From: Pedobacter zeaxanthinifaciens
GTDB taxonomy: Bacteria; Bacteroidota; Bacteroidia; Sphingobacteriales; Sphingobacteriaceae
Length of the DNA stretch: 64,000 nt
Reading direction: 5' to 3'
Assembly: GCF_003313335.1 (NCBI RefSeq)
Contig: NZ_QMHP01000003.1
Location: forward strand, 62,001 to 126,000
The notes beneath the pieces were generated by a model. That model searched no databases. It was not told the DNA's origin and saw nothing but the letters and a program-made list of their open reading frames with translations. Made by a program: the position numbers and the translations under genes. Shown piece by piece: positions 1 to 64,000 of the stretch; within the stretch, counting starts at the first letter, position 1; every line of letters starts with the position of its first letter.

Positions 1-490
1 TTGGCAGAAGCAAACTTTGGACTATAAGTGCCGCTAGGTTCTACAAACGTGTTTTTTGGCTCCTTACCTTTAATTGGTTTTACCGCTTCGGCACCTAAAT
101 CAATCACTAACTGCCATTCGCCATCTTTTCCTCTCCATACTGAAAGGTAATGACCGTATGTTTTTTTATCGCTACCTGCAACGTAAGTACCCGAGGTAAC
201 CCCCCAATCTCTGCTTCTAGATAAGCGAGCATAATTTGGTTCCCAAGTTAGTTCTTTAGTATCAGCAGCGCTAGCAAAATACTTTTTTGCATTAATGGCA
301 TTAGGACGAAAAACGATACCATCAGCCGCAGCAAACTCCATAAAAGCAGCGTTTACGCCATCTTTAGCAGCTTTTTGAGCGAAAGACTTTTCAGTACTTA
401 CTAATGATTTTACCGTACCGTCTGATTTTTGAGCATAAACACTTGACGACAGAGCCAAGGCAAGTACCGATAGATATATTTTATTCATTT
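1..490 (-). CDS. Secreted NTF2/SnoaL-like protein (DUF4440-like), 3' end outside window
   Basis: Reading the minus strand from an ATG at 490 gives an open frame of 163 codons that runs off the left edge, so the C-terminus is missing. The N-terminus (MNKIYLSVLALALSSSVYAQ) is a clear Sec signal peptide cleaved after an Ala-Gln type site, so the protein is probably periplasmic. The mature part (AFMEFAAADGIVFRPNAINA, then a stretch on Trp-Gly-x-x-Ser-Gly) resembles DUF4440/SnoaL-like proteins of the NTF2 fold that are common in Bacteroidota. No catalytic role can be assigned. It lies on the same strand as the glutaminyl cyclase-like gene, 113 bp downstream of it. Confidence 0.7.
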
Positions 491-603
491 TCTTTAATGT
501 GTTTACGAATTTAGTGTTTTACACCAGCGAGTAGCGAAAAAAGTAATCAACAATTACACATTAAAATTAATTAAGGTGACAATAATTGATTAACATTTGC
601 TAG

Positions 604-1587
604 CTATAATGCTGATTTTTCTCTGTAGATTGTTTCCAGCATGGTTTGCCCAACAGCCTTTAAGGTGTTGCGATCAATGTTGTTTAAATTATCCAATTGC
701 GTATGCCAGTTGCTGTAAAAACCACTCGCATCCGAATAATGGATTACATCTATTGCAGGGATACCAGCTTGGTTAATCCAATAGTGATCGTCTATCAAAT
801 TGCCCGAAGCAACGTTGATAAAGTAGTTGCCATATCCAATTTCAGCGGCAATACTCCACACTTTACTTACTACCGTTGGTGCATATTTTCTAGAAACTTC
901 GTCCTGCGTAAATTGTGCATTGCTACCGCCAACCATATCCAAATTGATTGCATAAATAGGCTTATATCCTTTTACTGGCGGATTTTTATACCAATACTGC
1001 GAACCTAGGCACCATGTAGTTTCATGGGGTGTTTCATCGTTGGCACTGCCATAATCTTCAATATCCCATAAAATAAAATCCACACCTACTTCAGGTTGTT
1101 TCTCCTTAATTTGGCGGGCCATTTCTAAAATTACCGCCACGCCACTTGCCCCATCATTAGCGGCATCAAATGGTTTATCCCTCATGCCCATGTTAGGATC
1201 TTCGTCTGAAAATGGGCGAGCGTCCCAGTGTGCCGTAACCAAAACACGTTGTTTTTTCTCAGGGTAAAAAGCAGCAATGATATTTTTAAGCTGATGCGAT
1301 TTGCCGTCGTAAGTTTTGGCAGTAGTTTGTTGAATAAAAACCTCCCCTCCAAACGACTTTAGCTTAGATTCCAAATAGGCAGCGCATTTTGCATGAGCTG
1401 TTGTCGAAGGAATTCTTGGACCAAAATCAACCTGAGCTTTGGTGTAGGCAAAAGCACTATCGGCATCGAAACTTGGCGATTGCAGCTTAACTTCAGCTGC
1501 AGTTTCATCAGCAGCGGGCTTATTTTGCTGACAAGATTGAAAAACCGCAGCAGCCAACAGGCCTATAAAAATGTACTTTTTATTCAT
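604..1587 (-). CDS. M28-family glutaminyl-peptide cyclotransferase-like lipoprotein
   Basis: 327 aa. Signal peptide with lipobox FQSC (Cys19), so a lipoprotein. The rest is an M28 zinc-peptidase fold: AHWDARP (His120, Asp122), ANDGAS (Asp145), DIED (175-178), LDM (Asp217), DDH (266-268) and WHT (His295). The WHT ending and the IEDYG motif fit glutaminyl cyclases (QC) better than aminopeptidases; bacterial QCs of this type convert N-terminal Gln to pyroglutamate, an abundant modification of exported proteins in Bacteroidota. Function is inferred from motifs. It follows cysS by 31 bp on the same strand and may be cotranscribed with it. An ordinary M28 aminopeptidase is the alternative. Confidence 0.82.
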   Translation of the reverse strand: MNKKYIFIGLLAAAVFQSCQQNKPAADETAAEVKLQSPSFDADSAFAYTKAQVDFGPRIPSTTAHAKCAAYLESKLKSFGGEVFIQQTTAKTYDGKSHQLKNIIAAFYPEKKQRVLVTAHWDARPFSDEDPNMGMRDKPFDAANDGASGVAVILEMARQIKEKQPEVGVDFILWDIEDYGSANDETPHETTWCLGSQYWYKNPPVKGYKPIYAINLDMVGGSNAQFTQDEVSRKYAPTVVSKVWSIAAEIGYGNYFINVASGNLIDDHYWINQAGIPAIDVIHYSDASGFYSNWHTQLDNLNNIDRNTLKAVGQTMLETIYREKSAL

Positions 1588-1618
1588 TGAAATATCTTTT
1601 ACGCAGCAAGTAACGCAC

Positions 1619-3079
1619 TTAGATTTTACTCCAAGTGGTGCCCTCTTTGCTATCTTTTAATTGAATTCCTATTTTCTGCAGCCCAATCCTAATCGAGTCA
1701 GATGTAGCATAATCCTTATTTTCTTTGGCTTCTCTGCGCAAAGCGATGATCATTTCCAGCACTTCGTTTAAATCGCCGCTGCTACTTTCTTCGTCCTTCA
1801 ATCCAAAAATATCAACTACAAAATCATTGATTAATTGTTTTAAGGCTTCTAATTGTTCAGCGTTAATTTTTGCAGTGCCGTCATAAACAGAGTTGATGAT
1901 ACGAGCAGCTTCAAATAGTTCGGCAATAGCTACCGGACTGTTAAAATCATCGTTCATGGCATTTACACACCTTTCCCTAATTGGCGCAATATCGATATTT
2001 CCATCTGCCGCAGGCGATAATTTGGGCAACAATGCTACTGCGTTCATTAGCCTTCTAAAGCCCTTTTCCGAAGCATCCAAGGCATCGTTACTGAAATCCA
2101 AAGTGCTACGGTAATGTGCCTGAAGCATAAAAAACTTCACCGTCATCGGGCTATATCCTTTTCGCAACAACGGATGACTGCCCGTAAAAAGTTCATGTGG
2201 CAAAAATCCGTTACCAGCAGATTTCGACATACGGGTGCCATTAACTGTAAGCATATTGGTGTGCATCCAGTATTTAGCAGGCTGTTGGTGGGAGCAAGCT
2301 TCCGACTGTGCAATTTCATTGGTGTGGTGCGTAGCCGCTAAATCCATTCCACCACCGTGAATATCAAACTCGGCACCTAAATATTTAGCACTCATAGCCG
2401 AGCACTCGATATGCCACCCCGGAAATCCCATGCCCCATGGAGATTGCCATTGCATTAGTGTTTCTGGTTTGGCTTTAATCCAAAGTGCAAAATCTAAGCG
2501 CCCTTTTTTATCACCCTGGCCACTAAGTTCACGGGTATTTTCCAACAGTTCTTCTAATTTCCTGTTGGTTAATATGGTATAGTTGTACGCTTTGCTGTAT
2601 TTCTCTACATCGAAATAAACCGTACCGTCAATTTCATAAGCATATCCGTTGGCAATGATTTTCTTCACCATCTCAATTTGCTCAATAATGTGTCCGGTAG
2701 CTGTAGGCTCAATGCTAGGCGGCAACGTGTTGAACATGGCTAAAACTTCATGAAAACCCAGTGTGTACTTTTGCACAATCTCCATAGGCTCCAACTGCTC
2801 TAGCTTAGCACGCTTTGCAAATTTATCATCTCCCTCATCCCTATCGCCCTCCAAATGGCCAGCATCGGTTATGTTACGCACATAACGCACTTTATAACCA
2901 CTGTATTTTAAGTAACGAAAAATAAGATCAAACGAAATAAAAGTACGACAGTTACCCAAGTGCACATCACTGTAAACGGTTGGACCGCACACATACATGC
3001 CTACATGTGGCGCATTGATGGGCTCAAAAACTTCCTTTTTACGGGTAAGTGTGTTGTATAACTGTAACTTCTGTATCAT
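1619..3079 (-). CDS. cysS: Cysteine--tRNA ligase
   Basis: 486 aa, normal length for class I CysRS. It charges tRNA-Cys with cysteine in the cytoplasm. Seen: zinc-ligand Cys31 in YVCGPTVYSDVHLGNC with the HIGH-like VHLGN (39-43), the GWHIECSAMS zinc/substrate segment (221-230), HGGGMDL (241-247), and the KMSKS variant RMSKS (283-287). The C-terminal helical anticodon-binding region is complete. The ATG at 3079 lies 5 nt after a TACATTTG -7 element (3085-3092 on the plus strand as CAAATGTA), which supports this start and suggests an almost leaderless mRNA. The neighbouring lipoprotein gene ends 62 bp upstream. Confidence 0.97.
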   Translation of the reverse strand: MIQKLQLYNTLTRKKEVFEPINAPHVGMYVCGPTVYSDVHLGNCRTFISFDLIFRYLKYSGYKVRYVRNITDAGHLEGDRDEGDDKFAKRAKLEQLEPMEIVQKYTLGFHEVLAMFNTLPPSIEPTATGHIIEQIEMVKKIIANGYAYEIDGTVYFDVEKYSKAYNYTILTNRKLEELLENTRELSGQGDKKGRLDFALWIKAKPETLMQWQSPWGMGFPGWHIECSAMSAKYLGAEFDIHGGGMDLAATHHTNEIAQSEACSHQQPAKYWMHTNMLTVNGTRMSKSAGNGFLPHELFTGSHPLLRKGYSPMTVKFFMLQAHYRSTLDFSNDALDASEKGFRRLMNAVALLPKLSPAADGNIDIAPIRERCVNAMNDDFNSPVAIAELFEAARIINSVYDGTAKINAEQLEALKQLINDFVVDIFGLKDEESSSGDLNEVLEMIIALRREAKENKDYATSDSIRIGLQKIGIQLKDSKEGTTWSKI

Positions 3080-3084
3080 AGCTG

Positions 3085-3092
3085 CAAATGTA
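3085..3092 (-). promoter_or_regulatory. -7 element TACATTTG of cysS
   Basis: Exact match to the Bacteroidota consensus TAnnTTTG, 5 nt before the cysS ATG. No -33 TTG at the usual spacing was found, so this rests on the -7 box and its position. Confidence 0.5.
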
Positions 3093-3141
3093 AAATTTTT
3101 ACCGCTGAAAAGATGTTAACCTTGTGTCTAAATTTAAAAAG

Positions 3142-4020
3142 CTATCTACCAAATGTATCATAGTTATCTTCGGCATATTTCTCAAATTTTTCCAATAATT
3201 TGATATTCTTTTTCTCTAAGGAAGTAAGTTCCTTTTCTACATTATTGCTAATTGGCACGTACCAATCTACATAATCAAAAAACTGCCGATAAGTTTCTTT
3301 CTTAAAGGAGTAGCCATGTCTTGCGAAAATGGTATTTCTTAAGATTTGAAGATCTAACTTGCGCAAATTCTTCAAATCACTTTCTTTAAGCTCTTGCATT
3401 GAGGAGTTGATTTTATATACAGCATCAGACGCACTTCTATAGTATTGATTTTCATAAACTTCTACTTTACCATCCACCGTAGCGGTATCTTTCTTTAACT
3501 TTTCATTGTGCCAATCTGTCAAATCATCTTTATCTGTCAACATAGCTGTGGCATCATAAACAAAAGCCTTTTTCGTTAGCTTAAAATTCCGCTTCGTAAC
3601 ATTAATATTCTTATTAAAAGACTCCCAGCTACCTTCAAATAAATCACCTTTGAAAATAATATCAAATTTTCCGTCATATTTATCATCACCAGGTTCTTCT
3701 AACGTCAAATGGAATTCCCCATCCTTTTCAATCAATTTTCCATAAAAAGGCCTGTCGTTGCCAGCAACTATACTGCGACCTGTAACTACGTCCTTTTGAA
3801 TGTTTTTTATTATCAGCGTGATTTTGTTGGAGCTTTCAATGTTATCTTTTGATTCCGATGCAGTGAAATTCCCCACCCACGAACCAAGTAAGCTATCTCG
3901 GCTTAAGCCCGAAACAGCTATCGTATCTTCAACAACGTTTTCTGTGTTTTTTTCAACGGGCTTGCTTGTGCAAGCGTAAAATGCCGCTACAGCGACGATA
4001 GAGATCAATAGTTTTTTCAT
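3142..4020 (-). CDS. YARHG-domain lipoprotein
   Basis: 292 aa. Signal peptide with lipobox FYAC, so membrane anchored. The C-terminal third (about residues 220-285) holds the YARHG signature: LRNTIFARHGYSF followed by the FF..VDWY..... segment, an extracellular domain of unknown function found in many bacterial lipoproteins. The middle is beta-rich and lacks recognisable motifs. It overlaps the upstream DUF2306 gene by 4 bp (ATGA at 4017-4020), so the two are translationally coupled and probably one unit with the GH3-like gene. No enzymatic role is suggested. Confidence 0.8.
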   Translation of the reverse strand: MKKLLISIVAVAAFYACTSKPVEKNTENVVEDTIAVSGLSRDSLLGSWVGNFTASESKDNIESSNKITLIIKNIQKDVVTGRSIVAGNDRPFYGKLIEKDGEFHLTLEEPGDDKYDGKFDIIFKGDLFEGSWESFNKNINVTKRNFKLTKKAFVYDATAMLTDKDDLTDWHNEKLKKDTATVDGKVEVYENQYYRSASDAVYKINSSMQELKESDLKNLRKLDLQILRNTIFARHGYSFKKETYRQFFDYVDWYVPISNNVEKELTSLEKKNIKLLEKFEKYAEDNYDTFGR

Positions 4021-4676
4021 AAGGTTTGTATTTTTTTATTGGTATTATTTTTAATCAGCCATTCAACAAAAAGTAAATTAGGCACCCAGCCCAACCATGC
4101 AATAATTTGATAAACATCCATAGGTGCGGGTTGAAATAAATATACAAGAATTACTTTCCATAAGCGCAACGTAACTGCCGAAAAAGCTAGCGCAAAACTG
4201 CGAAGCATAAATTCTCGATGTCGTTTAAAATCCCTGCCTTTTGCGCTCAATGTAGCATTTAGGGTAAAAACAAACCATAAAATAGCGAGGATAACAAAAG
4301 CTACTTTTGAGCTTAACCCTCCGTTAGCAAACAAACCTATTACCAGCCCCGATGGCGCCGAGAAAAACAGCACTACGATTACATATAAATAACCTAGCAC
4401 CCGATGTAAATTTCGGTAGCTTTTTAGGAGGGAATTATTGAATTGTGTAAAACCCGCAACAAGTACCAAGATAGAACTGTACACATGAACGTAAAACGTT
4501 GGCAGGTAAAATGAAACATTGTTAACTTCGGTTTGCTTGATTTGTAAAAATGCGACATCACTATTGAAAGGAAAATACTTTAAGGTGATTCGCAGCATTA
4601 AAAAAAACAAGAAGAGGAACGCCAATAGCCAAGCTAAGTACCAATAATTGCGGGTTAATTTGCGCAAAAAAGCCAT
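4017..4676 (-). CDS. DUF2306 family multi-pass membrane protein
   Basis: 219 aa with about six hydrophobic segments and conserved His-containing loops: YVHVYSSILVLVAGFTQF, NLHRVLGYLYV and KGRDFKRHREFMLRSFAL. This pattern of HR..G and KHR..M motifs is that of DUF2306 (a cytochrome b561-like predicted membrane family). Role unknown; heme or metal binding by the loop histidines is inference. It starts 5 bp after the stop of the GH3-like gene and overlaps the YARHG lipoprotein by 4 bp. Confidence 0.8.
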   Translation of the reverse strand: MAFLRKLTRNYWYLAWLLAFLFLFFLMLRITLKYFPFNSDVAFLQIKQTEVNNVSFYLPTFYVHVYSSILVLVAGFTQFNNSLLKSYRNLHRVLGYLYVIVVLFFSAPSGLVIGLFANGGLSSKVAFVILAILWFVFTLNATLSAKGRDFKRHREFMLRSFALAFSAVTLRLWKVILVYLFQPAPMDVYQIIAWLGWVPNLLFVEWLIKNNTNKKIQTL

Positions 4677-4681
4677 GGGAC

Positions 4682-6190
4682 TTACAACAACTTTAGGATA
4701 TCGTCCACATAATCCCTATTGTTGGCTAAACGTGGAACTTTGTGCTGACCTCCCAACTTACCCCTGTTTTTCATCCAATTATAGAAAGTATTTGGAGGGG
4801 CGTTATGTACTTTTGGCCTACGCAAAGCCATATCTTTAAAGCGCTTGGCATCATAATCCGAATTCACTTCACGAAGCGTTTGATCTAACACATCAACAAA
4901 CTGTTCAAAGTCATCGGGTTGTTTTTCAAACTCAATGATCCACTCGTGCCCTCCAGCCTGCTCACCGCTAAAATAAATCGGACAGGCGGTATAGTCTTTC
5001 ACCTTCGCTTGAGTGGTAGCACAAGCTTTAGTCAGCGCATTTTCTGCATTATCTATAATCACTTCTTCTCCAAAAGCATTAATAAAATGCTTGGTACGGC
5101 CAGTTATTTTAATTCGAAAAGGATAAAGCGAAGTAAAACTCACGGTATCGCCAATCATGTATCGCCATAAACCACCATTGGTACTAATGATAATTGCATA
5201 GTTTTTATGCAGCTCTACTTGCTCCAACGATAGTGTCTTCGGGTGTTCATCGTCAACATGCTCCAACGGTAAAAACTCATAGTAAATACCATAATCTAAC
5301 ATCAGCAACAATTCCTCTGAATTTGGCTGGTCTTGTATACCGAAAAAACCTTCCGAAGCATTGTAGGTTTCCAGGTAATACATTTCAGAAGTAGGTATAA
5401 GCTCTTTGAATTGCTCCCGGTAAGGCGTAAAGTTAACAGCCCCGTGAAAGTAAGCTTCTAAGTTAGGCCAAATTTCCAGCAAGTTTTTAGCACCAGTTAT
5501 TTCCATCGCCTTTTTGGCCAAAACAATAGTCCAAGTAGGTACGCCAGAAATACTGGTTACATTTTCTTTGATGGTTGCTTCTGCCATCTTATCCATCTTC
5601 TGCTCGTAGTTGTCCATTAAGGCAATAGACATATCAGGGGTGCGGTAGTACTCTGCCCAAACTGGCAAATTTTTAATCAGCACAGCAGATAAATCACCGT
5701 AATGGATATCTTCACATAGTTCGTTTATTTGATGGCTACCGCCTAAAACCAAGCCTTTTCCGGTAAAAATTTGCGCATTAGGCCGGTTATTGCAATAGAT
5801 AGACAGCATATCTTTTCCGCCTCGGAAATGGCACTCTTCCAAAGCTTCTTCAGATACCGGAATAAACTTGCTACGATCGCTGGTAGTTCCTGATGATTTG
5901 GCAAACCATTTGATTTCAGAAGGCCAAAGTATGTTTTGTTCGCCTTGCAACATTCGTTCGATGTAAGGCTTTAGTGTATCATAATTTTGGATGGGAACCC
6001 GTTCTTTGAACTGCTGTAAAGTCAAAATCGACTTGTAGTCGTACAGCTTTCCCCATTCGGTATTTTCGGCACTAGCAATTAAGGTATGCAACCATTCATC
6101 CTGTACATCTAACGGATACTTCATAAAAAGCTCAATTTGATGAATGCGCTTTTTCATGTACCACGTAAAAATAGAATTTACTATTGCCAT
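4682..6190 (-). CDS. GH3 auxin-responsive promoter family protein (acyl-adenylating enzyme)
   Basis: 502 aa, full length for bacterial GH3-like proteins. GH3 proteins belong to the ANL adenylating superfamily and, in plants, conjugate acyl acids to amino acids. Seen: the phosphate-binding loop KSSGTTSDRSKFIP (about 93-106), YLETYNASEGFFGIQD (motif around the adenine pocket) and YMIGDTVSF..PFRIKITGRTKHF, with the D and GR residues of the adenylate-forming core. The bacterial substrate is not established. It starts 6 bp after lptB on the same strand, so the two are cotranscribed; I recall this order as common in Bacteroidota. Confidence 0.9.
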   Translation of the reverse strand: MAIVNSIFTWYMKKRIHQIELFMKYPLDVQDEWLHTLIASAENTEWGKLYDYKSILTLQQFKERVPIQNYDTLKPYIERMLQGEQNILWPSEIKWFAKSSGTTSDRSKFIPVSEEALEECHFRGGKDMLSIYCNNRPNAQIFTGKGLVLGGSHQINELCEDIHYGDLSAVLIKNLPVWAEYYRTPDMSIALMDNYEQKMDKMAEATIKENVTSISGVPTWTIVLAKKAMEITGAKNLLEIWPNLEAYFHGAVNFTPYREQFKELIPTSEMYYLETYNASEGFFGIQDQPNSEELLLMLDYGIYYEFLPLEHVDDEHPKTLSLEQVELHKNYAIIISTNGGLWRYMIGDTVSFTSLYPFRIKITGRTKHFINAFGEEVIIDNAENALTKACATTQAKVKDYTACPIYFSGEQAGGHEWIIEFEKQPDDFEQFVDVLDQTLREVNSDYDAKRFKDMALRRPKVHNAPPNTFYNWMKNRGKLGGQHKVPRLANNRDYVDDILKLL

Positions 6191-6196
6191 GCTTAA

Positions 6197-6931
6197 TTAT
6201 AGATTTTTTTTACGTAGAACGAAGTTAGATCCTAAATATACTTTACGCACCATTTCATTGGCTGCAAGTACTTCTGGCGTACCAGATTCAAGGATTTTTC
6301 CCTCAAAAAGTAGATAAGCCCTGTCTGTAATAGAAAGCGTTTCCTGTACGTTGTGGTCGGTAATTAAAATACCTATATTCTTTTGCTTTAATTTAGCTAC
6401 AATACTTTGGATTTCCTCTACAGCAATAGGGTCAACGCCAGCAAAGGGTTCATCCAACAAAATAAAGTTCGGATTAGCGGCCAATGCCCTAGCAATTTCC
6501 GTTCGGCGGCGTTCACCCCCGGAAAGCAAATCGCCACGATTTTTGCGCACTTTGTGCAAACTAAATTCGGTGAGCAATTCTTCCAATTTATCTTTACGTT
6601 CTTCCTTAGTCAGCTTTGTCATCTCCAAAATTGCCATGATGTTATCCTCAACCGACAGCTTGCGGAAAACACTTGCCTCTTGTGCCAGGTAACCAATTCC
6701 TTTTTGAGCACGACGATACATAGGATCTTTGGTGATGTCTTCTCCTTCCAAAAAAATATTCCCTTCATTTGGCTTAATCAAGCCAACAATCATGTAAAAC
6801 GATGTAGTTTTACCAGCGCCGTTAGGGCCTAATAAACCTACAATTTCACCCTGACTTACTTCAAAAGATACATCATTAACAACAGTACGTTGCTTATATT
6901 TTTTTATGAGATGCTCTGCTTTTAAAATCAT
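6197..6931 (-). CDS. lptB: LPS export ABC transporter ATP-binding protein LptB
   Basis: 244 aa. Cytoplasmic ATPase of the LptBFG extractor, which pulls LPS from the inner membrane towards the outer membrane. Walker [10 protein letters not shown] (35-43), Q-loop near YLAQEASVF, signature LSGGERRR (136-143), Walker [13 protein letters not shown] (157-168) and the switch His in ITDHNVQE. The [11 protein letters not shown] and [12 protein letters not shown] sequences are typical of LptB rather than other ABC ATPases. lptFG and lptC are not in this window. First gene of a lptB-GH3-DUF2306-YARHG run. Confidence 0.95.
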
Positions 6932-7004
6932 TTAATTTTGGTTGTTTAGATGGTTGAAGTATGGGTTTTTAGCCTTTGCGGGCTCAACACTTATTACTCA
7001 CCAC

Positions 7005-8702
7005 TTAAATTTTAATTCCTTTTATATTCAGCTGTAAACGCCTTTTATCTTTCCAAATGTTTTCTTCTATGGTATAACAAATAGAAAACGGCTGGTTTGG
7101 TTTTAACAATTTTTCAAATTCGCCCAAGTTAAAACCGATAGCTTCAAAAATAGTTGAATTTTGTTGTTTTACATTTATTTTTAAATGTTTTGCACCTACT
7201 ATCTGCGGAAATCCCACTAAGCTTACCTGTTGACTGATAAAAACTGGCGCTAAATTTTGCGGACCAAATGGTGCCATTTGCGATAAAATTCTGAAGAACT
7301 TACCATCAATTTGTTGCAGCTCAATACAAGCATCGATATTAATTTCTGGAATAAGTAAAGACGGATGAATACTGCCAGCTACCACCTGTTCAAAACGTTC
7401 AGCAAACAATGGCAAGTTTTCCGGTGCAATGGTTAATCCAGCGGCATATTTGTGCCCTCCAAACTGGATGAGCAAATCGCTACATTCTACCAAGGCTTCG
7501 TACAAATCGTAACCCACTACCGACCTTGCCGAACCCGTATAATTTCCATTGGAGTGCGTTAACACAATGGTAGGCCTATAGTATTTCTCCGTTAACCTTG
7601 ATGCTACAATCCCAATTACGCCCTTATTCCAGCTGTCTTGGAAAACAACCGTTGTTTTTCTATTAATCAATACTTCATCCTGTTCAATAATAGCCAATGC
7701 TTCAGCGGTAATATCTTGATCAAAGCTCTTTCTTTCCGAGTTTTGCAGGTTAATTAGTGCGCTTTGTTCATCAGCGATAAAGACTTCGTTGCTCAACAAC
7801 ATTTTTACAGCTTCGCTGGCATGTCCCATTCTCCCTGCGGCATTAATGCGGGGCGCCAGCATAAATACCACATCCGAAATGCTATAATTTTCGGTTTTAC
7901 CGGCTATTTGCATTAATGCTTTCAGCCCCATTGATGGTTGCTGGTTCAACTTCAGCAAGCCATAATAGGCCATCACCCTATTTTCGTCGACAATGGGAAC
8001 AATATCCGCAGCGATACTCACCATGCACAAATCAAGGTATTGCTCGTAAAGCTCGTCAGGCAAATCATTGGCCATGCAATAGGCTTGTGCCAACTTCAAA
8101 CCAATGCCGCATCCGGCAAGTTCCTTAAACGGATAGTCACAATCGTTACGTTTTGGATCCAGCACCGCCACAGCATTGGGCAGTTGCTCGCCCGGCAAAT
8201 GGTGATCGCAGATGATAAAATCGATACCCAAGCCATGAGCATAAGCTACTTTATCAACAGAGCGTATGCCACAATCCAATGCAATAATTAATGAAAAGCC
8301 GTTAGCCTTGGCAAAATCTATTCCCTGCGTGGATATACCGTAACCTTCGGCGTGCCTATCTGGAATGTAAAAATCAATATTGGCGGTAAACTGACTAAAA
8401 AACTGATAACATAGGGCCACTGCAGTTGTACCATCTACATCATAATCACCATATACCAATACTTTTTCGTTACTAGTTATGGCATTTTGTATCCTTACAA
8501 TGGCTGCCTCCATATCCTTCATTAAAAAAGGATCATGTAAATGGGCTAACTGAGGCCTAAAAAAATGGCGGGCATCCTCAAACGAACAAATTCCACGCTG
8601 CACTAAAATGCTAGCCAAACTGCGGTCAATATTCAGTTGCTGGGCAAGTTCATCAACCTTCTCCTCATCATCGCACTTACTAATTACCCATCGTTTATTC
8701 AT
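7005..8702 (-). CDS. recJ: Single-stranded-DNA-specific exonuclease RecJ
   Basis: 565 aa with the start chosen at 8702 (MNKRWVISK). The frame stays open to an ATG at 8819, but that would overlap the divergent hydrolase gene and its -7 element, and the extra 39 residues are unlike RecJ. RecJ is a 5'-3' ssDNA exonuclease in recombination and mismatch repair. Seen: GDYDVDGT (85-92), DCG near 143, the DHH motif (Asp166-His167-His168), and the DHHA1 motif GGHKYAAGL in the C-terminal half, followed by an OB-like tail. All metal-binding motifs appear intact. It stands alone, 73 bp upstream of lptB. Confidence 0.95.
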   Translation of the reverse strand: MNKRWVISKCDDEEKVDELAQQLNIDRSLASILVQRGICSFEDARHFFRPQLAHLHDPFLMKDMEAAIVRIQNAITSNEKVLVYGDYDVDGTTAVALCYQFFSQFTANIDFYIPDRHAEGYGISTQGIDFAKANGFSLIIALDCGIRSVDKVAYAHGLGIDFIICDHHLPGEQLPNAVAVLDPKRNDCDYPFKELAGCGIGLKLAQAYCMANDLPDELYEQYLDLCMVSIAADIVPIVDENRVMAYYGLLKLNQQPSMGLKALMQIAGKTENYSISDVVFMLAPRINAAGRMGHASEAVKMLLSNEVFIADEQSALINLQNSERKSFDQDITAEALAIIEQDEVLINRKTTVVFQDSWNKGVIGIVASRLTEKYYRPTIVLTHSNGNYTGSARSVVGYDLYEALVECSDLLIQFGGHKYAAGLTIAPENLPLFAERFEQVVAGSIHPSLLIPEINIDACIELQQIDGKFFRILSQMAPFGPQNLAPVFISQQVSLVGFPQIVGAKHLKINVKQQNSTIFEAIGFNLGEFEKLLKPNQPFSICYTIEENIWKDKRRLQLNIKGIKI

Positions 8703-8750
8703 AGTTATGGCATTTTTTTTCGTTGCAGACCTATTATCAAAGCCTGTACG

Positions 8751-8758
8751 TATATTTG
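8751..8758 (+). promoter_or_regulatory. -7 element TATATTTG upstream of the MBL-fold gene
   Basis: Exact TAnnTTTG match about 41 nt before the ATG at 8800. A TTG lies at 8723-8725, spacing 25, slightly longer than usual. It sits in the recJ divergent region. Confidence 0.5.
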
Positions 8759-8799
8759 CAACCTGTAAATATATCATTAATTTTCTTTCGTAAAAAAAG

Positions 8800-9570
8800 A
8801 TGGCTATACAAGTTTTCACCTTATCAGAAGGTTCATATTCGGTTGATGCAAGTAAGAAATTTATTCCTTTTGATCCTCAGAAAGATAATCCTAAAGACCG
8901 ACCTGCGTCTTTGTTTATCCATGTACAGCCATTTTTAGTGAAACTGGAAAACAGCTTGGTGCTTTTAGATACTGGATTAGGTTACAGCAACGCCGAAGGA
9001 AAATTACATCTGCATGAAAACATTCGTAAAGCAGGTTTCGATCCTGATGATGTAGAGCTGGTGTTGATGTCGCACTTACACTTTGATCACTCGGGTGGTA
9101 TGGTGCACCAACATGATGGCAAAATGGAACTCAGCTTTCCTCATGCTACTTACGTAATGCAGCAGGGCGAGTGGGAAACTGCATTTTCAAGCAAATCTTC
9201 ATCATACTGCACCGAAATTTTTGATTTCATACAGCGCAATGCACAAATCCATTTAATTGAAGACAGCGGCAAGCTAACTAACGAAATCAGCTATGAATTT
9301 ACAGGAGCGCACTGCCCGTATCATCAGGTTTTTTTAATTGAAGATGGGGAGGATAAAGTATTTTTTGGTGGCGATGTACTTCCAGAACCGGAAGAACTCA
9401 TCAGAAAATTTGTAGCCAAGTATGATTACGACGGTCGTAAAGCAATGGAACTTAGGGACGACTTTGGCCTTAGGGCAGCAGCAGAAAAATGGAAATGCTT
9501 ATTTTATCATTCCAAATCCAAAACGCAAGCCTTTGTTGAACTGAACGACGATAAATTTATAATCGTTTAG
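8800..9570 (+). CDS. Metallo-beta-lactamase-fold hydrolase
   Basis: 256 aa, cytoplasmic (no signal peptide). The MBL zinc motif HLHFDHSGG is at residues 92-100, with further ligand candidates in GAHCPYHQV and FFGGDVLPEP and a late His in FYHSKSK. The general layout (conserved LLDTGLG before the zinc motif) resembles the glyoxalase II/lactonase branch of the superfamily. The substrate cannot be read from sequence, and calling it an acyl-homoserine lactonase would be unsupported. It is divergent from recJ and convergent with the receiver gene, with a 4-bp overlap at the 3' ends. Confidence 0.88.
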   Translation: MAIQVFTLSEGSYSVDASKKFIPFDPQKDNPKDRPASLFIHVQPFLVKLENSLVLLDTGLGYSNAEGKLHLHENIRKAGFDPDDVELVLMSHLHFDHSGGMVHQHDGKMELSFPHATYVMQQGEWETAFSSKSSSYCTEIFDFIQRNAQIHLIEDSGKLTNEISYEFTGAHCPYHQVFLIEDGEDKVFFGGDVLPEPEELIRKFVAKYDYDGRKAMELRDDFGLRAAAEKWKCLFYHSKSKTQAFVELNDDKFIIV

Positions 9571-9974
9571 CGGATGGCTTCTAGCAATTCTTTCAATCTA
9601 TCGATAGATAAAGGTTTGGAAATAAATCCTTTGACAGATTTGTAGCTTTTTGCCTTTTCGATGTCATTTTCATAAACAGATGACGATAGCATATACATGT
9701 CGTTATCAACATTTAGGTTAAGGGCTTCGTAAGCTTCTATAAATTCCCAGCCGTTAAGTATGGGCATATTGATATCGATGAGTACCAAATGGGGCAAGGC
9801 TTGGTTAGCAGCAACGAGTTCATTGATGTAATCTATAGCGAGTTGACCGTTATGTTTAGCGCAAATTTGCACGTTATACCCTGTTTTCTCTACAATTTTA
9901 CTGATGATGAAAATGTTGATATCGTCATCATCGATAACGAGAAGGTTAATTTGAGAAGAGTGTATAGGTTGCAT
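9567..9974 (-). CDS. Stand-alone response regulator receiver (CheY-like)
   Basis: 135 aa consisting only of a receiver domain. Acidic pocket Asp15-Asp17 (VIDDDD), phospho-acceptor Asp67 (LIDINMP), Ser97/98 at the switch position and Lys120 in SKPL are all present. There is no output domain, so it must act by protein-protein contact, perhaps downstream of a hybrid kinase elsewhere. Single-domain receivers with this LLVIDDDDINIFI start are frequent in Bacteroidota. The cognate kinase is unknown; no kinase is adjacent. Confidence 0.92.
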   Translation of the reverse strand: MQPIHSSQINLLVIDDDDINIFIISKIVEKTGYNVQICAKHNGQLAIDYINELVAANQALPHLVLIDINMPILNGWEFIEAYEALNLNVDNDMYMLSSSVYENDIEKAKSYKSVKGFISKPLSIDRLKELLEAIR

Positions 9975-10056
9975 CTTAGTTTATGAAATACGGCTGTTTT
10001 ATACGAAGGTATGTTATTTCATAAATGGATTTCAATAAAGATACATTATTTATTTC

Positions 10057-10086
10057 AAAAAAAAATCCGAGCAAAACTCGGATTTT
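10057..10086 (-). terminator. Rho-independent terminator of the YceI gene
   Basis: On the minus strand AAAATCCGAG-TTTTG-CTCGGATTTT followed by a T-run of nine, 24 bp after the YceI stop codon. Confidence 0.85.
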
Positions 10087-10109
10087 CTAAACACCTATTT
10101 AATAGGAGA

Positions 10110-10697
10110 TTATTTTTTTGCAACTAAGTTTACGCTAATAGTGAAATCATCGTAGATAAAGTTGTCGCCAATGCTACTGAAGATAGATTTTGATTTGTAT
10201 TCGATACCATATTTAGTTCTATCAACTACAATTTTTTCAGCAACGGCACTCACCGATTTATCTGCGTTCCAAGTAAGTTTAGCTGGGAAACTTACCGAGT
10301 TGGTTTTACCTTTGATTGTTAAATCACCAGTAATTTTAACATCAGCGCCAGATCCTTCCACTTTTTTAATCACGAAGTTTGCAGCAGGGAATTTTTCAAC
10401 ACCAAAAAAGTCGTCATTTTTCAAGTGTTTTTCTAAGCCAGCACTTCCGTCAGCATCTTTAATTGTAGTCATGTTAGCTACAAAGCCACCACCAACTAAT
10501 TTTTTACCTGTAAATTGTAAAGTTCCTGAAGTTAATGCCACAGTACCATTGTGTGATCCTGAGAATTTTTTACCTTCCCAAGTAACAGTTGATTTTGCCG
10601 CATCTACAGTGTAAACATCAGCCCTTGGCGCAAATGCCAAAAAAGAAAAGCTAGCCACTACAGCTAACATTAAAATAGAAGTGATTTTTAGTTTCAT
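10110..10697 (-). CDS. YceI family protein (secreted lipocalin-like)
   Basis: 195 aa. Signal peptide (MKLKITSILMLAVVASFSFLA) and a YceI domain: YTVDAAKSTVTWEGKK, GSHNGTVAL, KHLKNDDFFGVEKFPAANF, and GDLTIKGKTNSVSFPA. YceI proteins are beta-barrels that bind isoprenoid or fatty-acid ligands, and are often periplasmic and induced by base or osmotic stress; the role here is inferred. A TACATTTG -7 element lies about 23 nt before the ATG and a strong terminator follows, so this is a monocistronic unit. Confidence 0.93.
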   Translation of the reverse strand: MKLKITSILMLAVVASFSFLAFAPRADVYTVDAAKSTVTWEGKKFSGSHNGTVALTSGTLQFTGKKLVGGGFVANMTTIKDADGSAGLEKHLKNDDFFGVEKFPAANFVIKKVEGSGADVKITGDLTIKGKTNSVSFPAKLTWNADKSVSAVAEKIVVDRTKYGIEYKSKSIFSSIGDNFIYDDFTISVNLVAKK

Positions 10698-10720
10698 ATT
10701 GATGAATAGTTTAATACAAG

Positions 10721-10728
10721 CAAATGTA
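10721..10728 (-). promoter_or_regulatory. -7 element TACATTTG of the YceI gene
   Basis: CAAATGTA on the plus strand, an exact TAnnTTTG on the minus strand, about 23 nt before the ATG at 10697. No -33 TTG was found. Confidence 0.5.
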
Positions 10729-10780
10729 TTTAATTTCTATTCACTTCGTATTGACCTATGTTAAGATTTTACAATTTTGT

Positions 10781-10868
10781 GTTGGGTGCGTTGGTTTGTT
10801 GGTCGTTTGGTTCATTGGTCATTGGTGGGTTGGTTATTGGTTATTGGTTCATTAATCATTAACCATTA
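10781..10868. repeat. Low-complexity TTGGT-rich intergenic stretch
   Basis: Between the YceI promoter and mutL, about 85 bp are built from variants of ttggt/ttattggtt/cattggt, ending in a short inverted echo (tggttcattaatcattaacca). No ORF or other signal is seen. It probably arose by slippage-type expansion. Confidence 0.6.
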
Positions 10869-10926
10869 CACCACTCTCATCTCCTTTAGTATCAACCATA
10901 TGAAAACATGACTGTTGGTTAAGGCT

Positions 10927-10934
10927 TATTTTTG
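10927..10934 (+). promoter_or_regulatory. -7 element TATTTTTG of mutL
   Basis: Exact TAnnTTTG match, about 30 nt before the mutL ATG at 10965. No well-spaced -33 element was seen. Confidence 0.45.
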
Positions 10935-10964
10935 TAAATTAGCGGCTTTTAGAAAGCGAAATAA

Positions 10965-12812
10965 ATGTCCGATATCATTCAACTTTTACCCGATAGTGTA
11001 GCCAATCAAATAGCAGCAGGAGAAGTAGTGCAAAGGCCGGCTTCGGCAGTAAAAGAATTGCTTGAAAACGCTCTTGATGCCGGTGCAGATAAAATCCAGT
11101 TAATTATTAAAGATGCGGGTAAAGCTTTAATCCAAGTTATTGATAACGGTTGCGGCATGAGCGTAACTGATGCCCGTATGTGCTTTGAACGCCACGCCAC
11201 TTCTAAAGTACGCAAAGCGGATGATTTATTTGCCATCCGTACCATGGGTTTTAGAGGCGAGGCCATGGCTTCTATTGCTGCTATTGCGCAAGTGGAGATG
11301 AAAACCAAACGCCATGAAGATGAAGTAGGAACTTTAGTGGAAATTGAAGGTTCTACAATTACCAAGCAAGAACCCATAGCAACAGGTAACGGAACTAGCA
11401 TTTGTGTTAAAAACTTATTTTACAACACGCCTGCCCGTCGTAATTTCCTTAAAAGCAACCCAACTGAAATGCGCTACATTATTGACGAGTTTCAGCGGGT
11501 GGCATTGGCAAAACCACATATTGCTTTTAGCTTACACCATGATGGCAACGAAATTTACCGCTTGCCAGCCGCTACCATCAAACAGCGTATTGTGCATTTG
11601 TTTGGTAATAATTATAATGAACGTTTAATTCCAGTTGAAGAAGAAACTACAATTATAAATTTGAAAGGCTACATTGGCAAGCCCGAATTTGCGAAGAAGA
11701 CTCGTGGAGAACAGTTTTTCTTCGTTAATGATAGGTTTATTAAGGATAATTACCTGAACCATGCCGTTAATAAAGCGTACCAAGAATTATTGCCAGATGA
11801 CAACTTCCCATTGTACGTGTTGTTTATTGATATCGATCCTGCGAAAATTGATGTTAACGTTCATCCAACTAAAACTGAAATCAAGTATTTAGACGAAAAA
11901 TCTATTTACGCCATTATACATTCGGCCGTAAAACGTTCGCTTGGCAGGTTCAATATTAGTCCAACATTGGATTTTAACCAGGAAACGGCCTTTAGCAATA
12001 TGATTACGCCAAAAGCGCCGGAAGATATTGTACCGCCTAGCATTTCATTCAATCCCGACTTTAACCCTTTTGGAACACCGAAAACTGCTAGTCCGAAAAC
12101 CACGTATTTTAAAGAACAATATCAGCCAAAAGAGGTGAGCCAAAACTGGGGTTCGTTGTACGAGATTACTAATTACAGCCAACCTGAGCAAACCACTATT
12201 GCACTGAACGACGATAAAAATGATGAGCTTATTGCTACGACTAACAAGCAATACATGCAAATTCACAACCGATATATTGTGTCGCAAATTAAATCGGGGG
12301 TAATGGTAATTGATCAACAAGCGGCTCACGAGCGGATTTTGTATGAACGCTTTTTACTGCATTTGGAAGATCGGAAAGGTGCTTCACAGCAAAGCCTTTT
12401 CCCACAAACCGTAAACTTAAATGCTAGCGATTTTGAATTGGCGAAAAGCTTGCTGGATGATATCAAAAGTTTGGGTTTCGATGTACGAGAATTTGGCAAA
12501 AACACGTTAATTATTGATGGTATTCCGGTTGATTTAGGCAGTACCAATATTAACGAAACGCAACTTTTTGAAGATTTAATTGAAGGCTTTAAAAACTCTC
12601 AGCAAGAATTGAAGTTAAATAAACGCGATGCACTGGCCAGAAGCATGGCCAAAAACAGTGCAATAAAGGCGGGCACAGCGTTAAGTCAGCAAGAAATGAA
12701 CAATTTAATTGACGAACTTTTTGCCTGCAAAACGCCTAACTTTAGTATTAATGGGAAGCCCGCTATACAAACCATCACTTTGGCAGAATTAGCACAAAAA
12801 TTTGAAAAATAG
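10965..12812 (+). CDS. mutL: DNA mismatch repair protein MutL
   Basis: 615 aa. GHKL ATPase that links MutS mismatch recognition to excision. N-terminal motifs: ELLENALDAGA (31-41), DNGCGM (60-65), GFRGEA (95-100) and the transducer segment with VNVHPTKTEIKY. The C-terminal domain begins after about residue 430 and carries DQQAAHERILYE, where the endonuclease consensus DQHAxxExxxxE has Gln for His, and the end (CKTPNFSINGKPAI) departs from the CPHGRP motif. Nicking activity is therefore uncertain. First gene of a mutL-rhomboid-rhomboid-EEP run with tight spacing (15 bp, overlap, overlap). Confidence 0.96.
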   Translation: MSDIIQLLPDSVANQIAAGEVVQRPASAVKELLENALDAGADKIQLIIKDAGKALIQVIDNGCGMSVTDARMCFERHATSKVRKADDLFAIRTMGFRGEAMASIAAIAQVEMKTKRHEDEVGTLVEIEGSTITKQEPIATGNGTSICVKNLFYNTPARRNFLKSNPTEMRYIIDEFQRVALAKPHIAFSLHHDGNEIYRLPAATIKQRIVHLFGNNYNERLIPVEEETTIINLKGYIGKPEFAKKTRGEQFFFVNDRFIKDNYLNHAVNKAYQELLPDDNFPLYVLFIDIDPAKIDVNVHPTKTEIKYLDEKSIYAIIHSAVKRSLGRFNISPTLDFNQETAFSNMITPKAPEDIVPPSISFNPDFNPFGTPKTASPKTTYFKEQYQPKEVSQNWGSLYEITNYSQPEQTTIALNDDKNDELIATTNKQYMQIHNRYIVSQIKSGVMVIDQQAAHERILYERFLLHLEDRKGASQQSLFPQTVNLNASDFELAKSLLDDIKSLGFDVREFGKNTLIIDGIPVDLGSTNINETQLFEDLIEGFKNSQQELKLNKRDALARSMAKNSAIKAGTALSQQEMNNLIDELFACKTPNFSINGKPAIQTITLAELAQKFEK

Positions 12813-12827
12813 AAGTAGCATTACAAA

Positions 12828-13565
12828 ATGAATAACATACAAATACCTCCAGTAGTAAAAAATCTTTTGATCATCAACGGCATCATGTTGCTGGCTTCAT
12901 GGGTTTTTGAGCAGCAACAAGGAAGAGAGTTGTCCGAATTATTAGGGGCTTACTATTTTGATTCTCCGAATTTTAAAGTTTGGCAAATTTTCACCTATAT
13001 GTTCATGCATGCGGATATTTCGCATTTATTTTTCAATATGTTCGGTTTGTTTATGTTTGGTGGCATCCTTGAGCATAAATGGGGACCAAAAAAATTCCTT
13101 AACTTTTACTTTATTACTGGACTTGGTGCACTAGCGTTGCAATGGCTAGTGCAAGGAATTGAAGTTTATCAAATTACCGGTTCATTTTTAAACAAAAGCT
13201 CCTTACCGTTAGAGTTGTTTGCCGAAGGCAAATTTAATCCAAATGTTTTTTCTCCAAGTCAAGCCTCAACACTTTACTCATCTTATTTTGGCCCAATGGT
13301 TGGCGCCTCGGGCGCTGTTTTTGGTGTGATGACTGCCTTTGCGGTAATGTATCCAAACATGGAGCTGATGCTTTTGTTTATTCCATTCCCGGTTAAAGCA
13401 AAATATTTTATTCCCATTTACATCGTTATAGAATTGTTTTTAGGTGTAGCTCGTATTCCGGGAGATTCTATTGCGCATTTCGCCCATTTAGGCGGTGCTT
13501 TAATAGGATTTATTTTAGCGAAAATTTGGAAGGATAAAGACAGATTTTACAATTACTATGAATAA
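12828..13565 (+). CDS. Rhomboid family intramembrane serine protease
   Basis: 245 aa, about six membrane segments. Rhomboids cleave transmembrane substrates within the bilayer. Seen: HADISHLFFNMFGLFMFG (61-78, the HxxxxHxxxN segment), the catalytic GASGAVFG with Ser161, and AHFAHLGGALIGF with the partner His220. All dyad residues are present, so it is probably active. An insertion of about 35 residues (113-150) sits between TM3 and TM4. It starts 15 bp after mutL and overlaps the second rhomboid gene by 8 bp. Confidence 0.93.
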   Translation: MNNIQIPPVVKNLLIINGIMLLASWVFEQQQGRELSELLGAYYFDSPNFKVWQIFTYMFMHADISHLFFNMFGLFMFGGILEHKWGPKKFLNFYFITGLGALALQWLVQGIEVYQITGSFLNKSSLPLELFAEGKFNPNVFSPSQASTLYSSYFGPMVGASGAVFGVMTAFAVMYPNMELMLLFIPFPVKAKYFIPIYIVIELFLGVARIPGDSIAHFAHLGGALIGFILAKIWKDKDRFYNYYE

Positions 13566-14391
13566 CAACTTTGGAGATTTACGGTATCGATTTTTTAAAT
13601 CGGGCAACCCTGCAATGCTATACATTGCAATTAATATTATTGTATTTATAGTAGTTGGAGTAGGTAGTTTGTTTTTACCAGCAAACATGGGCGATTACTA
13701 CGTTAATGAATATTTGGCTTTTCCAGCGGATATTGCCCAGTGGCCTTTTAGATTTTATACTATAGTTAGCTATGCTTTTTTACATGGTGGATTATTACAC
13801 ATCCTTTTTAACCTGCTTTGGTTGTATTGGATGGGAAACTTATTTCTGGATTTCTTAAAACCTCGTCAATTTCAGGTGGTGTATTGGGGCGGTGCAATTG
13901 TAGGTGCCTTGGCATTTGCATTGATATTTAACTTAAGTCCGCAGTTGGACAGTAAAAATGCAACACTTATTGGAGCTTCGGCCGCTGTTATGGCTATTTT
14001 TAGCGCAATTGCCACGCTAGTTCCAAATTACAGTGTCCGTTTATTGCTATTTGGCGATGTAAGATTGAAATATTTGTTGTTGGTATATGTGCTTATTGAT
14101 GTGGTGGGCGTTACTCCAAGATCGATGAACATTGGTGGCAATTTAGCCCATTTAGGTGGTGCACTATTTGGTTTCATCTATATCAAATCACTTCAAAGAG
14201 GAACTGACCTAAGCAGTTTTCTGATAAAAAAACCTAAGTTAAAGGTAATCAAAAACGAAAAACCTAAACAAAAAAGCGCCGCGGTAAACCAAGTAGAAAT
14301 TGACGCTATTTTGGATAAAATTTCAAAGAGTGGCTACGAAAATTTAACGGCAAAAGAAAAACAAACTTTATTCGACGCAAGTAAAAACTAA
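13558..14391 (+). CDS. Rhomboid family protease with C-terminal DUF6576-like tail
   Basis: 277 aa. Six membrane segments with HGGLLHILFNLLWLYWMG (76-93), a catalytic-type GASAAVMA (Ser141) and NLAHLGGALFGF (His198). The GASA sequence is a slight change from GASG, but Ser and His are kept. After the last membrane segment comes a basic linker and a short soluble tail (DAILDKISKSGYENLTAKEK), a small domain found on many Bacteroidota rhomboids. It overlaps the preceding rhomboid by 8 bp and the next gene by one base (TAATG), showing translational coupling. Confidence 0.92.
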   Translation: MNNNFGDLRYRFFKSGNPAMLYIAINIIVFIVVGVGSLFLPANMGDYYVNEYLAFPADIAQWPFRFYTIVSYAFLHGGLLHILFNLLWLYWMGNLFLDFLKPRQFQVVYWGGAIVGALAFALIFNLSPQLDSKNATLIGASAAVMAIFSAIATLVPNYSVRLLLFGDVRLKYLLLVYVLIDVVGVTPRSMNIGGNLAHLGGALFGFIYIKSLQRGTDLSSFLIKKPKLKVIKNEKPKQKSAAVNQVEIDAILDKISKSGYENLTAKEKQTLFDASKN

Positions 14392-15524
14392 TGAGCCAGA
14401 AAGCAAAGCTTCCTTTATTCGATAAATTGATGTTAGTGTTGGCAGTAATTCTGCTGGTAATTTTGGCTATGGGAATGTTGGCCGGACAAACCAATCCAAA
14501 GGACAATGTATGGATTGCCTTTGCGGGATTAGGCTATACATTTGCATTGATAGCTAACGTACTCTTTGTGATTTTTTGGTTATTTAGACGACAGCTTTTA
14601 TTTGCTGCAATTACTTTAGGCATTATCCTTATTGGTTGGAAACCGCTAACTGCAACGTATCGTTTTAGTGGGGAGGAAGGCGGAAACAAAAAAGACAGTG
14701 AACACTATGTACGTTTAATGACATATAACGTACATCAGTTCAAAAAATATGGAGAGAATAATGATGTTTCTACCAAAGATCAAATCATTAAACTGATTGA
14801 AGATCAGCACCCAGATGTGGTTTGCTTTCAGGAGTTTTTTAGCAGGAAAAAGGGCGAATTTGATTTGATAGATAGTGTAAAAAACCGTCTGAAATTAAAG
14901 CATTATTATTTCGCTCCTTCGGTAGATAATAACTATGAAGCCGCAGGCCTGGCCATATTTTCCCGCTATCCTATTCAAAATAAGGGGCGAATTTCTTTTG
15001 GCGAGTTTGCCGGTAACAGCAGCATTTATGTTGACTTAAAAATTGAAAATCAGGATTTTAGAATTTATAACGTACATTTCCAATCCATCTCATTTCAAAA
15101 GGAAGATTACGATTATATTGGGAAAGTAGCTAAAATGGATCCCGAGTATAAATCTTCGAGAAGGATTGCCAGCATGTTAAAATCAGCCTTTTTTAGAAGA
15201 AGTGAGCAAGTAAAACTGATGAAATCTGAAATGCAGCAATGCAAGCTCCCGTATGTGATTGCTGGCGATTTTAATGATACTCCGGCGTCGTATAGCGTTA
15301 CACAGATTACCAGTTCGCTGAAAAATGCATTTAAAGAAAAAGGAAGTGGCTTTGGTAAAACCTACAATGGTGATTTCCCTAATTTCCAAATTGACTACAT
15401 TGCCACCACCAAAAATTTCGATATCATCAATCACCACATTTCCAAAGAAAAACTATCCGATCACTTTCCAGTTAGAAGTGATTTGAGGCTGAATTTCTCA
15501 ATGGAAAGTGACGATGCGTATTAA
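14391..15524 (+). CDS. Endonuclease/exonuclease/phosphatase (EEP) family protein, membrane anchored
   Basis: 377 aa. Three hydrophobic segments in the first 85 residues anchor a catalytic domain of the EEP superfamily: MTYNVHQF, VVCFQEFF (metal-binding Glu), GLAIFSRYPI, VHFQS, AGDFNDTP (Asp/Asn pair), IDYIA and LSDHFPV (catalytic His). EEP enzymes hydrolyse phosphodiesters in nucleic acids, inositides or sphingomyelin; the topology suggests an extracytoplasmic substrate, but which one is unknown. Last gene of the mutL run. Confidence 0.9.
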   Translation: MSQKAKLPLFDKLMLVLAVILLVILAMGMLAGQTNPKDNVWIAFAGLGYTFALIANVLFVIFWLFRRQLLFAAITLGIILIGWKPLTATYRFSGEEGGNKKDSEHYVRLMTYNVHQFKKYGENNDVSTKDQIIKLIEDQHPDVVCFQEFFSRKKGEFDLIDSVKNRLKLKHYYFAPSVDNNYEAAGLAIFSRYPIQNKGRISFGEFAGNSSIYVDLKIENQDFRIYNVHFQSISFQKEDYDYIGKVAKMDPEYKSSRRIASMLKSAFFRRSEQVKLMKSEMQQCKLPYVIAGDFNDTPASYSVTQITSSLKNAFKEKGSGFGKTYNGDFPNFQIDYIATTKNFDIINHHISKEKLSDHFPVRSDLRLNFSMESDDAY

Positions 15525-15551
15525 AAAAACGGGAAGATGCTTAATCTTCCC
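15523..15551 (-). terminator. Terminator of the M28 peptidase gene, overlapping its stop codon
   Basis: Stem GGGAAGAT/ATCTTCCC with a 5-nt loop, then seven T on the minus strand. The 5' arm lies in the last codons and the TAA is at the stem-loop junction. It may also serve the convergent EEP gene. Confidence 0.75.
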
Positions 15552-16995
15552 ATTTCCATTCGCCGGCTATTTTAAGCGGCTCTTTTAATTTCTGACTTTC
15601 CAAAAAAGCTTTCAATTCAGCATCCGAAAATCTTTTCACAGGAATTGTTGGTGTGCTTGCCAAAGCATAGGTAAGCATGGCTGCGTAACGCACTGTATTT
15701 TTCATCCCTTGCTGATCAACTAAATGAAAACCATCCCCATCCGAATGATAAAACGGACCAGCATTATTTGGCAATTTCCCTCCCGCACCTCCGCCAGTGG
15801 GTACACCTTCTAGCATAAATGGTTGATGATCTGAATGCAAGCCAGCACCTGCCTGGAACATATTTTTAAAGCCTGTATCAATTTTAACCACCTGTTGTCC
15901 CCAGGTTTTAAACAAACTTTCCATTTCCTTTCTACTGGTCGAAAATCCTTTTGGATCGTTGGTCATATCGTAGTTCAACATAAAACGAACCTGTTCTAAC
16001 GATTTATCTTTCAAGCTCTGCGCTACGTAAGCCTTTGATCCTAACAAGCCTTGCTCCTCGCCCATAAACATCACAAACTCAACCGTACGTTGAGGCTTCA
16101 AATTGAGTTTTTTAAATGTTCTTGCCATATCAATCACCGAAAAAGAACCAATGCCGTTGTCAATAGCTCCAGTAGCTAAATCCCAGCTATCCAAATGCCC
16201 ACCAACAACAATTTTTTCATTAGGTAACGTACTTCCTTTGATAGTGGCAATTACATTACGAGCTTTGATCAAACCTGAAAAATTCGTCATATCAATTTGC
16301 GCATATTGCGCTGATGCCTTTAATTTTTCTTTCAATTGCATGCCATCTTCCAAACCTATACAAACTGCCGGAATTGGAATAAGTTTACCAGTAACCGAAG
16401 CTGTTCCGGTTAAAAGTACGCCACCTTTCACTTGGTTAATGATGATGACACCAATTGCACCATATTTTGTGGCAATGGCTGTTTTTTCTGATCGGTGCAA
16501 GGACGTAGTACCAGCGGGAGATCCAGGAAGCACACCGATATAAATTAATGCGATTTTACCTTTCACTTTATCATTAATCGACTGGTAGTCGGCTTCTAAA
16601 CCATTGCCTGCATCTACAATTTCAGCGGTTACATTTGCTTTTACTGGCGAATGCGCCAACGTTACCGCCTTAACATTAGCTAAATCACTTTGTAAGGCCC
16701 CTATTTTTACAGAAAGTGTTTTACGATCCCAACTTTCTACCTCAAAAGGCTGATAACGAACCTCTAACCCGTAAGACTTAAATAGGTTATAGGCATATGC
16801 TTCGGCTTTTGCCCCGTTAACAGACCCAGTTAAACGATGTCCGATTTTTTCGGTAGCATCTTTTAAGTTTTGATAAGCCTGTGAGTTAGTTTGAACTTCA
16901 GTATTAATCTGTTTAAAAACGGGAGAGAAATTGTCTTGGGCCTTTGCATACCAGGTTAGGGAAGCAATTGCTACTGAAAAAATAAGTTTCTTCAT
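15541..16995 (-). CDS. M28 family zinc peptidase with PA domain, secreted
   Basis: 484 aa. Signal peptide of 20 residues ending in AKAQ. A PA-type insertion spans about 125-240, and the M28 catalytic part follows: GGHLDSWD (His267, Asp269), AIDNGIG (Asp279), MGEEQGLLGS (Glu313/314), NYDMTNDPKG and YHSDGDGFHLVD (late zinc His). The domain order matches carboxypeptidase Q/aminopeptidase-like M28 enzymes that digest peptides outside the cytoplasm. Monocistronic; it ends at a terminator that folds over its own stop codon. Confidence 0.92.
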   Translation of the reverse strand: MKKLIFSVAIASLTWYAKAQDNFSPVFKQINTEVQTNSQAYQNLKDATEKIGHRLTGSVNGAKAEAYAYNLFKSYGLEVRYQPFEVESWDRKTLSVKIGALQSDLANVKAVTLAHSPVKANVTAEIVDAGNGLEADYQSINDKVKGKIALIYIGVLPGSPAGTTSLHRSEKTAIATKYGAIGVIIINQVKGGVLLTGTASVTGKLIPIPAVCIGLEDGMQLKEKLKASAQYAQIDMTNFSGLIKARNVIATIKGSTLPNEKIVVGGHLDSWDLATGAIDNGIGSFSVIDMARTFKKLNLKPQRTVEFVMFMGEEQGLLGSKAYVAQSLKDKSLEQVRFMLNYDMTNDPKGFSTSRKEMESLFKTWGQQVVKIDTGFKNMFQAGAGLHSDHQPFMLEGVPTGGGAGGKLPNNAGPFYHSDGDGFHLVDQQGMKNTVRYAAMLTYALASTPTIPVKRFSDAELKAFLESQKLKEPLKIAGEWKWED

Positions 16996-17150
16996 TTAAT
17001 TTGATATAGTTTAGCTAGGTTGAAGTTAACATTTTGCAGGAAGATGCATGACATATCGTTTAAATTTTACAATTAGATTTGCGCAAAAAGATGGATGCAT
17101 CATCCCGCAATTTGCGTAGCATGTCCATTATATCATCTATTATACCCAAA

Positions 17151-18032
17151 CTATCTGTTTCCAGTTGGTGGAATAATCACTTTAGCATGTTTCTTTTTTG
17201 TATAATACCTGATGATAAAAAAGGCAATCAACGCTGTCAAAAAGAACATCCATAATTTAGATAAAAACAAAACTAACTCTTTAAAATAAGACCACCCGTC
17301 AGTTAAGTTTAGTCCTAGTCTTCTAAAAAAACTCGGTTTATAGTCAAAAATGTTATCGTTAGCTACAATCATTGTTTTTACCGTATTATCTTGATAAAAA
17401 TTCAGTGTAATGGTACTGTATTTCACTTGCTGATCTATCGCCAAATTTTGAATCTTTCGATCTACATAGTCATCCTTAAGACTTAAGGCACTTTGTACGT
17501 TAGGGCTTTTCTTAGATGCCACCTTATTAATTTGCGTCACAGCCTGCTGTCTATTTTCCGCCTTTAACTTATTTTCCACATAGGCCAAGCTTCTATCTTC
17601 CATTTTTAGGGATTGATTATCGACAAAAACTGCCATTTTAGCAATTGCGTTGGTAAATTCGTCTAAGTGTTCGGCGGGTATACGAGCCGTTAAATAACCA
17701 TCAGTGGTGTAAGAGGTAATTTCTTGTAGTGAATCTGCACTGAATTTAACCTTTTCGGTATCCTTTACTGCACTGCTGATAGAAAATTCCATCACCAAGC
17801 CGCCTTGCTTTTTTAAAGTTTCACTTAGCTTTTGCTTGGTCTGTTGTACATCTTTAACCCTAAAACGCATATCAGCGGTTTTAGTCATTTTTTCAGCTGC
17901 AGTATCAGTAGAACTTAAATCAGCACTAACGGTATCAGCTGCAGCGTAATCAGCCATTTCAGCTTTTTTTTCGGAGTTACAGCCAAAGAAAATCATTGCG
18001 GCCAAAGCCACTAAGGCAAAATGTCTTTTCAT
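17151..18032 (-). CDS. DUF4349 lipoprotein
   Basis: 293 aa. Signal peptide with lipobox FFGC, then an acidic Ala/Asp/Ser/Thr-rich linker to about residue 48. The DUF4349 domain follows (DMRFRVKDVQQTKQKL, GGLVMEF, LTARIPAEHLDEF, DRSLAYVENKLKAENR), with one C-terminal transmembrane helix (about 255-277) and a basic tail. DUF4349 proteins are membrane-anchored coiled-coil-like proteins of unknown function. No cotranscribed neighbour is evident. Confidence 0.88.
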   Translation of the reverse strand: MKRHFALVALAAMIFFGCNSEKKAEMADYAAADTVSADLSSTDTAAEKMTKTADMRFRVKDVQQTKQKLSETLKKQGGLVMEFSISSAVKDTEKVKFSADSLQEITSYTTDGYLTARIPAEHLDEFTNAIAKMAVFVDNQSLKMEDRSLAYVENKLKAENRQQAVTQINKVASKKSPNVQSALSLKDDYVDRKIQNLAIDQQVKYSTITLNFYQDNTVKTMIVANDNIFDYKPSFFRRLGLNLTDGWSYFKELVLFLSKLWMFFLTALIAFFIIRYYTKKKHAKVIIPPTGNR

Positions 18033-18302
18033 TTTGTTTAAGGTTTTAAGTGTTTAAATTCCTTTCACAAAACTGTCTTAAGCATGCTAATTCCTTAAGG
18101 AAGACAATTTGTAAAGAGTTGTTTTAAGCTTAATGCCCGAAACCGAATAAGGTAACCCATTGCCTAGTTGGCGGCACACAATTGCTAGTTAACCGTTGGA
18201 GGTTTAACATTGTGTGATTCAAGCAAAATCTTAGAAAAAAGCGCAAAAAAAATCCTTTTGCTATTCACAAAAGGACTCTTTTATATTGAAAATAATTAAA
18301 AA
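18033..18302. other. Structured 270-bp intergenic region
   Basis: No gene is seen. It holds a 12-bp palindrome TTCCTTAAGGAA (18091-18102), a 42-nt nested hairpin (18175-18216: CACACAAT/ATTGTGTG outside, GTTAACC/GGTTTAAC inside), and the terminator of the small membrane protein gene. Confidence 0.6.
18244..18280 (-). terminator. Rho-independent terminator of the 70-aa membrane protein gene
   Basis: Minus strand TCCTTTTG/CAAAAGGA stem followed by eight T, about 25 bp after the stop at 18303. Confidence 0.8.
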
Positions 18303-18515
18303 TTATTTTGCGTTCAAAATTTTGAAAGCTGTAACGCAGCACATTACGAAACCAAGCGCTAAAATAGCCCACGATACTAAAGATAGCGTTAGCGAATCAA
18401 AAGCGAAACGTAAGAATACGCCAATTACAGTAACTACTGTCCATAAAGCAAGTGAAGAATAGATAGCCGAATCGTTGGCTGTTTTCATGCTGTTTTCTCT
18501 TTGTTGAGCATCCAT
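18303..18515 (-). CDS. Small two-helix membrane protein, unknown
   Basis: 70 aa. A polar N-terminus (MDAQQRENSMKTANDSAI) is followed by two hydrophobic helices (about 20-39 and 43-66) and a short KILNAK tail. No family recognised. It is supported as a real gene by its own -7 element (TATTTTTG, about 26 nt before ATG) and its own terminator. Small proteins with two helices often act as accessory subunits or toxin-like peptides, but nothing here points to either. Confidence 0.7.
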   Translation of the reverse strand: MDAQQRENSMKTANDSAIYSSLALWTVVTVIGVFLRFAFDSLTLSLVSWAILALGFVMCCVTAFKILNAK

Positions 18516-18541
18516 GTGAATTCGATTTTATTTTGTTAAGG

Positions 18542-18549
18542 CAAAAATA
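18542..18549 (-). promoter_or_regulatory. -7 element TATTTTTG of the 70-aa gene
   Basis: CAAAAATA on the plus strand, an exact TAnnTTTG on the minus strand, about 26 nt before the ATG at 18515. No -33 match. Confidence 0.45.
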
Positions 18550-18577
18550 ATATTTCTTTACTAAAAACTAGTATTGT

Positions 18578-19351
18578 TTAATAACTTTTCAACTTATCTA
18601 AACGCTGTTTAGCTTTTTCCTCTTCGTTAAATTTTCCTTCTTTATAAAGCAATTTCTCCCAATCTCCATACATTGGGTTAGGCAACACAATAAACTTTGT
18701 TCCAAAAAGCTGCTGATGGGCATCCACTTGTTGTTTGGTATCTTTCCCTTCCCTGTAAAAAACGTTAGAAAAATCGCTCAGGTTATCACCACACAGCAAC
18801 AGTACGTTGTATTTTTCCAATATCTTATTTCTTCTTTCCTGTTTATCTGAAGTAGTGGTTTTAGTTAGCAAATGCGCTTCATCAACATACGGAAATCCCA
18901 ACTTCTTCAAGTTTTCCATCGTCGCAGCTCTATCTGCAGCATCGCGGTTAGTTACATAAAAAGTTTCTACATTTTTACTTGCTGCAAATTTCAGGAATGA
19001 TAAAGCACCCGGTACGGTATCTGCCATCACCTTTGATGTCCAAGCAGTCCAATGAGCGGGAACGTAGCTCACACCATTTTTAATTTCATAGCCTTGAAAA
19101 CGAGAATTATCAATAATTGTCTCATCAGCATCAACAATAACGCAATTTGGTTTTCCATTTTGATTTTCCCAAAGGGCTTCTTTTAAAGAAAGCTTGGCAA
19201 AATTGTATGCCTGAAAAGCTAAAGCCCTGTACTCGCCACTGTATTGCTGCCAAAGTACCGCATTAGTCCAATCTCGCTCTGGGCCAGCTTTTTGAGCTAC
19301 TGCCATTATTGGCGACGTAAGCAAAGCGATTATAAAAAGTTTTAATTTCAT
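18578..19351 (-). CDS. 5'-nucleotidase, lipoprotein e(P4)-like HAD acid phosphatase
   Basis: 257 aa with start at 19351 (MKLKLFIIALL, signal peptide ending AVAQ). An in-frame ATG at 19420 would place the -7 element TATCTTTG inside the gene, so it is rejected. The HAD class B/C acid phosphatase core has VDADETIIDN (Asp74, Asp76), FYVTNRD (motif II Thr) and LLCGDNLSDFS (motif IV acids). The family dephosphorylates NMN and other nucleotides in the periplasm. Unlike Haemophilus e(P4), it has no lipobox Cys, so it is likely soluble periplasmic. Confidence 0.92.
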   Translation of the reverse strand: MKLKLFIIALLTSPIMAVAQKAGPERDWTNAVLWQQYSGEYRALAFQAYNFAKLSLKEALWENQNGKPNCVIVDADETIIDNSRFQGYEIKNGVSYVPAHWTAWTSKVMADTVPGALSFLKFAASKNVETFYVTNRDAADRAATMENLKKLGFPYVDEAHLLTKTTTSDKQERRNKILEKYNVLLLCGDNLSDFSNVFYREGKDTKQQVDAHQQLFGTKFIVLPNPMYGDWEKLLYKEGKFNEEEKAKQRLDKLKSY

Positions 19352-19368
19352 ATTTGAATAGTATGATG

Positions 19369-19376
19369 CAAAGATA
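19369..19376 (-). promoter_or_regulatory. -7 element TATCTTTG with TTG at 23-nt spacing, acid phosphatase gene
   Basis: CAAAGATA on the plus strand; a CAA (TTG on minus) begins at 19400, giving TTG-N23-TAnnTTTG. Located 17 nt before the ATG at 19351, which decides the start. Confidence 0.6.
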
Positions 19377-19441
19377 AAAAACATAATCGTTTTGAATTGC
19401 AATCCGGAAATCACAATCATTTTAGATTAGAAAGTAAAAGC

Positions 19442-19536
19442 ACCATTGTTCACCTCGAGGGAACGAAGTAATATGACTACTACTGTTAAGCTATGGCAGC
19501 TTAATCCTTAGGATTGTTTCGTACCTCGCAATGACG
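19442..19536. repeat. REP-like inverted pair (copy 1)
   Basis: The right arm GGATTGTTTCGTACCTCGCA (start 19511) matches the copy at 33070 with 3 differences in 26 nt; a diverged inverse arm (cctcgagggaacgaagtaat) precedes it, separated by about 40 nt. Located between the acid phosphatase promoter and the atp terminator. Confidence 0.6.
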
Positions 19537-19564
19537 AAAAGATGAAGGCAGATTAAAAGTTTCA

Positions 19565-19608
19565 ATAAAAAAACCCTCATCGAAAAACGATAAGGGTTTA
19601 TATTTTTT
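19565..19608 (-). terminator. Terminator of the ATP synthase operon
   Basis: AAACCCT.ATCG-loop-CGAT.AGGGTTT with T-runs on both sides; on the minus strand it lies about 40 bp after the atpG stop. Confidence 0.8.
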
Positions 19609-19648
19609 AGTGATTTGCCTAATGAATCAGTGAGCAAATGAACTTATT

Positions 19649-20530
19649 TTAGCCATTCAACGCTGCTGCTCCACTTACAATCTCGGTTAACTCGGTTGTA
19701 ATTGCAGCCTGACGAGCTTGGTTATAAGCTAATTTTAATGATTTCAACAAATCACCAGCATTTTCAGTTGCTTTATCCATTGATGTCATACGTGCACCAT
19801 GCTCAGAGGCATGAGAATCTAAAACAGCTTTGTATAACTGAATTTTGATAGACTTAGGAATCAATTCGGTTACGATTTCTTCTTTGCTAGGCTCTAAAAT
19901 ATAGTCTACGTTAGTTTCTTTGGTGCTAACCGCTTCTTCAGATTTTGGAAGAGGTAATAATTGTTCTGAAGTTAAAATTTGAACGGCAGCATTTTTAAAT
20001 CTGTTGTAAACTACTTCTACCCTATCGTATTTACCGTCTACGAAACCAGCCATAATCGCATCGGTAATTTTTGTTACATTTTCAAAAGATAAATCTGCAT
20101 ATACCTCGTTATTGTTGCCAATAACATTATAGCCTCTTTTCTCGTAAAAATCTTGTGTTTTTTTACCGATAGCAACAATGCTCACGTTCCCTTTCTTAAA
20201 TTGCTCACTATATTTTTCGGCAATTAAGTTATTAGCTGTTTTAATAACGTTCATATTAAACGCACCAGCTAAACCTCTATTTGACGACACAGCAACAATT
20301 AATACTTTGTTTGGCTCTCTCTCTTCGATAAACGGAGATGTTGAACCCTCCAAACTAGCCGAAAGATTTCCTAAAATTTCTTTCAACTTGGTTGCGTAAG
20401 GACGTAATTGAACAATTGCGTTAGTAGCACGCTTCAACTTAGCAGCCGATACCATTTTCATTGCTTTGGTAATTTGCTGAGTTGACTGCACCGAGGCAAT
20501 ACGATTTCTTACTTCTTTTAAATTGGCCAT
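19649..20530 (-). CDS. atpG: ATP synthase F1 subunit gamma
   Basis: 293 aa. Central rotor shaft of F1. The conserved N-terminal helix is present (LKEVRNRIASVQSTQQITKAMKMVSAAKL begins at residue 4), together with the middle SNRGLAGAFN motif and the C-terminal helix (ARMTSMDKATENAGDL...NQARQAAITTELTEIVSGAAAL). Length is normal. Last gene of the atp operon. The 144-bp spacer from atpA carries a 23-nt imperfect inverted repeat. Confidence 0.97.
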   Translation of the reverse strand: MANLKEVRNRIASVQSTQQITKAMKMVSAAKLKRATNAIVQLRPYATKLKEILGNLSASLEGSTSPFIEEREPNKVLIVAVSSNRGLAGAFNMNVIKTANNLIAEKYSEQFKKGNVSIVAIGKKTQDFYEKRGYNVIGNNNEVYADLSFENVTKITDAIMAGFVDGKYDRVEVVYNRFKNAAVQILTSEQLLPLPKSEEAVSTKETNVDYILEPSKEEIVTELIPKSIKIQLYKAVLDSHASEHGARMTSMDKATENAGDLLKSLKLAYNQARQAAITTELTEIVSGAAALNG

Positions 20531-20531
20531 T

Positions 20532-20666
20532 TGTTAGTATTTAGTAGTTAGTAGTTAGTAGTTAGACAAAAGAAGTCTAAAGACAACTTCTAAACACTTA
20601 TATTTTAGTTAGCTATTTAGTAATTAGTAATAGATAAAAATCTAAATACTAACTACTAAATACTTA
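20532..20666. repeat. Inverted repeat in the atpA-atpG spacer
   Basis: Left arm agtatttagtagttagtag (from 20532) and right arm ctaaatactaactactaaat (from 20643) pair over about 23 nt with one or two mismatches. The interior is also made of tag/tta words. Confidence 0.7.
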
Positions 20667-20674
20667 TAATCTAA

Positions 20675-22249
20675 TTAATATTTACTTGAAATTTCTTTTG
20701 CTACAGTTTCCAATACACCAGTAATGGTATCATCAAATTTACCAGCTTTTAATGCTGCTAATGTTTCTGGATGACGCATTTCTAATGCTTGTAAATAATC
20801 TGCTTCAAATTCCCTAACCTTACTTACAGGTACGCTACGCATTAAGTTTTTAGTACCTGCGTAAACCATTGCTACCTGATTTTCAACTTTAAATGGTGTA
20901 AACTGTGCTTGTTTCAAGAACTCTACGTTACGAGCACCTTTATCCAATACAGATTTAGTAGCAGCATCCAAATCAGAACCGAACTTAGAGAAAGCCTCTA
21001 GCTCACGGTATTGCGCTTGGTCTAACTTTAATGTACCAGCCACTTTTTTCATTGATTTGATTTGTGCATTACCACCTACACGTGATACCGAGATACCTAC
21101 GTTAATTGCCGGACGAATACCAGAGTTGAACAGGTTCGACTCTAAGAAAATCTGACCATCAGTAATTGAAATTACGTTAGTAGGGATATATGCAGAAACG
21201 TCACCAGCTTGAGTTTCGATAATTGGCAATGCAGTTAATGAACCGCCACCTTTTACCAAATGTTTGATCGACTCAGGCAAATCGTTCATGTTTTTAGCGA
21301 TATCATCGTTAGCGTTGATTTTCGCAGCTCTTTCTAACAAACGTGAGTGTAAGTAGAAAACGTCGCCTGGATAAGCCTCACGACCTGGAGGACGTTTCAA
21401 TAATAATGAAACCTCACGGTAAGCCACAGCCTGTTTAGATAAATCATCATAAACAATTAATGCAGGACGTCCAGTATCACGGAAGAACTCGCCAATAGCT
21501 GCACCAGCAAACGGAGCATAGAACTGTAATGGAGCAGGCTCAGCAGCACTAGCAGAAACTACCACGGTATATGGCATTGCACCGTTCTCTTCTAAAGTAC
21601 GTACAATGTTTGCAACTGTACTTGCTTTTTGACCGCAAGCTACATAGATACAGAAAACTGGCTGACCAGCCTCATAAAATTCTTTTTGGTTGATGATGGT
21701 ATCGATACAAACCGCAGTTTTACCAATTTGACGGTCACCAATAACCAACTCACGCTGGCCACGACCAATTGGAATCATCGCATCGATAGCTTTGATACCA
21801 GTTTGTAGAGGCTCGTTTACTGGCTGACGATAAATTACCCCAGGTGCTTTACGCTCTAAAGGCATTTCATAAGTTTCGCCTAAAATTGGGCCTTTACCAT
21901 CAATAGCTTCACCTAAGGTGTTCACTACACGACCAAGCATGCCTTCACCAACTTTAATCGAAGCAATTTTTTTAGTACGTTTAATGGTATCGCCTTCTTT
22001 GATCTCGTCTGATGGGCCTAATAATACCACACCTACGTTATCTTCCTCAAGGTTCAATACAATTCCTTGCAATCCGTTAGCAAACTCAACAAGCTCGCCA
22101 CTCTGAACTTTGGTTAAGCCGTAAACACGAGCAATACCATCGCCCACTTGCAATACCGTACCAACTTCTTCAAGTTCAGCTTCTGATTTGAAGCCGGCCA
22201 ATTGCTGTCTGATAATTGCCGAAACTTCGTCTGGTCTTACCTCTACCAT
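20675..22249 (-). CDS. atpA: ATP synthase F1 subunit alpha
   Basis: 524 aa. Non-catalytic nucleotide-binding subunit of F1. Walker [11 protein letters not shown] at about 171-180, the [12 protein letters not shown] Walker B region, the [25 protein letters not shown] signature and the arginine finger in SVSRVGG are all present. The N-terminal segment ([11 protein letters not shown]) should bind delta. Length is slightly above the Escherichia coli protein because of small insertions. Transcribed after atpH with a 151-bp spacer. Confidence 0.98.
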
Positions 22250-22400
22250 AATTTTATGTTATTTTGATATCTTTTTGTAAATGTAATCTCTTACTCTTTT
22301 GTTATTTCAGTCCCGGTTTTACATCGGGATTATAATTTCTGTAGTTCCTTTGTTATCGTTGTATCTTCAAATCTCAATACTCAATACTCAAATCTCCCTA
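22250..22400. other. atpH-atpA spacer with small hairpin and direct repeats
   Basis: Holds TCCCG/CGGGA hairpin (22311-22329) and tandem caatact/caaatct words (about 22368-22392). No gene or terminator with a T-run on the minus strand. Confidence 0.5.
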
Positions 22401-22937
22401 CTAACTAGCAAATTCCTTTTTAAGTTTAGCTAAGCCGCTAGCAATACTAGCATCAAACTGCTTGTCATCAACTTTTAAAATAAAACCGCCAATTAAAGCT
22501 GGATTTACTTTTTCTTTGATCACCACTTCACTAGCACCAAGCTCCTTTTTAACCAAAGCAATTACTTCGGTTTTGTTGGCTTCAGTTAGCGCAGTTGCTG
22601 AAGTTACCTCTGCTGTTACCACACCTTTAATTGCATTGTATTGAGCAACAAATTGCTTTGCAGTGTCAAATAAAATTGCACTACGGCCTTTGTTAACTAC
22701 TAGTTTCAAGAAACTTTCGGTAATGGCATGTACTTTACCACCAAAAACACCTTGTAAAATACCTTGTTTTTTATCTAAAGGCACTATTGGGTTTTTCAAA
22801 ATGGCTTCTAACTCTGGACTGTTATCAACCGTTTGTTCAAAAAACACCATATCATTTTTCACTTCTTCAACAGCATTTTGCTCTTTTGAAAGATCCAATA
22901 ATGATTTTGCGTACCTAGCTCCTGCTTTACTTGACAT
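22401..22937 (-). CDS. atpH: ATP synthase F1 subunit delta
   Basis: 178 aa. Peripheral-stalk cap that links F1 alpha to subunit b. Typical pattern: RYAKSLLDLSKEQ at the N-terminus, LKNPIVPLDKKQGIL in the middle, then the C-terminal VTAEVTSATALTEANKTEVIALVKKELG and the NPALIGGFILKVDDKQFDASI motif. Complete. Between atpF and atpA in the operon. Confidence 0.96.
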   Translation of the reverse strand: MSSKAGARYAKSLLDLSKEQNAVEEVKNDMVFFEQTVDNSPELEAILKNPIVPLDKKQGILQGVFGGKVHAITESFLKLVVNKGRSAILFDTAKQFVAQYNAIKGVVTAEVTSATALTEANKTEVIALVKKELGASEVVIKEKVNPALIGGFILKVDDKQFDASIASGLAKLKKEFAS

Positions 22938-22964
22938 ATATTTTAGTTGTAAGTTGTAAGTGGT

Positions 22965-23032
22965 AAGTTATAAGTTGCTGACAAACATCAAGCACTAAAA
23001 ACCTAAAACTTAAAACGTAATACTTATAACTT
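22965..23032. repeat. Inverted repeat in the atpF-atpH spacer
   Basis: AAGTTATAAGT (22965-22975) and its perfect complement ACTTATAACTT (23022-23032) enclose about 46 nt; the surroundings are composed of related taagttgtaag/aacttaaaac words. The right arm just reaches the atpF stop codon. Confidence 0.65.
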
Positions 23033-23525
23033 AATTTAATTCAACGTCCTTCAACAAATTGTTAACTAGCTCTTGTTGTTTTGCTTTATCATCTAATTGT
23101 GTACGCAAAACACGCTCAGCAATATCTAAAGATAAAGCCGAAACCTGACCTTTTAACTCTGCCAAAGCAGCTTTCTTTTGGTTTTCAATCTCGATACGAG
23201 CTTTCTCAATTAACTTAGCACCTTCTGCTTGCGCTTGGTTTTTAGCTTCGTTAACGATATTATCTTTTAAAGCTTTAGCTTCTTTCAAAATCTGGTCACG
23301 TTCTTCACGAGCTTGTTTCATCAACTCTTCGTTTTGAGAACTCAAACGACTCATCTCTTGTCTAGCCAATTCAGCTTTGTTCAATGCATCATCGATACTT
23401 TTCTCACGATCGTGAATTCCTTTCATGATTGGCTTCCAAGCAAACTTCGCCAATAAGAAAATCAATAAAAGGAATGATATCGTATTCCAAACCAACAATC
23501 CAATTTCAGGAACTAATAAATCCAT
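23031..23525 (-). CDS. atpF: ATP synthase Fo subunit b
   Basis: 164 aa. One N-terminal membrane helix (about 8-26) followed by a long charged helix that forms the peripheral stalk (FAWKPIMKGIHDREKSIDDAL..., then Lys/Glu/Ala-rich repeats) and the C-terminal ALSLDIAERVLRTQL segment that contacts delta. Normal length. The gene follows atpE across an 89-bp spacer that contains a strong hairpin. Confidence 0.96.
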   Translation of the reverse strand: MDLLVPEIGLLVWNTISFLLLIFLLAKFAWKPIMKGIHDREKSIDDALNKAELARQEMSRLSSQNEELMKQAREERDQILKEAKALKDNIVNEAKNQAQAEGAKLIEKARIEIENQKKAALAELKGQVSALSLDIAERVLRTQLDDKAKQQELVNNLLKDVELN

Positions 23526-23563
23526 TTTGTATGATTATATTTTTTTATGTTAAACTTTTAAAC

Positions 23564-23596
23564 AAGCACCTTAACGGCAACCCCGAAAAGGTGCTT
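23564..23596 (-). other. Intercistronic hairpin between atpE and atpF
   Basis: Perfect 9-bp stem AAGCACCTT/AAGGTGCTT with a 15-nt loop. On the minus strand the 3' arm is not followed by a T-run, so it is not a classical terminator for the operon; on the plus strand it would be followed by ATCTTTTTT. Confidence 0.6.
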
Positions 23597-23614
23597 ATCT
23601 TTTTTCTTCTTTGA

Positions 23615-23830
<216 letters not shown>

Positions 23831-23861
23831 TTATTTATATTGTTTAACAATTATGTTCTAA

Positions 23862-25043
23862 TTAATGATGCTCTTCTACCGCCATACCAATAAATAGGGC
23901 AGATAATGTTGTAAAAATGAAGGCTTGGATGAACGCCACTAAGAATTCGATCAACCCAATAAATACCGCAAAGAAAATAGAAGCAGGAGCCACCGCTATA
24001 GAGTTGAAGATAAAAATCAAACACAATAACGACATCACCAAAATGTGGCCCGCAGTAATGTTAGCAAACAAACGAATTGCCAATGCAATAGGCTTAGTTA
24101 GCGTACCAATTAACTCCAATGGAGCTAAGAAAATTTTCATCGGCACAGGAACACCCGGCATCCAGAAGATGTGCTTCCAGTAATCCTTATTACCTTTAAA
24201 TGTTGTAATCAAATAAGTACAAAGCGCTAAAACAGCTGTCATAGCAATATTACCAGTTACGTTAGCACCACCCGGGAAGAAAGGCACCAAACCCAACATG
24301 TTATTTAACCAGATAAAGAAAAACACCGATAATAAATAAGGCATGAAAGCCGCATATTTATGTCCAAGGTTTGGTCTAGCAATATCATCACGAACAAACA
24401 TAATGATGGGCTCTAAGAAAGACTGCATTCCTTTAGGCGCCTGACCAGCTCTCTTTCTATAGGCTGAAGCTACCGAAGTAAATACCACTAAAAGCACTAC
24501 TGCAGACAGCAACATACTGAAAACATTTTTAGTGATAGAAAAATCTAGCGGCCTAGCATTGGTTACAATCTCTTCTCCTTTTTCGTTCGCAATGTGCGAA
24601 ACATATGAACCATGCGCATCAGCAGTTGCGTTTGCATAGTAAATTTTATTATGAGCAATGGCAAAACGCTGTCCGTTTTTCTCAACAACCACCTTACCTG
24701 CATCATCAAAATTAAAAGCTGATGAACTAAAAGTAACTAAACCGTTGTTAGTCCAAAGGATAATTGGCAAATGCAAATGCAAACCATGCTCTCCATGACC
24801 CCAAACAGTAAAAAAGTGACTATCACTAATGTGATGAAAAATAAAGGAAGTAATATCGAAAGCTTTTTCTTCCTGTTTATGCTCTTCGCCATGAGCAGCA
24901 GAAGCGGTTGCTTCCTGAACATGATGAGCTACGCTATCAGTTTGCGCAAAAGCAGTAGCTCCAAATCCTAAAAACGCAGAAAAAAGCGTAAAAACAACAA
25001 TTAGCCTTCTAACTTTCGACACAAAAACTCGGTTATAATCCAT
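23862..25043 (-). CDS. atpB: ATP synthase Fo subunit a, with N-terminal extension
   Basis: 393 aa, about 120 longer than the E. coli protein. The extension has a signal peptide-like segment (VFTLFSAFLGFGATAFAQ), then a His/Glu-rich stretch and a periplasmic region to about residue 175, a form typical of Bacteroidota. The core keeps the essential Arg in AIRLFANITAGH and the C-terminal FIFTTLSALFIGMA helix. It forms the proton half-channels with the c ring. Second or third gene of the operon, 17 bp after the subunit-I-like gene. Confidence 0.95.
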   Translation of the reverse strand: MDYNRVFVSKVRRLIVVFTLFSAFLGFGATAFAQTDSVAHHVQEATASAAHGEEHKQEEKAFDITSFIFHHISDSHFFTVWGHGEHGLHLHLPIILWTNNGLVTFSSSAFNFDDAGKVVVEKNGQRFAIAHNKIYYANATADAHGSYVSHIANEKGEEIVTNARPLDFSITKNVFSMLLSAVVLLVVFTSVASAYRKRAGQAPKGMQSFLEPIIMFVRDDIARPNLGHKYAAFMPYLLSVFFFIWLNNMLGLVPFFPGGANVTGNIAMTAVLALCTYLITTFKGNKDYWKHIFWMPGVPVPMKIFLAPLELIGTLTKPIALAIRLFANITAGHILVMSLLCLIFIFNSIAVAPASIFFAVFIGLIEFLVAFIQAFIFTTLSALFIGMAVEEHH

Positions 25044-25060
25044 TTACTCGCAGATTTTTA

Positions 25061-25441
25061 CTATTTATTTTGGTGGCGCAAGTTACGTAACAAACCTAAT
25101 ATTTCAAAGAGGGTAAACAATAAATATAAAGAAAAAAAATTGAGGCCAAAAACAAGGTTGGCGTCAGCACGTTTTAAACTGTAAATCAGCACAAAAGACA
25201 TGGCGAACAACATTTTTATGATCACAGCGCCTAAAATTGCAAATACACCAGTCTGAGGATTTCTTTTTATCCCAAAATCCGCCAGTAAATAAGCCAAAAA
25301 TGTAAGCACAGCTAAAAAACCATAGATCAACCAAAAGTGGGAAGTGATTGCTTGAGGCCAAAATCCCTTGATGCCCAAGGCTAAACCAGCCAACAACAAC
25401 AAATAAAAAACATAGTAGGGAATGAATCGTAATAAAGTCAC
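25061..25441 (-). CDS. Four-helix membrane protein, ATP synthase subunit I-like
   Basis: 126 aa, four hydrophobic segments (about 9-25, 36-52, 68-88, 95-115) with few conserved polar residues. Its position between the AtpZ-like gene and atpB, with the length and four-helix topology, fits AtpI/UncI-type proteins that help assemble the c ring; sequence alone would not prove this. It is 17 bp upstream of atpB and 45 bp after the AtpZ-like gene. Confidence 0.65.
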   Translation of the reverse strand: MTLLRFIPYYVFYLLLLAGLALGIKGFWPQAITSHFWLIYGFLAVLTFLAYLLADFGIKRNPQTGVFAILGAVIIKMLFAMSFVLIYSLKRADANLVFGLNFFSLYLLFTLFEILGLLRNLRHQNK

Positions 25442-25486
25442 TGCAATTTTTTTCCCAAAAGTAAGTAATGCGATGTAAAGGCTCCG

Positions 25487-25699
25487 CTATTTTTCTTTAT
25501 TAAGTGCTTTAACTACCTGATAAAGTGAAGCAGCTGTACCAATTAGCCCCAATATAGCCGTAAAAATGTAGTTTTCATTATGCTGATGTTGATCAATTTT
25601 ATAGCCGATAAAAGCAGACAAACCAATGGTAACTAGCATCTGAAAGCCTACGGCGGTATATTTTATAAAATTCGAACTCGGTTTAGATTGATTGTCCAT
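25487..25699 (-). CDS. AtpZ/AtpI family protein
   Basis: 70 aa, two membrane helices: YTAVGFQMLVTIGLSAFIGYKID and FTAILGLIGTAASLYQVVKAL. The G.....G.KID pattern and the polar loop HQHNEN match AtpZ/AtpI-like small proteins at the head of atp operons, thought to assist Fo assembly or magnesium/calcium handling. First gene of the operon; its upstream region is shared with the divergent porW gene. Confidence 0.8.
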   Translation of the reverse strand: MDNQSKPSSNFIKYTAVGFQMLVTIGLSAFIGYKIDQHQHNENYIFTAILGLIGTAASLYQVVKALNKEK

Positions 25700-25761
25700 T
25701 GAAACATTTATGAATTAGTAAATTATACTTCAAAATATTAAGATTATATTGCCGAATAAAA

Positions 25762-25769
25762 TATTTTTG
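25762..25769 (+). promoter_or_regulatory. -7 element TATTTTTG upstream of porW
   Basis: Exact TAnnTTTG, about 37 nt before the TTG start at 25807, in the divergent atp/porW region. No good -33. Confidence 0.45.
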
Positions 25770-25806
25770 CAGATATATTGTTATATACAAAATAACTTAA
25801 AACCTT

Positions 25807-28800
25807 TTGAATACCTACAGCAAAAACAAATACAGCATCTTAATTTGCGGCATCTTGCTCGCATTGCTTTATGGATGCTCCTCTCAAAAAGACACCGTTG
25901 CCAATAGGAAGCTCCAAAATCTATCGGCAAGATATAACCTTATTTACAACTCTAATGTTTTAATGGATGAATATTTAGAGGGAATCAATCAAAGTAACAA
26001 AGAAAATTTTGACAGCTTTTTACCGCTTTACTACGCACCACCGTTAGCAGAAGCGGCTACTGCTGGCACCAAAGTGAAGCAGCTGGATGAAATAGACCAG
26101 AAAGCCCGCACCATTATTGCTGAAAAAAACTTCAGTAATTACATTGATGATGCGTACATCCTTTTAGGAAAAACCAATTTTTATCAGGGCAAATATTATA
26201 ATGCCAATGCCTATTTTGATTATGTAGCTAATGCTTACAAAAAAAACCACAAGGTATATTTAAATGCATTGAACTGGAAAGCTAGAACGCTTTTGGAATT
26301 GGAGGATCTTAATGGTGCCGAAAAGGTAATTGACACGGTTAAAATTGAGCTTGATTCGGTAAAAAGAGGAAAGGCAGAAGCTTTAGCGACTATTGCACAA
26401 ATTAACATGATCAAAGGCAATGAACTACAAGCTATTGATTATTTGGAAAAGGCCTTGAAAGCTGGCTCAACCAATCTTAATAAAATCCACTGGACATATA
26501 CATTGGCGCAGCTTTACGAAAACCAAAAACAGTTCGATAAAAGTTTAGCGAGTTACAGAAAAGTAGAGAAAAGTAATGCCGCTTTTGACATGTATTTTAA
26601 TGCAAAATTAAGCCGTATTAGGATTAATGAACAACTAGCTGGCAAAAATTTTGACAGGAATGCGGCCTTATTAAGAATGCTGAAAGATGATAAAAATGCT
26701 GATTTTAAGGATCAGATTTATTTCGAAATTGCGGAAGACTATTATGCCGACAATAACTTTGGTAAGGCCGAAGAGTACTACAATTTATCTGTACGCAATA
26801 GCACTAGCAACAATGTGCAAAAAGCAATGTCGTATTTAAAAATAGCCGATTTAAACTTTAAGCATTACAATGATTACGTTGCCGCAAAGCAGTATTACGA
26901 TAGCACAGCTTTAACGCTTCCAAAAACGCATCCACTTTATACATCCATTGCCAATAAGGCCGAAAATTTGGCCTATTTACAACAACGTTACGAAACTATT
27001 TCCCTACAGGACACTTTACAGCGTATTGCTTCTTTACCAGATGCTCAACGTCCTTCGGCTTTAAGCAATTATTTCGCATCGTTAGAACAACCTAAAATAG
27101 TTGCCGGTAATGGCACTTCGGGTGGCGGTCAACAGGGCGGCAAAGCTAATGGCTCTTCATTTTCGTCGGGCAACAGTTCTTTTTATTTCGCAAATGCCAA
27201 TGCCATTAGTAGAGGCTTTAACGAGTTTAAAAAGCGTTGGGGCAACAGAAAATTAGAACCTAACTGGCGACAAAGCAACAAGTCAAGTCAGGAGCAAACC
27301 TTGACAGCGGTAGCGGTTAACGACGGCATTGGGGCTTTACCTACAAGTCCTGATAACGCGGCAGCGCAATCCAATGCCGGAGCAAACAAAGCAACATTAT
27401 ATCTGGACTCTATCCCGCTCACTCCGGTCCAATTGGAGGCATCCAATCAAAAGTTAATTAATGCTTATTTAGAAATGGGCAGTTTCTATCAGCAAGTGCT
27501 GAACGATAAGCCAGAGGCTATTAAAACTTATCAAACTTTGTTAAAGAGATTTCCGAACAATGCAAAACTTGATATGATTTATTACAGCTTGTACCTAGCT
27601 AACCAAGGCATTGACAACGGGAAAGTGACTGAGTATAAAAATTTGGTATTGAGCAAATATCCCAATTCCGTTTATGCAAAAATAATACTAGACCCTAATT
27701 TTTCCGCTAAACAAAATCAGCTAGAAGCTACCTTAAATAGAACGTACGAAACGCTATTTACCAAACTCCAAAGCAAAGAATTTGGCGATGTAATTACAGG
27801 GGTAAATGCAATTAACCAGCGTTTTCCAGGCAATGCAATGGAAGCGCAATATGCCTATTTAAAGTCCATCGCTATAGGCCGAACTGAAAATGTAGATCAA
27901 TTATTGGCCGCATTTAATGAAATAGCCGAAAAGTACAAGGCAGACAAATTGATAAAGCCATTGGTTGATCAGCATATTGTTTACGTAAATGCGCATTTAC
28001 CAGAGTTTAAAAAGCGAAAAATTGCTTTGCCAAGTTACGACCCTAATGAGTTACCATTTGCGGAAAACAAAACTGGCATCAGACTAAATGAGCCAATTAT
28101 AGCCAATGTGCTTGATCCATCTGGTAACAAAAAAATTTACGTAGCTCCTCCAGTTGAAAAACCTATTGAAAAGCCTGTTGAGAAACCTCAGGTAAAAGAA
28201 CCGGTGATAGCCAAAGCAGCACCTAAACCAGAACCAAAGGAATCAGTAAAAGAGGTAAAAAAAGAACCTGTTGTAGCGCCTATTGAGAAGAAAAAAGATA
28301 CTGTAGTGGCGAAGTTGCCTGAAGTTAAAAAAGATAGCGCAATTATTGCTTCTGTACCGAAAAAGGATAGCGTAATTATTGCTGCAGCACCAAAAAAAGA
28401 CAGTGTTGCTACAGCCACTATCAAACCGGAACCGGTGAAGGAAACATTGTTTAATCCGGCTTCTTCAAGCACCTACTACCTAGTGGTTGCAGTTAATACC
28501 AACACCTTAAATGTAAGTAGCTCTCGTTTTGGCATTGGCCAGTTTAATCGCGGAAACTACGCCGGTAATAATTTACGCCACCAATTGAGGGAGCTTGACC
28601 AAGATCAGTTGATTATTGTGGGCGACTTTAACAGCGTAACTAACGTACAAGCATATTATCAGAACATAAAACCACAATTAGGCAGAATTATGAAAGTACC
28701 TGCCGCTAATTATACTACCTTTGCTATTAGTAAGGAAAACCTAGAAAAAATCACCAACCGTGACACTTTAGAAAGGTACATCAGATACATCAGCAACAAT

Positions 28801-28809
28801 GAATTATAG
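25807..28809 (+). CDS. porW: Type IX secretion/gliding lipoprotein PorW (SprE)
   Basis: 1000 aa. PorW/SprE is a periplasmic-side lipoprotein needed for type IX secretion and gliding. Seen: lipobox LYGC (Cys24), TPR-like repeats from about residue 110 to 400 and again 555-720, a Gly/Ser-rich loop near 438-455, a Lys/Glu/Pro/Val-rich linker (about 790-880) and a compact C-terminal domain (about 890-1000). The start is TTG at 25807: a stop (TAA) is at 25798 in frame and the next ATG comes after the lipobox, so only TTG keeps the signal peptide. It overlaps the penicillin-binding protein gene by 11 bp. Confidence 0.88.
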   Translation: MNTYSKNKYSILICGILLALLYGCSSQKDTVANRKLQNLSARYNLIYNSNVLMDEYLEGINQSNKENFDSFLPLYYAPPLAEAATAGTKVKQLDEIDQKARTIIAEKNFSNYIDDAYILLGKTNFYQGKYYNANAYFDYVANAYKKNHKVYLNALNWKARTLLELEDLNGAEKVIDTVKIELDSVKRGKAEALATIAQINMIKGNELQAIDYLEKALKAGSTNLNKIHWTYTLAQLYENQKQFDKSLASYRKVEKSNAAFDMYFNAKLSRIRINEQLAGKNFDRNAALLRMLKDDKNADFKDQIYFEIAEDYYADNNFGKAEEYYNLSVRNSTSNNVQKAMSYLKIADLNFKHYNDYVAAKQYYDSTALTLPKTHPLYTSIANKAENLAYLQQRYETISLQDTLQRIASLPDAQRPSALSNYFASLEQPKIVAGNGTSGGGQQGGKANGSSFSSGNSSFYFANANAISRGFNEFKKRWGNRKLEPNWRQSNKSSQEQTLTAVAVNDGIGALPTSPDNAAAQSNAGANKATLYLDSIPLTPVQLEASNQKLINAYLEMGSFYQQVLNDKPEAIKTYQTLLKRFPNNAKLDMIYYSLYLANQGIDNGKVTEYKNLVLSKYPNSVYAKIILDPNFSAKQNQLEATLNRTYETLFTKLQSKEFGDVITGVNAINQRFPGNAMEAQYAYLKSIAIGRTENVDQLLAAFNEIAEKYKADKLIKPLVDQHIVYVNAHLPEFKKRKIALPSYDPNELPFAENKTGIRLNEPIIANVLDPSGNKKIYVAPPVEKPIEKPVEKPQVKEPVIAKAAPKPEPKESVKEVKKEPVVAPIEKKKDTVVAKLPEVKKDSAIIASVPKKDSVIIAAAPKKDSVATATIKPEPVKETLFNPASSSTYYLVVAVNTNTLNVSSSRFGIGQFNRGNYAGNNLRHQLRELDQDQLIIVGDFNSVTNVQAYYQNIKPQLGRIMKVPAANYTTFAISKENLEKITNRDTLERYIRYISNNEL

Positions 28810-31045
28810 TAACAATAGAAGAAGCAGCACTTTAACACCAGAATTAATAAAGAAATACAATTGGCGAATTTGGAAAGCACTAATTTTTGGTGTGTTAGCA
28901 TTTGCCATCTTTATTTTAATGATAGGCTTGGGCGTTTTTGGAGATATCCCTTCTTTTAGGGCTATTGAACACCCCAAAAGCAACGAAGCTACAGAGGTAA
29001 TTTCTGAAGATGGAAAAGTATTAGGTACTTATTTTGTGAAAAACAGATCGAACGTTAATTACAGCGAGATTTCTCCCAACGTAATTAATGCGCTTATCGC
29101 AACGGAGGATATCCGTTTTCGCTCTCACTCGGGAATTGATTTTAAACGTACATTCACCATTTTCCTTTATGCTTTAACAGGTAAAAAGCAAGGTGGTAGT
29201 ACCATCACCCAACAGTTAGCGCTAAATCTTTTCTCTGAAGAAGGGCGAGCAAAAAATTTCTCAAAACGTATCATCCAAAAATTCCAAGAATGGATTATTG
29301 CCATTAAACTGGAACGCAATTATACCAAAGAGGAAATCATCACCATGTATTTAAACACGGTTGATTTCGGAAATAATGCTTACGGCATCAAATCTGCGGC
29401 AAGGGTATATTTTAATACCACTCCTGATAAATTAACGATTCCGCAGGCTGCTGTTTTGATTGGATTGCAAAAGGGCATTACCCGTTACTCCCCTACTAAA
29501 AATCCAGAAAGATCTTTGGAACGTAGAAACACTGTTATGGCACTCATGGTTAAGGAGGGTTATATCAGTCAGGATGAATTTGCAGGCGAAAAAGAAAAGC
29601 CTTTGAACCTACATTTTAATGCTGCAAGTAACAACGATGGAATTGCACCATATTTTAGATCAGTGCTAAAAAGTGAAATCAAGAAAATTCTTGAAGAAAG
29701 GTCCATTAACAAAGCTGATGGTACGCCGTACGATTTGGATAGAGATGGGCTTAAGGTATACACTACTATCAACTACGATATGCAAGTGTATGCAGAAGAG
29801 GCACAGAAAGAATACATGAAAACGCTGCAAGATCAGTTTAGCAAGAGTTGGAAAGGGAGAAATCCTTTTAGAGGAATGGAAAAATTGATTGATCAGGGCA
29901 TAAAAAGATCTGACAGGTACAAGGCATTGAAATTGGAAGATAAATCGGATGATGAAATTAACGCAGATTTCAATACGCCAACCAAATTAACCATATTCAC
30001 TTGGAAGGGTAATATCGATACGGTAATGAAACCCATCGACTCGGTAAAATACTACAAGTTATTGCTTCGTAATGCCATGATGGCCATGGATCCAAAAACA
30101 GGGGATATCAAAGCTTGGGTGGGTGGTATTAATTTCGAGCACTTTAAATACGACCAAGTAAAAGTGGGTACCCGTCAAGTAGGTTCAACGGCTAAGCCAT
30201 TTACCTATGCTGTTGCTATTGAAAATGGCTATTCGCCTTGCTTAACGGTACCTAATGAGCCTGTAACCATCGAAGGCTATGGCAAACCTTATACTCCTGG
30301 AAACTCTGGCACGCCACTTCCGGGATCAATCACCTTACAGAAAGCATTAGCCTATTCGCAAAACTATATCGCAGCCTACCTCATGAAACAAGTTGGCCCT
30401 ACTGCAGTAGTTAATGAAATCAAAAAAATGGGAATTACCAGCGATGTACCTGCTGTGCCATCCATTTGCCTAGGTACTTTCGATGCTTCTATTTATGATA
30501 TGGTTGGTGCTTATGGTGTATTCGCTAATAAAGGTGTTTGGACACAACCTAACTTCATTACCAAAATTGAAGATAAAAATGGTGTTGTACTTTACGAAAG
30601 CAAGCCAATTATCAAAGTTGCCATGAATGAAGAAGTGGCTTACGTGATGACCCGTATGCTACGTGGCGTGGTAACAGGTGGTACAGGCTCTAGATTAAGC
30701 TACAAGTATAAAGTTAACGCTCCAATTGGTGGTAAAACTGGTACTACCCAAAATAACTCTGATGGTTGGTTTATGGCCATTACACCTGATTTGGTAGCCG
30801 GAGTATGGACAGGTTGCGAAGACCGAGCTTTCCATTTTACCAGCACAAGTTATGGCGAGGGAGCTAACTCTGCCCTGCCAATTTACGCAGGCTTTATGAG
30901 GCGTGTATATGGTAACCCTAATTTAAAAGTGGGTAAAAATGACTTTGCACCACCAACAAGCGGGGTGAGCATTGTTTACGATTGTAATCAATACCAGCAA
31001 CAAGAGCAAACTCCTACTGAATTAGACAAAAAACTAGGTTTCTAG
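28799..31045 (+). CDS. Class A penicillin-binding protein (PBP1A-like transglycosylase/transpeptidase)
   Basis: 748 aa. One N-terminal membrane helix (about 25-48), a GT51 transglycosylase with IATEDIRFRSHSGID (catalytic Glu), GGSTITQQLALNLF and the NTVDFGNNAYGI motif, then a transpeptidase with STAKPF (acylated Ser), SQNYIAAY (SxN) and KTGTTQNNSDGW (KTG). It polymerises and cross-links peptidoglycan. The initiation region overlaps the porW stop, so the two proteins are translationally coupled. A good terminator follows. Confidence 0.95.
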   Translation: MNYSNNRRSSTLTPELIKKYNWRIWKALIFGVLAFAIFILMIGLGVFGDIPSFRAIEHPKSNEATEVISEDGKVLGTYFVKNRSNVNYSEISPNVINALIATEDIRFRSHSGIDFKRTFTIFLYALTGKKQGGSTITQQLALNLFSEEGRAKNFSKRIIQKFQEWIIAIKLERNYTKEEIITMYLNTVDFGNNAYGIKSAARVYFNTTPDKLTIPQAAVLIGLQKGITRYSPTKNPERSLERRNTVMALMVKEGYISQDEFAGEKEKPLNLHFNAASNNDGIAPYFRSVLKSEIKKILEERSINKADGTPYDLDRDGLKVYTTINYDMQVYAEEAQKEYMKTLQDQFSKSWKGRNPFRGMEKLIDQGIKRSDRYKALKLEDKSDDEINADFNTPTKLTIFTWKGNIDTVMKPIDSVKYYKLLLRNAMMAMDPKTGDIKAWVGGINFEHFKYDQVKVGTRQVGSTAKPFTYAVAIENGYSPCLTVPNEPVTIEGYGKPYTPGNSGTPLPGSITLQKALAYSQNYIAAYLMKQVGPTAVVNEIKKMGITSDVPAVPSICLGTFDASIYDMVGAYGVFANKGVWTQPNFITKIEDKNGVVLYESKPIIKVAMNEEVAYVMTRMLRGVVTGGTGSRLSYKYKVNAPIGGKTGTTQNNSDGWFMAITPDLVAGVWTGCEDRAFHFTSTSYGEGANSALPIYAGFMRRVYGNPNLKVGKNDFAPPTSGVSIVYDCNQYQQQEQTPTELDKKLGF

Positions 31046-31057
31046 TAAATAAATATC

Positions 31058-31105
31058 CAATAAGACCTCGTAGGCTTCATAAACCTGCGGGGTCTTATTT
31101 TTTTA
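31058..31105 (+). terminator. Rho-independent terminator after the PBP gene
   Basis: AATAAGACCTCGTAGG pairs with CCTGCGGGGTCTTATT (two wobble/mismatch positions), followed by a run of T. Confidence 0.85.
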
Positions 31106-31169
31106 TACGCAACCAATTCATTTCCTCGTCTGATAGCTGAGAATGAAAATTTAAATCGTTTTTTTAGTT

Positions 31170-31177
31170 TAAATTTG
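31170..31177 (+). promoter_or_regulatory. -7 element TAAATTTG of uvrC
   Basis: Exact TAnnTTTG, 8 nt before the uvrC ATG at 31186. A nearly leaderless transcript is predicted. Confidence 0.5.
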
Positions 31178-31185
31178 TAACCGTA

Positions 31186-32994
31186 ATGAGCAGTTTCGAT
31201 TATAAAAAAGCAATAAAGGATATCCCACACAAACCCGGAGTTTATCAATATTTTGATGCTGATGATCAGTTGATTTATATCGGAAAAGCAAAGGATTTAC
31301 GGAACAGGGTAAGCTCCTATTTTGTACAGGATAAACAGCTCAACGGAAAAACCAGGGTATTGGTTTCCAAAATTAGGCGTATACACTTTACCATTGTTGA
31401 TACTGAAATAGATGCTTGGTTGTTGGAAAATAGCTTAATTAAAAAGCACCAGCCTCGCTACAATATCATGCTAAAGGATGACAAAACCTATCCTTGGATT
31501 GTGATAAAAAAAGAACCCTTTCCCCGTGTTTTCTCCACCCGTAAAATGATTAAAGATGGCTCTATCTACCTTGGCCCTTATGCCTCTGTAGGAATGATGC
31601 ATACCATCTTAGGCTTAATTAAAGAAACTTATACCTTAAGAACTTGCAACTTACCCCTAACAGAAGAAAATATCAATGCAGGCAAATTTAAGGTTTGTTT
31701 GGAATACCAAATTGGTAACTGTAAGGGGCCTTGTCAAAATTACCAAAGCAAAGCCGATTACGAGCAAAACATAGCCGAAATAAAGGACATATTGAATGGG
31801 AAAATTAGCACTGTAATTAAGGATGTTAAGCAGGTGGTAAAAAATGCAGTAGAGAATCTGAACTTTGAACTAGCTCATAGCTATCAGCAGAAGCTCAATG
31901 TGTTGGAAAAATACCAAAGTAAATCCACCGTGGTAAGCAGCGCTATTACAAATGTAGATGTGGTAAGCATTGCCAGCGATGAACGTTACGCTTTTGTGAA
32001 CTACCTGAAAGTAATGAATGGTAGCATTATACAAACCCAAACTATCGAAATTAAGAAACGTTTGGACGAAAGCGATGAAGAACTGCTATCTATTGCTATT
32101 GCTGAATTCAGAACTAAATTCAAGAGTACATCGAGAGAAATCATTGTACCTTTTGAAATACCTTTAGATGATCAGAACATAAAACTCACCGTCCCTAAAC
32201 TTGGTGAAAAGAAAAACTTATTGGAACTTTCGGAAAAAAACGTGCTGTTCTTCAAAAAGGAGAAGCTTAACCAATACGAAAAGTTAAATCCAGAACTACG
32301 TACTGAACGTCTCCTTACGCAAATGAAAAATGATTTGCGGCTAACACAGCTGCCGCATCATATTGAGTGTTTTGACAACTCTAACTTTCAAGGCAAATAT
32401 CCTGTTTCGGCTATTGTGGTATTTAAAGATGCCAAACCTAGTAAAAAAGATTATCGGCACTTCAACGTGAAAACAGTAGAAGGCCCTAATGATTTTGCTA
32501 CCATGCAAGAGGCTGTTTACAGGCGCTACAAACGCATGTTAGAAGAAAATCAACCCTTACCTCAATTGATCATCATTGATGGTGGTAAAGGACAGCTTTC
32601 GTCTGCCGTGAGTAGTTTAAAGAAATTGGGCATCGATAGAAAAGTAACCGTCATCGGCATTGCCAAAAGGTTAGAGGAGCTTTTTTACCCTGGTGATAGC
32701 TTACCGATGTATCTTGACAAAAAATCAGAGACACTGAAAATCATTCAGCAATTACGTGATGAAGCGCACCGATTTGGCATTACCTTTCACCGCAAAAAAC
32801 GCGACCAAGGAACTTTAAAAACTGAATTGGAAGAGATAGAAGGTATTGGCAAAAACACTGCCGACAAGTTACTTAAGCAGTTTAAATCCGTGAAGAAAAT
32901 CAAGGAAGCAAGCGCAGAAGATTTAGCTAGCGTACTCAATAAAAAGCAAGTAATTACACTGCTGAATTATTTTAATAATACGGAAGAAGTTTAA
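31186..32994 (+). CDS. uvrC: UvrABC system protein C
   Basis: 602 aa. Dual-incision nuclease of nucleotide excision repair. GIY-YIG domain at the N-terminus (GVYQYFDADDQLIYIGKAKDLR, with YIGKAK), the Cys-bearing linker (CLEYQIGNCKGPC), a UVR motif (about 220-245), an RNase H-like endonuclease (HIECFDNSNFQGKYPV with the catalytic Asp; IIIDGGKGQLSSA) and a C-terminal helix-hairpin-helix (IEGIGKNTADKLLKQF). All parts present and in the usual order. It is a single-gene unit. Confidence 0.97.
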   Translation: MSSFDYKKAIKDIPHKPGVYQYFDADDQLIYIGKAKDLRNRVSSYFVQDKQLNGKTRVLVSKIRRIHFTIVDTEIDAWLLENSLIKKHQPRYNIMLKDDKTYPWIVIKKEPFPRVFSTRKMIKDGSIYLGPYASVGMMHTILGLIKETYTLRTCNLPLTEENINAGKFKVCLEYQIGNCKGPCQNYQSKADYEQNIAEIKDILNGKISTVIKDVKQVVKNAVENLNFELAHSYQQKLNVLEKYQSKSTVVSSAITNVDVVSIASDERYAFVNYLKVMNGSIIQTQTIEIKKRLDESDEELLSIAIAEFRTKFKSTSREIIVPFEIPLDDQNIKLTVPKLGEKKNLLELSEKNVLFFKKEKLNQYEKLNPELRTERLLTQMKNDLRLTQLPHHIECFDNSNFQGKYPVSAIVVFKDAKPSKKDYRHFNVKTVEGPNDFATMQEAVYRRYKRMLEENQPLPQLIIIDGGKGQLSSAVSSLKKLGIDRKVTVIGIAKRLEELFYPGDSLPMYLDKKSETLKIIQQLRDEAHRFGITFHRKKRDQGTLKTELEEIEGIGKNTADKLLKQFKSVKKIKEASAEDLASVLNKKQVITLLNYFNNTEEV

Positions 32995-33013
32995 AAGCGA
33001 TTGAAAAAGTAGT

Positions 33014-33095
33014 CTGGCAAGGCATGAAGCGATCGTACAACCTTGAAGGTCTAGCAACATTATGCTTTAGGATTGCTTCGTTCCTCGCAATGAAG
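33014..33095. repeat. REP-like inverted pair (copy 2)
   Basis: The left arm is ctggcaaggcatgaagcgat (from 33014); the right arm begins GGATTGCTTCGTTCCTCGCA at 33070. It has the same layout and spacing as the copy at 19442-19536. Confidence 0.6.
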
Positions 33096-33109
33096 ATCTC
33101 AATAAAATG

Positions 33110-33146
33110 AAAAAAGAGCAAACCTTATCGATTTGCTCTTTTTATT
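33110..33146. terminator. Bidirectional terminator between uvrC and gldN
   Basis: AAAAAGAGCAAA/TTTGCTCTTTTT, 12-bp stem with a 9-nt loop and T-runs on both strands, between convergent uvrC and gldN. Confidence 0.85.
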
Positions 33147-33163
33147 ATTTCGTTCGATGGCGC

Positions 33164-34102
33164 TTAGTACTCCCAAAGTCCTTGCTCCATATCTGCCATT
33201 TTTTTCTTGATACGCTCGCTCTCTAACAAACGCTGACGAGGATCACTGATTAGATCTTTTACTTTGTAGTCGCCCGCATTAGTTTCTTTCACAATATTAC
33301 TTGAAAACAAACGGTGGATAAAGAAATCATCCATGCTTAATGGTGAAGAATCATTTAAAGAACTAAACAATCTTTTGGTTGCCAAAATGTCTCTAGCCTC
33401 TTCATAAGCAATCCAAAATACTGGTTGCCACTCCTTGGTTTGGTCATTTAGCTTTAATGGAGCTATAGCAATGATACGAGGTTCAAAAACGCCTCTTTTA
33501 CCATCAAACACCCAGTCTTCCTTAATTCTGAATTTTAAAAATAAAGCCGGGTTAAATTCGCCAGCAACTTGCGTTACTGTACCGGTTTTATTATTAGTTA
33601 CGTTTACGGTACCATTAGCCAATCTAATTGCTTCAGTGGTATCTAAAGGAAAATCAAAGTTATCTACATCATCCAAAGTTGTTGGATTTTTAGGATTGTA
33701 GGCTGTTAATTCTTCATTTTTAATGTGATTTAACAACACTTCAATTAATCTCGCCTTCGGATAATTAAGTACACCGTTAATGGTATCACGCAAATCGATA
33801 TCTCTCCAAACACGCTTTGTATAAACTACATCTTCATCTTTAATGACAGGTAAAAAAGCCTTTTCCGAAGCTGTATCTCTCAGTTCACGTTCAATAGCAT
33901 AACCGTCCTTTGGTTTCACTTTAGGCGCTTTTTTAGGCTTCTCTACCGCTGCTGTTGGCGGAGCAGTTTGTACAGGAGCTGCTGTTGTAACCGGTGTGGA
34001 TACTGCAGGCTTCTTAGTTTGAGTAGTGGTTTTTTTCTTCTGAGCAAAACCAACAACCGCTAAGGCCATTAAAAAAAACAGTGATAACGTAATCTTTTTC
34101 AT
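33164..34102 (-). CDS. gldN: Type IX secretion ring protein GldN/PorN
   Basis: 312 aa with start at 34102 (MKKITLSLFFLMALAVVGFAQ, a full signal peptide); an in-frame ATG at 34123 adds seven residues and is possible. GldN forms, with the lipoprotein GldK, the periplasmic ring attached to the outer membrane in the T9SS. After a Lys/Thr/Pro/Ala-rich linker (about 20-70), the core is the GldN domain (ELRDTASEKAFLPVIKD, VWRDIDLRDTINGVLNYP, DWVFDGKRGVFEPRIIAIAP). Intact. Last gene of the gldKLMN operon; a hairpin lies in the spacer from gldM. Confidence 0.93.
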   Translation of the reverse strand: MKKITLSLFFLMALAVVGFAQKKKTTTQTKKPAVSTPVTTAAPVQTAPPTAAVEKPKKAPKVKPKDGYAIERELRDTASEKAFLPVIKDEDVVYTKRVWRDIDLRDTINGVLNYPKARLIEVLLNHIKNEELTAYNPKNPTTLDDVDNFDFPLDTTEAIRLANGTVNVTNNKTGTVTQVAGEFNPALFLKFRIKEDWVFDGKRGVFEPRIIAIAPLKLNDQTKEWQPVFWIAYEEARDILATKRLFSSLNDSSPLSMDDFFIHRLFSSNIVKETNAGDYKVKDLISDPRQRLLESERIKKKMADMEQGLWEY

Positions 34103-34128
34103 CTGTATCATTTTTGTTTTCACTTGAT

Positions 34129-34165
34129 GAACCGATTTAAATTGTACAACAAATTAAATCGGTTC
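34129..34165 (-). other. Perfect 12-bp hairpin in the gldM-gldN spacer
   Basis: GAACCGATTTAA (34129-34140) and TTAAATCGGTTC (34154-34165) with a 13-nt loop. No T-run follows on the minus strand, so it is not an ordinary terminator. Confidence 0.65.
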
Positions 34166-34174
34166 TATCTAAAT

Positions 34175-34417
34175 TTATTTTACTGTAAATACCAATGCAG
34201 GTAATACTTTTTGTCTTCCATCAGGACCTTGAGAAACAATTTGATCAAAAATAACCCTAGTACCTGGAGAAACCGCATTAATTGCACTTCTCACCGCACC
34301 AGTAAAGTTACCGCCCTGTCCTGAAATGGTAATCGCATCTGAACGTGGTTTAATAACTGTTAGCTCAAATCTCACTATCTTAAACTTCACATCAAATGGG
34401 AAGTCGTCCAAATCAGC
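34175..34417 (-). pseudogene. gldM: C-terminal (D4) domain of gldM after the in-frame TAG
   Basis: 80 codons directly after the TAG at 34418-34420, in the same frame as gldM: ADLDDFPFDVKFKIVRFELT through ISGQGGNFTGAVRSAI and SPGTRVIFDQIVSQGPDGRQ to the end. This is the conserved final domain of GldM/PorM. A TTG at 34411 would permit initiation, but no start signals are seen and the fragment alone has no signal peptide. It is best read as the separated end of one gene: nonsense mutation, sequencing error, or readthrough. No frameshift is involved. Confidence 0.85.
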
Positions 34418-35698
34418 CTAAATTTCCGACTCGCTTTTTAACTGTACCGAAGCAATATCTCCACCGCCATAGCCACCTACTTTAGCTACCGGAGCAGGGA
34501 TTGCTTTCACTCTGAACTTAGGCGCACCTAAATTAACCGTTTTACCATCGTTAGTACCAGTAACACTTATCGACACTTCTTTCCCTACCAAAGAACCCGG
34601 AACGTTAATCATATATTTACCGCCGCTACCGCTTAATGAACCTCCACTAATTGTGGCATTTACACTTGGGAAACCCGGTGCAGAGATAGTAAACGGATTT
34701 GGTATACCTGCATAAATAACGTTCAGCTTATCAGAAGAAACTGTTGCAGAAGGCGCAGCTACTTGATAAGTTTGAGGTTTAGTTTCGTAGGTTTTGATAT
34801 TTCCGTTTCTCTCTTTAACTCTAATTGTACCTTTCCATGTAAAAGTTCCAACACTACCTGTACCGCCGGTATAAACACCTTTGCCTTTATCAGTTGGCAC
34901 TTTATTACCGTTTACACTAATATCAGGACTTGATTTTGAATCACTTGCGGTTAAATAAATCTCTGCTTTATAAGGCTGTCCCTGAATCACATAAGACGTA
35001 GGTGCCACCGCAACAGCTTCAAATTGATCTAGCACTACAATAGGCTTATCGGCCAAAATTTTATTGATAATATCAGCTTCCATGTTTTTAGCATCATTTT
35101 GAATCATCGTTAAAATGGTTCTAAACGCAGCTAAAGGCACACCTTCACCAAAATTATTGCCGGTCCATGTTTTCGGTTCGCCTGCTTTAGGCTTAGCCGG
35201 ATCTAATGCCTGCAATACGAAAGTTGGCTTACCTTCGTCAGCCTGCAATAGTGCTGCTAACTTTTTACCAGTTTCGTTAATTTTTGCTTGTAGCTTTTTA
35301 CCTTCTTTATTTTCAGCGTCATTACCCATGATATTTTGACCAATATCTAGGTTGTTTTTCTGCACCAAGTCGCCGTTTTCATCAAAGCCATCAGCTGCAA
35401 TTTTCTTCTGAAGATTATCAATATAGCTAATTAAATCTTCGCCTATTTTCTGCGCTTCCTTTGCTCTATTAAGCTTCAACAAATTGTCGCCACTTTCTTT
35501 TGCTTTGGTGCTTTCGTAATTTCTTAAAAGTTGAGTGATATTATTTCCAACGTTCTCTTTGGAAGTATTTAAGCTATCATTAATATTTCTGAAAGCCTTT
35601 AACACCAAATCCGAAACGTTAAGGGCAAGCATAGCTAGTAGTACCAAATACATGATACCAATCATCTTCTGCCTTGCCGTTTCCTTACCTCCTGCCAT
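34418..35698 (-). CDS. gldM: Type IX secretion motor protein GldM/PorM, stopped by in-frame TAG at codon 427
   Basis: 426 aa as read; about 507 residues if the TAG is crossed, which is the usual GldM size. GldM is anchored by one N-terminal helix (KMIGIMYLVLLAMLALNVSD) that packs with GldL as the proton-driven motor, and reaches through the periplasm with domains D1-D4 to the GldKN ring. Here D1-D3 are present (helical coiled region to about 225, then beta domains) and the frame ends at KSESEI-TAG. The missing D4 follows in the same frame. As read, the truncated product would lack the part that should contact the ring (established model; effect here is inference). Confidence 0.9.
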   Translation of the reverse strand: MAGGKETARQKMIGIMYLVLLAMLALNVSDLVLKAFRNINDSLNTSKENVGNNITQLLRNYESTKAKESGDNLLKLNRAKEAQKIGEDLISYIDNLQKKIAADGFDENGDLVQKNNLDIGQNIMGNDAENKEGKKLQAKINETGKKLAALLQADEGKPTFVLQALDPAKPKAGEPKTWTGNNFGEGVPLAAFRTILTMIQNDAKNMEADIINKILADKPIVVLDQFEAVAVAPTSYVIQGQPYKAEIYLTASDSKSSPDISVNGNKVPTDKGKGVYTGGTGSVGTFTWKGTIRVKERNGNIKTYETKPQTYQVAAPSATVSSDKLNVIYAGIPNPFTISAPGFPSVNATISGGSLSGSGGKYMINVPGSLVGKEVSISVTGTNDGKTVNLGAPKFRVKAIPAPVAKVGGYGGGDIASVQLKSESEI

Positions 35699-35736
35699 AT
35701 TATATCAATATTTTATATGTTAAATAATATGACTAA

Positions 35737-36543
35737 TTAAGCACGTGGTTGGTTCATAGCCGTTAACATATTGCCATAAATAGCATTTAACGACGAAAGA
35801 TTTTTTGCTAGCTTACCAACTTCTTCTTTAAACTGTTTGGAGTCCTCCATAGAATCGTTGAAGTTATCCATTGTTAAAGCGATATTTTGGTAAAATTTAT
35901 TCATTGATTTGAAATGAGCACTAGAATCTTGTAACTCTAACTCATAAACCGCGTTTAACGCAGATAAATTTTTCGCTAAATTATTTACTTGTTCGTGATA
36001 AGCTTTAGAATCAGCGTTGCTTGCACCTAATTCCGCTAACTGAGCGGTAGCTTTATCAAAAGCGATATTCATATTACCAAGGCTATCACTAGCACCTTTA
36101 ACTTTAGCAGTAAATTCAGTAGTTGCCATTGAAGCGTCAGCAACATTTGAAATACCAGCAACTTTATCGCTAAACGTACGTAAACCGTTACCTAAGCTTT
36201 CGATCAACTCTGGACCAATTTTTTCATTCACTAATTTGTCCAAAGCACTGGTAGCACCGCCACCACCAACAGCTGCTTGTGGAATTGCATCAATTGGAGT
36301 TGGCTTACCATCTTTACGCAACTGCGGATAAACTTTATCCCATTCTACATCTGGATGTGGAGGAAACAAACCCCCGATTAAGAACAAAAAGGCCTCAACT
36401 CCAAGTCCTACACCAATCATGATACTTCCCCAAACGCCTCCCAAGTGAAGAATTTTAAATAACGCACCTACAATTACAATTGCTGCACCAACAGAGGTTG
36501 CAAGATGCAGTTTAGCTTCATTTGTAGCATATTTTCCAGCCAT
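35737..36543 (-). CDS. gldL: Type IX secretion motor protein GldL/PorL
   Basis: 268 aa. Two closely spaced membrane helices (about 15-33 and 38-61: GAAIVIVGALFKILHLGG, MIGVGLGVEAFLFLIGGLF), the second with the functionally important Glu in GVEAFLF, then a cytoplasmic helical part rich in Ala/Asn/Ser that contains a repeated NLAKNLSxLNAxYxxxL segment (two copies, about residues 190-205 and 245-260). With GldM it forms the ion-driven motor of T9SS and gliding. 38 bp from gldM. Confidence 0.95.
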   Translation of the reverse strand: MAGKYATNEAKLHLATSVGAAIVIVGALFKILHLGGVWGSIMIGVGLGVEAFLFLIGGLFPPHPDVEWDKVYPQLRKDGKPTPIDAIPQAAVGGGGATSALDKLVNEKIGPELIESLGNGLRTFSDKVAGISNVADASMATTEFTAKVKGASDSLGNMNIAFDKATAQLAELGASNADSKAYHEQVNNLAKNLSALNAVYELELQDSSAHFKSMNKFYQNIALTMDNFNDSMEDSKQFKEEVGKLAKNLSSLNAIYGNMLTAMNQPRA

Positions 36544-36592
36544 AGTTCTTAATAGTTAATTTTTGGTTTATTAGTTTTATTTAGTTTTTTAC

Positions 36593-37915
36593 TTAATTCA
36601 AGATGTTGTTACCTGGATAATGCGATACGCATCTGAAACCAATGTACGACCTAGGCACGTCCTGATATTCATGCTGCGCAACCGAATTTTGAAGGAAAAA
36701 TCCGATGTCTTTCCAAGAGCCACCTTTCACTACTTTTCTTCTGCCTCTTCTAAAAATTGGGTTTTTGTCTTCAGGTAGTGAAGTATTGTAAGAGTTCAAA
36801 GTCCACTCAGCTACGTTACCAGCCATGTTGTATAAGCCATAATCATTTGGCAAATAAGCTCTAGCCTCTACCGTATACAATGCACCATCATCTGCATAAT
36901 TACCTCTACCTACTTTAAAGTTTGCCTGTAAACAGCCTTTAGCATTCATAATGTAAGGACCGCCCCAAGGGTATTTCGTCTGAGTTCTCCCCCCACGTGC
37001 AGCGTACTCAAATTCTGCTTCCGTCGGTAAATCATATCTTAACCTAGAGTTCATTGGAAGCTTTCTTTGACGAGCCACATTTTCGTAGAATTGTGTACGC
37101 CAGTTAGTAAAAGCTTTAGCCTGATCCCAAGTAATACCCACTGCCGGATACCTGTCATAAGAAGGGTGGTTAAAATAAGCCTCCACCATCGGATCGTTAT
37201 ACTCATAAGTATAGTCTTTTCTCCACACAAGCGTATCAGGATACACCATTACAGATGGATGCTCATTAACTTTACCAGGAGTAGGATTATCTGTGTAGAT
37301 ATCATAATCATCAATACGCTGCCTGTTTGGAGAAGCCGAATTCTCTAAAGCCATATCAGAGTTTTTCTCTACATAAGCATAGCGCAATAACTTGATATCG
37401 ATATCCTTATCGTTTCTACCATGGGTAAAATTAGAAAGGTTATCGTTGATATACATCGCTTTTAGCTTGGTTTGTACATCAGTTTTTTTGTTATTCCAAA
37501 GATTTGATCCGTTGCCTACTTTTCTCCAGTCAATTACTTTGAATTTCTGGGCCCCAGCGGCAGCATTACCTTTTGGTTTAATAAAATAATCGTCGATATT
37601 ACCTTTAGTGATAGCGATAGAATCTCTTACCCAATTTACAAATTGCCTGTATTCGGCATTGGTGATTTCGGTTTGGTCCATAAAGAACGGGCTCATAGAA
37701 ACCATTTTGCTTTGCTTGCCCTGATAAAAAGTAATGTCCTCATCAGTCATGCCCAAAAGGTTCCTACCGCCAGGAACATACACCATCCCCAACGGGATTG
37801 TATTGTTTTTAAATTTTCTGTTATAGGCTCCCACCAATTCTCCCTGACCACCTTTTCCACAGCTAGAAAGCAGTAAAGCTAGTGAGGAAATTGCAAGAAA
37901 GTAAAATTTCTTCAT
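36593..37915 (-). CDS. gldK: Type IX secretion lipoprotein GldK/PorK
   Basis: 440 aa with start at 37915 ([20 protein letters not shown], lipobox LSSC). The frame is open to an ATG at 37969, but those 18 extra residues would break the signal peptide. The FGE-sulfatase-like fold is seen in GMVYVPGGRNLLG, QTEITNAEYRQFVNW, AVGITWDQAKAFTNWRTQF, LPTEAEFEYAARGG and VAEWTLNSYN...VVKGGSWKD..FRCVS. With GldN it forms the outer-membrane-associated ring of T9SS. First gene of gldKLMN. Confidence 0.95.
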   Translation of the reverse strand: MKKFYFLAISSLALLLSSCGKGGQGELVGAYNRKFKNNTIPLGMVYVPGGRNLLGMTDEDITFYQGKQSKMVSMSPFFMDQTEITNAEYRQFVNWVRDSIAITKGNIDDYFIKPKGNAAAGAQKFKVIDWRKVGNGSNLWNNKKTDVQTKLKAMYINDNLSNFTHGRNDKDIDIKLLRYAYVEKNSDMALENSASPNRQRIDDYDIYTDNPTPGKVNEHPSVMVYPDTLVWRKDYTYEYNDPMVEAYFNHPSYDRYPAVGITWDQAKAFTNWRTQFYENVARQRKLPMNSRLRYDLPTEAEFEYAARGGRTQTKYPWGGPYIMNAKGCLQANFKVGRGNYADDGALYTVEARAYLPNDYGLYNMAGNVAEWTLNSYNTSLPEDKNPIFRRGRRKVVKGGSWKDIGFFLQNSVAQHEYQDVPRSYIGFRCVSHYPGNNILN

Positions 37916-38267
37916 ATGTTGTCTAAGCAATTTTATAGCAATTTTATCAATTAACATTGAGATTAACAACTATTCGCACAAAAAAATCCACACTTTTTGC
38001 GACAAAATAATTTATTAACATTTTGTTTTTGTTAAAACCATTGGTTTTTAAGCATAAATAGCTTGTTCTTGTTAACTAAAAAACAGTTCAAATACCTCTA
38101 AATTAGCACAAAAAGCGAACTTTTAATTATCCGATTTTGTAAGCCAGTACAAGTTAACGCCATCAACAACAAATTATTGCTTTGACATATAAAAATTGCA
38201 AAATATTTCCTGCAAGTTATCTGTTAACGAATTGCTTTTCAATACCTAAAACTAGGTATCTTTAAAA
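37916..38267. other. 352-bp AT-rich gldK upstream region
   Basis: It carries the gldK promoter region on the minus strand but no exact TAnnTTTG was found. It contains A/T runs, short ttaac/gttaa motifs, and a 6-bp hairpin ATACCT/AGGTAT (about 38241-38258) that lies just after the hemD stop and could be a weak terminator. No ORF. Confidence 0.4.
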
Positions 38268-39038
38268 TTATTTGTTAGATTTTTTGATATAATTTTCCAA
38301 AGCCATGATCATAGATGGCGCTTCGGGATTTGGAGCTGCAATATCCACAATTAAACCTTTATCAGCTACGGCTTTCTGCGTATTTAAGCCGAAAGTTGCA
38401 ATTCTGGTATTGTTTTGTAGAAAATTGGGGAAATTTATATACAACGACTGAATACTCGATGGACTAAAGAAAGCCAGCACGTCATAAAATACATCAGCAA
38501 GATCAGAAAGATCGCTCACAACAGTTCTAAAAAGCACAGCTGGAGTTACATCATAACCGTTTTTTTGAAGAAAATTCATGGTGTCTTCTGTTGCAACATC
38601 CGAACATGGGTACAGGAATTTGTCACCGGCATGCTTCTTTAACACTTCGGCCAAATCCGCAGCGGTTTGTTTTCCAAAGAATATTTTACGTTTTCTATAC
38701 TGGATATATTTTTGCAGATAAAGTGCAGTAGATTCCGAAATACAGAAATATTTCAGATTAACGGAAACTTCAAACCTCATCTCTTCGCAGATTCTAAAGA
38801 AGTGATCCACAGCATTTCTACTGGTAAAAACCACAGCAGTATAATCCGCTAAGTTGATTTTCTCTTTTCTAAAATCTTTAGCCGGAACACCCTCTACATG
38901 TATAAACGAACGGAAATCGATTTTTAGATTATATTTTTTTGCTAAATCAAAATATGGGGACTTCTCAGTTTCTGGCTTAGGCAGGGTTACCAATATACTT
39001 TTAACCTTACGTAATCTGTCTTCTTTATTTTCTTGCAT
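38268..39038 (-). CDS. hemD: Uroporphyrinogen-III synthase
   Basis: 256 aa. It closes and inverts ring D of hydroxymethylbilane to form uroporphyrinogen III in heme synthesis. The protein has the weakly conserved two-domain HemD pattern: VKSILVTLPKPE at the N-terminus, ADYTAVVFTSRNAVDHFF (about 84-101), KFLYPCSDVATEDTMNFL and DVLAFFSPSSIQSL (about 183-196), with a final FGLNTQKAVADKG segment. HemD is poorly conserved, so the call rests on these motifs. Transcribed with DUF4271 (15-bp gap). Confidence 0.9.
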   Translation of the reverse strand: MQENKEDRLRKVKSILVTLPKPETEKSPYFDLAKKYNLKIDFRSFIHVEGVPAKDFRKEKINLADYTAVVFTSRNAVDHFFRICEEMRFEVSVNLKYFCISESTALYLQKYIQYRKRKIFFGKQTAADLAEVLKKHAGDKFLYPCSDVATEDTMNFLQKNGYDVTPAVLFRTVVSDLSDLADVFYDVLAFFSPSSIQSLYINFPNFLQNNTRIATFGLNTQKAVADKGLIVDIAAPNPEAPSMIMALENYIKKSNK

Positions 39039-39053
39039 TTCCTAAATAGCACT

Positions 39054-40004
39054 TTAAAAACCTATTGCCTTGATTAATATCAATATAGGGCAAATTTCGA
39101 GGGTGCAAAAATACAAAAATAAATACAATTTAGGAAACCTATACTGTGATAAAATATTTACACTTGCTCTGATGAATTGAAAAACAAAAATAAGTGCCAA
39201 GGCCGATATGCCTAGTACAATGTATCCAGAGGCATATTTTTTGGCTGAAAGTGCAAATGCAATGATGATAGGAATGAACAATAATGAGGCATTAAAATAA
39301 CTTAAATATAATATAGAAACATATTGATGGAGTGGTTTCTGTAGGTCGAAAACGAAACCTAGCACCCTTAAACATACGATTTTTAACAAGTACAGAAAAA
39401 TAACACCTACCGAAATGCTAACAAAAAAGCTAAAACCTCCCTGCATTGCCCTAGGTAGCTGCTGCTGCTGTGCGGCAAGGTAAAAAAACATCCCAATGGT
39501 AAATCCAAACTGAATAAAAAGTAATAAGAACGACCATGAAGTAACTAAATTATCTTCCTTATTTAAGTTATTTAAGGCCCTATTACTATAAAATGATTGC
39601 ACAACGGCAGACAATTGTTTACCGAATGCATTTTTTAAAATTGCGAAAAGCACCAAGAGAAATGCTATAATTGCCAACACCCAAACATCGCCTTTTGGCA
39701 ACAAATCTCCTTGCTGATAACTTACTTTTTCTGTTTTATTGGCGGCGCTTATGATATCATCCAATGAAAAAACGCCAAACCCGTAACCTTTGCTCAAGCT
39801 ATCTAACCAATGCGCCTGCGTCAGCGAATCCCTCATTTTTAATATGGGAGGAGTTAGCGTATCTATTTTTACCAATTGCGCACTGTCTGTTTGCAAGCTA
39901 TCTGTTAACCTAACAAACTGTGTACTATCAACAGCAATGCCTTGCGCATGAGCACATGTAATTATTCCAAACGCAAATAGGGCTAACCAAAAGTTCTTTA
40001 ACAT
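39054..40004 (-). CDS. DUF4271 membrane protein
   Basis: 316 aa with start at 40004 (MLKNFWLALFAFGIITCAHAQ); an ATG at 40028 would overlap the upstream gene. A signal peptide and an extracytoplasmic region (to about residue 105) precede about seven membrane helices. DUF4271 is a Bacteroidota-restricted family whose gene often sits beside hemD, as here; function unknown. It begins 2 bp after the stop of the BamA-like gene, so the three genes (BamA-like, DUF4271, hemD) form one operon. Confidence 0.85.
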   Translation of the reverse strand: MLKNFWLALFAFGIITCAHAQGIAVDSTQFVRLTDSLQTDSAQLVKIDTLTPPILKMRDSLTQAHWLDSLSKGYGFGVFSLDDIISAANKTEKVSYQQGDLLPKGDVWVLAIIAFLLVLFAILKNAFGKQLSAVVQSFYSNRALNNLNKEDNLVTSWSFLLLFIQFGFTIGMFFYLAAQQQQLPRAMQGGFSFFVSISVGVIFLYLLKIVCLRVLGFVFDLQKPLHQYVSILYLSYFNASLLFIPIIIAFALSAKKYASGYIVLGISALALIFVFQFIRASVNILSQYRFPKLYLFLYFCTLEICPILILIKAIGF

Positions 40005-40005
40005 A

Positions 40006-41736
40006 TCAAAACAGTGCAGTAATACCAAAATGGATTTTACCTTGCCGCAAATTTAAGGGAATATTTTTTTGTTTACCCAAAGCATAGCTGATAGAAAGTA
40101 TTCCTAAATTGGTTTCGAAGTTTACGCCAGCACCAAAACCTAAGGGATAATCATTTGATTTGAGCTGTGGTGTTTCATAATGAAGGTAGGCCTGATTATA
40201 GAATAGGAATAAAAAAGAATTTTGTTCTAACAGATAGCGCAGCTCTGCGTTAGCATAGGTATAGGCATTAGCCAGCAAAGAAAGTTCGTTAAAACCACGC
40301 AAACTTCTTTGTCCGCCCAACCTAAACACCTCATTGGCCAACAAATACTTACCACTTAAAATTCCAGTTTGGTTAGATAAGGCTGCTACTAGCTGCTTAG
40401 CCAACGGTAAATAAAAATTAAGCTGACTAAACCACCGATAAGTAGTACTACTCATTGGTACATTTTGATAAAGTGCCGGAGGTATTCCGGCATTTTGCCT
40501 GATCCTTTTGCTACCAACGGCAATATCGGCATTGATGCTGTATCCCTTTTGAGGATTGAACCGATAATCTAGATTTTCTAAATTCAAACCTAATCCGTAG
40601 AAAGTAGTGTTAGCGTCAAGAATAGACGGAAGAGCTGTTGCGTTTTGGTAGGCCTCCACACTTGAGAGCCTTGTGGACCTATTCTCCACGAAAAACTGGA
40701 AAGAATTATTTCCCTTGAGCAGGTAATTAAAACCCAGTTTGGTGTCTACATTTAGGAAGGAAGTATCTTGCTTGTACAAATACAGGCTTGGCATAATTCC
40801 AAAGTCAGTACTAAAAATATGTGGCACAATTACCTTAATATCTAACAGCTGACTTTGTTGCGCTAGCCCTTGATAGTTGAAATTTAATTGCTCACCCCTT
40901 TTAAACGCATTTTGCAAATTTAACTTAAGATTCCCTACCAATTGATTTTTACCCGTCACTTGATTTTGTTGAAGCCCCAAAATACCGTCGAACTGACTGG
41001 CGTCTTTCTTATCTGCAAAAATCCTGAGCGTTGCTTTTTCGTTGGAGAAATCCACTTCAGAAGGTTTCAAAATTTGCAGAAATGGCAATTCTCTCAAGCG
41101 ATTTTCAACCTGTTTAACGGCCTTTTCATTATAGGCAAATCCGTTTTTAATATTAAGATATGATTGTACATATTTTTGCGCCAACTGAGCAGAACCCACC
41201 ACTTGAATGGTATCAAACAAAATTTTTTGATTTGGCTTAACCTCAATACTGGCACTAACGTTATTACTATCTAAAACTACCTGCTGCAAACTTAAGCTCG
41301 CAAATGGATAGCCCGAATTTTCATAGTAGCCTAATAGCTTCTCAAATAACAAGTTTAGGTTTTGGATATTGAATGCAGCGGCACGATAATCTCTTTCCCT
41401 AAACCCTACCTCCTGCCTTACCGCCGAAGGTAAATTACCTGGCAGTAAATTTACCCACCTAAACTGCTGATTAGGGATGATATTGATCACAGCAGATTTT
41501 TGAGCAAAGTTTATTGACGATATTTCTGCCAATAAGTAGCCTTTAAACTGCAATTGCGCTATGACCTTTTCGGCTTCTTTATACACCGAAAGGCTATCCT
41601 TTACTTGATTTGCATAGCTGATATTTTTAAACTGATGGCTAGCAGCACCCTCCCAATGCACATTGGTTTGATAGCCAGTTTGTGCGACACTACTGATCCA
41701 CAAACAACAGGCAACTATAACCAATATCCATCTCAT
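40006..41736 (-). CDS. BamA/TamA family outer membrane protein
   Basis: 576 aa with start at 41736 (MRWILVIVACCLWISSVAQ); the -7 element CAAAATTA (41755-41762) lies inside the longer frame, so the ATG at 41757 is rejected. POTRA-like domains occupy about 60-240 (IQFDTIQVVGSAQ, FAYNEKAVKQVENRLRELP), followed by an Omp85-type beta-barrel (GLGLNLENLDYRFNPQKGY, EVFRLGGQRSLRGFNE, GFGAGVNFETNLGILSISYALGK). The GQRSLRGF segment is the conserved L6-loop RGF motif. It probably inserts or secretes outer membrane proteins; the substrate is unknown. Confidence 0.9.
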   Translation of the reverse strand: MRWILVIVACCLWISSVAQTGYQTNVHWEGAASHQFKNISYANQVKDSLSVYKEAEKVIAQLQFKGYLLAEISSINFAQKSAVINIIPNQQFRWVNLLPGNLPSAVRQEVGFRERDYRAAAFNIQNLNLLFEKLLGYYENSGYPFASLSLQQVVLDSNNVSASIEVKPNQKILFDTIQVVGSAQLAQKYVQSYLNIKNGFAYNEKAVKQVENRLRELPFLQILKPSEVDFSNEKATLRIFADKKDASQFDGILGLQQNQVTGKNQLVGNLKLNLQNAFKRGEQLNFNYQGLAQQSQLLDIKVIVPHIFSTDFGIMPSLYLYKQDTSFLNVDTKLGFNYLLKGNNSFQFFVENRSTRLSSVEAYQNATALPSILDANTTFYGLGLNLENLDYRFNPQKGYSINADIAVGSKRIRQNAGIPPALYQNVPMSSTTYRWFSQLNFYLPLAKQLVAALSNQTGILSGKYLLANEVFRLGGQRSLRGFNELSLLANAYTYANAELRYLLEQNSFLFLFYNQAYLHYETPQLKSNDYPLGFGAGVNFETNLGILSISYALGKQKNIPLNLRQGKIHFGITALF

Positions 41737-41754
41737 ATTATTTTTGCAGCTTAG

Positions 41755-41762
41755 CAAAATTA
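41755..41762 (-). promoter_or_regulatory. -7 element TAATTTTG of the BamA/TamA-like gene
   Basis: CAAAATTA on the plus strand, an exact TAnnTTTG on the minus strand, 18 nt before the ATG at 41736. No -33 at normal spacing. Confidence 0.45.
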
Positions 41763-41771
41763 AACCCGGTG

Positions 41772-42053
41772 CTACAATCCGTACTTGCAGTGATAAGCTA
41801 CAGGGATGGCCACCCGCACTTTAAAAGAAGAATCTGCTTCTACCTCAAATTTCTCTCCCGCTTGGTAGGTTTTCCACGAATCAGCTTCTGGTAATGACAC
41901 CTCCATTTCACCTTCTACAACAGTCATCACTTCGTAGGTAGATGTTCCAAATTCGTACTCGCCCGGATTAATAACGCCAACTGTAGATTTACCATTGTTA
42001 TTGTATCCTAAGGATTTTACCTGACCGTCAAAATATTCGTTTAAAGCTATCAT
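41772..42053 (-). CDS. ppnP: Pyrimidine/purine nucleoside phosphorylase PpnP
   Basis: 93 aa with start at 42053 (MIALNEYFDGQVKSLGY); the nine residues from an ATG at 42080 are unlike the family. A small cupin barrel: STVGVINPGEYEFGTSTYEVMTVV, then EVEADSSFKVRVAIPVAYHCKYGL, with the conserved YHC.Y end. PpnP enzymes split several nucleosides with phosphate in nucleotide salvage. E. coli PpnP is 94 aa. Divergent from hemW by 114 bp. Confidence 0.93.
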   Translation of the reverse strand: MIALNEYFDGQVKSLGYNNNGKSTVGVINPGEYEFGTSTYEVMTVVEGEMEVSLPEADSWKTYQAGEKFEVEADSSFKVRVAIPVAYHCKYGL

Positions 42054-42155
42054 AAGGCTAATATAGGAACATCGGCGCACAAAAACTTCATCAACATAGA
42101 TTTGTAGTAATTTTTAATCCCGATTTTTTGCCGCAGCTATCTTAAATTTTAACCA

Positions 42156-42163
42156 TAACTTTG
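42156..42163 (+). promoter_or_regulatory. -7 element TAACTTTG of hemW, 4 nt before ATG
   Basis: Exact TAnnTTTG ending 4 nt before the ATG at 42168, so transcription should begin at or near the start codon. A TTTG at 42127-42130 is 25 nt upstream, slightly too far for a typical -33. Confidence 0.55.
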
Positions 42164-42167
42164 CGGC

Positions 42168-43304
42168 ATGGCCGGAATTTACATCCATATCCCATTTTGC
42201 AAAAAAGCCTGTACTTATTGCGATTTTCACTTCACCACTTCTACCACTTACCTAAAGGAAATGGTAGAAGCAATTTGCAAGGAAATTGTGCTAAAAAAGC
42301 ACAGACTAGCGGGCCAACAAATTGGGAGCATTTATTTTGGAGGTGGTACGCCCTCAGTGTTACCAGCCACAGCTTTGCAACAAATTTTTGGCACAATAGA
42401 AAAACATTTCAGCGTAGCAAGCAATGCCGAAATCACTATTGAAGCCAATCCGGACGATTTGACGGCTCAGAAAATAGCTGAATTTAGAAAGTTACCCGTG
42501 AACCGTTTTAGCATTGGTACGCAATCATTTTTTGATGAGGATTTGCTTTGGATGAATAGAGCACACCATGCAGATGAAGCAGTGGCAAGTATCAAACGGA
42601 GTCAGGATGCAGGATTTGAGAACCTTACCATCGACTTAATTTATGGCTACCCATTGCTGAGCGATGAAAAATGGAAGAGTAACATTAATACCGCTTTTGA
42701 ACTGCAAATACCACATTTATCAGCCTATGCTTTAACAGTTGAGCCCCGCACCGCATTGGCACATGCCATTGATAAAGGCAAGCAACACAAAGTGGATGAT
42801 GAACAAAGCGCTGCTCAATTTTTGATGCTCATTGAAGCAATCAATGCAAAAGGTTTTGAGCAGTATGAGATATCCAACTATAGTTTGCCAGGACGTTATG
42901 CCGTACATAACACTAATTATTGGAAGGGCGTTCCCTATTTGGGCATAGGCCCGTCGGCACATGGCTTTGATGGCGACAACAGATTTATTAATATCGCTAA
43001 TAACGCTAAATACCTAGCAGCTATTTTTGCGGAAAAGCTACCGGAAACGGTTGAATTATTGAGTATAACCGATCGATTTAACGAATACGTGATGACAGCG
43101 TTACGTACCATGTGGGGCATTAACATTAAGGAAATTGAGCTGCGTTTTGGTAGAAGTTTTGCTGATCAAACTAAAAAACAGGTAAAACCATTTGTTGCAA
43201 ATGGGCAGTTGTTGATGGAACAAGATACCATTAAATTAAGTACTGAAGGTAAGTTGTTTGCAGATGGCATTGCAGCCGAACTTTTCGCAGAAGAAAACGA
43301 TTAA
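42168..43304 (+). CDS. hemW: Radical SAM heme chaperone HemW
   Basis: 378 aa. Radical SAM motif CxxxCxxC at Cys11, Cys15, Cys18 (CKKACTYC, with an extra Cys-neighbour pattern typical of HemN-like proteins), GGGTPSVL, ITIEANPDDLT, NRFSIGTQSF, and a C-terminal HemN-like domain. HemW inserts heme into respiratory enzymes and lacks the coproporphyrinogen oxidase N-terminal extension of HemN; this protein starts directly at the radical SAM barrel and so fits HemW. It precedes the SDR gene by 13 bp. Confidence 0.95.
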   Translation: MAGIYIHIPFCKKACTYCDFHFTTSTTYLKEMVEAICKEIVLKKHRLAGQQIGSIYFGGGTPSVLPATALQQIFGTIEKHFSVASNAEITIEANPDDLTAQKIAEFRKLPVNRFSIGTQSFFDEDLLWMNRAHHADEAVASIKRSQDAGFENLTIDLIYGYPLLSDEKWKSNINTAFELQIPHLSAYALTVEPRTALAHAIDKGKQHKVDDEQSAAQFLMLIEAINAKGFEQYEISNYSLPGRYAVHNTNYWKGVPYLGIGPSAHGFDGDNRFINIANNAKYLAAIFAEKLPETVELLSITDRFNEYVMTALRTMWGINIKEIELRFGRSFADQTKKQVKPFVANGQLLMEQDTIKLSTEGKLFADGIAAELFAEEND

Positions 43305-43317
43305 AAATTGACAGTGT

Positions 43318-44103
43318 ATGAAAAATAAAGTGGTTTGGATTACGGGAGCCTCATCGGGTATTGGGGAAGCGTTAGTTTACGAACTGAATGCCGCTGGAGC
43401 TAAATTGATTATTTCTTCCCGTAACCGGGATGAACTTTTTCGTGTAAAGCAACAATGTCGTAACCAAATTGATGTCCACGTACTTTCTTTAGATTTAGAG
43501 AACAAGGAAACACTTCCCGAGAAAGCGGAAGATGCCCTGAGGATTTATGGACATATCGACATGCTTATCAATAGCGGAGGTATTAGTCAGCGGGCTTTGG
43601 CTTTGGAAACCGACTTAGCAACCGAGCAGCGTTTGATGGACGTTAACTTTTGGGGCACGGTAATTTTAAGCAAAGCAGTGTTGCCGCAAATGATTAAAAG
43701 AAACACTGGAACTATTGTGTGCGTAAGCAGTTTGGTAGGCAAGTTTGGTACACGTTTCCGTTCAGCATATTCGGCTTCAAAGCATGCACTACATGGTTAT
43801 TTCGAATCGTTGCGAATTGAACTAGATAACCCCAACATTCACTTGATGCTGGCTTGCCCCGGTTTTATAAAAACTAAAGTGACCATTAACGCACTTACTG
43901 CCAATGGCAGCAAACAAGGCACTATGGATGAGGCGCAAGCCAATGGAATGCCAGCCGAAGAGTGTGCAAAACAAATTATAAAAGCCATTGAGCAGAAAAA
44001 GGACGAAGTTTACATTGGTGGAAAAGAAACTAAAGGCGTACTGCTCAAAAGGTTATTCCCTAGTTATTTTGCAAAAATCATTAAGAAAGCTAAAGTTACG
44101 TAA
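43318..44103 (+). CDS. Short-chain dehydrogenase/reductase
   Basis: 261 aa. Rossmann motif GASSGIG (10-16), NSGG (86-89; an NAG variant), Asn110, Ser137/138 in CVSS and the catalytic YSASK (Tyr151, Lys155). SDR proteins reduce or oxidise alcohols and ketones with NAD(P)H; which substrate is not known. The DHRS7-like pattern (LACPGFIKTKVTINAL) suggests a lipid or steroid-like substrate, but this is weak. Cotranscription with hemW is likely from the 13-bp gap. Confidence 0.92.
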   Translation: MKNKVVWITGASSGIGEALVYELNAAGAKLIISSRNRDELFRVKQQCRNQIDVHVLSLDLENKETLPEKAEDALRIYGHIDMLINSGGISQRALALETDLATEQRLMDVNFWGTVILSKAVLPQMIKRNTGTIVCVSSLVGKFGTRFRSAYSASKHALHGYFESLRIELDNPNIHLMLACPGFIKTKVTINALTANGSKQGTMDEAQANGMPAEECAKQIIKAIEQKKDEVYIGGKETKGVLLKRLFPSYFAKIIKKAKVT

Positions 44104-44227
44104 AACTGATTTGCATCATATTTTTCACATTTTATTACCGCATCTATACAGCGTAATCATTTAAATTAGAAATTTGCATCTTTTAACTTTTTGTTAATTT
44201 TAATTAAAAGTTTATCACAACATACAA

Positions 44228-45106
44228 ATGAGCTTTATATTAAGACCTGTCGATACTGTTGAAAGCATCAGCAAAGAAGACTTTAAAAAAAACTATTTGG
44301 ATCCTAAAAAACCTTTGGTAATTAAAGGATTAACAAAAGATTGGCCTGCCAGAGAGAAATGGACAACCGAGTATTTGAAATCTATTGCTGGCGATGTGGA
44401 GGTTCCGCTTTATGATAACTCAAAAGCCGACCCTAGTAAACCAATTAATGCGGCAGTAGCTCATATGAAGTTTGGCGATTATTTGGACTTGATTAAACGT
44501 GAGCCCACAGAATTACGAATTTTCTTGTTCAATCTTTTTAAAAAAGTTCCAGGATTGATTAATGATGTTAAAATACCGAAAGGCTTGATGGGAGGCGTAA
44601 TGGAAAGCGTACCTGCTATGTTTTTTGGTGGCTCTAACTCTGAAACGTTTTTGCATTACGATATTGATTTGCCTAACATTTTACATACCCACTTTGGTGG
44701 TCGCAAACATGTAATTTTGTTTGATTATAAATGGAAAAAACGCCTTTATTGCTTACCTAATGCCACTTATGCGTTAGAAGATTTTAATGTAGGCAAACCT
44801 GATTTCGAAAAATTTCCGTCGCTAAATGGTATTGAAGGTTACGAAGTTATTTTGGAACACGGCGATACGTTATTTATGCCAATTGGCATGTGGCATTGGA
44901 TGAAATATTTGGATGGTTCATTTTCGTTAAGTTTAAGAGCTTGGGACCAATCAATAGCCGGTAAAGCTGCAAGTTTATGGAGCTTATTTAAACACGGCGC
45001 TGTGGATAGCTTGCTAAAAATGGCTTTTAAAGCAAACTATGCTAGTTATAGGGAAAAGCTAGCCGTAAAACGAGCTGAAAACGCTTACGCAAAGGGAAAA
45101 CTTTAA
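44228..45106 (+). CDS. JmjC-like cupin domain protein
   Basis: 292 aa. The cupin_8/JmjC-like fold has an iron-binding triad HYD (His143, Asp145) and a late His in GMWHWM (His223), with the LHTHFGGRKHVILF and GDTLFMPIG strands that are typical of Fe(II)/2-oxoglutarate hydroxylases. The N-terminal part (PLVIKGLTKDWPAREKWT) is the usual family opening. Probably a protein hydroxylase or related oxygenase; the target is unknown. It stands alone and ends with a terminator. Confidence 0.9.
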   Translation: MSFILRPVDTVESISKEDFKKNYLDPKKPLVIKGLTKDWPAREKWTTEYLKSIAGDVEVPLYDNSKADPSKPINAAVAHMKFGDYLDLIKREPTELRIFLFNLFKKVPGLINDVKIPKGLMGGVMESVPAMFFGGSNSETFLHYDIDLPNILHTHFGGRKHVILFDYKWKKRLYCLPNATYALEDFNVGKPDFEKFPSLNGIEGYEVILEHGDTLFMPIGMWHWMKYLDGSFSLSLRAWDQSIAGKAASLWSLFKHGAVDSLLKMAFKANYASYREKLAVKRAENAYAKGKL

Positions 45107-45129
45107 TGCTAAGTGATTAAAATTACATA

Positions 45130-45163
45130 TGGCGGGGCATCGATAAGATAGCCCCGCTTTTAG
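45130..45163 (+). terminator. Terminator of the JmjC-like gene
   Basis: GCGGGGC (45132-45138) pairs with GCCCCGC (45151-45157), 12-nt loop, then a short T-run, 25 bp after the stop codon. Confidence 0.8.
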
Positions 45164-45203
45164 TTTAAAGGTTTTTTAGCGTTTATATGTGAAAGTGGTT
45201 TTG

Positions 45204-45540
45204 TTGAATATGCCTTTGCGTCCTTAGCGGAACTTATTTCCCTTTGCGTTAAAAATTAAACCGCAAAGTTTGGAAGTTAACGCAAAGCGGCGCAGAGGAA
45301 AAAACCAACTTTTTGAAATTGAATATACCCATGCTTCCTTAGCGGAACTTATTTCCCTTGGCGTTAAAAATTAAACCGCAAAGTTTGGATGCTAGTACAA
45401 AGCGGCGCAGAGGAACAAACCAAGCTTTTAAATTGAATATGCCTTTGCGTTCTTAGCGGAACTTATTCCTTGGCGAAAAAAATTAAACCGCAAAGTTTGG
45501 AAGTTAACGCAAAGCGGTGCAGAGGAAACTCCAACCTCTT
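45204..45540 (+). repeat. Tandem array, three units of about 115 bp
   Basis: Units begin at TTGAATAT at 45204, 45319 and 45433. Each has CTTAGCGGAACTTATT, a TTAAACCGCAAAGTTTGGA core, then CAAAGCGG.GCAGAGGAA. Each unit also carries short inverse CTTTGCG/CGCAAAG arms. Units differ by small substitutions. Confidence 0.85.
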
Positions 45541-45609
45541 AAAGCACCAAAACATCATCAAGGCACTGCGCAGTTACCAACCTAGTAGCACAGCACCTAG
45601 TTAAATAAA

Positions 45610-45639
45610 CCCGATTGCAACGGCAGCTCCCGATTGCAA
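45610..45639 (+). repeat. Two CCCGATTGCAA copies
   Basis: Perfect 11-bp direct repeat at 45610-45620 and 45629-45639, in GC-richer DNA ending in AAGTGGAAAGCGGGGCT; resembles a remnant of another interspersed element. Confidence 0.55.
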
Positions 45640-45781
45640 AGAGGGACTAAAGTGGAAAGCGGGGCTACCGTAACCATCACAAACTGAAACTGCTTTTCAA
45701 AAGAAACCACACAGATTCGCCACTAAAAGACACCAAAATATCATAAAACCAAAAACTTTCGAAAGCCAATTGCTGCATCGT

Positions 45782-45789
45782 TAATTTTG
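45782..45789 (+). promoter_or_regulatory. -7 element TAATTTTG of the acetyltransferase gene
   Basis: Exact TAnnTTTG, 21 nt before the ATG at 45811. It overlaps the TTG at 45787, which argues against starting the protein there. Confidence 0.5.
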
Positions 45790-45810
45790 CGCTATTGTTA
45801 CCAAGCTGAA

Positions 45811-46410
45811 ATGACCGAAAAAGAAAAAATGCTGGCTGGAAAGGCTTACCAGGCTGGAGATAAGGAATTATCGCGAGACAGGCTGAAAGCTCGTGAAATA
45901 GTTTTCGAGTTTAACAACCTTGCTCCTAAGCAAATTAAACAGCGCAAGCAGCTTATAAAACAGTTATTTGGCAAAACAGACACGATGTTTTACATTGAAC
46001 CACCTTTTAGGTGCGATTATGGCTATAACATTGAAATTGGCGACCACTTCTATAGCAACTTCAACTTAACGATTTTAGATTGTGCGAAGGTAAGCATTGG
46101 TTCGCATGTGTTTTTTGGGCCTAATGTGGCAATTTACACTGCCGGACATCCATTCCACCATTATTTACGTAATAAAGAATATGAATGGGCGCAACCTATT
46201 ACCATAGGCGATAATGTTTGGCTGGGTGGCAATGTTGTGATTAACCCTGGTGTAACTATTGGCCATAACGTGGTGATAGGTTCGGGGAGCGTGGTAACTA
46301 AGGCTATTCCGGATAATGTTTTTGCGGCGGGGAACCCCTGTAAGGTAATTAGGGAAATTACTGATGCAGATAAGGAATTTTACTACAAAAACTTTACGCT
46401 AGAACAGTAG
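45811..46410 (+). CDS. Sugar O-acetyltransferase (maltose/galactoside acetyltransferase family)
   Basis: 199 aa with start at 45811 (MTEKEKMLAGKAYQAGD); a TTG at 45787 would place the -7 element inside the frame. N-terminal Maa-type domain (residues 1-55), then left-handed beta-helix hexapeptides (IEIGDHFYSNFNLTILD, VSIGSHVFFGP, ITIGDNVWLGGNVVINPGVTIGHNVVIG) and the catalytic His in YTAGHPFHH. It transfers acetyl from acetyl-CoA to sugars, possibly maltose or galactosides. Last line of evidence is AAGNPCKVIREI, typical of the family. Confidence 0.94.
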   Translation: MTEKEKMLAGKAYQAGDKELSRDRLKAREIVFEFNNLAPKQIKQRKQLIKQLFGKTDTMFYIEPPFRCDYGYNIEIGDHFYSNFNLTILDCAKVSIGSHVFFGPNVAIYTAGHPFHHYLRNKEYEWAQPITIGDNVWLGGNVVINPGVTIGHNVVIGSGSVVTKAIPDNVFAAGNPCKVIREITDADKEFYYKNFTLEQ

Positions 46411-46456
46411 CTAATAACATGATTTTTAAAGAAATAGATTCATTAAAATAAATAAA

Positions 46457-47251
46457 ATGGATACGCAGATAGCAAAAATAAACACTGAAGCAGCTGATTT
46501 AAAGGCACAAATTGTTAATCATAAAGTTTACACGCAAATAAGTGATTTGCCTGAGCTTCGCATTTTTATGGAGCATCATATTTATGCCGTTTGGGATTTT
46601 ATGTCGTTGTTAAAAGCGCTTCAAATTAAGTTGACCTGCACCACCTTGCCTTGGTTTCCGGTAGGTAATGCGAAAACTAGGCAGTTGATTAATGAAATTG
46701 TGGCCGGAGAGGAATCTGATTTGGATGAAAAAGGTGAAATTAAAAGTCACTTTGAACTGTATTTAGATGCTATGGAACAGGTAGGTGCCAATACTAGCCC
46801 CATTCGCAGGTTTATTGCGGCATTGCAAGCTGGACAAAATTTTGAGGAAGCTTATGCAGTTGCACAGGTGCCCAAGGCTGCTCAAGATTTCATGAATAGC
46901 ACTTTCTCGATAATTAATGCAGGTAAAAATCATGCAACGGCGGCAGCCTTTACCTTTGGCAGGGAAGATTTGATCCCCAACATGTTCCACAGTATGGTGA
47001 ACGATTTGAACAGCAAGCACCCCAATCAGGTTACTGTTTTTAAATATTACTTAGATAGACACATTGAAGTGGATGGCGACCACCACAGTCATTTGGCCTT
47101 GGCCATGACGAGCGAACTTTGTGGCGATAATTTGGCGCATTGGGCGGAGGCAGCGGCAGCCGTGAAGGAAGCTCTACAACAACGTATCAACTTATGGAAC
47201 GCTGCTTTGGCTGAAATTAAGCAGTTGAGCGTGGCCGAAGTTGCCAACTAA
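46457..47251 (+). CDS. DUF3050 protein (heme-oxygenase-like fold)
   Basis: 264 aa, all-helical, no signal peptide. His/Glu/Asp-rich motifs: FMEHHIYAVWDFMS (about 38-51), NAGKNHATAAAFTFGREDLIP and LDRHIEVDGDHHSHLA. These are spaced as in heme-oxygenase-like diiron proteins, where Glu, His and Asp ligands hold iron. DUF3050 proteins are not assigned a function; a metal-dependent oxidase is a reasonable inference. 46 bp from the acetyltransferase gene. Confidence 0.85.
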   Translation: MDTQIAKINTEAADLKAQIVNHKVYTQISDLPELRIFMEHHIYAVWDFMSLLKALQIKLTCTTLPWFPVGNAKTRQLINEIVAGEESDLDEKGEIKSHFELYLDAMEQVGANTSPIRRFIAALQAGQNFEEAYAVAQVPKAAQDFMNSTFSIINAGKNHATAAAFTFGREDLIPNMFHSMVNDLNSKHPNQVTVFKYYLDRHIEVDGDHHSHLALAMTSELCGDNLAHWAEAAAAVKEALQQRINLWNAALAEIKQLSVAEVAN

Positions 47252-47447
47252 ATTATTTTGGCCCAAGGGTTTATTGCGGGCTTTCTTCCAACGGTAATGA
47301 ATTGAACCAAACATCGTTCATGACCTACTAGAATGTTTCAAATTTGTTGAACAAATGGATTTTATTTTGCTCAACAAATTTGGCGTTTTGCGCCGCGAAG
47401 AAAATGTTAATTCTCTTAGAGATGTCTCGTTCCTCGACAAAAAGTAT
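47252..47447. other. Intergenic region with a 12-bp inverted repeat and a partial REP-like motif
   Basis: CAAATTTGTTGA (47339-47350) and TCAACAAATTTG (47371-47382) pair perfectly with a 20-nt loop, followed by GGCG-TTTTG-CGCC. A motif gatgtctcgttcctcgacaa (47421-47440) resembles the REP-like right arms. It lies between convergent genes and may partly act as a terminator. Confidence 0.55.
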
Positions 47448-47873
47448 CTATGAACTATGATCGGCTACTACCTTCCATTGCCCGTCTATTTTTTTCAACA
47501 ACAAAGTGAAATAACCTTTAGGCTCATCTTTTTCACGTTTCAAATTCCAACTGCCTAAAACAAAGGCTACATCTTTCGCCAAAAATTCTACTTTTTTAAT
47601 ACCGAAGGTTAAAAAACCCATGGCACTTTTATCGGGGTAACCTCGTTTGTAATTATCCAACGTTTTTTGCCAACCGTAAGTTGGGCCGCTTTTACCTACG
47701 AAAAGTAGGCTGTCGCTTTTCCAATAACCTTGCATGTAGGCTTCCATATCTGCTTTATTCCAAGCCTGCCTTTGATTTTCGAGCACCGTTAAGATTGCCG
47801 TTTTATCCTTTGCACTTTGTGCCCATACTGTATTGCCCCAAACCAGTAATGCCAACCATATTATTTTTTTCAT
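47448..47873 (-). CDS. Secreted NTF2-like protein (DUF4440/SnoaL-like)
   Basis: 141 aa. Signal peptide (MKKIIWLALLVWGNTVWAQ). The mature domain has the NTF2-like pattern: AILTVLENQRQAWNKADMEAYM, SDSLLFVG, YGWQKTLDNYKRGYPD, GYFTLLLKKIDGQWKVVADHSS. The final WKVVADHSS is a frequent ending for this family. Possibly ligand binding or a small isomerase-like enzyme; not determined. Divergent from the DUF2809 gene. Confidence 0.88.
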   Translation of the reverse strand: MKKIIWLALLVWGNTVWAQSAKDKTAILTVLENQRQAWNKADMEAYMQGYWKSDSLLFVGKSGPTYGWQKTLDNYKRGYPDKSAMGFLTFGIKKVEFLAKDVAFVLGSWNLKREKDEPKGYFTLLLKKIDGQWKVVADHSS

Positions 47874-47930
47874 ACCGCTTGTTTAATTGAAAATGTAGCT
47901 TAAATTAGGTGAATAATACTACCAAAACAA

Positions 47931-48323
47931 ATGCAACAAGAAGAAAAGACCTTTAGGTTTGACAAGCAGAGTTTCCTTATAGCCGCCGCTATTTTTATTG
48001 TAGAGGTTTTAATTGCATTATTTATTACCGACCACTTTGTTAGGCCCTATGTTGGCGATGTATTAGTTGTAATTTTAATTTACTACACAGTAAAATCATT
48101 TGCCAATATAGCTGTTAAGCCGTTAGCCATAGGCACCCTCCTATTTTCGTATTTGATAGAAACTTTGCAGTATTTTCAATTTGTTAAGCTGATTGGCTTG
48201 GAACATAACCGATTGGCAAATGTGGTTATTGGAAATTATTTTGCTTGGGAAGACTTACTTGCCTACACCATTGGTATCATCATTGTAATTATAGTGGAGA
48301 GAAAAAGACTTTTACACGATTAG
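47931..48323 (+). CDS. DUF2809 membrane protein
   Basis: 130 aa with four helices: about 13-31, 40-58, 66-85 and 105-123. The sequence YVGDVLVVILIYYTVKSF, LFSYLIETLQYFQFVKLIGL and FAWEDLLAYTIGIIIV is typical of DUF2809, a family of small membrane proteins of unknown function that may resemble VanZ-like proteins. Its promoter is not obvious. Confidence 0.85.
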   Translation: MQQEEKTFRFDKQSFLIAAAIFIVEVLIALFITDHFVRPYVGDVLVVILIYYTVKSFANIAVKPLAIGTLLFSYLIETLQYFQFVKLIGLEHNRLANVVIGNYFAWEDLLAYTIGIIIVIIVERKRLLHD

Positions 48324-48437
48324 AAATTAAGAGATTTTAGCTATTGCCTATTTCTACAATTTCAAAATATTATGACATACGTCTTAAAAAAATAAGGCGA
48401 CGAAACCTTTAACTTAGTTCCTACGTTAATTTATAGG

Positions 48438-49529
48438 ATGAAAGGTTTTCAATTTTCTAAGTTTTTACCTAACGAGCGCCCTAAAGGTGGTTTTGATGAG
48501 ATGCTTAAGTTATTTACGCAGCTTTTAAACTACACCGCAGGTGATGCCGGCGAAGCTTTAGCGTGGATGAACGAGCTGGATAAGCAGTACAAATTCACCA
48601 ACAACGACTATGGCATGGGCGATTTTATGGAGGATTTAAAGGAGAAGGGTTATCTAACTGAAGAGAATGGAGAAACTAAAATTACTGCCAAAACAGAGCA
48701 AACCATCCGTCAATCAGCTTTAGAAGAAATTTTTGGAAAGCTCAAAAAAGCTGGAAAAGGTAATCACAACAGCAATATTTCGGGCATAGGCGAAGAAAAA
48801 AATGCCGACAGAAGAGAGTTTAACTTTGGCGATAGTTTGGATCAGATTGATATGACGGCATCTATCCATAACGCTCAAATTAATCATGGTATAGGTAATT
48901 TTACGCTTACCGAACGCGATTTGGAGGTAGAAGAAAAGGACTACAAAACACTTACTTCAACTGTGTTGATGATTGACATCTCTCACTCTATGATTTTATA
49001 TGGTGAAGATCGAATTACTCCAGCCAAAAAAACGGCAATGGCATTGGCCGAATTAATTAGAACAAAATATCCGAAAGACACCCTTGATATTGTTGTTTTT
49101 GGCAACGATGCCTGGCCAATTACCATAAAAGATTTATCTTATCTGCAGGTGGGCCCTTACCATACCAATACCTTTGCTGGTTTAGAATTAGCTACAGATT
49201 TACTGCGAAGACGCAAAACGCATAACAAACAAATTTTTATGATTACCGATGGCAAGCCAACTTGCTTAAAAGAAAATGGCAGGTATTACAAAAATAGCGT
49301 TGGCCTAGATAGAAAGGTAATTGCAAAAACCTTAAATATGGCTGCGCAGTGTAAAAGACTGAATATTCCAATCACAACATTTATGATTGCAAAAGATCCA
49401 TACTTACAGCAATTTGTCCGCCAATTTACGGAAATTAATGGCGGAAGAGCATTTTACAGCTCGCTCAATGGCCTAGGCGAATACATATTTGAAGATTATA
49501 TCAAGAATAGAAGAAGAACAGTTCGGTAG
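48438..49529 (+). CDS. VWA-domain protein paired with an AAA+ ATPase
   Basis: 363 aa. An N-terminal helical part (about 1-165) precedes a von Willebrand A domain with MIDAS residues DISHS (Asp180, Ser182, Ser184), TNTFAGLEL (Thr) and MITDGKP (Asp). The domain is cytoplasmic (no signal peptide). VWA proteins next to MoxR/magnesium-chelatase-like AAA+ ATPases act as partners in ATP-driven metal insertion or remodelling of client proteins. Client unknown. It precedes the AAA+ gene by 59 bp. Confidence 0.9.
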   Translation: MKGFQFSKFLPNERPKGGFDEMLKLFTQLLNYTAGDAGEALAWMNELDKQYKFTNNDYGMGDFMEDLKEKGYLTEENGETKITAKTEQTIRQSALEEIFGKLKKAGKGNHNSNISGIGEEKNADRREFNFGDSLDQIDMTASIHNAQINHGIGNFTLTERDLEVEEKDYKTLTSTVLMIDISHSMILYGEDRITPAKKTAMALAELIRTKYPKDTLDIVVFGNDAWPITIKDLSYLQVGPYHTNTFAGLELATDLLRRRKTHNKQIFMITDGKPTCLKENGRYYKNSVGLDRKVIAKTLNMAAQCKRLNIPITTFMIAKDPYLQQFVRQFTEINGGRAFYSSLNGLGEYIFEDYIKNRRRTVR

Positions 49530-49588
49530 ACGGAAGTCAGATGTCCGAAGACCGACGTATAACGTACTACTTATAACTTACAACTTAA

Positions 49589-51067
49589 ATGCAAGCAAAA
49601 ACACTAGGCGAATTAAAAGCCACCTCATACCAATCACTAAGCGTTAAAGACGAATTAAGAAAAAACCTAATTGCGCAACTGCAAAATAAAGAAGCTGGCT
49701 TCGAAGGAATTTTAGGTTATGATGAAACTGTTATTCCTGAATTACAAACAGCGATTTTGGCCAGGCATAATGTGCTGTTACTGGGTTTAAGAGGGCAAGC
49801 AAAAACCCGTATTGCCCGTTTAATGGTTAATCTTTTAGACGAATACATTCCCTACATTGAAGGTAGTGAGATTTTTGATGATCCGTTGAACCCAATATCG
49901 TGGTACGGAAAAAATGAAATTGCCACCAAAGGCGATGATACACGTATTGCATGGTTGCACCGCAGCGAGCGCTATACCGAAAAATTGGCTACTCCAGATG
50001 TAACAGTTGCCGATTTGATTGGAGACGTTGACCCTATTAAGGCCGCTAACCTAAAACTTACTTACAATGATGAACGGGTGATTCATTTTGGTTTGATCCC
50101 AAGGGCGCACCGCAGCATTTTTGTAATTAACGAATTACCTGATTTGCAAGCACGTATTCAAGTGGCTTTATTTAACATGTTGCAGGAAAAAGACATCCAA
50201 ATTAGGGGCTTCAAATTGCGTTTACCTTTGGATATTCAATTTGTTTTTACCGCCAACCCTGAAGATTATACCAACCGTGGTAGTATTGTAACTCCGCTGA
50301 AAGACAGGATTGAAAGTCAAATTTTAACGCACTACCCGAAAACCATCGAAATCTCTAGAAAAATTACTTTCCAAGAGGCGAAGTTAACTAACGAGCAGCG
50401 CTTAATTGAAGCTGATGGTTTAGTAAAAGATTTGGTAGAGCAAGTGGCATTTGAGGCCCGCAAAAGCGAATACATCGATCAAAAATCAGGAGTATCTGCC
50501 CGTTTAACAATTTCAGCGTTCGAAAACCTCATCAGCAATGCGGAAAGAAGAATGTTGGTGAACAAGGAGAAATCTACTTTTGTACGTATCTCCGATTTTA
50601 GTGGAATTATTCCGGCAGTAACTGGAAAAATTGAATTGGTATACGAAGGTGAATTGGAAGGCCCGGCCAAAGTAGCCTATACGTTAATTGGAAAAGCCAT
50701 TAAACAAATGTTCGCTAAATATTTTCCTGATCCTAACAGGGCCAAGAAAACCAAAACAGCCAACCCTTTTGCTCAAATTACAGAATGGTTTACCGATGGC
50801 AACACGGTGGACATTGATGACAACCTTACCTTTGAGAATTATAAAAAAGAACTTAAAAAAGTTCCAGGATTAGAAGAATTGGTAAAAACTTTTCATCCTA
50901 AACTGAGTGAAAATCAAACCCTACTGCTAATGGAGTTTGTTTTACATGGTTTATCAGAATTTTCTCAACTGAACAAGAACTACCTCAATGGAGGCTTTGG
51001 CTTTTCTGATATGTTTGATAGTTTATTTAATGCCGACTTAGATGACGAAGACGAAGATTTTGGATAA
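49589..51067 (+). CDS. AAA+ ATPase of the MoxR/magnesium-chelatase type
   Basis: 492 aa. P-loop GLRGQAKT (66-73), Walker B-like IFVINE (177-182; Asn-Glu replaces Asp-Glu), FVFTANPEDYTNRGSI sensor region and the PLKDRIESQI arginine segment, then a C-terminal helical extension ending in an acidic stretch (DLDDEDEDFG). It probably forms a hexamer that works with the VWA protein. The client and the metal, if any, are unknown. The spacer from the VWA gene has AT-rich word repeats (acttataacttacaac). Confidence 0.9.
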   Translation: MQAKTLGELKATSYQSLSVKDELRKNLIAQLQNKEAGFEGILGYDETVIPELQTAILARHNVLLLGLRGQAKTRIARLMVNLLDEYIPYIEGSEIFDDPLNPISWYGKNEIATKGDDTRIAWLHRSERYTEKLATPDVTVADLIGDVDPIKAANLKLTYNDERVIHFGLIPRAHRSIFVINELPDLQARIQVALFNMLQEKDIQIRGFKLRLPLDIQFVFTANPEDYTNRGSIVTPLKDRIESQILTHYPKTIEISRKITFQEAKLTNEQRLIEADGLVKDLVEQVAFEARKSEYIDQKSGVSARLTISAFENLISNAERRMLVNKEKSTFVRISDFSGIIPAVTGKIELVYEGELEGPAKVAYTLIGKAIKQMFAKYFPDPNRAKKTKTANPFAQITEWFTDGNTVDIDDNLTFENYKKELKKVPGLEELVKTFHPKLSENQTLLLMEFVLHGLSEFSQLNKNYLNGGFGFSDMFDSLFNADLDDEDEDFG

Positions 51068-51132
51068 GGTTAATCTTACTGAAACAAACAACTTCACTAT
51101 ACATCTAAATAAAAACCATTAAAATTGCCCAA

Positions 51133-52386
51133 ATGGGAAGAACAATATTTTTAACGATACTTTGCCTAGTAGTTATTTTATTAGACATTTATTGCTATTA
51201 CGCCATAACGGCTGTTTTTAAAAAATGGAAGCCAACTACAAAAATCATATTTAAACGAGCTTGGTGGATCATCAACATCGGATTAATTGTAGGGGTATTT
51301 TGTGCCATTTACCTTAACTTATTTTTAACGGCCAGAGCAATTATTTTAGTTGCCTTTTTCTTGCTTACAGCCAGTAAAATAGTGATGTTGCCTTTCTTAT
51401 TGATTGATGACTTACGAAGGCTAGTTATCAAAATTTTCAAGAAAAACGTTAACAAAACAAACGAAGAAACCACCGCAAGTTTGCCAGGTGAACCTATTAG
51501 CCGTTCGTCATTTTTAGTAAAGGCGGGGTTAATTGCGGGTGCTGTGCCCTTAAGTTCACTCAGTTGGGGCATCATTTCAGGCGCTTATGATTACCAGGTG
51601 CGCCGCGTAACGTTAAAGCTTCCAAATTTGCCAAAGGCTTTTGATGGTATTACGCTTGCGCAAATTTCCGATATCCATTCGGGCAGCTTTTACAATAAAA
51701 CTGCGGTACAAGGCGGAGTAGACTTGCTCATGGCTGAAAAACCAGACTTCGTTTTTTTTACTGGCGATTTGGTAAATAACCTAACCAGCGAGGTGAAGGA
51801 TTACCAAAATATTTTTAGCAAAGTAAAAGCACCATTAGGCGTTTATTCGGTATTGGGCAACCACGATTATGGTGACTACCATTTTGGAAAAGGTACATCG
51901 CCGGCAAAAGTTAAAAACTTACAGGATATGATTGCCACCCATAAAATAATGGGTTACGATTTATTGATGAACCAACACCGCCGACTAAAAGTTGGAGGGG
52001 AAGAGATTGGCATTGTAGGTATTGAAAATTGGGGTATGGGAAGATTTCCCAAATATGGAAAGATGGAACTTGCAATGCAAAATACCGATGATTTACCTGT
52101 AAAGCTATTGCTATCACATGATCCATCGCACTGGCGTGGCGAAGTTTTACCAAAGTACAAAGACGTTGATGTGGCCTTCGCCGGACATACACACGGTATG
52201 CAGTTTGGCGTACGTTTGAAAGAAATGCAATGGAGCCCGGTGCAGTACATCTACAAAGAATGGGCGGGTTTATATCAAGAACAACAGCAACAGCTTTACG
52301 TTAACGTTGGCTACGGGTTTTTAGGTTACCCTGGCCGTGTTGGGATTTTACCAGAAATTACGATATTTACATTGAGCAGAGTTTAA
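51133..52386 (+). CDS. Membrane-anchored metallophosphoesterase
   Basis: 417 aa. Several membrane helices up to about residue 100 (FLTILCLVVILLDIYCYYAI and others) plus a hydrophobic segment near 130-150, then a calcineurin-like catalytic domain: QISDIHSG (D.H), FFTGDLVNN (GD), GNHDYGDY (GNHD), LLSHDP and FAGHTHGMQFG (GHTH). All metal ligands are present. YkuE-like in layout. It is likely exposed outside the cytoplasm and hydrolyses phosphoesters or phospholipid-linked phosphates; the substrate is not known. Confidence 0.92.
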   Translation: MGRTIFLTILCLVVILLDIYCYYAITAVFKKWKPTTKIIFKRAWWIINIGLIVGVFCAIYLNLFLTARAIILVAFFLLTASKIVMLPFLLIDDLRRLVIKIFKKNVNKTNEETTASLPGEPISRSSFLVKAGLIAGAVPLSSLSWGIISGAYDYQVRRVTLKLPNLPKAFDGITLAQISDIHSGSFYNKTAVQGGVDLLMAEKPDFVFFTGDLVNNLTSEVKDYQNIFSKVKAPLGVYSVLGNHDYGDYHFGKGTSPAKVKNLQDMIATHKIMGYDLLMNQHRRLKVGGEEIGIVGIENWGMGRFPKYGKMELAMQNTDDLPVKLLLSHDPSHWRGEVLPKYKDVDVAFAGHTHGMQFGVRLKEMQWSPVQYIYKEWAGLYQEQQQQLYVNVGYGFLGYPGRVGILPEITIFTLSRV

Positions 52387-52451
52387 TGCTGAAAGTTACA
52401 GGTACTAATCGTTACTTTAACTTGCTTGAACTAGCCAGCTCGCAATAAAAC

Positions 52452-53342
52452 ATGTTAAAGAAATTAGGTTCCGCTATCTTAGATTTTCTGCTGTTCAGCA
52501 ATTTTTTTATTGCAATTTGTGCCGTTGCACAGGGCTTGGTAACTTATCATTTACTGAAAGTTAAACCTAGCGAATATGTGTTGGCGTTCCTTTTTTTTTC
52601 AACGCTGCTGATTTACAACTTAGCAGTGCTTCTTGCCAAACCAAAAGACCCACAAAATTCTCCATTTAAACGAGTGAGATGGATTTTTGCGCATCACAGA
52701 TTAACCATTTCAACTACGTTAATTGCGGCGCTTTGTTTAGTACCTTTAGGCTTGTTGTATTTAAGTTTTGAAGCCAAACTGCTGATGGTGTTTGTTGGCC
52801 TGCTTGCCGTTGCTTACAATATTCCTTTCCTTACGCTTAACGGCAAAAAAATTGGTTTAAGGAACATCCCAGGCATTAAATTATTTTTAATTGCCTTTGT
52901 TTGGGCCAGCAGCTGTGTGCTGTTACCCATTGTAGAAATAGAAAGTACATTACAAATTCAAGTGCCACTGAGCGAAACTGTTTTATTGGTAGCCAAGCGA
53001 TTTTTATTTATCTGTGCCATAACGGTACCTTTTGATATCAGAGATCTATTTCAGGATAAACTTTACGAGCTTAAAACCATACCGGTAATTTTAGGCGAAA
53101 AAAAGGCCTGGATATTTTGCCAAGCCCTATTATTAGTTTACCTACTACTTCTCGTTTTATTTACCCAAGGCATTACTATTGATGTAGTTGCGCTAACCTT
53201 AACTGTTTTGTTAACAGGCTGGCTCATTTTTAAATCAAATATTAAAAGGAACGAATATTTTTACTTTTTTTATTTAGATGGCACTATGCTACTTCAATAC
53301 GTGATGCTTTTGGCGTGTAGCTATCTGAGTACTTACCTATAA
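52452..53342 (+). CDS. UbiA-like membrane protein lacking the first Asp-rich motif
   Basis: 296 aa with about eight membrane helices. It resembles UbiA/MenA prenyltransferases in its second Asp-rich motif, DIRDLFQDKLYELKTIPVILG (Asp at positions 1, 4 and 8), which normally binds magnesium and prenyl diphosphate. The first motif NDxxDxxxD is not seen: the corresponding loop after helix 2 reads YNLAVLLAKPKDP (55-67). A normal prenyl transfer is therefore uncertain. It is convergent with the TPR gene, with a 1-bp gap. Confidence 0.75.
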   Translation: MLKKLGSAILDFLLFSNFFIAICAVAQGLVTYHLLKVKPSEYVLAFLFFSTLLIYNLAVLLAKPKDPQNSPFKRVRWIFAHHRLTISTTLIAALCLVPLGLLYLSFEAKLLMVFVGLLAVAYNIPFLTLNGKKIGLRNIPGIKLFLIAFVWASSCVLLPIVEIESTLQIQVPLSETVLLVAKRFLFICAITVPFDIRDLFQDKLYELKTIPVILGEKKAWIFCQALLLVYLLLLVLFTQGITIDVVALTLTVLLTGWLIFKSNIKRNEYFYFFYLDGTMLLQYVMLLACSYLSTYL

Positions 53343-53343
53343 T

Positions 53344-55581
53344 TCATTTGCTGCTAAAAAACGATAACCATCCCGCTTTTTTCCAAGCCTGCTTCCTTTC
53401 CAATGCTTGCTTATCATTTTCTTGCTGCGATAGTATTTTGTTCAAAGCTCGGTGCGCTTTCCTTCTGTTTCCCAATGCATATTGGGCATCGGCATATAAA
53501 ATTAAGACTGCTGGTAAAAACTCCTCAAACTTCCCATCATTTACAGCCATAACGTCCAACGCTAACTGAGTGTAGCCTAAACAGCTTCGCCAATTTCCCA
53601 GTTGTTTGTAGCTGTACGCTAAATTTTTGCAAAGCGATAAAAAATCTGAATTAGCTAAGGGCATCTTTTTATTATGGAGTTCAAAAACAAAATTGAGATC
53701 GCTCAGCGCCCTTTCGAAATTTTGCATATTCACCAAAGCCGAACCCCTTCTAAAGTACACATGAAGCGCCGTATCAATTGATAGCGCACCGCCTTTAAGC
53801 GCCAAATAATTGTTAGCACAAGCTATACATTGCTCATCATTATTAAGTTCATAGTACTTTTGCATTAACATTAACCATGAGCAGAGATCATCAGGGTTTT
53901 TCTCCAATTGCTGCTGCCACACCATAATGGCATGTTCTGGAGTTTCTTTTTCCAATAAATGGAATCTTACATTTTGCAGGTCGGCATAACGCTCCGTTAA
54001 AATACGATTATCGGATTCGCTAACCTTATTATTAACAAAAAACTGCGCATATTCTTGCTCAATTGTACTGAATACATATTTAGCTTCACTTATTCTACCC
54101 AAGTGATATAAAGCCAACGCTTCCCGGCAACGCAATTGCAGATGCAAATTGAAATCCACTTGTTCTTTTTCTAGCTTTAAAACCTGCCGAACCTTAATTA
54201 ATGCTTCCTCGTAGCGCCGTAAATACATCAAAGTTTCACTCCAGCTGCATAGCTGCTCCCAAAATGGGAAAACAGCATAGCCGATGCTGTGAATTTTATC
54301 TGCTTCTTCATACCGCTTTAAACTGGTTAACGCTATTCCATATTCATTGCAGCAGCGTGAAAAAATCTCAACTGCATTATTTTGAGCCAGTCCTTCTTGT
54401 CTGAAAAAGTAAGAATAGAACCCATCAAAAGATCGCTCATACAATTTTGCTCGGTTCTCTAAAAACCAAGGTGCGTTTTCTTGATCGCGTAAGTTAAGTT
54501 CTGCTTTGTAAAAACTCTTTGCTGCATCGTAATATGCTGCTGCTCCATCATTTGGCCAATGCTCAATCTGTAACTTTAGTTTCTTCGTTCTATAAGCCGC
54601 TTCTAGACATCTAGATACGTCAAATGCCATGCCCCCTAATTCCAGGCTTTTTTTAATGTAGGGAAGTGATTCATGATATCCTTCAGCCTCGAAAAGTTCA
54701 GCCCCATAGAAATGATATGGCACGTACCAATCAGGATAAATTGCCATACACTTTCGTATAAAATTAAGGTTGTCCAAAGGATTTACCTCTACAATTTCCC
54801 TAAATGAGCTAGCTGCAACCAACTTGGCGTGAACTAAATTCTTATTGAAAACTTGGAGTTCAATTAACTCCTCTATCTGCCTGTAAACCGCTCGAACTTG
54901 CTGCGGAGTAACAGTTTGTTCGGAGGAAAATAGGCGTAACGCTACTGCGCCTCCAAATTCAAAATCTTGAAGCGAAAAGGCTAAGCTTGCAATATCAAAA
55001 TAATATTGGGAATCGGGTAGCTGGTATTTGAAACTATCCTTAAATACCTGAAGTGCAACATTTGGGTTGTTTAAATCGTTCAAATACGTTTGTCCCTTTT
55101 CAATATAGGCCATTGCTAAAGCCGAATCTAATTTAACCCTATCATCAGCATACACTAATTGAATTATTGAAATCAGTTGATCATAATCCTTTAAAGCTAA
55201 TGGGTAGTTTTTAGAAGTGCGGTAAGCTTGTGCCCGATACTGAAGTGCTTCAACCTGGTGTACTTGAGGTGCTAAATCAAACCATTTATTGCAAAGCTCA
55301 AGTGACTTTTCGGGATCTGCTTTGATGATGTAGACGGAGATATATGTAGCGTATTGAAGAGCTTCTAAACTGGTGGGATCTGCATCCAACACTTTTATAA
55401 AATCATCATAAGCTTCGTAGTATCTGTTATATTTCGAATTGGAAATTTCGAATAAACATTTGGCCTTTAAGAGTAAAGCGTTAGTGTGATTGGCATGAAT
55501 ATTTAAAAAATCTTGTAACTGCGCAAGGCACTGCTTATACTGGCCCAATTCAAATAGGCCGAGTAGGTATTCAATTTTCAT
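53344..55581 (-). CDS. Large cytoplasmic TPR protein
   Basis: 745 aa with no signal peptide or membrane helix. The sequence consists of degenerate TPR-like helical pairs throughout (for example ALLLKAKCLFEISNS, YRAQAYRTSKNYPLALKDYDQL, REALALYHLGRISEAKYVF, FRRGSALVNMQNFERALSDLN, ILYADAQYALGNRRKAHRALNKIL). TPR proteins bind partner proteins; the partner is unknown. A 15-bp inverted repeat lies upstream of its ATG, and it follows the two-component operon on the same strand. Confidence 0.85.
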   Translation of the reverse strand: MKIEYLLGLFELGQYKQCLAQLQDFLNIHANHTNALLLKAKCLFEISNSKYNRYYEAYDDFIKVLDADPTSLEALQYATYISVYIIKADPEKSLELCNKWFDLAPQVHQVEALQYRAQAYRTSKNYPLALKDYDQLISIIQLVYADDRVKLDSALAMAYIEKGQTYLNDLNNPNVALQVFKDSFKYQLPDSQYYFDIASLAFSLQDFEFGGAVALRLFSSEQTVTPQQVRAVYRQIEELIELQVFNKNLVHAKLVAASSFREIVEVNPLDNLNFIRKCMAIYPDWYVPYHFYGAELFEAEGYHESLPYIKKSLELGGMAFDVSRCLEAAYRTKKLKLQIEHWPNDGAAAYYDAAKSFYKAELNLRDQENAPWFLENRAKLYERSFDGFYSYFFRQEGLAQNNAVEIFSRCCNEYGIALTSLKRYEEADKIHSIGYAVFPFWEQLCSWSETLMYLRRYEEALIKVRQVLKLEKEQVDFNLHLQLRCREALALYHLGRISEAKYVFSTIEQEYAQFFVNNKVSESDNRILTERYADLQNVRFHLLEKETPEHAIMVWQQQLEKNPDDLCSWLMLMQKYYELNNDEQCIACANNYLALKGGALSIDTALHVYFRRGSALVNMQNFERALSDLNFVFELHNKKMPLANSDFLSLCKNLAYSYKQLGNWRSCLGYTQLALDVMAVNDGKFEEFLPAVLILYADAQYALGNRRKAHRALNKILSQQENDKQALERKQAWKKAGWLSFFSSK

Positions 55582-55593
55582 AGGTAGGGTTAT

Positions 55594-55646
55594 GTTCAGT
55601 AAAAATAACCTTTTTTAAATCTTATGAAAAATTATTTTTACCGAAC
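55594..55646 (-). other. 15-bp inverted repeat upstream of the TPR gene
   Basis: GTTCAGTAAAAATAA (55594-55608) pairs with TTATTTTTACCGAAC (55632-55646), one mismatch, 23-nt loop. It lies 13 bp before the ATG of the TPR gene on the minus strand. No T-run, so operator-like rather than a terminator. Confidence 0.55.
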
Positions 55647-55703
55647 TCCCTATGTCAAAAATAGCGGCATTTGAGGGTTAACTTCCTTATTGGAAGCCTT
55701 TTG

Positions 55704-56393
55704 CTAAACCGCATTAAATTTATAGCCAATACCCCTAACGGTTTGCAGCAACTGAGGGTTGTCAGGATTGATTTCAATTTTTTTACGCAAACGAACGATG
55801 TGCATATCCAAAGTTCTAGTGTTCACGTCGGAGTTGTAGCCCCAAACCTCAAGCATTAAATCCTCGCGACTAATCACCTGCCCAGGATTACGTAGGAAGT
55901 ACAACAAAATACGATTTTCGAGGATAGTAAGCTCAATTTTCTTTCCATCCCTAAACAGCGTATGAATATTGGGATGATGCTCCATATTGCCAAAGCGATG
56001 TATTTCTGAACGATCTGCATTGAGCAGAAATTTAGCTTTACTATCCAACATTGCCACTAAAACATCCATGTTGAACGGTTTAGTTACGTAATCAGATGCG
56101 CCAAACTGATAAGCATCGATCTTATCCACATCTTGTGCTTTTGCTGTCATCATAATTACCAATCCTTCAAAACCTTGTTTACGTACTTCTTCGCAAACCT
56201 CTGATCCTTCCTTACCCGGCAACATCCAATCTAAAAGCACAATATCTGGTTTTTCTGCAGCTATGGTTTTAATCGCACTTTCGCCATCACCTTCTTCCAA
56301 AACCTCATATCCTTCACCTTTTAACCTCATTGAAACTAAAAAGCGCAAGTTCTCGTCATCTTCAACAATTAATATTTTGATATCTTTTGACAT
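55704..56393 (-). CDS. OmpR-family response regulator
   Basis: 229 aa. Receiver with acidic Glu11-Asp12-Asp13, phospho-acceptor Asp55 (LLDWMLPG), Thr83 and Lys105 (TKPF), then a winged-helix DNA-binding domain (about 130-227: TILENRILLYFLRNPGQVISREDLMLEVWGY and RTLDMHIVRLRKKIE). It activates or represses transcription upon phosphorylation by the kinase encoded upstream. It resembles RprY-type regulators of Bacteroidota. The 144-bp spacer from the kinase carries direct repeats. Confidence 0.95.
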   Translation of the reverse strand: MSKDIKILIVEDDENLRFLVSMRLKGEGYEVLEEGDGESAIKTIAAEKPDIVLLDWMLPGKEGSEVCEEVRKQGFEGLVIMMTAKAQDVDKIDAYQFGASDYVTKPFNMDVLVAMLDSKAKFLLNADRSEIHRFGNMEHHPNIHTLFRDGKKIELTILENRILLYFLRNPGQVISREDLMLEVWGYNSDVNTRTLDMHIVRLRKKIEINPDNPQLLQTVRGIGYKFNAV

Positions 56394-56400
56394 AATTATT

Positions 56401-56497
56401 TAAATTTTGAATGAGTGAATTTTGAATGAGTATATAGCGCCCAAACAAAGCCAATCAATTCTGTTACCTATTTTAAATTTTGAATGAGTGAATTTTT
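56401..56497 (-). repeat. Direct repeats in the kinase-regulator spacer
   Basis: TAAATTTTGAATGAGTGAAT (from 56401) recurs at 56474; the identity extends over 23 nt, and within each copy GAATTTT or TGAATGAG words recur. Lies upstream of the response regulator gene. Confidence 0.75.
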
Positions 56498-56537
56498 GAG
56501 TGGGTAAATAGCATGCACTCGACATTCAATCATTTTA

Positions 56538-58208
56538 CTATTGCACAAAAGGCAACACAATTTTAAATTCTGTACCCTTATTTACAACGCTACGCACCGT
56601 AATTTCGCCCTTCATAAAGTTAACAAGTTCCTTGCAAAAAGCCAAGCCTAGCCCAACGCTGCCCGACTGGTTATATTGATTTTGCACACGGTAAAACTTC
56701 TTAAAAACATTATCAATTTCCGAAGCAGGAATTCCGATGCCGGCATCTTTAAAACGCAACACAATTTTATCCTTTATGAGCCTAGCAGTAATATGTAATT
56801 GTTTTTGATTAGCTGGCGAATACTTGTAGGCATTCTCCACCAAATTATCAAACAAACTGCCTAACAACACCGGATCAGTTGTAAAATGCGTAAAATCACT
56901 CACTTCGTAGCTAAGCTTAAAATCTGGATGCTTTAGCTGATGTGCATCAATGGTACTCTCAATAAACTCAACAATATCTACCCTATCAGCGTTGAGCTTA
57001 ATTGCCTTATTTTCAATTTGCGTAAAAGCTAGCAACTTGTTCATTAACCCATTCAGCTTATCGGCTTCCTCGTCCAATATTTTACCATAAAGTTTTTGTT
57101 CCCTTTCGGAGATGGTAGCTGCACTTTTAATGTTGTTACCTGCAATTTTAATCACACTCACCGGCGTTTTAAACTCGTGGGTTAAGTTGGTGATAAAATC
57201 GTACTGCAATTTGAACATTTTATGGTTGATATTTAGGTTTCTGTAGATCAAAAATGCGACCAACAATAACAAACCGTAAAAAATTAAAATAAGTGCCGCA
57301 ATGGGAAGGAAATAATTGAATATTTCATTTTTGATGAATGACTTGGCCGAAATAAAATAAAGTTTATAGGCTGAAAATGGCCCTCCCAGCGTAATTTCTC
57401 CAGTAACATATTCAGACGAAGTTTCTAACGGATCGTAAGTTACTGGTTCAATACGCACCGATTGGTAGAGCAAAGGACGATTGTTCTTTATCTTAATTTT
57501 TAAAGGATCCAACTCAAACGACAGCATATCTTGTTGATAAATTGGCTCCGTAGGCAACTTATCTGTGATCATTTGCTTGTATATTTTCAAGTCCTCAAAA
57601 CGCGGAATATTGAAATAATCGATACGGTTGGGCTTAATGTTGGAGAAATTACTGAACAAATCTTCCTGTGATGGCGTACGCGTGGTATCAAGCTTATGTA
57701 CAAAAGTGTACAGCTTCAACGCAAGTTCATTGAAATTTTCCAACGTTGTATTGGTTACAATTGAATTTGCACCAAATATTTTCACCGAATCGGCAGGGAT
57801 AAAAGTGCCAAATTGGTAAACACTTTTCATTCCTACAGAGAAGTTACCTACGTTTAAGCCATTTTCTTCATATCTGGCATTTCTAACTTCTGCATCAAAA
57901 AACACCACTCGTTTCACGAAAGGATATTTCAACAAAATGGTATCTACAAATTTGGAAGCCGTAGCCGAATCCAGATAGCCATTGTAATAGGAAATCTCAG
58001 GAATTTTATTGAGGAAGAAATCGTTATACGGCTTTATACTTTCCTCCAAAACATTGGTTTTAGCCGAAACGAAATCACCTTCTATCTTCTTTTTACTGAA
58101 ATTAAAAGCTAAAAAAAGCGACAAAATAAACAACACGGATATTAATCCAATGAAAGTAACTATCAGGGAGAAATTTTTGCGGTAACCACTTTCTTTTGCT
58201 GATGTCAT
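56538..58208 (-). CDS. Sensor histidine kinase
   Basis: 556 aa. Transmembrane helices at about 14-37 and 299-322 enclose a periplasmic sensor region of about 260 residues (38-298). Then come the DHp domain with THEFKTPVSV (His344) and the HATPase_c domain: LFDNLVENAYKYSP (N box), FKDAGIGIP (G1 box) and GSVGLGLAFCKELV (G2 box). No HAMP or PAS domain is obvious. The periplasmic part is not recognised. It follows the S9-like gene by 11 bp and so is cotranscribed with it. Confidence 0.94.
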   Translation of the reverse strand: MTSAKESGYRKNFSLIVTFIGLISVLFILSLFLAFNFSKKKIEGDFVSAKTNVLEESIKPYNDFFLNKIPEISYYNGYLDSATASKFVDTILLKYPFVKRVVFFDAEVRNARYEENGLNVGNFSVGMKSVYQFGTFIPADSVKIFGANSIVTNTTLENFNELALKLYTFVHKLDTTRTPSQEDLFSNFSNIKPNRIDYFNIPRFEDLKIYKQMITDKLPTEPIYQQDMLSFELDPLKIKIKNNRPLLYQSVRIEPVTYDPLETSSEYVTGEITLGGPFSAYKLYFISAKSFIKNEIFNYFLPIAALILIFYGLLLLVAFLIYRNLNINHKMFKLQYDFITNLTHEFKTPVSVIKIAGNNIKSAATISEREQKLYGKILDEEADKLNGLMNKLLAFTQIENKAIKLNADRVDIVEFIESTIDAHQLKHPDFKLSYEVSDFTHFTTDPVLLGSLFDNLVENAYKYSPANQKQLHITARLIKDKIVLRFKDAGIGIPASEIDNVFKKFYRVQNQYNQSGSVGLGLAFCKELVNFMKGEITVRSVVNKGTEFKIVLPFVQ

Positions 58209-58218
58209 TGTATGCTAT

Positions 58219-60114
58219 TTAGCGCTTTCTTAAATTATCTTGCAAAAATAGTTCAAGCGCAGCGTATGATTTCTTTCTCGCTTCTTCCCTATTTAAAGCT
58301 GTTCTGCTTTCTTCTTTTTCTAAATAAGTTACTGTGAGGTTCTGTTTCCTAAGTTCTTTTACAAACTGTACGGCGTCGTTTCCATTGATACGTGGATCCT
58401 TAGAGTTTTGCGTAATAAAAATCGGGATTTTTACTTTATTGGCATGAAACACAGGCGACGCTTGACGCATATACTCTGCATCTTTATCAGGATTCCCCAC
58501 AATTTCGTAAAACATTTGCAAGTTGGCTGTTAAAAACGGCGGGATTGTTTTGAGGTAACTGAACAGATTGAGCACCCCTGCACTTGAACCCGCACACTTG
58601 TACATATTAGGTTTCGCAATGGCACTGTTAATGGCAACCAATCCGCCAAAACCATAACCATAAATAGCCACACGCTGCGGATCGGCAATTTTTTGATCAA
58701 TTAACCACTGCACACCTGCATCAACATCCTGTTGTATTTTTTGACCCCATTGCTTAAAGCCTGCGGCGTAAAATTCTTTTCCGTAGCCAGTTGAACCGCG
58801 GTAGTTTACCTGCAAAACCGCGTAGCCTCTGTTGGCCAAAAACTGTACATCAGCATTAAAGCCCCAGCTATTGCGCTGTCCAGGACCATTGTGTGGCATC
58901 ACCACTACAGGCAGGTTTTTAGCATCCACTCCCTGCGGCAAGGTAAGGTATCCGTTAATTTTAAGGCTATCTGCGGTAACGTAGCTAATTGGCTTCATTT
59001 CACACATTTCCTTTTCATTAATTAATGGATTGATGTCGCTTAGTTTTTTAAGGAAATTATTTTCAGCGTAATATAGGTAGTAAGCTCCCGGACTACGATC
59101 AGTAAAAGTTCTTACAATAAAATGTTGCTCTTTTTTATCATGATGGATGATTTTGGATTCCGCATCAGGAATTAACTTTTCCAAGTTTTCAAAAATTCCC
59201 TTAGCCTCATCGTTAAGGTAGTGCTTTTCCTTTTTCCAAGTTTCGTAAACTACAAAATCCATTTTAGCTCTACGCTTAGAATACTGGGCCTCCGTAACAT
59301 TTAAGGTGTCGTTAGCAAAAAGTACATTTTTTTCCTTACCGCTGGCACAATCTATCTCCACTAAAGCTGTTTTATCTCTATTTACGTTAGAAATTGCATA
59401 AATAATATTGGGTTGCGTTTCCGAAAAGGCAACCGGCCAAAGCGTAGTTTTAAAGTTATTGGTAATGATTTTTTTGAAAGGAACAGCTTCATTTTCCCTG
59501 TACCAAAGCGACTCGTTTACCCCATCTGTTGAGATAGCCATCCGTAAACTGCCCTTGCTATCGGTTAGCCAATCTGTAAAATTCCCTGGGTTTTTAGCGG
59601 CAATGATCATTTGCCCGTTACGCACATTCAGTTTGTAAACATCAAATACCGTAGAATCTCTTTTATTACTCGATACTAAAAGGAATTTGTCATCAATGAG
59701 CTGATCTTCCAATAGTCTTACTTTGCTTTTTTCGTCTGCATTTAATAGCCGCTCGCCAGTTCCATTTTTGTTAACGATATACAAATCTGTTTGAAACCTA
59801 CTCCCTTCCTTTTCTTTGTAGTAAATAATTTCATCATTACTTACCCAAGCATAAAAGTTGATATTGCGCTCTTCTAATTTAGAAACTTCGGTGATTTTTC
59901 CTTGCTCTAAATCTTCCACTATCAAATGCTGTTTTTTATCCTTTAATGTAAGGTACGACAAGTATTTGCCATTTGGCGATAACCGATAAAGTGCCCTATC
60001 CTGCGTTTTAAAAAAGTCGTTTACAGGAATTTCCCTCACCTTTTTTGTTTGATTGCAGGCAAAAAGCACTACCACCACCAATAACCATACATATTTCTTC
60101 ACGGCAATCATCAT
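58219..60114 (-). CDS. S9 prolyl oligopeptidase-like lipoprotein, catalytic Ser replaced by Gly
   Basis: 631 aa. Lipobox LFAC (Cys20), a beta-propeller part (about 40-370) and an alpha/beta-hydrolase domain (about 375-631) with GPGQRNSWGFNADVQFLANRGYAVLQVNYRGSTGYG, typical of S9 peptidases. The nucleophile elbow reads GYGFGG: Gly488 stands where Ser is expected (codon 58651-58653). The acid Asp is seen in NSKDPRI, but the usual EGHG catalytic-His segment reads LEKEESRT. Both changes make hydrolysis unlikely. It is the first gene of a unit with the kinase, with TAACTTTG and a TTG 23 nt upstream; the first of two ATGs (60114) is 4 nt from the -7 box. Confidence 0.85.
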   Translation of the reverse strand: MMIAVKKYVWLLVVVVLFACNQTKKVREIPVNDFFKTQDRALYRLSPNGKYLSYLTLKDKKQHLIVEDLEQGKITEVSKLEERNINFYAWVSNDEIIYYKEKEGSRFQTDLYIVNKNGTGERLLNADEKSKVRLLEDQLIDDKFLLVSSNKRDSTVFDVYKLNVRNGQMIIAAKNPGNFTDWLTDSKGSLRMAISTDGVNESLWYRENEAVPFKKIITNNFKTTLWPVAFSETQPNIIYAISNVNRDKTALVEIDCASGKEKNVLFANDTLNVTEAQYSKRRAKMDFVVYETWKKEKHYLNDEAKGIFENLEKLIPDAESKIIHHDKKEQHFIVRTFTDRSPGAYYLYYAENNFLKKLSDINPLINEKEMCEMKPISYVTADSLKINGYLTLPQGVDAKNLPVVVMPHNGPGQRNSWGFNADVQFLANRGYAVLQVNYRGSTGYGKEFYAAGFKQWGQKIQQDVDAGVQWLIDQKIADPQRVAIYGYGFGGLVAINSAIAKPNMYKCAGSSAGVLNLFSYLKTIPPFLTANLQMFYEIVGNPDKDAEYMRQASPVFHANKVKIPIFITQNSKDPRINGNDAVQFVKELRKQNLTVTYLEKEESRTALNREEARKKSYAALELFLQDNLRKR

Positions 60115-60118
60115 AGCA

Positions 60119-60126
60119 CAAAGTTA
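60119..60126 (-). promoter_or_regulatory. Promoter of the S9-like/two-component operon, TTG-N23-TAACTTTG
   Basis: CAAAGTTA on the plus strand at 60119-60126 and CAA at 60150-60152, giving a TTG-N23-TAnnTTTG promoter on the minus strand. It ends 4 nt before the ATG at 60114. Confidence 0.65.
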
Positions 60127-60191
60127 CATAACACCAAGTCCCTTAAGTTCAATAACACTAATATTGTTACTTTAGCATCGCGGCAAGCGCA

Positions 60192-60205
60192 ACAATTTAA
60201 ATTGT
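60192..60205. promoter_or_regulatory. 14-bp palindrome ACAATTTAAATTGT
   Basis: Perfect palindrome in the 279-bp gap between the divergent S9-like and TPR genes; a possible operator but also compatible with chance in AT-rich DNA. Confidence 0.35.
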
Positions 60206-60393
60206 AATATATCAAATAAAATAAAAATTGGCGTTTAAGTAAAATAACATCGCGTAACATTTAAAATACAGTTTGCCAGCACGCTTAATTTAAGTTTTGC
60301 AAAATAATAGTGGTAAAAAAACCTATTTTTAGCAGAGCGCATTCCTTTAGATGTTTGACGCTTTTTATACTTTTATATATTGATGATTTTTGA

Positions 60394-62202
60394 ATGAAGT
60401 ACCTGTTATTCATTTTACTTTTTTGCTTCGGCTTTAACATAATAAAAGCACAGGATAATGTTGATGAGGCTTTGGCTTATCAATATTTTCAACAGGCAGA
60501 GTATGAAAAAGCGGCTACATTATTGGAAAAATTATTTAATCGCAGCAAAAACGATGGCTATTTCGACCTATACTTCACTTCGCTCCTAAAAATTAAAAAA
60601 TATGGCGAAGCAGAGAACCTAGTGAAGAAACTTATTAAACAATATCCTCAAAAATTAAATTATCAGGTAGCACTAGGCCGCATTTATCAAGAAAACGGCA
60701 AGGCTGCCGAAGCCAATAAAATTTACTACACGGCCATACAAAATGCGCCGAAAAATGAATTTCAATATCGAGAGCTGGCAAATTCATTTTATAGGATAGA
60801 GGCCTACGACATGGCCGCCAATACCTTTTTACAAGGCAGAAAAGCCTTAGGTGACGAGCTACTTTTCACTTTTGAATTATTGAGTATTTATAGGTTTAAA
60901 AAGGATAAACAGGCTTTGATTAGTGAATACCTGAATACCTTGCCTGTTAATCCGCAATTGTTGCCACAAGCGCAAAGTGTATTGGCTACTTTGTTTGAAG
61001 ATAACAGTGACTATATGTTGCTACAGGCTGCCCTGCTCAAAAAACTGCAGAAACAACCTGATGTAGAAATTTTTACCGAGCTTTTGATTTGGCAGTATAT
61101 CCAACAGAAGGATTACGAGATGGCGCTCAGACAACTTATTGCTCAGGACAAGCGCACCAATAATGCTGGAATGTTATTGTTTAACACAGCCAATAGCCTT
61201 TTGGCTAACAATGCATTTGCTACTGCAATAAAAGCCTACGAATATATCGTGGCTAAAGGGCCAACAAACGAATTGTTTTTACCAGCGAAAATCCAGCTGA
61301 TTAACGCTAAGTACGAGCTTGCGGTGCAGGGAAAAATTGACCGGTTGGCAATGAAAGCACTGGCGGAGGAATCTGCTCAAATTGTAACGCAGTATGGCAT
61401 TAACAACCAAACAGTTTTTGCTTTAAAAAAGCTTTCGTACTTGCAGGCCTATCATCTTAACGACCTGCCAGCTGCCGAAAAAACATTGGAACAGGCTTTA
61501 AAAGCAAGTAATTTACCCGCAGCAGAAATTGGCGAGCTAAAAATTGACTTAGGCGATATTTATGTGCTGAATAAAGAACCTTGGGAAGCAATTTTAGTGT
61601 ATGAACAGGTGGCCAAACAATTTGACAATTTACCCATTGCTAGCGATGCTCGTTTTCGTTCGGCGAGACTGTCGTTCTATCAGGGGAATTTTAAGTACGC
61701 TAAATCGCAGGCCGATGTGTTGAAAGCATCTACTTCGCAACTGATTGCAAATGATGCGCTCAATTTAAGTCTGCTAATATCCGATAACTTACAGAGCAAA
61801 AACGACAGTTTGGCTTTAATGATGTACGCAGATGCAGAACTATTGCAGTTTACCAACAATAGCACCGCAGCACTCAAAAAACTCGATAGCATCGACATTG
61901 TTTATCCAAAAAACAGCCTTACCGACGATATTTTAATGGCTAAAGCCAAAATCTTCATCAAAAACACGGATTTTCAAAAGGCAGAAACTAGCTTAAAAAG
62001 TTTAATAGCAGACCACTCCAGCAGTATTTGGATTGACGATGCCATATTTACTTTGGCAGATCTTTACGAAAACAAGCTGAACAATATGGAGGAAGCGAAG
62101 AAACTGTATCAGCGTTTAATCACCGATTTTCCAGGCAGCATTTTAAATGCCGAGGCAAGAAAAAGATACCGTACCATCCGTGGCGATAATTTAGGCACTT
62201 AA
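60394..62202 (+). CDS. Secreted TPR protein
   Basis: 602 aa. Signal peptide (MKYLLFILLFCFGFNIIKAQ) followed by TPR-like repeats over the whole mature protein (YQYFQQAEYEKAATLLEKLF, VALGRIYQENGKAAEANKIY, KIDLGDIYVLNKEPWEAILVYEQVAKQF, FTLADLYENKLNNMEEAKKLYQRL). It is probably a periplasmic scaffold or a partner of an outer membrane complex; no specific family was recognised. The DUF4286 gene follows 15 bp later. Confidence 0.85.
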   Translation: MKYLLFILLFCFGFNIIKAQDNVDEALAYQYFQQAEYEKAATLLEKLFNRSKNDGYFDLYFTSLLKIKKYGEAENLVKKLIKQYPQKLNYQVALGRIYQENGKAAEANKIYYTAIQNAPKNEFQYRELANSFYRIEAYDMAANTFLQGRKALGDELLFTFELLSIYRFKKDKQALISEYLNTLPVNPQLLPQAQSVLATLFEDNSDYMLLQAALLKKLQKQPDVEIFTELLIWQYIQQKDYEMALRQLIAQDKRTNNAGMLLFNTANSLLANNAFATAIKAYEYIVAKGPTNELFLPAKIQLINAKYELAVQGKIDRLAMKALAEESAQIVTQYGINNQTVFALKKLSYLQAYHLNDLPAAEKTLEQALKASNLPAAEIGELKIDLGDIYVLNKEPWEAILVYEQVAKQFDNLPIASDARFRSARLSFYQGNFKYAKSQADVLKASTSQLIANDALNLSLLISDNLQSKNDSLALMMYADAELLQFTNNSTAALKKLDSIDIVYPKNSLTDDILMAKAKIFIKNTDFQKAETSLKSLIADHSSSIWIDDAIFTLADLYENKLNNMEEAKKLYQRLITDFPGSILNAEARKRYRTIRGDNLGT

Positions 62203-62205
62203 TGG

Positions 62206-62213
62206 TATCTTTG
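62206..62213 (+). promoter_or_regulatory. -7 element TATCTTTG of the DUF4286 gene, 4 nt before ATG
   Basis: Exact TAnnTTTG with the same 4-nt distance to ATG as the hemW and S9-like boxes. It overlaps the spacer just after the TPR gene, so the DUF4286 gene may have its own start of transcription. Confidence 0.5.
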
Positions 62214-62217
62214 CACC

Positions 62218-62520
62218 ATGTTGTTATTTAATGTTACAGTGATTATTGAGGAAAATTCAGCAGCGGATTTCTTAGCATGGATGAAGCAATCTCATATTCC
62301 ACGACTGATGGATACGGATTGTTTTGTTTCCCATCGTTTTCTGCAAATTAAGGATTCTCCAAACGAGGGGCTGAGCTATTGTGTTCAGTTTATAGCGGAA
62401 AATGAAGCTTCGCATCAGCGATTTTTAGATTTGCATGAGCAAGCCTTCATTGCAGAAATGTACAACAGGTATCCAAAAAAACTAGTCACTTTTAGCACAC
62501 TGATGGAATTTGTGGGCTAG
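62218..62520 (+). CDS. DUF4286 family protein
   Basis: 100 aa, no signal peptide, a small ferredoxin-like alpha+beta protein: LLFNVTVIIEENSAADFLAWM, HIPRLMDTDCFVSHRFLQI, SYCVQFIAENEASHQRFLD and YPKKLVTFSTLMEFV. This is the DUF4286 pattern, restricted to Bacteroidota; role unknown. Probably dimeric by analogy with ABM-type domains (inference). Confidence 0.88.
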   Translation: MLLFNVTVIIEENSAADFLAWMKQSHIPRLMDTDCFVSHRFLQIKDSPNEGLSYCVQFIAENEASHQRFLDLHEQAFIAEMYNRYPKKLVTFSTLMEFVG

Positions 62521-62556
62521 TTAATCATCATCAATTAAAAAATCTTATCATCAAAT

Positions 62557-63111
62557 ATGACAATTATTGAAACGCCCATAAAGGATTTACTAATTTTTGA
62601 ACCAAAAGTTTGGAAAGACAGTAGGGGCTATTTTTACGAAAGCTTTAGTCAGAAAGCTTTTGACGAGGCAGGTATTGCAGTAAGTTTTGTACAGGACAAC
62701 CAATCTTTTTCGCAAAAAGGAGCACTTAGGGGACTGCACGCACAAGCGGAACCTTTTGCTCAGGGTAAATTAGTTAGGGTAATACAGGGCAAGGTGATTG
62801 ATTTTGCAGTTGATATCAGAAAAAATTCGCCAACCTTTGGGCAACATTTTGGCATTGAACTTAGCGGCGACAACCATAAGCAGCTTTGGGTTCCACCTGG
62901 TTTTTTACATGGCTTTTTAACCTTAGAAAACGATACAATTTTCACCTACAAGGTAACCAACTATTACGACAAGGCATCGGAAATTGGAGTGATTTGGAAT
63001 GATCCTACGCTAAATATCGAATGGGCTTCGTATTTGGATGCCAGCGAATTTATCCTATCAGAGAAAGATTTAGTCCTAGGTGATTTTGCCTCTTTTAAAT
63101 CGCCATTTTAA
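62557..63111 (+). CDS. rfbC: dTDP-4-dehydrorhamnose 3,5-epimerase
   Basis: 184 aa. RmlC-type cupin that epimerises dTDP-4-keto-6-deoxyglucose on the way to dTDP-L-rhamnose, a precursor of cell-surface polysaccharides. Seen: LIFEPKVWKDSRGYFYESF, GALRGLHAQ (catalytic His61), GKLVRVIQGKVIDFAVDIR, QLWVPPGFLHGFLTLENDTIFTYKVTNYYDK. Residue 62 is Ala where many RmlC have Tyr, which may affect substrate contacts. rfbA, B and D are not adjacent. Confidence 0.94.
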   Translation: MTIIETPIKDLLIFEPKVWKDSRGYFYESFSQKAFDEAGIAVSFVQDNQSFSQKGALRGLHAQAEPFAQGKLVRVIQGKVIDFAVDIRKNSPTFGQHFGIELSGDNHKQLWVPPGFLHGFLTLENDTIFTYKVTNYYDKASEIGVIWNDPTLNIEWASYLDASEFILSEKDLVLGDFASFKSPF

Positions 63112-63170
63112 ATAAAAAAAGCCACAGATACACAAATTTAATCTGTGCATCTGTGGCTTAACGCTTTTTT
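63112..63170. terminator. Bidirectional terminator between rfbC and the OmpA-family gene
   Basis: AGCCACAGAT (from 63120) pairs with ATCTGTGGCT (63149-63158); a T-run of seven follows on the minus strand and a shorter one after the 3' side on the plus strand. Confidence 0.8.
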
Positions 63171-63174
63171 ATGC

Positions 63175-64000
63175 TTACTGTTTAATTAAGTTGTAAAGCT
63201 CATCCAATTTAGGCGATAATACAATCTCAATTCTTCTGTTTTTGCTTCTTCCTTCTGCGGTGGCATTATCTGCCAGAGGCTGAAATTGTCCCTTACCAGT
63301 TGCGGTCATACGCACACTTTCTACTTTCTGCTCGTCGGTTAGGAAACGCACAACAGATGTAGAACGCAACACGCTTAAATCCCAGTTGTCTTTAATTTGA
63401 CCTAAGTTATTGATTCGCTGCGAATCGGTGTGCCCCTCTACCGCAATATTGATATCGGGTTGTTGTTTCAATACCTCCGCAAGTTGAGTTAAGGCCTTCT
63501 TTCCATTTTCATCAATAATGATACTTCCAGACGGAAATAATAATTTATCGGTAAGTGAAACGTATACCTTACCATTTTTAACTTCAACCGTTAAGCCACT
63601 TTTGGTGAAGCCTAATAACGCTTCCTGTAGCTTTGCCCTCAACTGATTGGTAGCTTCGTCACGCTTGCGCAGCACTTCCTCCACTTCTTTTAGGCGTTGT
63701 TCGCGTTTAGCCAAATCGCCTGTAAGTTTGTTGATCTCCGAAGAACTATTGTTACGCAATTTGGCATAGTTTGCATCTAAATCCGTATAGCGATCTTTCA
63801 AATCGGCCAGTTGTTTATTGAGCAGAGCAGTATCAGCTCGTAAACGTTTAATGCGCTGCTCTAAACTTTCATTTTGATTTTGAGCATCGTTCCAACCAGT
63901 ATTTAGGGAATCTTGCTTAGCTAAAAGCGATTTATATTTTTTTGTAGATAGTACCACGCATGAGCTTAAGGTTGCCATCAACAAAAAGAGCGCCATTAAA
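63175..64000 (-). CDS. OmpA-family lipoprotein, 5' end outside window
   Basis: At least 273 aa. An ATG at 63996 gives MALFLLMATLSSCVV with lipobox LSSC, but this lacks the usual positive N-terminus, and the codon before it is open (Leu), so the true start is probably just beyond the window. A long coiled-coil (about 20-125, heptad-like with KR/E/D/Q) precedes the OmpA C-terminal peptidoglycan-binding domain: LLFPSGSIIIDENGKKAL, VEGHTDSQRINN and NRRIEIVLSP. It likely tethers the outer membrane to peptidoglycan. Confidence 0.88.
   Translation of the reverse strand, partial: LMALFLLMATLSSCVVLSTKKYKSLLAKQDSLNTGWNDAQNQNESLEQRIKRLRADTALLNKQLADLKDRYTDLDANYAKLRNNSSSEINKLTGDLAKREQRLKEVEEVLRKRDEATNQLRAKLQEALLGFTKSGLTVEVKNGKVYVSLTDKLLFPSGSIIIDENGKKALTQLAEVLKQQPDINIAVEGHTDSQRINNLGQIKDNWDLSVLRSTSVVRFLTDEQKVESVRMTATGKGQFQPLADNATAEGRSKNRRIEIVLSPKLDELYNLIKQ

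What the first reader, a model, noticed from the sequence alone, without database searches (positions are those of the whole stretch)
34175..35698. gldM interrupted by an in-frame TAG with the conserved D4 domain intact behind it
Seen directly: the minus-strand frame of gldM reads ...KSESEI-TAG-ADLDDFPFDVKF and continues 80 codons to a normal stop, with no frameshift and no other damage. The total of about 507 residues is the usual GldM length. Established: GldM D4 is the distal periplasmic domain that should contact the GldK/GldN ring. Possible readings: a recent nonsense mutation (loss of T9SS), an assembly or sequencing error, or stop readthrough. All other T9SS genes here (gldK, gldL, gldN, porW) look intact, so a recent or artefactual change fits best; the undamaged D4 also allows readthrough.
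Basis: partly seen in the sequence, partly recalled or inferred. Interest (0 to 1): 0.78.

Follow-up and report, generated by a model that had tools for sequence, protein, structure and literature searches.

The report
Recent nonsense allele of Pedobacter gldM
In one Pedobacter genome the gene for GldM, the shaft of a protein-secretion and gliding motor, carries a premature stop that cuts off most of its last domain; this looks like an ordinary recent loss-of-function mutation (or, less likely, a base-call error) rather than a new way of reading genes.

Summary
gldM has one in-frame TAG at 34418-34420 (codon 427), then 80 open codons to TAA. The stop lies inside D4, leaving 26 of its 106 residues. 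The genome has no other GldM or D4 match. Relatives have Glu there in 59 of 64 aligned rows. Of 143 gldM-bearing genus genomes only this one has an in-frame stop; two have frameshifts. uvrC, a control, is split in 4 of 144, so gldM is not unusually fragile. The tail is as constrained as the rest, so the stop is probably recent. Readthrough lacks support: no CUA tRNA found, RF1 intact, TAG ends 17 of 52 window ORFs. GldK, GldL, GldN, PorW/SprE and SprA are intact and 34 cargo sorting tails remain. Best reading: a recent loss-of-function allele uncoupling the GldLM motor from the GldKN ring. A gldM stop-codon mutant arose in phage-exposed Flavobacterium columnare (PMC9233685). Sequencing error cannot be excluded.

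The parts
34418..35698 (-). gldM up to and including the premature stop: 426 residues with the N-terminal part, D1, D2, D3 and the first 26 residues of D4
34418..34420 (-). in-frame TAG at codon 427; Glu in 59 of 64 aligned relatives
34175..34417 (-). open tail of 80 codons and TAA, encoding the rest of D4 (Pfam GldM_4th, E=7.4e-19)
33164..34123 (-). gldN, intact (TIGR03523)
35737..36543 (-). gldL, intact (TIGR03513)
36593..37969 (-). gldK, intact (TIGR03525)
25807..28809 (+). porW/sprE, intact (NF052312)

Best explanation
A recent nonsense substitution in a functional gldM. Shown: one codon is a stop, the rest of the gene is undamaged and conserved, and no other GldM or D4 match was found in the genome. 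Inferred: translation ends at residue 426. The product keeps the membrane anchor and D1-D3 but only 26 of 106 D4 residues, so D4 cannot fold. In the P. gingivalis homologue, D4 is what binds PorN (PMC5790014 and PMC12421860, passages seen). The GldL-GldM motor would therefore be disconnected from the GldK-GldN ring, and type IX secretion (and any gliding) would be lost or badly impaired. The allele may have risen in culture or under phage pressure: a phage-resistant gldM stop-codon mutant is reported for F. columnare (PMC9233685, Table 2, passage seen).
For: One stop, no frameshift. Glu at the codon in 59 of 64 aligned relatives. In-frame stop in 1 of 143 gldM-bearing genus genomes. Against the seven nearest relatives (L031-L037) dN/dS is 0.025-0.064 in the tail and 0.020-0.053 before the stop; against P. 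nanyangensis the tail has 26 synonymous and 4 non-synonymous codon differences in 80. No other GldM or D4 match in the genome. RF1 intact, no CUA tRNA found, TAG a common stop. The T9SS parts that were checked are intact. Literature precedent.
Against: No reads and no second strain of this species were available, so a base-call error is not excluded. Secretion was not tested. There is no excess of broken gldM in the genus (3 of 143) over broken uvrC (4 of 144), so a selective origin is only analogy. A weak, post hoc excess of private residues in the tail could mean that the stop is not brand new.
Confidence: 0.7

Rival explanations
1. Sequencing, assembly or mixed-culture error: the cell has an intact gldM and the stop is only in the file.
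For: Single-codon event with an undamaged, constrained tail; an artefact predicts the same picture. Other genus assemblies show split gldM or uvrC, some in fragmented drafts such as G061 with 380 contigs.
Against: The assembly is good (26 contigs, 99.96% complete, 0.02% contaminated). Of 32 P. nanyangensis ORFs with a match in the window, 28 match cleanly; the four flagged are gldM, one cut by the window edge, and two whose stop lies upstream of the window's own start.
Confidence: 0.18
2. Functional stop readthrough or suppression gives enough full-length GldM.
For: The tail is conserved; the reading frame is kept.
Against: No CUA-anticodon tRNA among 40 tRNA genes nor among 7 pattern hits; RF1 intact; TAG ends 17 of 52 ORFs; no notable RNA structure after the stop (z -1.48); none of 64 aligned relatives has a stop at this codon. 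A recent mutation predicts the same conserved tail.
Confidence: 0.05
3. A GldM without D4 works in this strain, so the truncation is tolerated or changes coupling to the ring.
For: GldK, GldL, GldN, PorW/SprE and SprA are intact and 34 cargo sorting tails remain: no decay in the parts checked.
Against: In the genus set every listed full-length GldM match runs to query residue 503 or beyond, that is through D4; the tail is under strong constraint; D4 is the PorN-binding part in the homologue (PMC5790014, PMC12421860, passages). A recent loss would also leave the other genes intact.
Confidence: 0.05

Closest known systems
GldM/PorM, T9SS motor protein (TIGR03517; Pfam GldM_1st, 2nd, 3rd, 4th)
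   Same: Domain order, length, gldKLMN gene order, sequence
   Different: In-frame stop inside D4
gldM stop-codon mutant of phage-exposed Flavobacterium columnare (PMC9233685, Table 2, passage seen)
   Same: Premature stop in gldM
   Different: There it arose in an experiment and the isolate was phage resistant; here it is in a genome of unknown history. Where in gldM that stop lies was not seen.
Frameshifted gldM in other Pedobacter genomes (G009; P. agri PB92, L073)
   Same: Broken gldM within the genus
   Different: Frameshifts, not a nonsense codon; may include assembly errors

Membership tests
GldM/PorM (TIGR03517) | N-terminal region and D1-D3 present | tested here: met
   Truncated frame scores 285.4 bits against a cut-off of 180; Pfam GldM_1st, 2nd, 3rd
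GldM/PorM (TIGR03517) | complete D4 in the translated frame | tested here: not met
   Stop at 427 inside D4 401-506
GldM/PorM (TIGR03517) | gldK-gldL-gldM-gldN gene order | tested here: met
   with ORF coordinates
GldM/PorM (TIGR03517) | working secretion motor | not testable with these tools
   needs a secretion assay
Programmed or suppressed stop readthrough | suppressor tRNA reading UAG | tested here: not met
   none in 40 tRNA genes or 7 pattern hits; the Rfam first look scored 150 of 362 candidates, so not exhaustive
Programmed or suppressed stop readthrough | stop conserved at the same codon in relatives | tested here: not met
   0 of 64 other aligned rows; in-frame stop in 1 of 143 genus genomes, itself
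Reassigned UAG | UAG no longer ends genes, RF1 lost | tested here: not met
   17 of 52 ORFs end in TAG; RF1 483.8 bits over a cut-off of 423.25
Long-standing pseudogene | relaxed selection or further damage | tested here: not met
   no further stop or frameshift; tail dN/dS 0.025-0.064 against the seven nearest relatives; but a weak post hoc excess of private tail residues (p=0.18 alone, 0.024 pooled)

The most novel reading that the evidence does not exclude
The stop is real and the strain still secretes by type IX, either through readthrough or with a GldM lacking D4, which would mean that D4 is not strictly needed to couple motor and ring.
Probability: 0.08. Interest if true: 0.6.

Novelty: new member of a known kind. 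Interest (0 to 1): 0.2.

Why it matters
Little as it stands: it flags a genome whose T9SS is predicted to be broken although the T9SS genes checked are present, a caution for annotation by gene presence. If the stop is confirmed, the strain is a natural test of whether D4 of GldM is needed for secretion.

Tried and rejected
Suppressor tRNA: none found. The pattern gave 7 hits against 15 for its backward control; ARAGORN reads the one hit that lies inside a tRNA gene as tRNA-Arg with anticodon TCT.

Reassigned code and loss of RF1: rejected. The 52 ORFs are the 60 less gldM and seven overlapping ORFs.

Separate D4 gene or second GldM: no match in the genome. An internal restart after the stop would give a tail without membrane anchor or export signal (inference).

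gldM as a hot spot of loss in the genus: 3 of 143 broken against 4 of 144 split uvrC genes, G021, G036, G061 and G111. Left out of the uvrC count: G039, a short match at a contig end, and five full-length rows that list one TAA (G003, G014, G089, G103, G140), which I take from their lengths, without looking, to be the gene's own stop. No enrichment. The gldK search lists many rows with a stop, not examined one by one, and was not used for a rate.

Old pseudogene: a weak hint against my reading. This genome has 2 private residues in the 80-residue tail and 3 in the 426 before the stop (Fisher p=0.18). Set against the private residues of nine relatives (2 in the tail, 62 before), p=0.024. The test is post hoc and the counts are tiny; both residues occur at those sites in other rows of the alignment, so I gave it little weight. 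dS is near saturation in many pairs, so the dN/dS values are rough.

Rows dropped: L073 (frameshifted) and L096 (poorly aligned) from the count of residue 427, leaving 64 of 66 loci.

Literature: searches listed no paper whose title or shown abstract reports a gldM nonsense allele in Pedobacter; one search found nothing, one search listed 12 of 28, and I opened passages of only five papers. PMC8315173 was not held.

Full report
What is there. On the minus strand an ATG at 35698 opens gldM, which reads 426 codons to a TAG at 34418-34420, then 80 more sense codons to a TAA at 34175-34177. The part before the stop matches NCBIfam TIGR03517 (GldM) at 285.4 bits (cut-off 180) and Pfam GldM_1st, 2nd and 3rd. 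The tail alone matches Pfam GldM_4th at E=7.4e-19. Read through, D4 spans residues 401-506, so the stop lies inside D4 and leaves 26 of its 106 residues. In F. johnsoniae GldM the crystal structure gives D4 as 406-513 (PMC5790014, passages).

The genome. The window lies in a 4.25 Mb genome of 26 contigs, 99.96% complete. Its nearest named relatives are Pedobacter species such as P. nanyangensis, P. chitinilyticus, P. ureilyticus and P. xixiisoli, at 91-93% GldM identity. The genome shows one GldM match and one D4 match, so no other gene is seen to supply the lost part.

Relatives. At codon 427, 59 of 64 aligned rows have Glu; the others have V (2), F (2) and D (1). Of the 66 loci, L073 and L096 were left out. 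In the genus set, 143 of 145 genomes have gldM. One (this one) has an in-frame stop, and two have frameshifts: G009 with one and G061 with two. The two genomes without GldM, G046 and G063, show only weak matches to GldK. As a control, uvrC was split in 4 of 144 genomes (rows left out are named under Tried and rejected). Broken gldM is therefore rare but not in excess.

Age of the stop. Against the seven nearest relatives (L031-L037) dN/dS is 0.020-0.053 before the stop and 0.025-0.064 in the tail. Between those relatives themselves the tail gives 0 to 0.09. Against P. nanyangensis the tail shows 26 synonymous and 4 non-synonymous codon differences in 80. The tail was thus under selection for most of the time since divergence. 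A slight excess of private residues in the tail (2, against 3 before the stop; Fisher 0.18 alone, 0.024 against pooled relatives) could hint at a stop that is not brand new. It is post hoc and rests on two sites that vary elsewhere.

Readthrough. Forty tRNA genes were typed and none has a CUA anticodon. A pattern for a CUA anticodon loop with a T arm gave seven hits, none a suppressor. The Rfam first look scored 150 of 362 candidates, so a very divergent tRNA could be missed. RF1 is intact (483.8 bits, cut-off 423.25). TAG ends 17 of 52 window ORFs. The RNA around and after the stop folds only a little better than shuffles (z -1.48; 22 of 200 shuffles as good). None of the 64 aligned relatives has the stop. 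Nothing supports readthrough, though low-level readthrough cannot be excluded by sequence.

State of the T9SS. gldN, gldL, gldK and porW/sprE in the window are intact. SprA is open over 2389 residues. Of 36 C-terminal sorting-signal matches, 34 are over the cut-off with no stop inside the match; of the two below it, one contains a stop. Other T9SS genes (gldJ, porV, the por regulators) were not searched for. Of 32 P. nanyangensis ORFs with a match in the window, 28 match cleanly. The four flagged are gldM; one gene cut by the window's left edge; and two (uroporphyrinogen-III synthase and the ORF at 13558) whose stop lies, by their coordinates, upstream of the window's own start. Window 42-64 kb and two ORFs at 3142-4676 had no counterpart in the stretch compared, so they were not checked.

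Mechanism, inferred. Truncated GldM would keep its anchor and D1-D3 and could still join GldL, but not the ring. In P. gingivalis, PorM D4 alone suffices to bind PorN (PMC5790014), and a PorM D4 to PorN disulfide was shown (PMC12421860). Secretion would fail. Why such an allele would be found: gliding-gene mutations, most of them stops or frameshifts, arose in phage-exposed F. columnare and gave resistance, one being a gldM stop (PMC9233685, passages with Table 2). A GldM missense change is also cited as giving phage resistance, in a paper on Cellulophaga baltica (PMC13288928, passages). For this strain that is analogy only.

Verdict. An ordinary recent nonsense allele, or an error in the record, of a known gene. 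Reads at 34418-34420 decide between the two.

Noticed in passing
L128 (G009:C1:4287000-4294000), L073: Two other Pedobacter gldM genes are frameshifted: G009 near codon 352 in a single-contig genome, and P. agri PB92 (L073; G061 by matching contig coordinates) with two shifts near codons 100 and 204.
   Followed up: partly
G046, G063: Two near-complete genus members lack a GldM match and give only weak GldK matches, suggesting loss of the T9SS.
   Followed up: no
G029:C12, G122:C1: Second, diverged gldM-like genes (42% and 52% identity to the query) beside the main copy; both lie near a second gldK-like match.
   Followed up: no
L104:70-146: ARAGORN calls a 77-base tRNA-Ser (TGA) next to two tRNA-Val genes that is not among the Rfam tRNA matches; a pseudogene or false call.
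   Followed up: no
L040: Record titled Flavobacteriaceae bacterium PS02338 carries a GldM 86% identical to this Pedobacter one; the label may be wrong.
   Followed up: no
window 4682-15524: This block of genes is inverted relative to P. nanyangensis.
   Followed up: no
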